NCBI GenBank assembly: GCA_002067315.1
Contig: MVRA01000097.1
Span: 1-33,571, forward strand
Reading direction: 5' to 3'
Length of the DNA stretch: 33,571 bases
Origin: Methanocella sp. PtaU1.Bin125
GTDB lineage: Archaea; Halobacteriota; Methanocellia; Methanocellales; Methanocellaceae
Under the pieces are notes generated by a model. The model searched no databases. It had not been told where the DNA came from and was given only the letters and a program-made list of their open reading frames with translations. Shown in pieces: positions 1-33,571 of this stretch. Within the stretch, counting starts at the first letter, position 1; the number at the start of each line of letters is the position of its first letter. The translations under genes and the position numbers were made by a program.

Positions 1-1872
1 CCCGCCGTTGTTCGCGGCCGCGTCGACCGACCAGGCGGTGCCGCCGTCGGTGGTGACCGCGACGCTCGTGGACGCGGTGTTATCGCCGACTGCCATTTCA
101 CCGAAGCTGACGGTCGCAGGGGTCACGTCGACGGTGATCACCGGTACGCCTACAGCGATGATGTTGGTCTTGAGCTCCTCATCGCTGTAGTCCGGGCCCG
201 TCACCGTGAGCTTCACCGAATAGGTGCCCGCTGCAGCGTACGTATAGCTCGGGTTCGCATCGGTGCTGTCGATGGTGCCGTCATTGTTGAAGTCCCAAGC
301 GTAGCTGTTGATCACGCCACTGGACGTGGACGTGAACGCGACGGTGAGCGGGGCTGCACCAGAGGCCGGCGTGTAGGTGAAGTCAGCGACCGGCGCGAGT
401 TCCTTGACGTGGATATACGCGGTCTTGACCTCGTCATCGCTGCCCAGCGGGCCCGAGACAGTGAGCTTCACGGTCTTGTCGCCCGCGGTGGTGTACTCGT
501 AGCTCGGGTTCTGGAGCGTGCTGTCCGTGGTGCCGTCGTTGTCAAAGTCCCATGCCCAGCTGGTGACCGAGCCGGTCGAGGCGTCGGTGAACGCCACGGT
601 AAGCGGCCTGTCGCCGTCAAGCGGGGTACCGCTGAAGTCGGCGGTCGGCGCGGTGTACTTTGCTGTCAGGGCTGCTGTACAGATCTTGAACGACGCTCCG
701 ACAGCGGTGTACCCGAAGGTGTTCGACCCGGAGGTGAGCAGGTTCTTCACGTCGAAGGAATTGTACTTCCAGTACGAATTCGTTCCGAGTTGGATCTTTG
801 TCGGTGTGCTGCCACTGAACGTGTAGGTTGCATCGGTGCTCGAGTGCGCGACCGACTTTACAGTTGCCTGCGTCCAGCCGCTTCCGAACGAGCTTGCGTC
901 GAATGTGGTCGACCCGGTTGCCCCGGCAGGACCCATCCAGTCGTTGCCGTGGTTCACGATGTACTTCACCTGGTCGCTGTCGCCATCGTTGTAGGCGACT
1001 ACGAGGGTAATAGCCTTGATCCTGCCGTCAAAGCCCGCCGATCCAGGCGGATTAGTGACCGCTTCTGCCTTGACATGGATGCTCGGACTCGTCGAGGTGA
1101 TCAGGCTGGTTACGTCGTACCATGCCTCGTAGTCGGAGTAGACCTTCATCACATGGTCGTTGAGCGGGTAAGCGTGACCGTTAGTTTCCGACTGGAGATC
1201 GCAGGTCTCGACACCGAGCACTTCGCCTGCGTCGAGGTAGTCACCGTCGCCGTTTGCGTCGATCTCGGTCGTCAGCTTGACCATGTAGTTGCTTACTCCG
1301 GAGCCGGAGTAGTCGTTCACGAAGACGCGTGCCCACTGGATGTTGCCGACTGCTGTTGCCGGCAGGGTGAAGGTCTGGGTTGTCTCGGTTGCAGGCCATG
1401 GGCTGACTGAATTAAAATAGAGGTCACCGGAGACCGTTCCGCTCGCGATCGTCACGAGGGGGTCCCTCTCAAAGGCAACCGCAACGAAGTGCGTCTTGGT
1501 CGCCGTGCTGCTGCCGCCAGTATTAGATACGGTCAGCCGTACGTCGTAGGCACCCGGCGTGGTGAACGTATAGGACGGGCTCTGCGCAGTGGAGAACTCC
1601 ACCCAGCCAGATCCTGCATTATATTCCCATTTCCACGAGTCGATCGTCCCGATGGTGACCGTGGACTGGTCCGTGAAGGTTACCGCGAGCGGGGCGACGC
1701 CTATTACCCAGCTGTTGGTAAGCGGCGATGCCGTGAACGCGGCCACCGGGGCCGGCTGTGCGATTGATCCGCTAAATGTTCCAGTGTTACCTGCCAGTAC
1801 AGCTTCCGGGAAGACCAGAAGAACTACCAGGGCTAAGACGCCCATTATTTTCAGATTCTTTATTAAATTCAT
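1..1872 (-). CDS. PKD/DUF3344 surface protein, 3' end cut by window edge
   Basis: The minus-strand frame from ATG 1872 stays open for 624 codons to the first base of the window, so the C-terminus is missing. Residues 1-27 are a signal peptide (MNLIKNLK, then a Leu/Val-rich core). They are followed by a PKD domain (about 40-130), a DUF3344 region (about 135-345, with the phrase VVAYNDGDSDQ), two further PKD domains (about 405-485 and 490-570, with WDFDNDG and WDFNNDG motifs), and the start of another Ig-like beta domain. A Shine-Dalgarno-like GAGGGG at 1881-1886 lies 8 nt before the ATG and supports this start. By family it should be an exported cell-surface protein, probably in contact with the S-layer. 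Its binding partner is unknown. Its N-terminal half resembles the 2577-6320 protein, but the domain order differs because a PKD precedes the DUF3344. Confidence 0.85.
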   Translation of the reverse strand, partial: MNLIKNLKIMGVLALVVLLVFPEAVLAGNTGTFSGSIAQPAPVAAFTASPLTNSWVIGVAPLAVTFTDQSTVTIGTIDSWKWEYNAGSGWVEFSTAQSPSYTFTTPGAYDVRLTVSNTGGSSTATKTHFVAVAFERDPLVTIASGTVSGDLYFNSVSPWPATETTQTFTLPATAVGNIQWARVFVNDYSGSGVSNYMVKLTTEIDANGDGDYLDAGEVLGVETCDLQSETNGHAYPLNDHVMKVYSDYEAWYDVTSLITSTSPSIHVKAEAVTNPPGSAGFDGRIKAITLVVAYNDGDSDQVKYIVNHGNDWMGPAGATGSTTFDASSFGSGWTQATVKSVAHSSTDATYTFSGSTPTKIQLGTNSYWKYNSFDVKNLLTSGSNTFGYTAVGASFKICTAALTAKYTAPTADFSGTPLDGDRPLTVAFTDASTGSVTSWAWDFDNDGTTDSTLQNPSYEYTTAGDKTVKLTVSGPLGSDDEVKTAYIHVKELAPVADFTYTPASGAAPLTVAFTSTSSGVINSYAWDFNNDGTIDSTDANPSYTYAAAGTYSVKLTVTGPDYSDEELKTNIIAVGVPVITVDVTPATVSFGEMAVGDNTASTSVAVTTDGGTAWSVDAAANNGG

Positions 1873-2259
1873 AGTCAATACCCCTCGCGGTTTGTGTCGC
1901 GATTGGCTACATATCATTTGCCGTTTTTTGCACAACGAGAGGGATCTCCTCGCGCTGCATGTTTCCGCATACCGTGCCATTTTTAAGGGGCGGCAGACGC
2001 CGCCCGTGATTGTGATACGATCGGGGTAATCGATTGGGATAGAAGTACATCTATTCCGATTTGATGATTGGTAACTGGTAATTATACAATAGTAAGTCGT
2101 CATATATTATCTTTGCTACTTTTTTAAAAAAAATTATTAAATAATAACATCAATTTCAAAAATTGACATAAAAAAAGGCAAATTTAATCAAATTGTTATG
2201 AAATAATAGATATATCAATTAGAATTTATTCCAAATATTCATACAATTTTTAATGTCTA
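1873..2259. other. AT-rich intergenic island
   Basis: This 387-bp stretch carries no credible gene. Bases 2040-2259 are extremely AT-rich compared with the GC-rich genes on both sides. On the minus strand a T7 run (complement of 2171-2177) and neighbouring A/T tracts could end transcription coming from the permease remnant. The segment nearest 1872 should hold the promoter of the left-hand surface gene, but I cannot single out one convincing TATA box. Confidence 0.6.
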
Positions 2260-2538
2260 TCACCGTTTGTCATTTAATGTTCGTTGCAGGCCCGTCCACT
2301 GAAGCCCCCGTGACTGTCCCCTTATCGCGTCCACGGGGTTGAGGCGCGCCGCCCTGTACGCGGGGTATATGCCTGCGGCTAACGAGAATGACACAGCGAT
2401 CAGCAGCCCGATCAGCAGCAGAGCCCGCGAAACGCTGGCGGTCCGGTCTCTGAAGACGCCCGAGGACTGCTCGCCCGGAGGGGAGACGATGTACGGCTTG
2501 TGGAAGGCGTTGATGGCGGTCGCGAAGGCCGGCCCTGG
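2260..2538 (-). pseudogene. Remnant of FtsX/MacB-type ABC permease (C-terminus only)
   Basis: The minus-strand frame between an in-frame TAG at 2539-2541 and a TGA at 2260-2262 encodes the last transmembrane segment and tail of an FtsX-family permease. The phrases FATAINAFHKPYIV, AVSFSLAAGIYPAYRAAR and LNPVDAIRG match the C-termini of the two intact permeases in this window (GAGIYPAVKATR with LNPVDAIRG, and AGIYPAIKAAR with LSPVDAIRG). There is no start codon and roughly the first 330 residues are absent. It begins 38 nt downstream of the stop of the 1247-residue surface protein, which is where a permease sits in the intact modules. I infer a third module that lost its transporter by deletion. 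A 95-codon open frame overlapping this region is in another frame and is a shadow. Confidence 0.85.
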
Positions 2539-2576
2539 CTATCGATCGTAGAAACATCCCTCGACCCGGAGTTCAC

Positions 2577-5500
2577 CTATGGACCGAACTGGACCGTACC
2601 CCCGGCGAGAATTGTGCCGTCGGGCTCGTAGATGATGGCGTACCTGCACTCCTCGCCGAATGACACCACGAATGGCAGGGAAGGTCCGTCCGGGCTCCAG
2701 GACAGGGCTTTGCCACCGGCCAGCTCCAGGCAGTTGTCGGCGTAGAGCATGAGCCAGTCGCCGGGACGGACGGTCCGGCCATCGCTGCCGGGTATTTGCA
2801 GGTATGCCTGCACGGCAGGAGAGGTACAGCGGGAGGCTGGCATGGCGGCCCGGGAGCCGAGGTTGATCGACGAGTCCCCGCACTCAAGCCGTATGATCAG
2901 ATCTTCGAGAGTGACGGGGTCGCTGCCGGACATGTGGAAGAGCACCCCGTTATCGGCCGAAAAGCCATCCGGGTAATCCGGCGCGCCGTTGGCCGGCACC
3001 AGGTCCTCGACGGCCTGTACGACCGGCAGGGCCTCGAATGATACATCGTGCGTGCCAGCCACAGCCCTTTCTACCGGGGCCCCGGACTGGAGCAGCGTAA
3101 AGGCGCCTGCCATCCCGATGAGCACGACGGCCACGAGCAGGAGCATGATGACCCATAGTGGCAGTGACCGGTCGCCGACGATACGTACCTGGCTCCTGAC
3201 AGCAGCGGGCAAGCCCCTCGTGCCGTAGTAGACGCCGGCGAGCGAGGCCCCTGACAGGAGCAACAGAAGGGACAGGATCAGCGGCCAGGAGGCCGGCGAG
3301 ATCCGCGAAGTAGTCTTGTCGGTGTCGCCGCCCGAGATCATTTCTGCGGTCGTATTACCTGCCGGGGCCGGTGAGGGTGTCGCCGTCAACAGAGGCCCTG
3401 CCGGTGTGCCGGAAGTAGAATTATTCTGCGCCGACGTGGTCAGGTTCGTCGCATTCGCGGTCGTGATGCCTGCCGGTGTGTACTCGACGACCAGGAACTG
3501 CTGGGCAGCGGCCATGCACGGGGTCGAGTCCTCGGTGCTCTGGATCCTGGCCACGTTATCCCCGGCCCGCAGGTACGGCCGCACTTCCCGGCTGTCCACG
3601 GCCACCTGGGTGCCCGAGGAGACCCCGTAGTCCCACACGTTCGTACCAAGATGGTGGCCATTGAAGTACAGGTTTCCCTCTCCGTTGCCGGAGGGGACGA
3701 AGGTGATCAGGCGGGCCTGTGATACGTTGGCCACATCGATCTGCAGGCCGGTGAAGGGCACGTATGCGCTCGCGGTCTCCGTGCTCGTCCCGTAGCCGGC
3801 CGGGTCCGCACCCAGCAGGTCAAACTCCTCGTTGAGGAAGATTTGCTTGCGTGTCGCTGCAGCGTCCTCGTAGACCACGGCGAGGGTAAACCCGTAGGGC
3901 GAAATCTTCGCATTCGCATCTTCCCGGGTAAAGAGGGCAGTGTTCGGGGCGCCTTTCCTGTAGAGCGAGGTCACATCGTAGACGAGCAGCCCGTATACGT
4001 GATCGTAGTATGCGCCGAAGTTGCTCGCGTCGCTATACCACTGGCTGCGGGCGACCATCTGGCCGTTGAAGCTGATGCTTACATGATCCGGGGCCTGGTT
4101 CGAGTTGTCCCATGTATATGGCACGTATAGCAGGGCTGCCCGTACTGTCGCGTTCGCGGATAGAGGGAAATCGCCGGCCGGCCAGCTTACCGTGTAGCTG
4201 TTCCAGCCGGAGGCGCCGAAGCTGCCGGAACGGTAGGCGCTATCGCCCGCGGAGTAGAGTAGCCCGCCGTGCAAATCGTAGACTCTGACCGTACCGACGT
4301 CGCTTCCGCCGGAGCTGTAGCGCTTTCCTGCGTAGCCATTATTTACCACGGCCTTCGCTGAGCTCGCTTTCACATTGTTGCTCTCGTTGGTCTCCGCGAC
4401 CAGGTTGTCCGGGTCGATCGTGGCCGTATACGTCACTGCTGCGCTGCCCTGCTGCCGGATGGTCGGATCGAGGACTGATACCGTGGTCATCTCCCCGCCG
4501 GCCAGCGCAGGCAACGCTACCCTCGCCACGAAACCGTCGCCGGACCGCACCTCGACCTCTGTCGGGAGCGAGGACGACGAACCGATGTTGCGGATGTTGT
4601 AGACATATACCCGGTTCGACATCCTGGCGAATGCGACCTGCCCGACCGTGTTCACCGCGCCGGATATGTTGAGGTCGCAGACAGGCGTTTCAGTGACGGT
4701 GATATACCCTGACTTCGTCGTGGAGTTGCTGCCGGCGGCGCCGGCCACCGTCAGCCTGACTGTATAGACCCCTGAGGAATTGTACGTATAGGAGGGATGC
4801 TGATCCGTGCTGTCGATGACCCCGTCACCGTCGAAGTCCCACTGCCAGGCCGTGGCGCCGGTCGACTGATCCGTGAAATGGACTGCCAGCGGTATGGAGC
4901 CAGTCGTCCGGTTCGCGGCAAAGCCGGCGACGGGAGCGGAACTATTGGCGAGTATGATACCTGACACGGAGAGGCTGCCAGGACTGCCAGGGCTCGTCAC
5001 CCGGATATATCCGGGCACAGAGTGAGAGTTCGTGCCACCCGGGCCACTCACAGTCAATGTCACCGGATATATGCCCGGCGTACTGTACGTATAAGAGGGG
5101 CTCGATGCCGTGCTGTCGATGACCCCGTCGCCGTCGAAGTCCCACTGCCAGGCCGTGGCGCCGGTCGAGGCATCGCTGAAGGCGACGGTCAGCGGGGCCG
5201 TTCCCGAGGTCGGGGAGCCGCTGAAGGCAGCCACAGGCGTTGACACACCCGGGATCCTTGCTTTAAGCAAGGCGAGCGGCATCTTGAAGAAGCCCGCAGT
5301 ACCGGTACCCGGGAGATAACGGGCGTAGCCGAGTGTCACGTAGCTGGCGGCTGATATGCTGGAGATCACGTCCCACGACCTGACTCCCGAGTAGGCACCC
5401 TGCACGTCCGGCGTCCTGTCCAGGTTCACATTGGTGAAACCCCCTGCCTTTGTCGAAGCCACAAAATTGTTTTTTGCCGTCGGGAACCCATAATAGCCGT

Positions 5501-6320
5501 TATTGCTCGCCATATAGATCGAGGTGAGTGTGGCAGAAGTCACTCCGGACAGCCCGCTGGTAGCGAACGTGGTAGTGCCCATTGCCACCTCATCAAAATT
5601 ATCCTCCGTATAGTAGGAGCAGACATCGTGGCCCTGGTTCACCCAGTACCTGACCTGATCCGCGTCGCCGTCGTTATAGGCGACTACCAGCGCGACCTCC
5701 TTGATGCGGCCGTCGAAACTAGAGCCGACCGCTGAGGCTGAAGCCGCCACACGGACGTTCCTCGAGGAGATGAGCGAAGCCACGTCGTACCACATGAAAT
5801 AGTCGCTCGTCACCCTGTTACAGTGATCATTCACCAGTTTATACGGCTCCGCGGCGCCGTGGCCGGGGAAAGCTCTGTTGTCATTACCGCCATTGACCAC
5901 ATACACGAAAGGGACGTTCAAGTCCTCAGTCCACGACTGTTCGTAGCCCGCAACGCCGTCCCCATCCCACTGCGTCGTGATCGTACCATGCCGCTGATCC
6001 TGCATATGCCCGTTATACGTAGACACATACAGCCGTGCCCACACAATCCGGCCAGGCACAGCCACCGCATCCGCAGGCAACATGAAATCCTTCGTCACGC
6101 TCGTCGCAAACACCGGAGGCGTAGCATCGAACCAGAGGTCGCCGGACACCGTGCCCGACTGCACCGTGGCGAGAGGCTGCCCGCCTACGTAGCTATCCGC
6201 GAACGCCACGGCAGGAAGAAGCGCAAACGTAAGCAACAGTACAATAATGAAAGCCCGTGTCGATATGTTCGCCTGCTTGCCAATCCAGGCCATCGCCGAG
6301 GATACTACCGTCAAAGGCAT
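2577..6320 (-). CDS. Giant DUF3344-PKD-PKD-CARDB-DUF3344 membrane protein with pilin-like C-terminus
   Basis: This 1247-residue protein has a leader with a hydrophobic segment (about 24-41), DUF3344 copy 1 (about 42-350), two PKD domains (about 363-446 and 465-545, both with WQWDFDGDG), a CARDB-like domain (about 547-650, ending NESNN) and DUF3344 copy 2 (about 664-947). A Thr/Ser/Asn/Pro-rich linker with several N-glycosylation sequons follows (about 948-1005), then two transmembrane helices (about 1009-1032 and 1054-1078) around a basic loop, and an extracellular tail. The tail contains GSDPVTLEDLIIRL and ends in GGTVQFGP, which resembles the beta-sandwich of archaeal type IV pilins and archaellin-like proteins. 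This is a motif-level judgement. Predicted topology is outside, membrane hairpin, outside. It is probably a surface receptor or adhesin and its ligand is unknown. A second ATG at 6293 is possible, but the TATA box at 6352-6360 favours 6320. Confidence 0.9.
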   Translation of the reverse strand: MPLTVVSSAMAWIGKQANISTRAFIIVLLLTFALLPAVAFADSYVGGQPLATVQSGTVSGDLWFDATPPVFATSVTKDFMLPADAVAVPGRIVWARLYVSTYNGHMQDQRHGTITTQWDGDGVAGYEQSWTEDLNVPFVYVVNGGNDNRAFPGHGAAEPYKLVNDHCNRVTSDYFMWYDVASLISSRNVRVAASASAVGSSFDGRIKEVALVVAYNDGDADQVRYWVNQGHDVCSYYTEDNFDEVAMGTTTFATSGLSGVTSATLTSIYMASNNGYYGFPTAKNNFVASTKAGGFTNVNLDRTPDVQGAYSGVRSWDVISSISAASYVTLGYARYLPGTGTAGFFKMPLALLKARIPGVSTPVAAFSGSPTSGTAPLTVAFSDASTGATAWQWDFDGDGVIDSTASSPSYTYSTPGIYPVTLTVSGPGGTNSHSVPGYIRVTSPGSPGSLSVSGIILANSSAPVAGFAANRTTGSIPLAVHFTDQSTGATAWQWDFDGDGVIDSTDQHPSYTYNSSGVYTVRLTVAGAAGSNSTTKSGYITVTETPVCDLNISGAVNTVGQVAFARMSNRVYVYNIRNIGSSSSLPTEVEVRSGDGFVARVALPALAGGEMTTVSVLDPTIRQQGSAAVTYTATIDPDNLVAETNESNNVKASSAKAVVNNGYAGKRYSSGGSDVGTVRVYDLHGGLLYSAGDSAYRSGSFGASGWNSYTVSWPAGDFPLSANATVRAALLYVPYTWDNSNQAPDHVSISFNGQMVARSQWYSDASNFGAYYDHVYGLLVYDVTSLYRKGAPNTALFTREDANAKISPYGFTLAVVYEDAAATRKQIFLNEEFDLLGADPAGYGTSTETASAYVPFTGLQIDVANVSQARLITFVPSGNGEGNLYFNGHHLGTNVWDYGVSSGTQVAVDSREVRPYLRAGDNVARIQSTEDSTPCMAAAQQFLVVEYTPAGITTANATNLTTSAQNNSTSGTPAGPLLTATPSPAPAGNTTAEMISGGDTDKTTSRISPASWPLILSLLLLLSGASLAGVYYGTRGLPAAVRSQVRIVGDRSLPLWVIMLLLVAVVLIGMAGAFTLLQSGAPVERAVAGTHDVSFEALPVVQAVEDLVPANGAPDYPDGFSADNGVLFHMSGSDPVTLEDLIIRLECGDSSINLGSRAAMPASRCTSPAVQAYLQIPGSDGRTVRPGDWLMLYADNCLELAGGKALSWSPDGPSLPFVVSFGEECRYAIIYEPDGTILAGGTVQFGP
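4807..5168 (-). repeat. Near-identical 59-bp PKD repeat pair
   Basis: Bases 4807-4865 and 5110-5168 differ at one position and lie 303 bp (101 codons) apart. Both encode the ATAWQWDFDGDGVIDST core of a PKD domain. The flanking parts of the two PKD domains differ much more. This suggests a recent partial duplication or gene conversion inside the gene. Confidence 0.9.
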
Positions 6321-6360
6321 CCAATCGCCAGTTACAATATTGTAAAGTTGACTATATAAT
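6321..6360 (-). promoter_or_regulatory. Promoter with 14-bp palindrome before the giant surface gene
   Basis: On the minus strand ATTATATAG (complement of 6352-6360) is a good archaeal TATA box and predicts a transcript start near 6330, giving a leader of about 10 nt. Between it and the ATG lies TTACAATATTGTAA (6332-6345), a perfect 14-bp palindrome that overlaps the expected transcript start. It is a plausible repressor operator. Confidence 0.55.
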
Positions 6361-6463
6361 ATTTGTTAAAATTTTCTTGATTGTTATGAAAATTAACATA
6401 AAATTAAAAAATTTTTACTTATTTAGTATTATTTTTAATGATAATAATTTTCATTATCGAATT

Positions 6464-6480
6464 AAAAACCCGGAAGACGG
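6464..6480 (-). terminator. Probable oligo-T terminator of module A
   Basis: Just after the permease stop codon (6482-6484) the minus strand reads CCGTCTTCCGGGTTTTT and then continues AT-rich. A GC-rich patch followed by T5 is a typical archaeal intrinsic termination signal, and there is no gene on this strand until the next promoter at 6360. Confidence 0.4.
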
Positions 6481-6481
6481 A

Positions 6482-7702
6482 TCATATCAATCCCCGGATG
6501 GCATCCACCGGGCTCAGTCGCGCCGCCTTGATCGCCGGATAGATTCCTGCGAGTAACGAGAAGAACACGGCGATTCCCAGCCCGGCAACGAGCATCTCAG
6601 GGGTCACGTGCGCAATCTCGCTTCCGAACAGGTCCGAGAAGTCCGCGCCGAGCTGCGCGATCACGAAGGGCCTCCCGGCCAGGTTGACGAACAGCGAGAA
6701 CAGGACGCCTATCGCGTCCCCCGCGATCCCGCCCAGCACGCCGATCAGGAGACATTCCAGCAGGACCAGGCGGACGACATCGCCCTCCGACGCCCCGACG
6801 GCCATAGTGATGCCGATCTCCCGTGTCCGCTCGTAGACAGACGTGATCATCGTCGTCATGATCATCAGGCACCCGACGATGAGCGCGAAAGCCGCGAACA
6901 GGGTGAAGATCATGACCAGCATATCCATGAACCGGTTCACCGCCTCGATCTGCTCGAAGGCGCCCGTGGCGGTCAGCCCCCGTGCCCGGACCTCTTCAAC
7001 GAATGCAAACACGTTGCCCGGGTCGTCGATGCGGACGAAGATGCTGGTATACGGGGTGTCGCTCCCGCGGATCAGCCGCTCCGTGTCCAGGTCGATCAGG
7101 ACGAACTCGTCGAACTCGTTGTCGCTCTGGCCCATCAGCCCGGCGGCGGTCAGGTTGACCGACGTGTCGTACGGGATGCCGGTCTCGTTATAGTCCCGGA
7201 ACTGCGCCAGGAATGTGTCGCCGACCCGGATCCCGTCCGACCGCTGCAGCCGCTCCCGGACGTTGTAGCCGAAGACGGCGGCCGTCGAGTTCGTCTCCAG
7301 GCCCTCGCCCCGGAGTAATACCGGTTTGATCACGGCGTCCAGGTCTCCCTGGCGGACGGCCACGATGGACAGGTATGTCTGGCGCCTGGTGGCCGCGACG
7401 TCCCGTATGGCCGGCATGATGGCGACCACATGCGGCATCCCCCGGATCGTCTCCGCCCGGGCGTCGGTGAGGAGCTGCGTCGTCCCGTTCTGCGACGAAG
7501 GCGCCACTTCGACCAGGGACAGGTCGGACTGCTCCCGGATGGTCTCGACCGCCTGGTCCCGGATGCCCTGGCCGATGGCCAGGATGCCGATGACCGCGGC
7601 CACCCCCACCGCGATTCCGAGAACGGTGAGCGTGACCCTCAGGCGCTTGGCCGTGAGCTGTCGTGCCGCCAGGCGCAGGAAGTCGAAAGGCTTTCCGATC
7701 AT
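6482..7702 (-). CDS. FtsX/MacB-type ABC transporter permease, module A
   Basis: This 406-residue protein has the MacB/LolC layout. There is a short cytoplasmic N-terminus, TM1 (about 24-48, VLGIAVGVAAVIGILAIGQG), a large extracytoplasmic domain (about 50-265), and three C-terminal helices with the FtsX signature ERTREIGITMAVGAS and the end SPVDAIRG. Family members couple a cytoplasmic ATPase to movement of the outer domain and do not always move a substrate through a channel. It aligns end to end with the module B permease at 11709-12929. Its ATG overlaps the stop of the upstream DUF3344 gene (ATGA at 7699-7702), so the two are translationally coupled. No ATPase gene accompanies it in this module. 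It may use the module B ATPase or one encoded elsewhere. Confidence 0.93.
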   Translation of the reverse strand: MIGKPFDFLRLAARQLTAKRLRVTLTVLGIAVGVAAVIGILAIGQGIRDQAVETIREQSDLSLVEVAPSSQNGTTQLLTDARAETIRGMPHVVAIMPAIRDVAATRRQTYLSIVAVRQGDLDAVIKPVLLRGEGLETNSTAAVFGYNVRERLQRSDGIRVGDTFLAQFRDYNETGIPYDTSVNLTAAGLMGQSDNEFDEFVLIDLDTERLIRGSDTPYTSIFVRIDDPGNVFAFVEEVRARGLTATGAFEQIEAVNRFMDMLVMIFTLFAAFALIVGCLMIMTTMITSVYERTREIGITMAVGASEGDVVRLVLLECLLIGVLGGIAGDAIGVLFSLFVNLAGRPFVIAQLGADFSDLFGSEIAHVTPEMLVAGLGIAVFFSLLAGIYPAIKAARLSPVDAIRGLI

Positions 7703-8697
7703 CCGGTCCCGCCCCCGTCTTTCAACGTTATCGAGAGAACCGCATTGGTAAGCTGGAAGTAATCGCCCATGTCCCGCACGTCGACGTGATTGTCACGCGA
7801 ACGGATGTAAGGCGTAATGTCCCGGCTGTCCAGGCCGACCTGTGAGGCGTAGTCCCAGTAGAAGAAGTTGGTCCACGTCTTGCCCCGGAACTTCGGGAAC
7901 AATATAGACAGCAGCGACCGCATCAGCTCGGGCACGTCGCTGTCCGGGATGTAGTTCACCAGCAGCCGGTTCATCGCGGGCAGGTTATAGCGCGAGTAGC
8001 CGCCCGATGGTGCGACCAGGTCAAGGTGCGCCTCTGACACCAGGTCCCGCGGGACGTCGCCGTCGAAGGCCAGCCGGCTCGTGGCCATTTCCGCAGATAT
8101 CCCGTAGGCGTTATAGACCATGTCCGCCCCCTCCTTCACCCACAGCATCCGCCGGGGCTCGCCGGGATCCTCGTAGACGACGAGCAGCCCCATGCCGTAC
8201 AGCGAGACAAGACTGCCTGGCGGGCCGGCCTGGGTGACAGTGAAGGTAAAATTGTTTGACCCGGGCCCTATGCCGGGCACCTCGTAGGTGTCCATCCCGG
8301 TGAAGAAGTCATAGGAGCTTACGAAGCCTTTACTGTCCACGTAACGGTCCTTCAGTTCCAATGTCTGTTCCCGGTCGCCGGTCATGTTGACGATCAACGT
8401 CGGGTAGATGGCGGTCTGGTTCAGCATGCTCCAGGACCAGTACACGTACAGGCGCTGGTACCGGACGGTCGCGTTTTCCGGCACGGTCACGTTGACCCAC
8501 GTCACGGTGACGTTGCCCCGGACGACCGAGCCGTTGTACGTGCTGTTGCCGGTGTCGAAGGCGAACGAGCCGCGGAAGTCGTCGTAGAAGACGGTGGATA
8601 GGGGCTTGTCGCCGGCGTACGAGGCCGAGGCGATGCCCGGGACCGCCAGGAGGTACGCGGCGAAGACAGCCACGGCCAGGAGCCTACCTGAAATCAT
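7699..8697 (-). CDS. Secreted DUF3344 protein, module A
   Basis: This 332-residue protein starts at MISGRLLAV. It has a signal peptide ending near GIASASYAG and one DUF3344 domain over the rest, with the phrases YVYWSW, YGMGLLVVYED, PRRMLWVKEGADM and DYFQLTNAVLSIT. There is no C-terminal membrane helix, so it should be released outside the membrane or held by partners. I chose ATG 8697 over the upstream in-frame ATG at 8754 because the signal peptide begins there and because module B starts at the same place (14-nt overlap with the preceding stop). Several N-x-S/T sequons suggest glycosylation. Its position directly before the permease suggests it binds the permease's outer domain. This is inference, since DUF3344 has no established function. 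Confidence 0.9.
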   Translation of the reverse strand: MISGRLLAVAVFAAYLLAVPGIASASYAGDKPLSTVFYDDFRGSFAFDTGNSTYNGSVVRGNVTVTWVNVTVPENATVRYQRLYVYWSWSMLNQTAIYPTLIVNMTGDREQTLELKDRYVDSKGFVSSYDFFTGMDTYEVPGIGPGSNNFTFTVTQAGPPGSLVSLYGMGLLVVYEDPGEPRRMLWVKEGADMVYNAYGISAEMATSRLAFDGDVPRDLVSEAHLDLVAPSGGYSRYNLPAMNRLLVNYIPDSDVPELMRSLLSILFPKFRGKTWTNFFYWDYASQVGLDSRDITPYIRSRDNHVDVRDMGDYFQLTNAVLSITLKDGGGTG

Positions 8698-10486
8698 AGT
8701 CCGCCTCTGCCATGTTGTTGGACTCGCTGGCCTCCCGGACCGTCCCGCCTGCATCGGCGACGGCCCGGACGTGGTGCTTTCCGGGCGCGACGTACAGCGG
8801 AATTTCCAGCCGGGTCACGTTACCGGCCTCCATGCTATCGATCCCCTGCACGACGGTCCGCTGGCCGTCGACGAAGACCGCCAGGTCGAAGGCGGGTGCG
8901 TCGCTGCCACCCTCGTTCGTGATAGTGACCGGCAGCAGGCTGGCCCCGGTATCCGCCCGGGCCGTCGCCATGGAAGCGGCCGGCAGAGAAGCCGGCGCAA
9001 GCGCGAGGGCTGTGGCAAGCAGGACTGCCAGGGCATGGCGTTTCCCCGGCGGCCGCCGGACGACGAGGCCAGCGGCGATCGCCACGCCGGCGACGGCCGC
9101 TAGAAGCGCGTACGGCGTGCCGGACTGCGGGGAAGGCGACGACGCGGGGCCCACAGGTGCGCCCATCGTCAGCACCAGGTCGGGGAGCCCGCCGACGGTC
9201 ACGGTTTTCGTCGCCATGTCGTTGGCGGCATCGATGTCGCCCCCGAGGTGGGCTGCGACCTCCACGACGTGAGAGCCCGCGGTCGCCGCCCACGGCGCCG
9301 ATACCCGCTGCACGCCGCTGGCTTCGACCGCCACCTGCTGCGTCGCGATGGTCCGGCCGTCGACGCCGAACGTGACCTGTGCCGGCGACTTCACGGCCGG
9401 CCCGAAGTTCAGGAGCGTCGCCGAGATCGTGCCGTTCGTCCCTACGTAGGCATCGCTTATGGTGACGTCCCTGACGGCCAGGTCGTGCCCGGCGGCGGCA
9501 CCGCCTGAGCTTTCGACGGCGAGAATGGCCAGGACGGGGTGGATGTAGTCCTCGCCCTCTGGCCGGTCGCCGGTCGTCAGGATGTCTCCGTCGCCATCGA
9601 GGTCCTTCCCCCTCAGGAAGGTCAGGACGTTGTCGCTTCCGGCGAGGGAGGTCACGTCGAATGTCTCCATATCGACGTATCGAGAATCGATCCCCGTGGC
9701 ACCTGCGGCATTGAAGGAACGCTCATCGCCGATGTCGTCTGCAGCCGAGCCGCCCAGGGCACGGCCGTTCAAGAGCAGGTAGTCGGGCTGCCCCCGCGCC
9801 GTCGCGATCTCGACTGTCGTGAGGCTGGCGCGACCCCCGGCCGGCAGCGGGCCGAAGCTCAAGGACGTCTCGTCCAGGACAGTCGGATTCGCCCCCTCCG
9901 TCCACCCGTAGCCGTGCAGGTTGACGTTGCCTTCGGCGACACGATAAGTAGTCAGGGGCCCGCCAGGCTCCTTCACGGCCGCGACTACGACGATCCCGTA
10001 GACGCGGCCGTCGATCCTGCTCTCCGGGTCACGCCAGCTGGTGTTGATCGAGACCGTGTTCTCCCCCTTTCTCAGCAGGCTAGTCGCATCGTACGCCAGC
10101 CAGTAGACGCCGTAGCCGGCGACGTAGACGTCCTCCTGCGTGTCCTCCCTGCCGAGAAGCGGGGTCCGGTCGGGCGTCTCGTCGTTCACCTGCAGCTGCG
10201 CCCAGCCCTGGTAGTCCGGCGCGCTGCCCCAGACGCCGACGTACGCCCTGGCCCAGGCAACGTCGCCGGGCAGCGTGAAATGGCAGGTCAACGGAGGATT
10301 TGCCAGCCCGAGCGTCTCGAACGTAAGCACCCGCCCCTGCACCTGGCCCTGTGCAGCCAGTGCCAGGGGGAAACCATCGAAGTTGTATTTCGCCTCTGCC
10401 GCCGGTGCCACAGCCGCCACGGCCAGCAGGCCGGCGAGGGCAATGCACAGTGAAAGCCGGGCCTGTCCGCGGGTGAAAGCGATCAT
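8684..10486 (-). CDS. DUF3344-CARDB membrane-hairpin protein, module A
   Basis: This 600-residue first gene of module A has a signal peptide (about 1-32, ending AAEA), a DUF3344 region (about 33-330, including an acidic DLDGDGD stretch) and a CARDB-like domain (about 336-435). Two transmembrane helices (about 457-475 and 483-500) flank the basic loop RRPPGKRH. A second CARDB-like domain (about 502-598) follows and ends in SESNN and DYDFR. Both beta-rich halves should lie outside, with only the short basic loop in the cytoplasm. It is a clear paralogue of the protein at 14612-16486. Its stop lies 14 nt inside the next gene. A TATA box at 10510-10518 suggests an almost leaderless transcript. 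The function is unknown; a surface receptor or scaffold for the downstream permease is likely. Confidence 0.9.
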   Translation of the reverse strand: MIAFTRGQARLSLCIALAGLLAVAAVAPAAEAKYNFDGFPLALAAQGQVQGRVLTFETLGLANPPLTCHFTLPGDVAWARAYVGVWGSAPDYQGWAQLQVNDETPDRTPLLGREDTQEDVYVAGYGVYWLAYDATSLLRKGENTVSINTSWRDPESRIDGRVYGIVVVAAVKEPGGPLTTYRVAEGNVNLHGYGWTEGANPTVLDETSLSFGPLPAGGRASLTTVEIATARGQPDYLLLNGRALGGSAADDIGDERSFNAAGATGIDSRYVDMETFDVTSLAGSDNVLTFLRGKDLDGDGDILTTGDRPEGEDYIHPVLAILAVESSGGAAAGHDLAVRDVTISDAYVGTNGTISATLLNFGPAVKSPAQVTFGVDGRTIATQQVAVEASGVQRVSAPWAATAGSHVVEVAAHLGGDIDAANDMATKTVTVGGLPDLVLTMGAPVGPASSPSPQSGTPYALLAAVAGVAIAAGLVVRRPPGKRHALAVLLATALALAPASLPAASMATARADTGASLLPVTITNEGGSDAPAFDLAVFVDGQRTVVQGIDSMEAGNVTRLEIPLYVAPGKHHVRAVADAGGTVREASESNNMAEADYDFR

Positions 10487-10520
10487 CTATGTTACGATCG
10501 TTTACGTTGTATTTAATAGT
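10487..10520 (-). promoter_or_regulatory. Promoter of module A
   Basis: TATTAAATA (complement of 10510-10518) is centred about 28 nt before the ATG at 10486, so the transcript should begin 2-4 nt before the gene. The leader contains the 8-bp palindrome ACGATCGT. The whole 34-nt segment aligns without gaps to the module B promoter (23 of 34 positions identical). Confidence 0.6.
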
Positions 10521-10576
10521 TGTTACTTAATAAATAATCGTCTGCCGTTCGTGTCTTTTATTGTTAAAATCGTAAC
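10491..10576. repeat. Inverted repeat GTTACGAT / ATCGTAAC between divergent genes
   Basis: GTTACGAT at 10491-10498 and its exact reverse complement ATCGTAAC at 10569-10576 flank the module A promoter and lie just before the btuF-like TATA box. A regulator binding both arms could control the two divergent genes together. Eight-base arms in AT-rich DNA can arise by chance. Confidence 0.4.
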
Positions 10577-10587
10577 ACGACAATCGC

Positions 10588-10600
10588 TATTTATTTTTAT
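10588..10600 (+). promoter_or_regulatory. Promoter of the btuF-like gene
   Basis: The AT-only stretch TATTTATTTTTAT lies about 30 nt before the ATG at 10623. This is the expected spacing for a TATA box with a very short leader. The FecCD operon promoter at 16853-16863 has a similar core. Confidence 0.5.
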
Positions 10601-10622
10601 TAGTAATACCTATCCCCTACTG

Positions 10623-11687
10623 ATGAGAAACGAGAAGTTCCTGTGCCTGGCGCTCGCCATCCTCGCGATCACGGCCGCCATGGCCGGCTGTCTCCAGGCT
10701 TCGCCCGCGACGCCGGGCCCTTCTGCGGCCCCGGGCGCCGGCATCACCTTTGCCGACGGTAACAGCAACGTGATCACCATCCCGAAGACGGCCGACCGGA
10801 TCATCTCGACCAACTCCGACTGCACCGAGATGCTGATCGCCATCGGGGCCGCCGACAAGATCGTCGGCGTATCGGAGACCGTCATGGACACGCCGGCCCT
10901 GATGGCGCTGCTCCCGCCGGACGTGAAGAGCATCGGGAGCTGGTCGTCGCCCAGCCTGGAGACGATTCTGTCGCTGAGGCCCGACGTGGTGATCTGCTAC
11001 ACCTACTCCACTTTCCCGAGCAACCTGGACATGCTCGTCGCCTACAACATCACGATCGTCGCCCTCGACTGCTACAAGCTGGGCGCCCTCGAGTCTGACG
11101 CCCGGACGCTCGGCGTGATCACCGGGAACAAGCAGCAGGCAGACGAATATGCGAGCTTCTTCGACAGGTATCTCAAGCTTGTCCAGGGGCGGACCAGGGA
11201 CCTGGACCTGGCGAAGATGCCCACGGTCTACTGGGAGGGGTATTCGGATTACTCGACCGTCAGCGGGACCAGCGGAGGCAACATCATGATCGGCACGGCC
11301 GGCGGCAACAACGTGGCGGGCAACTATTCCACGTCGTACCCCCAGGTCAGCGCCGAATGGGTGGTTTACCAGGACCCGGCTTACATCTTCAAGTCCATCG
11401 CGGCCGCGAACGTCACCTCGATCGACGATTTCAGGAGACTGCAGGCGGACGTGGCCGGCCGCCCCGGCTTCAGGCTCGTCGAGGCGGTGAAGTCTGACAA
11501 TGTGTACGTCATGTCCGGCGCGTTCGCCTCTGGCGCACGCAGCATGATAGGGCTCCTGTACGTGGCAAAAATACTGCACCCGGACCTGTTCGCAGACGTC
11601 GATCCGCAGCAGGTGCTGGCCGAGTACGCGCAAAAGTTCCTGCCCGGGGCGGACCGGGTCCTCTACATTTACCCGGACATCGGCTGA
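10623..11687 (+). CDS. BtuF/FecB-type substrate-binding lipoprotein
   Basis: This 354-residue protein is a cluster A solute-binding protein of the type used by cobalamin, haem and siderophore importers. Its signal peptide ends in a lipobox (AAMAGC, Cys23), so it should be lipid-anchored outside the membrane. The fold is indicated by RIISTNSDCTEMLIAIGA, VVGVSE-like IVGVSETV, and LETILSLRPDVVI. I chose the ATG at 10623 because it starts the signal peptide and sits just after a TATA box. Upstream in-frame starts would add sequence with no signal peptide. It is a lone plus-strand gene between two minus-strand modules. Its likely partners, the FecCD permease and ATPase, lie 5 kb away at 16918-18840. 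Haem, cobalamin, cobalt chelates or iron chelates are all possible substrates, and I cannot tell which. Confidence 0.88.
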   Translation: MRNEKFLCLALAILAITAAMAGCLQASPATPGPSAAPGAGITFADGNSNVITIPKTADRIISTNSDCTEMLIAIGAADKIVGVSETVMDTPALMALLPPDVKSIGSWSSPSLETILSLRPDVVICYTYSTFPSNLDMLVAYNITIVALDCYKLGALESDARTLGVITGNKQQADEYASFFDRYLKLVQGRTRDLDLAKMPTVYWEGYSDYSTVSGTSGGNIMIGTAGGNNVAGNYSTSYPQVSAEWVVYQDPAYIFKSIAAANVTSIDDFRRLQADVAGRPGFRLVEAVKSDNVYVMSGAFASGARSMIGLLYVAKILHPDLFADVDPQQVLAEYAQKFLPGADRVLYIYPDIG

Positions 11688-11708
11688 GGCCCGGCCTTCC
11701 CCTGCCGG

Positions 11709-12929
11709 TCACGTCCCCCGGATAGCGTCAACCGGGTTGAGCCGCGTAGCCTTGACGGCCGGGTAGATCCCCGCGCCCAGCGAAAACACGACCGCGATGG
11801 CCAGTCCGATGAGCATCAGTCCGGGGGATACGACGGCTATCTGCTCCCCGAAGATGCCGGCAAACTGGTCGCCCAGGCTGGCCACGACGTATGGCTTCCC
11901 GAACGTGTTGACCACCGTCGCGAAGCCCAGCCCGAACAGGTCACCCAGAATCCCGCCCATGACGCCGATCAGCAGGCACTCGTACATGACCAGCCGCACC
12001 ACGTCGCCTTCGGAAGCCCCGATAGCCATGGTGATGCCGATCTCCCGGGTCCGCTCGAAGACCGAGGTAATCATCGTGGTCATGATCATCAAGCCGCCCA
12101 CCAGGAGCGCAAATACCGCGAACAGCGTGAAGATCATGACGACCATGTCCATGAAGTTATTCACCGCCTTGATCTGCTCGAATGCGCCCGTCGCCGTGAG
12201 GCCCAGCGACTTTACCTGTTCCGCCACCCCGAACACGTTGTCTGCCGAGTCGACCCGGACGAACACGCTGCTGTAGCCGGCCTCGTCGTCCCGGAAGGTC
12301 ATGGCCGTCGCCAGGTCCATGATCAGCAGGCGGTCGAACTGGTCGTTCCTCACCGTCAGCGAGCCGGTGGCATTGAGCCTGTGGCCGGTGTCTACCGGGT
12401 AGCCGGACTCGTTGTAGTCTCGCACGACGATGTCGAAGCCCTCCCCGATGCGGATGCCCTCCACCCGCTGGAGCGTGTCGCGCAGGTCATGGCCGAAGAC
12501 GACTTCGTTCGTGCCGGGCGACATGCCCTCGCCGTGAAGATACTGCGGCTTGAGCACCTGCTCGAAGTCGGGCCCGTTCATCGCCACCACGTCGAGGTAG
12601 GTCTGCTTTTTCGTGGCATAGTTATCCCGGATGGCGGGAGCGGCGGCCAGGACGTGGTCCATGGACCTGATGTCGTCGACCCGGGCGTCGGTGATCAGCT
12701 GCGTGATGCCATCCTGCGTGTCGGGGTGCACCTCGACAAGCGACAGGTCCGACTGGGCCTCGATGGCCTGGATGGCCTGCTCCCGGATGCCATCGCCGAT
12801 CGCCACGATACCGATCACGGCGGCGACGCCGATGGCGATCCCCAGCACCGTCAGGAGCACGCGCAGCCGTTTCGTGAAGAGCTGCCGGGCCGAGAGCCCC
12901 AGGTAGTCGACGTACCGCCCTACGATCAC
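11709..12929 (-). CDS. FtsX/MacB-type ABC transporter permease, module B
   Basis: This 406-residue permease has the same architecture as the module A protein: TM1 (about 24-48), an extracytoplasmic domain (about 50-265) and three C-terminal helices. It carries ERTREIGITMAIGAS and ends LNPVDAIRGT. The start codon is GTG at 12929, overlapping the stop of the ATPase gene by 4 nt (GTGA), so the transporter subunits are translationally coupled. It forms a half-transporter that should dimerise and pair with the ATPase at 12926-13636. Its 3' end faces the btuF-like gene with only 21 nt between the two stops. The extracytoplasmic part could act on the co-encoded DUF3344 proteins (inference). MacB, LolCE and FtsX themselves have different cargo or none. 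Confidence 0.94.
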   Translation of the reverse strand: MIVGRYVDYLGLSARQLFTKRLRVLLTVLGIAIGVAAVIGIVAIGDGIREQAIQAIEAQSDLSLVEVHPDTQDGITQLITDARVDDIRSMDHVLAAAPAIRDNYATKKQTYLDVVAMNGPDFEQVLKPQYLHGEGMSPGTNEVVFGHDLRDTLQRVEGIRIGEGFDIVVRDYNESGYPVDTGHRLNATGSLTVRNDQFDRLLIMDLATAMTFRDDEAGYSSVFVRVDSADNVFGVAEQVKSLGLTATGAFEQIKAVNNFMDMVVMIFTLFAVFALLVGGLMIMTTMITSVFERTREIGITMAIGASEGDVVRLVMYECLLIGVMGGILGDLFGLGFATVVNTFGKPYVVASLGDQFAGIFGEQIAVVSPGLMLIGLAIAVVFSLGAGIYPAVKATRLNPVDAIRGT

Positions 12930-13636
12930 TTCATCACCCTCGCGTCCGCGCAGGCGGCCGTCTCCAGGCCGGTGCTCAGCACCCGGCCGTCCCGCAGCTC
13001 GATAGTCCGGTCGCAGTAGGCGGCGAGCTCCTTCTCGTGGGTCACTACCATGAAGGTCACGTCCCGCGCCCTGTTGACCTGGCGCATGAGGGCGTAGATC
13101 TCCCCGCTCGTCTTCGAGTCCAGGTTGCCCGTGGGCTCGTCGGCCAGCACCAGGGACGGATCGCCGACCAGCGCCCTGGCGATCGCTACCCGCTGCTGCT
13201 CGCCGCCGCTGAGCTGCTGAGGGAAATGCTTCGCCCGGTCGCCGAGGCCGACCAGCTCCAGCATGCCCATGGCCCGCTTTTCCCGGACGGCCTTAGAATG
13301 ATAGTTGAACAACAACGGATAGGCGACGTTTTCCAGCGCGCTGAGCGATACGATCAGGTTGTACTGCTGGAACACGAAGCCGACGACGTTCCTGCGCAGC
13401 GCGATGAGCGCCTTCCGGTCCCGGTAGTCGACCACCGTCCTGCCGATGGATACCGTGCCCGATGTAGGGCTGTCCAGCCCGCCGAGGATACTGAGCAGCG
13501 TGCTCTTGCCACTGCCGCTTCTGCCGATGAGCGCGACGAATTCCCCGCGCCTCACCTCGAAGGAAACGTCCTGCAGCGCTTTGACACCGTTTCTATATTC
13601 TTTGCTTAACCCGGTCACCTTGATGCTTTCTGTCAT
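12926..13636 (-). CDS. LolD/MacB-type ABC transporter ATPase
   Basis: This 236-residue ATPase subunit has Walker A GRSGSGKST (38-46), Q-loop FQQYN (89-93), signature LSGGEQQR (142-149), Walker B LVLADE (162-167) followed by PTGNLD, and H-loop His200. The TGNLD phrase and length are typical of the LolD/MacB/FtsE group that pairs with FtsX-type permeases. I chose the ATG at 13636 (MTESIKV) because it lies 5 nt after the stop of the DUF3344 gene and matches the family start. An open frame extending further upstream is a shadow of that gene. It supplies ATP hydrolysis for the module B permease and, possibly, for the module A permease, which has no ATPase gene of its own nearby. Confidence 0.95.
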   Translation of the reverse strand: MTESIKVTGLSKEYRNGVKALQDVSFEVRRGEFVALIGRSGSGKSTLLSILGGLDSPTSGTVSIGRTVVDYRDRKALIALRRNVVGFVFQQYNLIVSLSALENVAYPLLFNYHSKAVREKRAMGMLELVGLGDRAKHFPQQLSGGEQQRVAIARALVGDPSLVLADEPTGNLDSKTSGEIYALMRQVNRARDVTFMVVTHEKELAAYCDRTIELRDGRVLSTGLETAACADARVMK

Positions 13637-13641
13637 ATGTA

Positions 13642-14625
13642 TCACGACTTCATCGTTATCGAGAGCACCGCGTTCGACAGCTGGAAGTAGTCGCCCGAGT
13701 CCCTCACCTCCGCCCGGTTGCCTGTCGACCGCAGGAACGGTGTGATGTCCCGCCGGTCGACGCCGACCTGGGAATTCTGGTCGAAGTCGAACGCATCCGT
13801 CCACGCCTTTCCCCTGTAGTTGGGGAACAGTATCGACAGGATCGACCGGAGCAGCGCGGGCATCTGCTCGTCGGGTATCTGGTTGACCAGCAGCGAGTTC
13901 CTGCCCTGCACGTTGTTCGTCGAGTAGCCGCCGGACGGGGCGACCAGGTACAGCTCGGTCCGGGCCACGTCCCGTACGGGCACATCGCCCGGGAACTCGA
14001 TCGCGGCCGTGGCCATCGCGGGCGAGATCCCGTAGCTGCTGTACAGCAGGTCGCAGCCCTCGCTGACCCATAGCATACGCCGTGGCTCCGACGGGCTCTC
14101 GTACACCAGGAGCAGCCCCATGCCGTAGACCGCCACAGTGCTGTCCTCCGGGCCGTCCTGGTCGAGGCGGACCGTGAAGCTGCGGGCACCGGGCCCCAGG
14201 CCGGTGACATTATATGCATCCGTGCCCACGTAATAGTCGTAGGCGCTAGCGAAGCCCTTGTTATCCATGAACCGCTGCGCCGGGCCCAGTCCGATGCCCG
14301 CCGAACCAGGCGGCGACAGCGTCAGGTTCGGGTACATCCCCTTGCCGTTCTGGTTGCTCCACGTCCAGTAGACGTACAGCCGGCTGACCCGCAGGACGGC
14401 GTCCTGCGGCAGCGGGACGTCGAAGGTCACGTTGAGGCTGCTGCCCGGGCTCATCGAGCCGGTGTACACGCTGTCGCCCATTGAAAATAAGAAATCGCCA
14501 TTGATCTCTCCCCGATATATAGAGGCCAGTGGCCGGTCTCCCGAGTATGTAGCGCCTGCCGGCGCCGCCAGCGCCGTCAGGCCGGCGATGAGCGCGAAGA
14601 GAATAGCGAGCCTAGGTGAATTCAT
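13642..14625 (-). CDS. Secreted DUF3344 protein, module B
   Basis: This 327-residue paralogue of the protein at 7699-8697 has a signal peptide (MNSPRLAILFALIAG, ending near APAGATYSG) and a single DUF3344 domain with YVYWTWSNQ, YGMGLLLVYE, PRRMLWVSEGCDLL and DYFQLSNAVLSIT. There is no C-terminal anchor. I chose ATG 14625 because it opens the signal peptide and gives the same 14-nt overlap with the preceding stop codon that is seen in module A. Two earlier in-frame ATGs would add residues before the signal sequence. It lies 5 nt upstream of the ATPase gene, so it is tightly part of the transporter operon. It is probably an extracytoplasmic partner of the permease or of the hairpin protein; its ligand is unknown. 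Confidence 0.9.
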   Translation of the reverse strand: MNSPRLAILFALIAGLTALAAPAGATYSGDRPLASIYRGEINGDFLFSMGDSVYTGSMSPGSSLNVTFDVPLPQDAVLRVSRLYVYWTWSNQNGKGMYPNLTLSPPGSAGIGLGPAQRFMDNKGFASAYDYYVGTDAYNVTGLGPGARSFTVRLDQDGPEDSTVAVYGMGLLLVYESPSEPRRMLWVSEGCDLLYSSYGISPAMATAAIEFPGDVPVRDVARTELYLVAPSGGYSTNNVQGRNSLLVNQIPDEQMPALLRSILSILFPNYRGKAWTDAFDFDQNSQVGVDRRDITPFLRSTGNRAEVRDSGDYFQLSNAVLSITMKS

Positions 14626-16486
14626 AGGTTGACTCCGCGACATTGTCGGCCCGGTTCGCATCCCGGATCCTGGCCGCCTCGTCGACGACCGCCTTCATCC
14701 GGTGCGATCCGGGCGAGGCATAGACTGGCAGGTCGATTTTCGTCTCGCTGCCGGCCCGGACGCCGTCGCCGAAAGACTTGATCGTCAGCTTCTCGCCGTC
14801 CAGGTAGACGGTGAGGTTGAAGCCGGGGGCGTCGCTCCCGCCGACATTCTTGATCGTCACTGGCAGGAGGAAGAGCGCGGTGCTTTCTTTGGCCCGGACG
14901 ACCGGCGTGATGGAAGACGCTATGACGAGCGCCATGGCCAGCACCGCCCCGAGCAGGACGATGGTCGCAAGGGCCTTCCGCCGTCCCGGCGGGCGCCGCG
15001 CGATCAGCCACGCGGCAAGGCCGACGGACAGCGCCGTTATGGCTGCCAGGAGCGGGCTCCCCGTGGTCTCCGACGTCGTGACGCCCGGCCTGTACGGCTG
15101 CCCCAGCGACAACACGAGATCGGGCAGCGATCCGACCGTGATCGTTGCCGAAGCCGCGTCGTTCGAGGTGTCGAAGTCGCCGGCTACGCTCGCCCGGACG
15201 GTGACTTCGTGGCTGCCCGCCGTCGCCTTCCAGGTCCCGGACACCTGCTGTACGCCGCTTCGGTCCACCGCGACCTGCCGGGTGTCTATCGCCTGGCCGT
15301 CGACGCTGAAAATGATACTGGCGTCCCCGGACGCGGCCGCCCCCAGGTTGCGCAGCGTGAAGACGATGCTCGCGTCCTCCCCGGCATAGGCGTTGTCGAC
15401 GCGCAGACCCTCTATCGCCAGGTCGGGCGCTGTGGACGATGCGCCGGCCTTCTGGACCTTGAGCATGGCGAACACCGGATGCACGTAGTCTTCGCCTTCG
15501 GGGAGGTCGTTCACCTTGTCGATGCTCCCGTCTCCGTTCAGGTCCCTGCCCCGCTGGAACGTCACCGTGTTGGAAGAGGCCAGCAGGCCTTTGACATCGA
15601 AGACCTCGGCGTCGACGTATGCTGCCGGAGTGCCGCTCTGTCCATAGAAGATACCCTGGTCATACGAGACCGCGTTCGCGAGGTCCAGCGCCCCGGGGAG
15701 GTAATTGCCGCCTGTCGGCGACCCGACGATGTCCTTCCCGTTGAACAATAGAAAATCCGGCTCCAGCTTCGTCCCGCAGAGCTCCACGATCGTGAGATTC
15801 GCCGCGGTCGCCTCCGACGTATCGACGCCGCTGAAGACGACCGACGTCTGGTCCAGGATCGTCGGGTTGTCGCCCGCCCATCCCGCGCTGTGGAGGTTCG
15901 CGTTCCCGTCGGCAATCCAGTAGCTGGTCAGGGGTGCGTGCGAATCCCGGACTGCTGCGACGACCCAGATCATGTAGACACGGCCGTCCAGCTTGTTGCC
16001 AGGCTCCGCATAGCTGGTGTTCATAGTGATTGAGTTTGCCCCCTTCTTGAGCATGCTCGTCCCCTCGTAGGTGATCCAGTATACCCCATAGCCACTACAA
16101 TAGACGTTGTCGTTCCTGTCATCCTTGCCATAGAGCATCGTCTTCTCGAGGGCATGCCCGTTCACGGAGGCCTGGCCCCAGCCGGTATACTTATTTGTCC
16201 CGCCCCAGACCCCTACGTAAATCTTCGCCCATTCCGGGTCTGCGGGCAGGCTGAAGTTGCATGTCACCGGCGGGTTCCTGAGGCCGTAGGTGCCGAACGT
16301 CAGCACATCCCCCTGCATCTGGCCCTGGGCCACGACGCTGAATGGCATCCCGTCGAAGCTATACTCTGCGACCGCCTCCGGGACAGCGAGGATGGCAAGG
16401 ACAACGCAAAAAGCGGCGACCAGAGCAGCCACGGCTGTAACGCACCTTGCGCTCAATCTGCCTGTATAGTATTTGCGAACAACCAC
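14612..16486 (-). CDS. DUF3344-CARDB membrane-hairpin protein, module B
   Basis: This 624-residue first gene of module B starts at GTG 16486 and has a signal sequence ending near PEAVAEYSF. A DUF3344 region follows (about 42-365), then a CARDB-like domain (about 370-465). Two transmembrane helices (about 476-494 and 504-526) flank the loop RRPPGRRK, and a second CARDB-like domain runs to the end (STYEFT). Architecture and order match the module A protein, including the RRPPG loop, so the cytoplasmic turn is under constraint. The upstream TATA box (16510-16518) predicts a nearly leaderless GTG start. Likely role: a membrane-anchored surface receptor or scaffold that works with the downstream DUF3344 protein and the ABC pair. 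No known enzyme motif is visible. Confidence 0.9.
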   Translation of the reverse strand: MVVRKYYTGRLSARCVTAVAALVAAFCVVLAILAVPEAVAEYSFDGMPFSVVAQGQMQGDVLTFGTYGLRNPPVTCNFSLPADPEWAKIYVGVWGGTNKYTGWGQASVNGHALEKTMLYGKDDRNDNVYCSGYGVYWITYEGTSMLKKGANSITMNTSYAEPGNKLDGRVYMIWVVAAVRDSHAPLTSYWIADGNANLHSAGWAGDNPTILDQTSVVFSGVDTSEATAANLTIVELCGTKLEPDFLLFNGKDIVGSPTGGNYLPGALDLANAVSYDQGIFYGQSGTPAAYVDAEVFDVKGLLASSNTVTFQRGRDLNGDGSIDKVNDLPEGEDYVHPVFAMLKVQKAGASSTAPDLAIEGLRVDNAYAGEDASIVFTLRNLGAAASGDASIIFSVDGQAIDTRQVAVDRSGVQQVSGTWKATAGSHEVTVRASVAGDFDTSNDAASATITVGSLPDLVLSLGQPYRPGVTTSETTGSPLLAAITALSVGLAAWLIARRPPGRRKALATIVLLGAVLAMALVIASSITPVVRAKESTALFLLPVTIKNVGGSDAPGFNLTVYLDGEKLTIKSFGDGVRAGSETKIDLPVYASPGSHRMKAVVDEAARIRDANRADNVAESTYEFT

Positions 16487-16520
16487 ATATACTACAATCG
16501 TTCAGGCGATATTTAAAATT
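16487..16520 (-). promoter_or_regulatory. Promoter of module B
   Basis: TTTTAAATA (complement of 16510-16518) is centred about 28 nt before the GTG at 16486. The 34-nt segment aligns without gaps to the module A promoter. The shared part between TATA box and start codon is AACGATYGTA. Confidence 0.6.
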
Positions 16521-16852
16521 TATTACGAAAATGAAATTTTTTATTATAAATTCTTATGATTTCAAAAATCAATGTAAAATATAACAAAAATCTATTTTTA
16601 TCATTTTACAATAGACAAAACCCGGAGGAACGGAGGAGACTGGACAGGAATAATAATACATGCTGATACGTTAAACACGATAAGATCGGTTATCGTATTG
16701 ATCGATATTGCATTGACAAAGTCACTTAGTATTGGAGTGTACTTATTAATTAGTGTGATTATTATTAATATTTGTAGCATCTTTATCATTAACTATTTCA
16801 ATTAGTATTACTAAACGGGCTCATATCATGAACAGCAATATCCAGCCCATCA
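16521..16852. other. AT-rich intergenic island between divergent operons
   Basis: There is no credible gene here. A 62-codon minus-strand open frame (16601-16789) is composed almost entirely of residues expected from AT-rich DNA and has no recognisable domain. The island contains a small dyad at 16677-16696 and many A/T tracts, and it separates the module B promoter from the FecCD operon promoter. Confidence 0.6.
16677..16696. promoter_or_regulatory. Dyad ACGATAA-6 nt-TTATCGT, possible operator
   Basis: Perfect 7-bp arms (16677-16683 and 16690-16696) are separated by GATCGG. The dyad lies about 160 bp before the FecCD promoter and 190 bp before the module B start. It could be a regulator site or a small hairpin. 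Only the symmetry supports it. Confidence 0.3.
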
Positions 16853-16917
16853 TATTTATTTTAGCGACGACCGGACGGAAAGGGACCGGTGCCCGGCCAT
16901 GATCCTGAGGTAAACCG
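16853..16917 (+). promoter_or_regulatory. Promoter and leader of the FecCD-cobN operon
   Basis: TATTTATTTTA (16853-16863) is a probable TATA box and predicts a transcript start near 16883 with a leader of about 35 nt. The leader ends with GAGGT a few bases before the ATG at 16918, a normal Shine-Dalgarno site. This differs from the nearly leaderless genes elsewhere in the window. Confidence 0.5.
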
Positions 16918-18033
16918 ATGCGCACAGAATTCATGACGAATGCCCCACCCGCGGGTGATGCCGAAGACCCGTTCCACGCCTATTATTCGGGCGGCATCAG
17001 GAAGATCGGGCTGATCGGCGTCCTGGCCGCGCTGTTGCTGATGGCGGTAGTCTATGCCGGCAGTGTCGGCGCAGCCGGCCTCTCGCTGACGGACGTGTTC
17101 CTGGCCGTAGCCCACGCGGCCCTGCCTTCGATCTTCGGGGCGCCCGGGAACGAGATGGCGGGGGCCATCGTCGTCGACATCCGCATGCCGCGCATCCTGC
17201 TGGCCGGCTTCGCCGGGGCCAGCCTCGCGGTGGCCGGCGCCGTGATGCAGGGGGTGCTGCGCAACCCGCTGGTCAGCCCCTTCACGCTCGGCCTGTCGTC
17301 GGCGGCGTCCTTCGGCGCGGCGCTGGCCATCGTCGCCGGGCCCGGCATCATGGGCGCCCTGTTCGTCGGGAACCAGAACGCGCTCATCGTGGCTATGGCG
17401 TTTGCGTTCGGGATCGCAAGCATGCTCCTGATCTACGCGGTCACGCGGATGAGCGACGACCAGTCCACGATCATCCTGGCCGGCGTGGTCCTCGGCTATA
17501 TGTTCTCGGCGGGCGTGCTGGTCCTGAAGTACCTGACGAACAATGAGAAGCTAAGGGATATCACGCTATGGCTCATGGGAGGCATGTGGGGGGCGAACTG
17601 GGGTAGCGCGGTGCTCGTGGCGATCGTCACCGTACTGGTGCTACTGCTGCTGACCCTGAAGGCCTGGGATCTGAACGCGCTGTCCGCCGGCGACGAGGTG
17701 GCCAGGAACCTGGGGGTGGATATCGGCCGCACCAGGATGTACTGCCTGCTCCTCGCCACGCTCATGGCATCGAGCTGCATGGCGTTCACGGGCGTCATCG
17801 GGTTCGTAGGCCTCATGTCTCCTCATATATGCCGTATAATCATCGGCAACGATCACAGGTACCTGATCCCGTGTTCCGCCCTCATGGGCGCGCTGATCCT
17901 GCTGCTCTCCGACACCTTCGCCCGGACGATCATGATACCGCAGGACCTGCCGGTGGGCATCGTCATGTACGTGATCGGGGGCGCCTTTTTCCTGTTCCTG
18001 ATCCGGAGGGGCAAGAGGAGCACGCTATACTGA
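16918..18033 (+). CDS. FecCD/BtuC-type ABC importer permease
   Basis: This 371-residue polytopic membrane protein of the FecCD family carries the hallmark stretches RMPRILLAGFAGASLAVAG, MQGVLRNPLVSP, SAGDEVARNLGVD and GFVGLMSPHICR, with GNDHRYLIP near the end. Together they identify a type II importer permease for cobalamin, haem or iron chelates. An N-terminal extension of about 30 residues precedes the first helix. The start is fixed by GAGGT 7-8 nt upstream. It is followed after 12 nt by its ATPase gene and then by cobN. The btuF-like lipoprotein at 10623-11687 is the natural substrate-binding partner although module B separates them. The permease should form a homodimer. Substrate cannot be read from the sequence. 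Confidence 0.95.
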   Translation: MRTEFMTNAPPAGDAEDPFHAYYSGGIRKIGLIGVLAALLLMAVVYAGSVGAAGLSLTDVFLAVAHAALPSIFGAPGNEMAGAIVVDIRMPRILLAGFAGASLAVAGAVMQGVLRNPLVSPFTLGLSSAASFGAALAIVAGPGIMGALFVGNQNALIVAMAFAFGIASMLLIYAVTRMSDDQSTIILAGVVLGYMFSAGVLVLKYLTNNEKLRDITLWLMGGMWGANWGSAVLVAIVTVLVLLLLTLKAWDLNALSAGDEVARNLGVDIGRTRMYCLLLATLMASSCMAFTGVIGFVGLMSPHICRIIIGNDHRYLIPCSALMGALILLLSDTFARTIMIPQDLPVGIVMYVIGGAFFLFLIRRGKRSTLY

Positions 18034-18045
18034 GGAGGATGCATC

Positions 18046-18840
18046 GTGGAAATGGAAATGGAAGACGTCTGCGTGGACTACGACCGGCACAGGGCTGTCG
18101 ACAGGGTTTCGTTCGCCGTCGGGCCCGGCGAGATCGTAGCCCTCGTGGGACCGAACGGCTCGGGCAAGAGCACACTGATCAAGGCCATAGCGGGCATCGT
18201 CCGCCCCTCCTCGGGCCGCATCAGCCTGGACGGCCGCGACGTGCGGGACATGCGCCTGACGGAGCTGGCCCGGCTGATCGGCTATGTCCCGCAGAGCGTC
18301 CCGATGACCTACCACGCGACCGTCGTCGACGCCGTGCTGCTGGGGAGAAAGCCGTATATCAGGTGGGGCGTTTCCCGGGGGGACATCGCGATCGTGAGGA
18401 GGGCCATGGCAGCGATGGGCATCGAAAGCCTGTCGGGAAAGCTGATGGGCCAGCTCAGCGGGGGCGAGCGGCAGAAAGTGATCATCGCGCGGGCGCTGGC
18501 ACAGGAGCCGGCGCTGTTTTTGTTCGACGAGCCCACCAACAACCTGGACCTGAAGCACCAGGTCGAGGTGCTGGAGATGGCGCGGAGGCTGGCTGACGAA
18601 AAGGGAATTCCGGCGCTGATGGCCCTCCATGACCTGAACCTCGCATTCACGTACTCCGATCGCGTGGTCATGCTCGCGAAGGGGCGCGTCCGCGCCAGCG
18701 GCGCCCCGAGCGACGTCCTGACGGCCTGCAACATCCGGGAGATATATGGCGTTGACGTGACTGTGCACGACTGGGGGCAGGGCCGGTTCATCGTGCCGGC
18801 CCGGGCGCCGGCAATCGCGGCAGGCCGGGGAGGGCCGTGA
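18046..18840 (+). CDS. BtuD/FecE-type ABC importer ATPase
   Basis: This 264-residue ATPase has Walker A GPNGSGKST (35-43), signature LSGGE (137-141), Walker B ALFLFDE (156-162) followed by PTNNLD, and H-loop His195. The sequence pattern (VPQSVPMTYHATVVDAVLLG) is typical of the FecE/BtuD/HmuV group and not of the LolD group seen in module B. I chose GTG 18046 because GGAGG at 18034-18038 lies 7 nt before it. An ATG two codons later is the alternative. It powers the FecCD permease encoded 12 nt upstream. The cobN ATG comes 1 nt after its stop, indicating one operon and coupled translation. Confidence 0.95.
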   Translation: MEMEMEDVCVDYDRHRAVDRVSFAVGPGEIVALVGPNGSGKSTLIKAIAGIVRPSSGRISLDGRDVRDMRLTELARLIGYVPQSVPMTYHATVVDAVLLGRKPYIRWGVSRGDIAIVRRAMAAMGIESLSGKLMGQLSGGERQKVIIARALAQEPALFLFDEPTNNLDLKHQVEVLEMARRLADEKGIPALMALHDLNLAFTYSDRVVMLAKGRVRASGAPSDVLTACNIREIYGVDVTVHDWGQGRFIVPARAPAIAAGRGGP

Positions 18841-18841
18841 G

Positions 18842-21800
18842 ATGAAGATCACGGCGATACTCTGGCACTCCTACGTGCCCGTGTTCCTCAAGGTAAAGGA
18901 AAGTCTCGGGTTCGATCTCGCCGTCTACGCGGCCCGGCGGCTGGAGGAGGATCCCGACAGCCTGGCGCGGGCGGAACGGGACCTCGACGACTGCGACCTG
19001 GTCCTGCTGTACCGCACCAGGGACCTCTTCTGGGAGGAGCTGGAGAAAAAGCTCCGGACGCTAGGCATTAGTAAGCCGATCGTCTGCCTCGGCCACGACC
19101 CGTCCGAGTGGCTGCTCTCCACGGTCGACGCCGAGACCGTGGTCACCGCGCAGTCGTACCTCACGCTCAACGGCGAAGGAAACGTAAAGAACCTGCTATA
19201 TTACCTGGCTGGCAAGGTGCTGCACGCGGGCTACGATTACCTCCTGCCGGCCGAAATGCCGTGGGAGGGCATCTTCCACCCGCGTGCCTCCGGCTATTTC
19301 CAGACCGTGGAAGAGTATCTCGCCTGGTACCGCCCCGGTCAGGGGCCGTTCGTGGGCATGCTGTGCTCCCGCATGGGCTGGATCAGCGGCAGCCTCGAGG
19401 TCGAGACGGCCATCATCGATGCGCTGGAACGAAAAGGGCTGAATGTCATCCCGGTTTTCTCATACTCGGTCCGGGACCCCGACCTGGGGTCGAAGGGAAT
19501 GGGCGAGCTGGTGGAGCAATGGTTCCTGGAGGGGCCGGTCCCGGTCGACGCGATCGTCAAGCTTAACCCGTTCTTCCTCGGGTCGAACCGGGAGGACTCG
19601 AGCGACACGACCGCCGCGCAATCGGGGGTGGCCCTCCTGGAGCGGCTGGGAGTACCCGTATTTCACCCGGTGGTGACGGCGCACATGACGATCGAGGACT
19701 GGGAGGCGTCCGACGGGCTGTCCGCGGACGTCGGCTGGGGCGTGGCCATGCCCGAGTTCGAGGGCGTGATCGAGCCGATCATGGTTGGCGCGAGCGACCG
19801 GGGCGCGGAGAACTTCGAGCGCCGGGCCATCGCGGACCGGTGCGAGCGGCTGGCCGGCCGGGTGCGGAAATGGATCAGCCTCCGGCAGAAGCCCGCTAGG
19901 GAGCGCAGGGTCGCCTTCATATTACATAACAACCCCTGTACGGGCTCGGAAGCCTCCGTCGGGGGCGCGGCCAACCTGGATGCCCTCGAAAGCGTAGCCA
20001 GGATATTGCAGGGGATGAGAGAGCGGGGCTATGCCGTCGATGCCCCCGGAAGCGGAAGGGAGCTGATCGAGACCATCATGGCGAGAAAAGCGCTCTCCGA
20101 GTTCCGGTGGACCTCCGTGCAGGATATCGTGCGCAGCGGGGGCGCGCTGGCGCTCGTGGACAAGGAGGACTACGGGCGATGGTTCGAGACGCTCGATGGG
20201 GACGTGAGGAAGCGGATGATCGCCGCCTGGGGCCGGCCGCCGGGGGAGCCGGTAGAGAACATGCCGGCCGCCATGGTCTACGACGGCAGCATCGTGGTCA
20301 CGGGCGTGCGCTACGGCAACGCCGTGGTCTGTGCGCAGCCGAAGAGGGGATGCGCCGGCTCCCGCTGCGACGGGCAGGTGTGCCGGATACTGCACGACCC
20401 CGACGTGCCGCCCACGCACCAGTACCTGGCGACATATCGCTATCTCGAGGACGGCTTCGGGGCAGACGTCCTGGTCCACGTGGGGACGCACGGCAACCTG
20501 GAGTTCCTGCCGGGTAAGGGTGTCGGCCTGTCCGGCCAGTGCTTCCCCGACATCGCTATAGGCACGGTCCCTCATCTCTACATTTATAATGCCGACAACC
20601 CGCCCGAGGGTACAATGGCTAAGCGGCGAAGCTATGCCTGCCTGGTCGACCACATGCAGACCGCGCTGACCCAGGGCGGGCTGTACGGGGACCTCGACGA
20701 GGTCGACCGGTTGCTGGGCGAGTACCAGAACGCGAAGCACGACAGGGCACGTGCTCACGCGCTGGAGCACCTCCTGATACCGGCCATCCGGAAGGCGAAG
20801 CTCGATCGGGAGATCGGCCTGGACGAGATCGAGTCGCTGGACGAGATCGTATCGGCAACCCACGACGCCCTGGGCCGCATCCGCAACACGCAGGTACAGA
20901 CGGGCATGCACGTCTTCGGGGAGACACCCATGGGAGACGACCGGGTCGATCTGATCTACTCCATCCTGCGCTACGGGGATGAAGCAGGATCAGTCCGCCG
21001 GCTCGTCGCGGCCGCCGCGGGCCTGGATCTGGACCGGCTGCTGTCCGAACCGGGGCATTTCTCGGAGCCCCACGGGTTGTCGCACGGCGCGCTGGTCGAA
21101 AAGATCGACGCCTCCTGCCGGAAGCTGGTCGCGTTCTACCTCGACGGTGGCGGAGACCCGTCAGGCATCGTGCACGGCGACATTGCCCCGTACCGGGAGA
21201 AGCTGGAGGCCGTCCGGGAACGGACGCTGGACATCGCTGCCAGGCTGGAGCGAACCCGGGAGATCGATGCGTTGCTCGGCGGCATGGACGGGCGGTATGT
21301 GCCCGCCGGCCCCGCCGGCCTGATCACGAGGGGCCGGGAGGACATCCTGCCGACGGGCCGGAACTTCTATTCGCTGGACCCGAAGCGGGTGCCCACCCGG
21401 TCGGCGTGGGGCGTGGGCAGGGCGCTCGCCCGGTCGGTGATCAGGAAGCACCTGGACGACGAAGGAAAGCTCCCCGGGAACATCGCCTACTACTGGATGT
21501 GCAACGACGTCATGTGGGCCGATGGCGAGGGCATGGCCATGATCATGGCCCTGCTGGGCGTGGAGCCGGTCTGGCACACGAACGGCCGGCTCAAAGGGTT
21601 CACAGTCACGCCGCTGTCGAAGCTGGGAAGGCCGCGCATCGACGTGACCATCAGGGTCTCGGGCATCATGAGGGACAACTTCCCCGAGTGCATAGAGATC
21701 GTTGACGAGGCCATGCAGACCGTCGCCGCGCTGGACGAGCCCCCGGAACAGAATTTTCCGCGCAAGCATGCGCTGGCTGCGGCCGGAGAAAACGCCGGCC

Positions 21801-22645
21801 CCGATGCCTGGCGGGACGCGACGCTGCGAATCTTCTCCAGCAAACCGGGCACCTACAACTCCGGCGTCAGCCTGGCCGTCTACGCGAGCGCCTGGAAGAC
21901 CGAGAAGGACCTGGCGGACATCTTCTTATACTGGAACAGCTACGCCTACGGCAAGGGCGTCAAAGGGAAGGAGGCCGGCCGGCAGCTGGTGAACAACCTC
22001 GGAACGGTGGACATGACCTTCAACAAGGTCATCAGCGACGAGCACGACCTGCTGGGCTGCTGCGGCTACTTTGGCACTCAGGGCGGCATGACGGCAGCCG
22101 CGCGGAGCATCTCCGGCCACGAGGTCCGGGCCTACTACGGCGACACCCGGGAAAGCGGACACGTCGAGGTGCGCACCCTCGCCGACGAGGTACGAAGGGT
22201 CGCCCGGACCCGGCTGTTCAACCCGAAGTGGATCGACGGGATGAAGAAGCACGGGTATAAAGGAGCCGCGGATATAATGAAGAGCATCGGGCGGGTGTAC
22301 GGCTGGGAAGCGTCGACGCGGGCGGTGGACGACTGGATCTTCGACGACATCGCCCGGACGTTCGTGCTCGACCGGGCGATGAAGGACTTCTTCCGGGACA
22401 ACAACCCCTACGCGCTCGAGGAGATCACGCGCCGGCTGATGGAAGCGGAGCAGCGAAAGCTGTGGAACGCTGATCCCGGGGTGATGCGGGATCTGCGGAA
22501 CACTTACCTGGAGATCGAGGGATGGATGGAAGGGATGGCTGGCAGCGGTGGCACCCAGGGCAACGCCATCGATGTCCTGGCAGCTGGCGACATCAGGGTC
22601 CTGGCGGAAAAGATGAAGGCATTTCACGATCACTCATATAAGTAG
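18842..22645 (+). CDS. cobN: CobN/HmuS-family chelatase large subunit
   Basis: This 1267-residue protein is full length for the CobN/BchH family. Diagnostic stretches are CAGSRCDGQVC (near 503), VLVHVGTHGNLEFLPGKGVG (His546 and His550), NADNPPEGT, GRPRIDVTIRVSGIMRDNFP, SKPGTYNSGVSLAVYAS and GYFGTQGGMTAAARSISGH. In aerobic cobalamin synthesis CobN with CobS and CobT inserts cobalt into a corrin precursor. In bacterial haem-uptake operons a CobN relative, HmuS, acts on the metal of imported haem. The partner AAA+ subunits (CobS/CobT or ChlI/ChlD type) are not in this window, and methanogens normally insert cobalt early with CbiX/CbiK. The tight link to a FecCD importer therefore favours a salvage or dechelation role (inference). 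The start is set by GGGGAGGG about 8 nt upstream. Confidence 0.93.
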   Translation: MKITAILWHSYVPVFLKVKESLGFDLAVYAARRLEEDPDSLARAERDLDDCDLVLLYRTRDLFWEELEKKLRTLGISKPIVCLGHDPSEWLLSTVDAETVVTAQSYLTLNGEGNVKNLLYYLAGKVLHAGYDYLLPAEMPWEGIFHPRASGYFQTVEEYLAWYRPGQGPFVGMLCSRMGWISGSLEVETAIIDALERKGLNVIPVFSYSVRDPDLGSKGMGELVEQWFLEGPVPVDAIVKLNPFFLGSNREDSSDTTAAQSGVALLERLGVPVFHPVVTAHMTIEDWEASDGLSADVGWGVAMPEFEGVIEPIMVGASDRGAENFERRAIADRCERLAGRVRKWISLRQKPARERRVAFILHNNPCTGSEASVGGAANLDALESVARILQGMRERGYAVDAPGSGRELIETIMARKALSEFRWTSVQDIVRSGGALALVDKEDYGRWFETLDGDVRKRMIAAWGRPPGEPVENMPAAMVYDGSIVVTGVRYGNAVVCAQPKRGCAGSRCDGQVCRILHDPDVPPTHQYLATYRYLEDGFGADVLVHVGTHGNLEFLPGKGVGLSGQCFPDIAIGTVPHLYIYNADNPPEGTMAKRRSYACLVDHMQTALTQGGLYGDLDEVDRLLGEYQNAKHDRARAHALEHLLIPAIRKAKLDREIGLDEIESLDEIVSATHDALGRIRNTQVQTGMHVFGETPMGDDRVDLIYSILRYGDEAGSVRRLVAAAAGLDLDRLLSEPGHFSEPHGLSHGALVEKIDASCRKLVAFYLDGGGDPSGIVHGDIAPYREKLEAVRERTLDIAARLERTREIDALLGGMDGRYVPAGPAGLITRGREDILPTGRNFYSLDPKRVPTRSAWGVGRALARSVIRKHLDDEGKLPGNIAYYWMCNDVMWADGEGMAMIMALLGVEPVWHTNGRLKGFTVTPLSKLGRPRIDVTIRVSGIMRDNFPECIEIVDEAMQTVAALDEPPEQNFPRKHALAAAGENAGPDAWRDATLRIFSSKPGTYNSGVSLAVYASAWKTEKDLADIFLYWNSYAYGKGVKGKEAGRQLVNNLGTVDMTFNKVISDEHDLLGCCGYFGTQGGMTAAARSISGHEVRAYYGDTRESGHVEVRTLADEVRRVARTRLFNPKWIDGMKKHGYKGAADIMKSIGRVYGWEASTRAVDDWIFDDIARTFVLDRAMKDFFRDNNPYALEEITRRLMEAEQRKLWNADPGVMRDLRNTYLEIEGWMEGMAGSGGTQGNAIDVLAAGDIRVLAEKMKAFHDHSYK

Positions 22646-22656
22646 CGGGGCATCCG

Positions 22657-23610
22657 ATGAGCGTCATCGTTACCGAGAACCTGACCAGGTACTATAAAGA
22701 CCTCTGCGCTGTCGACCACGTCGACCTCGAGGTAGGCCGGGAGATCTTCGGCCTGCTCGGCCCCAACGGGGCGGGCAAGAGCACCATCGTCAAGATGCTC
22801 ACGACTTTACTGCGGCCCAGCGACGGCAGGGCTTGCGTCTGCGGGCACGACGTAGTGAAGGACGCGGTCCGGGTGCGCGAGTCGATCAGCTACGTGCCCC
22901 AGGAGATGGCCCTGGACATCAAGCTCACCGGCCGGGAGAACGTCGTCCTGTTCGCCCGCCTGTACGGCGTCCCGAACGCCCGCGACCGGACCGACGAGGC
23001 CCTGGGGCTGCTGGGTCTCGCAGACCGCGCCGACGAGCTGGTGCGGGGGTACTCCGGGGGGATGCGGCGGCGGCTGGAACTGGCGCAGGCCCTGGTGCAC
23101 GAGCCCCGGGTCCTGTTCCTCGACGAGCCCACCCTCGGGCTGGACGTGGCGGCCCGGGAGAAGATCTGGGAGCATGTCCACGCGCTGAAGGAGAAGGGCA
23201 TGACGATCTTCATGACGACCCACTACATGGACGAGGCGGACCGGTACTGCGACCGGGTCGCCATCATCGACAGGGGAAAAATCTCCGCCATCGGGACCCC
23301 GCAGGGCCTGAAGGGCGAGATCGGCAGGAGCGTGGTCACGGCTTCGGTATCCGGCGAGCCCGGGGCGTTCAGCCTGGAGGGGGTCAGGCTGCTAAAGGTG
23401 GACGACCACGAGCTCGTCTTCATGGCCGGCGACGGGGCGGACGCCCTCGCCGCGATATCGCAAGAGCTGAAGCGGCAGGGCCTGGAGATCCATTCGCTGT
23501 CCGTCCGCGAGACGAGCCTCGACGACGTCTTTTTACAGAAGGTCGGGACTCCCGAGGACCGCAGCGCCTTCGACGGGAGCAAGTACCGGCTGATGCTGAG
23601 GCGGAGATAG
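22657..23610 (+). CDS. DrrA-type ABC-2 exporter ATPase
   Basis: This 317-residue ATPase has Walker A GPNGAGKST (35-43), signature YSGGM (132-136), Walker B VLFLDE (152-157) with PTLGLD, and H-loop His189 in MTTHYMDEAD. These are typical of the DrrA/CcmA-like group that pairs with ABC-2 permeases. The C-terminal 90 residues form the accessory domain common in this group and end in LDDVFLQ. It begins 11 nt after cobN and is followed directly by its permease, so it belongs to the same operon. Export of a tetrapyrrole product, a metallophore or a toxic intermediate would fit the context, but nothing in the protein itself identifies the substrate. Confidence 0.94.
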   Translation: MSVIVTENLTRYYKDLCAVDHVDLEVGREIFGLLGPNGAGKSTIVKMLTTLLRPSDGRACVCGHDVVKDAVRVRESISYVPQEMALDIKLTGRENVVLFARLYGVPNARDRTDEALGLLGLADRADELVRGYSGGMRRRLELAQALVHEPRVLFLDEPTLGLDVAAREKIWEHVHALKEKGMTIFMTTHYMDEADRYCDRVAIIDRGKISAIGTPQGLKGEIGRSVVTASVSGEPGAFSLEGVRLLKVDDHELVFMAGDGADALAAISQELKRQGLEIHSLSVRETSLDDVFLQKVGTPEDRSAFDGSKYRLMLRRR

Positions 23611-24336
23611 ATGAAGAGCGTGTACGAATACTTCCTGCGGGACCTGAAAAAGTGGCTGCGGGGCCGGGTATTTGTCCTCACGGCCCTCATCATGCCCGCC
23701 GCCTGGCTGGTGTTCGTCGGCATGGCCCTGCCCACCCGGTTCACCGATAACTACGTCGGATTCATCACACCGGGTATCCTAGTGATGACGATGCTGTTCA
23801 GTTCTTTCCAGGGGGGGTCGCTGATGATATTCGACAAGGTCCTGGGTTTCATGAACAAGTTCCTGGCGCTGCCTTCGCCCAGGGAGAGCATCCTTTTCGG
23901 CAAGATCGCGTTCATCACGTTCCGGGGGCTGCTACAGGCAACGGTCATCCTGGCCCTGGCGGTCCTGCTCGGCGTCAGGTTACCGGGAATTGCCGAACTT
24001 GTTTTCATCTACCTGACCCTGGGGGTCTTCGGGGTGCTGGGGGCGGCCACCGCGACGACGATCGCCCTGAAGGTGGACGACCACGACGGGTACGCGGCCG
24101 TCAACAGCATGATCAGCATGCCCCTCTTCTTCGCCAGCAGCGCCCTGATGCCGTACCGCGACATGCCGGAGTGGCTGCGGGTGCTCGCCTCGATGAACCC
24201 GGTCAGCTTCGCCACCGATACGGTCCGTTCGATGTTTTCCGGTACGATCGAGATCGGCGGCATCGCGGTGCTGGCTGTCCTCGGATTGATCGTCCTGGGC
24301 GTCAGCACGTACATGTTCCGTCAAGCTACGGTCTGA
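23611..24336 (+). CDS. ABC-2 type exporter permease
   Basis: This 241-residue membrane protein has about six predicted helices and the ABC-2 pattern, with an N-terminal cytoplasmic stretch (YEYFLRDLKKWLRGR), the loop KFLALPSPRESILFGKI and the late motif SALMPYRDMPEWLRVLASMNP. Its ATG follows the stop of the ATPase gene with no gap, which indicates translational coupling. It should form the channel of the exporter as a dimer. It is the last gene of the plus-strand operon. The 168 bp beyond it (24337-24504) hold no gene and separate it from a convergent minus-strand gene. Confidence 0.93.
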   Translation: MKSVYEYFLRDLKKWLRGRVFVLTALIMPAAWLVFVGMALPTRFTDNYVGFITPGILVMTMLFSSFQGGSLMIFDKVLGFMNKFLALPSPRESILFGKIAFITFRGLLQATVILALAVLLGVRLPGIAELVFIYLTLGVFGVLGAATATTIALKVDDHDGYAAVNSMISMPLFFASSALMPYRDMPEWLRVLASMNPVSFATDTVRSMFSGTIEIGGIAVLAVLGLIVLGVSTYMFRQATV

Positions 24337-24504
24337 ACGGATGATACGGGTAGGGGCCGGGTGCGCTATGAAAACGCCGGGATGTAGAAAAGGCAACGGG
24401 AACCGATGTTTTAACGTCGCCCGATACCGCGCACGGGCATGCGGCCGGCGCCGGGGGGCGCTTATTCAGCCCGGCCCGATGTAACGGACATTGCCAGAAT
24501 ATCA

Positions 24505-25119
24505 TTACTTTGCCGCAGGCCTCTGATCACTGCCAGCGGGGAGGTCTTTTTTAACGGGCGCGCTCGAGTCGCCGTTGAAGATCTCCTGCATGAACGGCAT
24601 CACGTACAGCGCGCAGGCAAAACCGAAGATCAGGCCGGTGATCACGCGGATCTCGTTGGTGCTCTCGGCCATCCAGACTAGTTCTCCGCCCGGTCCGAAG
24701 GCGCGGGGGAGTGGGACGCGGAACAGCTGCGCGAACCCGTCGATGGCCATGGGCACGCAGAGCGCGGCGAACCAGAACAGGCTCCAGATCTTGAGCTTCG
24801 TCCGCACGAAGGCGAACAGGACGCAGCCGGCGAGGAACGCGACGTAGATGGCGAAGCACCGGGAGCAGACGGCCATCTCGTATTCCCCGATGAACAGTGA
24901 CCGCTCCGGGAGCTGGTGGCAGGTCGCGTGATAGACGAGGTGGATGACATCGGCGATCGACTGAAGCGCCGGGTCGCCGGTGGCCATTAAGATCGGGTAC
25001 CCGACGATGGGCAGGATGAAGAGAAAATTCAAGCCGATGAGCACCGCGAGCCAGTGCCGTGCGAAGAGATACGCCAGCCCGGTCAGCGATTGCTCAATTC
25101 CCCTGTCCACGATACGCAC
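24505..25119 (-). CDS. DUF2085 membrane protein
   Basis: This 204-residue protein has about four transmembrane segments and the DUF2085 signature: CHQLPERSLFIGEYEMAVCSRC, with three cysteines and a histidine in the outer or interfacial loop. The function of the family is unknown. The conserved Cys/His set suggests metal or redox involvement. The start is GTG 25119, supported by a TATA box centred about 27 nt upstream, which implies a leaderless transcript. The C-terminal tail is hydrophilic and rich in Lys and Pro. It is convergent with the exporter permease and has no visible operon partner. Confidence 0.85.
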   Translation of the reverse strand: MRIVDRGIEQSLTGLAYLFARHWLAVLIGLNFLFILPIVGYPILMATGDPALQSIADVIHLVYHATCHQLPERSLFIGEYEMAVCSRCFAIYVAFLAGCVLFAFVRTKLKIWSLFWFAALCVPMAIDGFAQLFRVPLPRAFGPGGELVWMAESTNEIRVITGLIFGFACALYVMPFMQEIFNGDSSAPVKKDLPAGSDQRPAAK

Positions 25120-25141
25120 CCACGATCGAAAGGCGATGATT

Positions 25142-25150
25142 GTTTATATC
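25142..25150 (-). promoter_or_regulatory. TATA box of the DUF2085 gene
   Basis: GATATAAAC on the minus strand is centred about 27 nt before the GTG start at 25119. The transcript should therefore start at or next to the start codon. Confidence 0.5.
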
Positions 25151-25181
25151 TTTAATGCTTGCGGAAGATTGGAAAAATCGA

Positions 25182-26330
25182 TCACTGGTCCGGGGCACCC
25201 GTCTCTTCCTGCCGCCCCCGGGAGAGTTCGGGCACGACGGTGGAGAAGTAGTTGACCAGCAGCACCAGCACGATGGCGCCCAGGAACAGGCCGGAGATGC
25301 CGAACACCAGCGGGCCGAGGATGTAGGCGAACATGAGCAGGCCGGTATTAATCTTTCCCCGGGCCAGGTAGGGGCCGACCACGAAGCCGGGCAGGGTCGT
25401 CACGAAGATGAAGATGAAGAGGAACTCGACGATGAAGAAGCCGAGGTTGGGGAACAGCGTCCCGGCCGAGAGGCTGTTCACGATCAGGTAGAGCATCAGC
25501 GGCCCCACGACAATCCACATGCCGACGATCGGGATCAGCGCGCATACGCCCGTCAGGATGCCCAGCAGTATCGGCGCCGGGATGTCCAGCGAGGGCGGGG
25601 CGAAGATGTTCACCAGCTGGTAGCATACGACCGCGATGATCGCGAAGAACACGATGCTCAGCAGGTTGCTGAAGAAAATTTTCTCCAGGTCGGCGTCGAC
25701 CTCCCCCATGTATCGCGCGAAGAGGTCGCGGTGTTCGGCGACCAGCGAAGGGAAAGTCTTACTGAACCAGGCCCGGATGCGCTCGTCTTCGGTCAGCAGC
25801 GTGAGGCCGATGAAGAAGATGAGGAACAGCTTGAACAGCAGGTCGGCGATCGTCGAGCCCGTCGCGATCAGGATAGACTGCACGGCCGGCAGCGACCCGG
25901 AGTAGCTGGTGATCGTCTTGTACCAGTTCTGGCTGGTGATGTCCGTGATGTTCAGGGTGCCGCTGGTCAGGTTCTGCTGGATGCGGTAGAACTCGGCGCT
26001 CGCGTTGGCGAGCGGCCCGGCCGGTATGGCCGCGGAGAGGCCGCTATCGCTGATCACCGACATGAGCTGCGAGATGCCGAAGAGCAGCGTGTACGAGATG
26101 ATCAGCACCAGCGGCAGCCCGAGTACCAGCAGGCTGATGGTGGCCGCCAGGCTGTTGTTGTGGATATACTTCAGGATTCTCCGCTTGATGGGCCGGGTGA
26201 TGTAATAGAGGAAGATCGCGTAGACGAACACGTCGAGGAACGGCCGCATGATCCAGAGTAGTAACAGGACCAACGCGATTCCCAGTATCAGCCACTTGGC
26301 TTTGTATGCCCTCTCCAGTAAGCTATCCAT
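25182..26330 (-). CDS. AI-2E family (PerM-like) transporter
   Basis: This 382-residue polytopic membrane protein of the AI-2E/PerM family has two N-terminal helices (LILGIALVLLLLWIMRPFLD), a variable soluble region (about 110-210) and a C-terminal helix bundle with the family stretches GILTGVCALIPIVGMWIV and GPLVFGISGLFLGAIVLV. Members include exporters of small molecules and sodium/proton antiporters. The autoinducer-2 label does not imply quorum sensing here. A GTG one codon upstream (26333) is an equally possible start; I used the ATG. It is divergent from the small Cys-rich gene at 26376. Confidence 0.88.
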   Translation of the reverse strand: MDSLLERAYKAKWLILGIALVLLLLWIMRPFLDVFVYAIFLYYITRPIKRRILKYIHNNSLAATISLLVLGLPLVLIISYTLLFGISQLMSVISDSGLSAAIPAGPLANASAEFYRIQQNLTSGTLNITDITSQNWYKTITSYSGSLPAVQSILIATGSTIADLLFKLFLIFFIGLTLLTEDERIRAWFSKTFPSLVAEHRDLFARYMGEVDADLEKIFFSNLLSIVFFAIIAVVCYQLVNIFAPPSLDIPAPILLGILTGVCALIPIVGMWIVVGPLMLYLIVNSLSAGTLFPNLGFFIVEFLFIFIFVTTLPGFVVGPYLARGKINTGLLMFAYILGPLVFGISGLFLGAIVLVLLVNYFSTVVPELSRGRQEETGAPDQ

Positions 26331-26340
26331 CACAGGGTAA

Positions 26341-26348
26341 TTTATTTA
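26341..26348 (+). promoter_or_regulatory. TATA box of the small Cys-rich gene
   Basis: TTTATTTA is centred about 31 nt before the ATG at 26376, predicting a leader of only about 5 nt. This supports the tiny gene as truly expressed. Confidence 0.5.
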
Positions 26349-26375
26349 TGAGACGAAAAACCTTATCTGATCACC

Positions 26376-26570
26376 ATGAGCGACTTCTTCAAGAGCAGAA
26401 AGTGTGCCATCTGCGGCAAACCCGCTACCCGCGGGCATTTCGGGCTTTTCCTGTGCGACTCGGAGGAGTGCCTGTGCCAGGCCCGGGACTCGAAGGAATG
26501 CGCAGGTAAGACGATGAAGCCGCCCCGCGGGACGATCCGTCTCGATGACCTGTTAAAGAATAAAAAATAA
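26376..26570 (+). CDS. 64-residue Cys-rich protein, probable zinc-binding
   Basis: This short protein carries six cysteines: CAIC (10, 13), Cys27, Cys32, Cys34 and Cys42, plus His21. CxxC followed by a second Cys cluster is the pattern of a treble-clef or zinc-ribbon fold. A basic tail ends in LLKNKK. I recognise no named family. The gene lies between two minus-strand genes, has its own TATA box, and ends 5 nt before the M32 peptidase stop on the other strand. Its position, codon use and cysteine spacing argue for a real gene. Possible roles are nucleic-acid or ribosome binding or a protein cofactor; none can be shown. Confidence 0.75.
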   Translation: MSDFFKSRKCAICGKPATRGHFGLFLCDSEECLCQARDSKECAGKTMKPPRGTIRLDDLLKNKK

Positions 26571-26575
26571 GCAGA

Positions 26576-28102
26576 TCAGGCCTTTGACCTGATCTTCGGC
26601 GCTGCCCTGACCTTGATATCGTACAGCCTGCCGTACTTCTCCGATACGTACCGGATGAAGTAGTCCTCGCTGATGTTATCGCCGGTAATGCGCTTCATCA
26701 GCTCTGCAGTACTGTACCTCTTGCCGTGCCGGTGGACGTTCTTCCGGAGCCACCCGAGCATGACGCTGAGGTCGCCTTTCGCGAAGCCATCCTCGATGCC
26801 GGGCACCTGCTTCTTCGCGGCGTGCCAGAGCTGGGCCGCGTAGAGGTTGCCCATCGTGTAGGACGGGAAGTAGCCGAACCCGCCGGCGGACCAGTGGACG
26901 TCCTGCAGGCAGCCCTCGGCATCGTTGCGCACGGGGATGCCGAGGTAGCGCTCGAAGCGCTCGTTCCAGAAGGCCGGTATCTCCTTTGTTTTTAGCCGGC
27001 CGTCGAAAATGGCCGCCTCCGCCTCGAACCGCAGCGCGATGTGCAGGTTGTAGGTCAGCTCGTCGGCCTCGGTGCGGATGTAGGACGGCGTCACGCGGTT
27101 GATCTCGCGGAGCCACGCGTCGAGGGGCACCTTCTGGAACTTCGGCATCATCTGCTGCATCTGCGGGTAATAGTATTGCCAGAAGGGCAGGCTCCGGCCG
27201 ACCACGTTCTCCCACAGCCGCGACTGCGACTCGTGGAAGCCCATGGACACGGCCTCGGCCAGCGGGGTGCCGAAGTACTTTTCCTGGAAGCCCTGCTCGT
27301 ACAGGGCGTGGCCCGCCTCGTGGATGATCGGGAAGATGGAGTAGATCGGGTTGTCTTCCTGGTACCGGAAGGTGATCCGCACGTCTTTGCCCCCGCCGTT
27401 GGTGAACGGGTGGGCGGAGAGGTCGATGCGGCCGCAGTTCAGGTCGTAGCCCATGCCGGCCGCGAGGACGTTCAGGAACCTGCGCTGGTCCTCCAGCGGG
27501 TACTTGCCCGCGGGCACGGCGTTCTTCGGGGCGGGGGCGTCGAGCACCTGCCGGGTGATCGGCACCAGCTTCGCGATCAGCCGTTTAAAAAGCACTTCCA
27601 CGTCCCGCGTCTTCATGCCGGGCTCGTAGTCGTCCAGCAGCGCGTCGTACGGCTTGTCCTCGTAGCCGATGCACTCTGCCTGTTTCTGCTTCAGCCCGAT
27701 CATTTTGTCGAGCAGCGGCACATACGACTTGAAGTCGCTGTTCTTCCGCGCCTTGCCCCAGGCCTCGAAGGCCAGCGCGCCGGTGATCGAGATCTCTTTG
27801 ACCAGCGGGGCGGGGACGCTCGACGCCTTCTTCCACTTGCGCTCCACCTCGCGGAGGATGACCCGGCCGTCGGCGGACAGCTCCTGCTTCTTCAGGGCGC
27901 GGATAAGCTTCCCCATCCGGTCCGAGGTGAGCCGCTCGTGGATGAGGCCGGCGATCAGCGCGTTCTGCTCGCCGCGCATCCGGAACGCGCCGGGCGGCAT
28001 GTACGTCTGCTGGTCCCAGTCCAGGAGGCTCCCCACCTGCTCCAGCGTGTTGATTTCCTTGATCAGTTCCAGTAATTCCCTGTATTCGCTGCTGGTTGCC
28101 AT
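26576..28102 (-). CDS. M32 family metallocarboxypeptidase
   Basis: This 508-residue protein has the full length of thermostable carboxypeptidase 1 (M32). The catalytic zinc site is HEAGH at about 260-264 within IIHEAGHALYEQGF. The third ligand should be the Glu in GFHESQSRLWEN near 290. Other family stretches are WDQQTYMPPGA at the N-terminus, GYDLNCGRIDLSAHPFT and YIRTEADELTYNLHI. It should be a cytoplasmic enzyme removing C-terminal residues from peptides. The start ATG 28102 matches the usual family start. It has no clear operon partner, and the DUF89 gene lies 45 nt upstream on the same strand. Confidence 0.95.
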   Translation of the reverse strand: MATSSEYRELLELIKEINTLEQVGSLLDWDQQTYMPPGAFRMRGEQNALIAGLIHERLTSDRMGKLIRALKKQELSADGRVILREVERKWKKASSVPAPLVKEISITGALAFEAWGKARKNSDFKSYVPLLDKMIGLKQKQAECIGYEDKPYDALLDDYEPGMKTRDVEVLFKRLIAKLVPITRQVLDAPAPKNAVPAGKYPLEDQRRFLNVLAAGMGYDLNCGRIDLSAHPFTNGGGKDVRITFRYQEDNPIYSIFPIIHEAGHALYEQGFQEKYFGTPLAEAVSMGFHESQSRLWENVVGRSLPFWQYYYPQMQQMMPKFQKVPLDAWLREINRVTPSYIRTEADELTYNLHIALRFEAEAAIFDGRLKTKEIPAFWNERFERYLGIPVRNDAEGCLQDVHWSAGGFGYFPSYTMGNLYAAQLWHAAKKQVPGIEDGFAKGDLSVMLGWLRKNVHRHGKRYSTAELMKRITGDNISEDYFIRYVSEKYGRLYDIKVRAAPKIRSKA

Positions 28103-28147
28103 TATATATCAAATCCGGATATCAATCGATAAAGTCAATAGTATCAG

Positions 28148-29023
28148 TTACTCTAACAGCCGGGCCACGTTCATGCCCTTCTTCGCGCCGATAGAGGCCG
28201 CTACCGCCTCGCACTTGGCCCGGAGCAGGTATGCGATAGGCCTGAAGCTCTCGTCAGAAAGCGACTCATAGTTGGCCATGCCCTTGCTGATGATCAGGCC
28301 CGGCCTGCGGAGCGCTTCAAGCAGCTCAGCCGGCGCCTCGGTCAGGCTGATGCCCACGGCGTTGGAGCCGGTGGTCAGCACGCGGTCGACCTTATTGTCC
28401 AGGCCCATCCGCAGCACGTCCTCCATGGTCACGTCCGTCAGGATGTACTCGCCCCGCACGACGAGCGTCACCTTCGCGCCGAGCGATTTGAGCTGCTCGA
28501 TCAGGAGCTCGTCGAAGTAGATCTCTCCGCAATTATCCACGAGGTAGAGCACGTCTGCGCCTTTCGCGAGGGCCGCGATGCGATCGGTGTCGTCGATGTC
28601 CAGGCCCTGGGCGATCATCCGGTCCAGGAACCTGCCGAAGTCGCCGGTCTCCACATCGTGGCCCTGCACCCCGAAGTCGAAGGTGTTGCCCGCGATGGAC
28701 AGCAGCACGGCCAGCCGGAAGCGCTCCCCGGGAGGCGCGCGGGCGATCAGCTCCCGGACCCGCGGTATGGCCTCTGCCGCCAGCCGGTTGCTCAGCTCTT
28801 TGGCGGCCCGGTACGGGTCCCTGTCGCCCAGGATCCCGTAGGCCTTCCTGTGGATGCCGGTAGAGATGTGTATCGCGTCCGCCCCCGGCCGGAAGTGCTC
28901 GCGGAGATAGTCCAGCCCGCCCTGCACGGCTTTGAACCGGAGCTCTTTGTCGGTCGTCGATAATTCGGCTTCATACAGCACGCGGTTCAGCAGGCAGGGC
29001 GCACACTGCGGGGTCGTCTTCAT
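28148..29023 (-). CDS. DUF89 family (damage-control phosphatase type) protein
   Basis: This 291-residue archaeal DUF89 protein has an N-terminal CAPCLLNR motif (Cys7, Cys10), the metal-site stretch LVDNCGEIYFDELL (about 160-173), VVRGEYILTDVT, and GLIISKGMANYESLSD near the end. Family members are metal-dependent phosphatases proposed to remove damaged or excess phospho-metabolites. The substrate here is unknown. The start is well supported by TTATAAAA centred about 27 nt upstream, giving a leaderless message. It precedes the M32 gene on the same strand by 45 nt and may be co-transcribed with it. Confidence 0.92.
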   Translation of the reverse strand: MKTTPQCAPCLLNRVLYEAELSTTDKELRFKAVQGGLDYLREHFRPGADAIHISTGIHRKAYGILGDRDPYRAAKELSNRLAAEAIPRVRELIARAPPGERFRLAVLLSIAGNTFDFGVQGHDVETGDFGRFLDRMIAQGLDIDDTDRIAALAKGADVLYLVDNCGEIYFDELLIEQLKSLGAKVTLVVRGEYILTDVTMEDVLRMGLDNKVDRVLTTGSNAVGISLTEAPAELLEALRRPGLIISKGMANYESLSDESFRPIAYLLRAKCEAVAASIGAKKGMNVARLLE

Positions 29024-29045
29024 GATGATCGATCAAGAAAGACGG

Positions 29046-29054
29046 CTTTTATAA
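29046..29054 (-). promoter_or_regulatory. TATA box of the DUF89 gene
   Basis: CTTTTATAA on the plus strand reads TTATAAAAG on the minus strand, centred about 27 nt before the ATG at 29023. This is a textbook position for a leaderless archaeal promoter. Confidence 0.6.
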
Positions 29055-29181
29055 TATATGCTTTCCCCGGCGAGGAAGACATGAACGAGACCGATGCCAG
29101 GCGTCCGGTAAAACAAACGCCAGGGCATATCGTCTGCGGCTGCCGGGCCGCTCGCGCGCGTGCGGACCTCCGCGGGACGGG

Positions 29182-30339
29182 CTACTTCACGAGACGGCCG
29201 TTTTTGATCAGTTGCATCCTGCGGCCGTCTGTATACTCGGCCTCCAGCGTAATGTCGGGCGCCGTGACGAAGTCCCAGTGCATCGCGCTGGACACCTTGC
29301 CGCCGTAGCCGTCGCTGCGTCCGAAGGCCACGTGCACGGAGCCGCCGATCTTCTCGTCAGTGAGGATGTAGCCGATGGCCCGGTCGATGGCCGGGTTCAG
29401 GCCGATCCCCAGCTCGGCGATCTTCAGCGCGTTGGCCGCGCCGTGCCGGTCCATATCGATTTCGGCGAACTTCCGGAAGTTGTCGCGGAGGATGTCCTGG
29501 CCATCTCCTGCGGTACACCGGTCGGGCACCAGCGTGCCATCCTTGAAAAATAAGCGTACGTCCCGCAGTATCGTGCTGCGGGTCAGGTCGTCGACGGTCA
29601 GCGGGCAGACGACGGTGCCTTCGCCTGCCGTCTCCACCGGCGCGACGAACACCTCGCCGGCCGGCAGGTTGGCGCCCCAGTCGCCGCTGGCCTCCTTTTC
29701 CGGGGACCACATGCCGTCGTCCGCCAGCAGTGTCCGGCCCTCGATATCCACGTAAAAATCAGTACCATGCGGATCGGTGACATGCACCCGCTTAGCGTCA
29801 GCCAGCATACGGATGACGTGGGCGCAGTCGGCGCGAAGCTGCCCGTAGTCGATCAGGGACCCGCCGATGACCAGCTTTTCCAGCACCGGCAACGGCACGC
29901 CGTATGTCTTCGCCATGCCCTCCGTGGCCCAGCCCATGTAGACCCATCGTTTCCCGGGCCGGCCGTAGATGGTGTCCGTAATGGGCTGCCGGCCCTCCGA
30001 CCGGGCCTTGATCTTGTCCTCGAGCCCTTTCTTGTACGACGGGTCGCCGGTCGGCTCGATGACGACGTACACGTCCATAGCCTGCGCGGCGGCCAGGCCG
30101 ATCTTCGGGGTCCGGAGGCACGTCTCGACGCTGACGGCCTCCAGCATGCGCCGCATGTACCGGTCGGAGACGGCCGTGATGAACGGCTCTCCGCCCCGCC
30201 GGGCGACCTCGACGCCGATCTCCTCGAGAAATGCCTGCTGGTGCGCCCCGCCCGCGATGAAGACGGCGTCGCCGTCCCGGACGTTAACGCTGCCGATCAC
30301 GCTTGCGGCCAGCGCGGGAAATATCTCCGGGTCTACCAT
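29182..30339 (-). CDS. M29-type aminopeptidase
   Basis: This 385-residue protein matches the M29 (AmpS/thermophilic aminopeptidase) family. The C-terminal metal-site stretches are visible: the Glu in LPAGEVFVAPVE (about 227), the Glu in AELGIGLNP, His in SVHVAFG, and His and Asp in SAMHWDF. The N-terminal part (VNVRDGDAVFIAGG, VEVARRGGEPF) is the usual substrate-side domain. It should be a cytoplasmic metal-dependent aminopeptidase acting on peptides. Related archaeal proteins are sometimes annotated only as leucyl aminopeptidase-like, so catalytic activity is a family inference. It is a single gene on the minus strand, 142 nt from the DUF89 start. Confidence 0.88.
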   Translation of the reverse strand: MVDPEIFPALAASVIGSVNVRDGDAVFIAGGAHQQAFLEEIGVEVARRGGEPFITAVSDRYMRRMLEAVSVETCLRTPKIGLAAAQAMDVYVVIEPTGDPSYKKGLEDKIKARSEGRQPITDTIYGRPGKRWVYMGWATEGMAKTYGVPLPVLEKLVIGGSLIDYGQLRADCAHVIRMLADAKRVHVTDPHGTDFYVDIEGRTLLADDGMWSPEKEASGDWGANLPAGEVFVAPVETAGEGTVVCPLTVDDLTRSTILRDVRLFFKDGTLVPDRCTAGDGQDILRDNFRKFAEIDMDRHGAANALKIAELGIGLNPAIDRAIGYILTDEKIGGSVHVAFGRSDGYGGKVSSAMHWDFVTAPDITLEAEYTDGRRMQLIKNGRLVK

Positions 30340-30385
30340 GTGGAAAGCATACGTGCCGGATCGAGAAAAATCTTGGGATAAGATG

Positions 30386-30407
30386 CGGGACCCTCTGCGG
30401 GGTCCCG
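30386..30407 (-). terminator. Perfect 8-bp hairpin downstream of the small membrane gene
   Basis: CGGGACCC (30386-30393) and GGGTCCCG (30400-30407) form an 8-bp stem with a 6-nt loop, just after the stop of the gene at 30415-30810. No T-run follows immediately on the minus strand, but a T5 lies about 20 nt further on. It may stop transcription or protect the 3' end. Confidence 0.4.
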
Positions 30408-30414
30408 GCGCGTT

Positions 30415-30810
30415 TTACTTTACGCGGGTATCCTTGTAGATGCGGTAGCCCAGCACCCCGAAGATCACCAGCAGCAGGCCGCACATGGCCCAGTCCGTGG
30501 TCGTGATCTCGGGCTTCAGCAAGAGTGAAGCGGCGAAATAGATGACGGCGATCTCGATCAGCCCTTCGACGGCCAGCGTCGCGTAAAAAATCCTGTCCCT
30601 CGGAGCCGCCGTCTCCTCGAGGGATTCGAGCCTGATGTTGCCCGGCTCCACGCCGAGGAAACGGATATAGTTACGGAGCTCCTGCCGGTCCAGCTCATCC
30701 TCGACGGTCGTGATCTTCATGCCACGGCGCCGCTCGTTGATCTCCTTCACCTTCTTGTTGATGAGCTCGATCTTCCGAGAATAAGTGTCCATCCCCGTTT
30801 TTCCGTTCAT
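30415..30810 (-). CDS. Small coiled-coil membrane protein
   Basis: This 131-residue protein has a charged, probably coiled-coil N-terminal half (IELINKKVKEINERRRG, then EDELDRQELRNYIRFLGV) and two transmembrane helices near the C-terminus (ATLAVEGLIEIAVIYFAASLLL and MCGLLLVIFGVLGYRIY). I do not recognise a family. Several in-frame starts exist upstream of 30810, but TATTTAAA at 30835-30842 is centred 28 nt before ATG 30810, so translation most likely begins there on a leaderless message. With both helices near the end, the N-terminal coil should be cytoplasmic. It may be a membrane tether or regulator. Confidence 0.75.
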   Translation of the reverse strand: MNGKTGMDTYSRKIELINKKVKEINERRRGMKITTVEDELDRQELRNYIRFLGVEPGNIRLESLEETAAPRDRIFYATLAVEGLIEIAVIYFAASLLLKPEITTTDWAMCGLLLVIFGVLGYRIYKDTRVK

Positions 30811-30834
30811 ATGCACAGTCGTTGCTATAGAAGG

Positions 30835-30842
30835 TTTAAATA
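30835..30842 (-). promoter_or_regulatory. TATA box of the small membrane gene
   Basis: TATTTAAA on the minus strand is centred about 28 nt before ATG 30810, placing the transcript start at that codon and deciding between alternative starts. Confidence 0.55.
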
Positions 30843-30922
30843 CATTCTCGTACCGCCAGCAGAGGAAAATGCCTGTACTGTAACCCATTACACAGGATGG
30901 GCACGATGGACGCGACGAGTAT

Positions 30923-32167
30923 TCAGAAATAGTCGGTCAGCCGCCGCTGTTCGCGCATGTACCGGTACAGGCTGCTGGCCTTCAGCCAGTGCTGCACCGG
31001 CGAATAGAGCAGGCCGGGCAGGGCGGCCACGGCCTTTTCGAGGGTGTCGAACGTCTGCGGCGCCGTCTTCATCGCCTCCTTCGCCAGCTCCCGGAACCGC
31101 CAGACGCCGAGCGGTATCCAGTCGTTCTTCACCTCGAGGAACGCGATCGCGCCCGCCTGCCGGCCGGCGTTATCCAGGTATTCCAGCACCGGGGCCCGGG
31201 CGGCGTAGTACGCGCCGGCCGTGTTGCCTGCGTATTCCTTCCGGCCTTCGTACAGCTCGAAGTCGGCGTCGACCCGGTAGTTGGGAGCGCTGGCGTGCCA
31301 CAGCTCCAGGTTCTCGAACATCCACGGGGTCGGGGTCAGCAGGATGACGACGTTGTTGGCCAGCGCTTCGGCCCGGTACAGCCGGTACTCGTCGATGGTC
31401 GGGTAATACCGGACGCGGTCGGCGAGCGACTTGCCGACGATGTCGTCCACCGCCGTGATGCTCCATGCCGTGGGGACCAGCCGGCGATTGTCCTTCACGC
31501 CCAGCATGCCGACCGAGAACAGGCGGGTGATCTGGCGCTGGCTGATGCCGCCGTCGAACAGCTCGGCGACGCCCGGCGCGGCGCGATAATCGGTGTCCGA
31601 GACGACGCGGTCGACCTTCCGCGGCACCGAGGGGTTGTCGATGACGGACAGCGCCTTCAGGTCCGCCGAGGGACCGGTCGGCGCCTCGCGCATCGAGAAG
31701 GAGACCCGCATGTCCGGCCGCTTCTCGAAGGACGCCTCCGTGTCGACGGGCTTTTCCGACAGCACCAGCTCCTGGATCTTCTCCAGCATGCCGGACGGGT
31801 CGGCCGCGCTGTGAACCTCGATGACCGACTTGCTCCGGACAAGCTGGAAGCGGTTCTGCAGGATCTCGTCGAAGGAGTTGCCCAGCCAGGCCTCTGAGTC
31901 CATGTGCATGGTGTCCCCGGACATCGGCGGTATCAGCGGGCCGGCCAGCACCTTCGGGTAGCCGTAGCTCCCCACGAAGACGCCGGGCGGGGCCGATCCG
32001 GCGATGTCGCTGCCGCTGAGCGTCCCGAGGCCCAGGTACGTCCGGGCCTTGACGAGGATGGGGCAGACCTTCTTGCCACAGAGTCCCATAAAGCCCCGGC
32101 ACCGGGCACAGAGCGATTCCCGCCGGCCTTCGGAATAGCCCGCCTCGAAAGTAGCCTGTCGCTGCAC
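30923..32167 (-). CDS. nreA: DNA repair protein NreA
   Basis: This 414-residue protein matches archaeal NreA. An N-terminal zinc site has four cysteines (20, 23, 30 and 35 in CARCRGFMGLCGKKVCPI). Then come the Nre N domain with YPKVLAGPL and GDTMHMDSEAW, a central stretch IDNPSVPRKVDRVVSDTD, and the Nre C domain with WSITAVDD. The last eight residues, QRRLTDYF, are a PCNA-interacting (PIP) motif, as in characterised NreA proteins. In haloarchaea NreA takes part in repair of DNA damage such as that caused by mitomycin C, working with PCNA. The start is GTG 32167, which keeps a typical distance to the zinc site. It stands alone on the minus strand. Confidence 0.93.
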   Translation of the reverse strand: MQRQATFEAGYSEGRRESLCARCRGFMGLCGKKVCPILVKARTYLGLGTLSGSDIAGSAPPGVFVGSYGYPKVLAGPLIPPMSGDTMHMDSEAWLGNSFDEILQNRFQLVRSKSVIEVHSAADPSGMLEKIQELVLSEKPVDTEASFEKRPDMRVSFSMREAPTGPSADLKALSVIDNPSVPRKVDRVVSDTDYRAAPGVAELFDGGISQRQITRLFSVGMLGVKDNRRLVPTAWSITAVDDIVGKSLADRVRYYPTIDEYRLYRAEALANNVVILLTPTPWMFENLELWHASAPNYRVDADFELYEGRKEYAGNTAGAYYAARAPVLEYLDNAGRQAGAIAFLEVKNDWIPLGVWRFRELAKEAMKTAPQTFDTLEKAVAALPGLLYSPVQHWLKASSLYRYMREQRRLTDYF

Positions 32168-32266
32168 GCTAGACCCTTGGCAGGGCCTTCGGATAACGTT
32201 TACGCATGCGGCGTGAAAATAACATTCGCGAAGGCGAAAATAACTTCCTCGACTGTAAGATAACGG

Positions 32267-33571
32267 TCATTCTTTCTTTCCCCGGAACATCATCATATAC
32301 GTGATGCCCGACAGAAGAACCAGCACGACGCATACGCCTACAAGGACGAAGATGATGTCGCCATGCGTGATCGGCTCGACCGGGATCGGCGGCTCCCATT
32401 CCCGGTATGGCAGAAAGCCGTGTTGCCATCCTCTGGCCGGCGTCGCCGCGGGAGCGGCCGGTTCAGGTGTGGGAGACGGCGTTGACGTGCCATATACAGG
32501 ATAGAACGTCGGTCCCGTCAGGCCCGGTGCCCCGGGATCGGGCTTCGGCGCCGCGGGCACAGGCGAGGGCGTCGGCCCGGTAAATGCCGCCTGCAGGGGC
32601 GTATAGATCAGAGCGGTTACCGGATATGCCACGGTGAACCCGCCGGTATCGACCAGGGACGAGGCGTTGATCACCCGTATGGTCCCCCATTCGTCCGGGA
32701 CATAGATCCGGGAACCGTCCCTGGAGACGGCCGGGCGACCATAGTAATCGCTCCAGAAGTCCCTGGTAAGAGTGATGTTATAGCCGCTGGCGTCGATTTT
32801 CGTGATGTTTCTATCCGTCAGCGATGTCACGAGCAGCGCGTTTTTCGCGACGTCGAAGGCGATATACGACGGGTCGTTGACGCCCCTGACGGCCGCTTTT
32901 ATCGCGATGGCGGGAGCGTCGATGACATAGATCCTATCATCACCGCCGGCCACGATTACGGTATGGTTAAGGATAAAGACGAGGTCGGACAGCCCGGGCC
33001 CGACCGGTATCGTAGACAGCGGGCGGTTGCCGGGAAGCCCGATCGCCGAGACGGTGCCGTCGCTCATGCTCGCGGCAAACAGTAGCGTGCCGTCCGAAGA
33101 GACGGCCAGCGAATAAGGCGAGACGTTGAGCGGAATGAGCGCCTCCGTCGAGCAATTGCCTGCGTCCAGGACGGCGATGGCCCGCTCCTCCGGCAGCGCC
33201 ACGTATATCTTCCTGCCGTCAGGCGATATGGCGATCCCGCAGGCAGGACTGTCGAGGGAGTTGAACGCCGCCAGAGAGAGGTTATCCAGATCGATGACGG
33301 TGACGTTCTTCGAATAGCCGTTCGTCGAATAGAGCCTCGCGCCGTCGGGGCTGACAGCCAGGAAATAGCCAGCCTCCCGCATCGGCATGGAAGATATCAG
33401 CCGTCCGTCGGCCGGGTCGATGACAAACAGGCTGGAGTTTCCGGAAAAATTTTCGGCGCTGACGTGATTGCCGTGCCAGGGAGGCACGAACGAGCCGTTA
33501 AAGCCCGCGGCATACAGCCGATCGATGCCGGCCGCGCTGGCGTCGCACGCCATGCATGAAGTCGCCGCCAG
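32267..33571 (-). CDS. YVTN-type beta-propeller surface protein, 5' end cut by window edge
   Basis: The frame stays open to the right edge. An ATG at 33553 exists, but the codons before it read LAATSC and continue a likely signal peptide, so the true start is probably beyond the window. The body consists of repeated beta-propeller blades (LAVSPDGARLYS, IAISPDGRKIYVA, LAVSSDGTLLFAA and similar). A Pro/Thr-rich stalk follows (TPSPVPAAP, TPSPTPEPAAP), then a C-terminal transmembrane helix (IIFVLVGVCVVLVLLSGIT) and a short basic tail RGKKE. This is an outside-facing, membrane-anchored propeller. Several N-x-S/T sequons are present. The ligand or role is unknown. Such propellers in archaea are often annotated as surface-layer-related proteins. 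Confidence 0.88.
   Translation of the reverse strand: MAATSCMACDASAAGIDRLYAAGFNGSFVPPWHGNHVSAENFSGNSSLFVIDPADGRLISSMPMREAGYFLAVSPDGARLYSTNGYSKNVTVIDLDNLSLAAFNSLDSPACGIAISPDGRKIYVALPEERAIAVLDAGNCSTEALIPLNVSPYSLAVSSDGTLLFAASMSDGTVSAIGLPGNRPLSTIPVGPGLSDLVFILNHTVIVAGGDDRIYVIDAPAIAIKAAVRGVNDPSYIAFDVAKNALLVTSLTDRNITKIDASGYNITLTRDFWSDYYGRPAVSRDGSRIYVPDEWGTIRVINASSLVDTGGFTVAYPVTALIYTPLQAAFTGPTPSPVPAAPKPDPGAPGLTGPTFYPVYGTSTPSPTPEPAAPAATPARGWQHGFLPYREWEPPIPVEPITHGDIIFVLVGVCVVLVLLSGITYMMMFRGKKE

Follow-up and report, generated by a model that had tools for sequence, protein, structure and literature searches.

Type IV pilins are usually recognised only at the N-termini of proteins, and the locus described here raises the question of how a complete pilin comes to lie at the C-terminus of a large surface receptor and what it might do there. 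The window (the whole stretch of 33,571 nucleotides analysed, from Methanocella sp. PtaU1.Bin125) contains on its minus strand a gene at 2577..6320 with an ATG start and a single open frame of 1247 codons. As judged from the open reading frame and Pfam, the 1247-residue product consists of a signal peptide, a DUF3344 domain, two PKD domains, a CARDB domain, a second DUF3344 domain, a stalk, two transmembrane segments separated by a loop (TM1 and TM2) and a pilin-type domain. The hydrophobic segment of the signal peptide (residues 23-41; 6198..6254, minus strand as for all features of this gene) was located by hydropathy and the N-terminal DUF3344 domain (5259..6194) by its match positions, while Pfam delimits PKD domain 1 (residues 366-434; 5019..5225), PKD domain 2 (residues 462-542; 4695..4937), CARDB (residues 549-652; 4365..4676) and, together with DUF3344 match positions, the second DUF3344 domain (3483..4334). 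PF11824 (DUF3344) passes the Pfam cut-off with two domains (E = 4e-117). Hydropathy places TM1 at residues 1012-1030 (3231..3287), where it is kept in the other fusions and is expected to run from outside to inside, and hydropathy with alignment places TM2 at residues 1053-1071 (3108..3164). The basic loop between them, YYGTRGLPAAVRSQVRIVGDRS (3165..3230), is expected to be cytoplasmic. The pilin-type β-sandwich (approximately residues 1092-1247; 2580..3047) is defined by homology, an AlphaFold model and a fold search; GSDPVTLEDLIIRL begins at residue 1132 and GGTVQ at residue 1240. A preliminary description, made from the letters alone, had proposed a membrane hairpin followed by a pilin-like module in the span 2577-3300, which takes in both TMs and the C-terminal domain.

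The proposal of a C-terminal pilin-like domain is borne out by direct protein matches. When the last 198 residues were used as the sole query against 100 related genomes, the best match showed 34% identity across residues 5-194 (E = 4e-33) and two further strong matches showed 30% (6e-24) and 31% (7e-13), while the remaining matches all had E > 0.01. All three are stand-alone genes of ~200 codons whose products start with ...AVSPVVGVMLMLV..., the mark of euryarchaeal prepilins, and the four stand-alone relatives tested score PF07790 (Pilin_N; Archaeal Type IV pilin, N-terminal) at ~1e-23, so that the homology is to archaeal type IV prepilins from end to end. The alignment reveals common blocks including PDYPxGFxAxNG(L/V)LF and PGxxxMLYADNC. 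Within the DRSLPLW... segment homology begins at residues 5-8, immediately ahead of TM2, hence TM2 is the pilin's own helix; two transmembrane segments are present as had been described, but the second half of the hairpin already belongs to the pilin module. The helix thus lies far from the N-terminus, behind the signal peptide, an ectodomain of ~1000 residues and TM1. Comparison with profiles of pilin families, suggested as a check, gave a divided answer: the last 198 residues have no Pfam match (the PF07790 cut-off is not reached) and no NCBIfam match, and the segment has therefore diverged from the curated pilin models, whereas the stand-alone relatives that it matches are PF07790 pilins. 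To reject a pilin origin from the empty Pfam and NCBIfam result alone would be wrong, given the direct matches to pilins. A single-sequence search of the PDB with the pilin segment gave chance matches only. By this homology, an archaeal type IV pilin has been captured as the last ~198 residues of the protein.

Structure prediction, likewise suggested beforehand, gave a confident β-sandwich. AlphaFold2, run on the C-terminal domain with 13 sequences, returned a helix followed by a β-sandwich (mean pLDDT 84.4, pTM 0.74). When this model was compared to the PDB with Foldseek the top two matches were archaellin chains (9eq7), with several more archaella behind them and the Haloferax type IV pilus 8fj5 at rank 23. 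The scores are modest (best E = 3e-3, TM ~0.4), with no match under E = 0.001. As a control, a stand-alone Methanolinea pilin was modelled from the same rows; it matched the same archaellins and 8fj5 at the top of its list and scored somewhat better against them. FlaF/FlaG are among the fold matches of the control, but are absent from the top 50 of the fusion model. The fold evidence for a pilin origin is supportive rather than decisive, and the claim is carried by the sequence comparisons.

The fusion is not confined to this genome. When 394 genomes of the phylum were searched with a profile, many stand-alone relatives and a single further fusion came to light, and 232 genomes of the order that includes Methanolinea yielded another four fusions. 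A contig scan with the fusion sequence gave no match, whereas one based on the alignment succeeded. The fusion of Methanolinea sp. QR_Bin.22 (L069/L120) is 1576 aa long, shares the layout of the window protein but has five PKD domains, and is ~50% identical to that protein in the receptor parts and 31% identical over the C-terminal stretch. In a third family, four genomes (L114-L117) encode receptor, TM, loop, TM and pilin in this same order, followed by one extra C-terminal segment, although their contigs stop inside or near the gene. This extra segment (FTVPEDLL...RSTFWYKADGETI...) belongs to no Pfam family. The TM hairpin and basic loop are present in each of the five further fusions, and the stretch from the TMs to the end contains 44 columns invariant across the six fusions and three families (e.g. 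PDYP-x-GF-x-A-x-NG and WLM-x-YAD-x-CL). In a maximum-likelihood tree of 35 rows the six fused domains form one clade (support 99/98), which points to a single fusion event, so that the joining of pilin and DUF3344 receptor appears to have occurred once; the pilin branches are long and the branching order inside the clade is therefore unsure. Neither a fusion nor a stand-alone relative turned up, at the thresholds used, in the three remaining genomes of the family to which the host belongs. The view that such a fusion is unusual has held, as it is real, rare and conserved in five further genomes, and we found no paper in the open-access literature on a C-terminal pilin fusion like this one. Its retention in three archaeal families suggests that the pilin sandwich is re-usable as an anchored module.

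The surrounding genes place the fusion in an uptake locus. Upstream of it on the minus strand (window 6482-16486) a gene set comprising a DUF3344-CARDB protein, a DUF3344 protein and a MacB-type permease is duplicated, with the copies 46%, 50% and 60% identical, respectively. The copy that the fusion gene follows consists of a 600-aa DUF3344-CARDB protein (8684..10486), a single-domain DUF3344 protein (7699..8754) and a MacB/FtsX-type ABC permease (6482..7702); the other consists of a DUF3344-CARDB protein (14612..16486), a single-domain DUF3344 protein (13642..14661), an ABC ATPase for the MacB-type permease (12926..14071) and the permease (11709..12929), all assigned by Pfam. The ATPase is kept in only this one of the two copies. 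Between the copies on the plus strand lies a BtuF-like substrate-binding protein (Peripla_BP_2 by profile match; 10275..11687, start codon uncertain), and beyond them, also on the plus strand, follow a FecCD/BtuC-type permease (16918..18033; Pfam), an ABC ATPase in the BtuD-type position (18046..18840) and a CobN chelatase subunit (18842..22645; Pfam and NCBIfam). The window also has a DrrA-like ATPase with an ABC-2 permease. Neither a NikR gene nor archaellum genes occur among the annotated genes of the window, while the genome has three NikR_C matches. The 338-aa ORF at 10617-11633 (minus strand), which has no Pfam family and is antisense to the BtuF-like gene, is probably no gene, and a weak PF07790 signal at 8858-9028 (E = 0.26), falling in the CARDB region of the 600-aa DUF3344-CARDB protein, was judged to be chance.

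A similar neighbourhood is found around the relatives. The Methanolinea locus runs fusion, DUF3344-CARDB, DUF3344, ATPase and permease, and both this fusion and that of L114 are flanked by FecCD and BtuF-like genes, with the start of a CobN-like gene following in both. In Methanomicrobiales the stand-alone relatives occupy the second position in a pair of pilin genes, and the nearest FecCD gene lies within 6 kb of them in 10 of 12 genomes, compared to 0.25 expected (P ~2e-16). As FecCD genes lie near both fused and stand-alone forms, the pilin is in either form accompanied by uptake genes of the same kind. Some stand-alone loci add PilB/PilC-type genes (T2SSE, T2SSF), CobN or NikR. Tandem type IV pilin pairs beside FecCD/BtuF genes were seen at L036, L074, L075, L077, L121, L131 and similar loci, and possibly reflect a Methanomicrobiales pilus connected with the uptake of metals or corrinoids. 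That this pilin family is so strongly linked to FecCD/BtuF genes, with CobN or NikR at some loci, suggests pilus-assisted acquisition of nickel, cobalt or corrinoids in methanogens, an idea that would give DUF3344 a concrete functional setting beyond that of a surface protein. A hydrogenotrophic methanogen makes CobN1, NikR1 and possible metal-chelating proteins in abundance only when nickel is limiting (PMC12350162), and on Methanoperedens plasmids DUF3344 proteins come after NikR and CbiMNQO (PMC9674854). Importers of the FecCD/BtuFCD type, whose substrates are vitamin B12, heme or siderophores, are difficult to distinguish by sequence (PMC2667541).

Within the host genome the receptor also occurs with another end. 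A 1230-aa paralogue (L154:5816-9508) has the same signal, DUF3344, PKD, CARDB and DUF3344 parts, with its receptor parts 62% and 56% identical to those of the fusion protein; it carries an FG-GAP insert (repeats) and an Ig-like terminal β-domain and is without the membrane hairpin. The same receptor with a different end implies that the pilin end is a choice of module and can be swapped. None of the remaining DUF3344 proteins encoded in the genome has the pilin module. One of them, at window 1-1872, seems to start the same Ig-like end as the paralogue before the contig stops.

What is observed (homology, conservation of the fusion, single origin, fold, loss of the pilin core and gene neighbourhood) could be accounted for by the following mechanism, for which we infer the topology, the lack of cleavage, the docking and the substrate. 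The ancestral pilin would have belonged to the second-of-pair family beside FecCD/BtuF uptake genes in Methanomicrobiales and have been joined once to the end of a DUF3344/PKD/CARDB receptor. Sec export would place the receptor part outside, TM1 would return the chain inward to leave the short basic loop in the cytoplasm, and TM2, the former pilin helix, would exit again to show the pilin β-sandwich outside next to the membrane. The pilin-type end would then most likely anchor the receptor and offer a docking surface near the membrane, where a sister pilin, the DUF3344 proteins encoded elsewhere in the operon or the MacB-type permease would be likely to bind. The resulting surface machine may capture a tetrapyrrole or a nickel or cobalt chelate on behalf of the BtuFCD-like importer and CobN encoded alongside. 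Membrane anchoring is what the sequence itself predicts, whereas docking and substrate are further extrapolations. For the whole explanation, in which a captured pilin anchors and docks a DUF3344 receptor in tetrapyrrole, nickel or cobalt acquisition, we see about an even chance. The preliminary description suggested that the module might dock the protein to pili or to other copies of itself; a role in membrane anchoring and partner docking in an ABC/CobN uptake locus would explain the context at least as well.

One question for this mechanism is whether the pilin end is released. The stand-alone relatives have, ahead of the helix and extending into it, a nearly unvaried sequence A-V-S-P-(V/I)-(V/I)-G, whereas the alignment shows this core to be missing in all six fusions, TM2 of the window protein included, suggesting that the domain is probably uncleaved and non-polymerising and remains a membrane-anchored module. 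However, prepilin peptidases require Gly, Ala or Ser at -1 and a charged residue at -2 (PMC4371748), a rule to which the window fusion loosely conforms within its basic loop (RS↓LPLWV, then 23 uncharged residues), as do three of the other five fusions with RA↓YAGVG (-2 Arg, -1 Ala); these loose motifs leave processing possible. Cleavage at the loop by prepilin peptidase would make the protein a polyprotein, from which a mature pilin-like subunit joins a pilus while TM1 holds the receptor, the two being produced from one gene at a fixed ratio. The loop sits on the side of the membrane where prepilin peptidases act, and the host genome encodes both an Arc_PepC_II archaeal prepilin peptidase and genuine pilins, although no stand-alone member of the fused domain's own pilin family was found in it. 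Against this, among the six fusions compared the motif is missing in those of Methanolinea and G431, four of the six carry the extra segment behind the pilin domain, and the loss of the core is shared by all, so that we consider a cleavable polyprotein very unlikely. A wider reading, in which a receptor-pilin precursor (cut internally, or with an uncleaved end that caps or nucleates a pilus) couples the DUF3344 receptor and ABC machinery to a type IV pilus for metal-tetrapyrrole (nickel or cobalt) uptake, is doubtful.

An uncleaved pilin end could also serve a purely structural purpose. FlaF and FlaG show that an archaellin-like sandwich can act as an anchored part of the envelope. By analogy the sandwich might serve only to hold on to the S-layer or sheath, thereby securing the receptor with its ABC complex in the envelope, with no pilin or uptake partner, which would suit an anchored, probably uncleaved domain on a large receptor with stalk domains. 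The two proteins, archaellin-like domains on a membrane helix, do match the stand-alone pilin model, yet their absence from the top 50 for the fusion model and the lack of archaellum genes among the annotated window genes make this stator or anchor role rather unlikely. The paralogue, which keeps the receptor part with another β-domain and no hairpin, might instead suggest that the pilin segment is a decaying remnant of which only the TM hairpin is useful while the β-domain does nothing specific, but decay would not preserve the invariant columns of the six fusions or a confidently modelled fold, and such a passive anchor is improbable. An erroneous joining of two adjacent genes in sequencing or assembly might be suspected in a draft genome of 219 contigs. 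It was rejected as having a negligible probability: the frame is open throughout, no AVSPVVG block is left at the junction, and independent assemblies (Methanolinea and four genomes) have the same kind of junction with the TM hairpin.

The fusion protein and its locus have parallels in several known systems. With the archaeal type IV pilins (PF07790) of the Methanomicrobiales tandem pairs the fusion domain shares homology of helix and sandwich (28-36% identity), fold matches and the same kind of FecCD/BtuF neighbourhood, but it is C-terminal in a 1247-aa receptor behind a second TM, lacks the AVSP(V/I)(V/I)G core and a Pfam match, and has no conserved cleavage site. Like other DUF3344 (PF11824) surface proteins the fusion has two DUF3344 domains, PKD and CARDB stalks, a signal peptide and DUF3344 neighbours, differing from those of the host genome in its pilin module, where the nearest paralogue ends Ig-like. 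The resemblance to the archaellum stator proteins FlaF/FlaG, small separate proteins without a DUF3344 receptor, is one of fold (a sandwich on a membrane helix), and the fusion locus is without archaellum genes among the annotated window genes. The operon resembles MacB/FtsX (type VII) ABC systems in its MacB_PCD and FtsX permeases and ATPase, whereas its partners are DUF3344 surface proteins rather than MacA/TolC or EnvC. In the Sulfolobus bindosome, substrate-binding proteins that are not pilin-derived carry N-terminal, cleaved pilin signal peptides (PMC4371748). It likewise joins pilin machinery to substrate capture at the surface, though in the opposite arrangement: the fusion has a whole pilin at its C-terminus behind TM1, a hydrophobic signal segment at residues 23-41 with no pilin N-terminal match, and an ectodomain that is not of a substrate-binding family.

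Several smaller features of these loci were also observed. At L077:2003-5604 two ORFs that by eye are NifH- and NifD-like lie between FecCD and CobN, adjoining the pilin pair. A perfect 14-bp palindrome, TTACAATATTGTAA, lies at 6332-6345, 12 bp ahead of the start codon of the fusion gene; it does not recur in the other loci compared and we do not claim it as a regulator site. Immediately downstream of the fusion gene, window 2317-2535 (minus strand) encodes what is left of the C-terminus of a MacB-type permease, 48% identical over 73 aa to the one at 6482-7702; a 95-aa ORF at 2270-2557 overlaps this remnant in a different frame.
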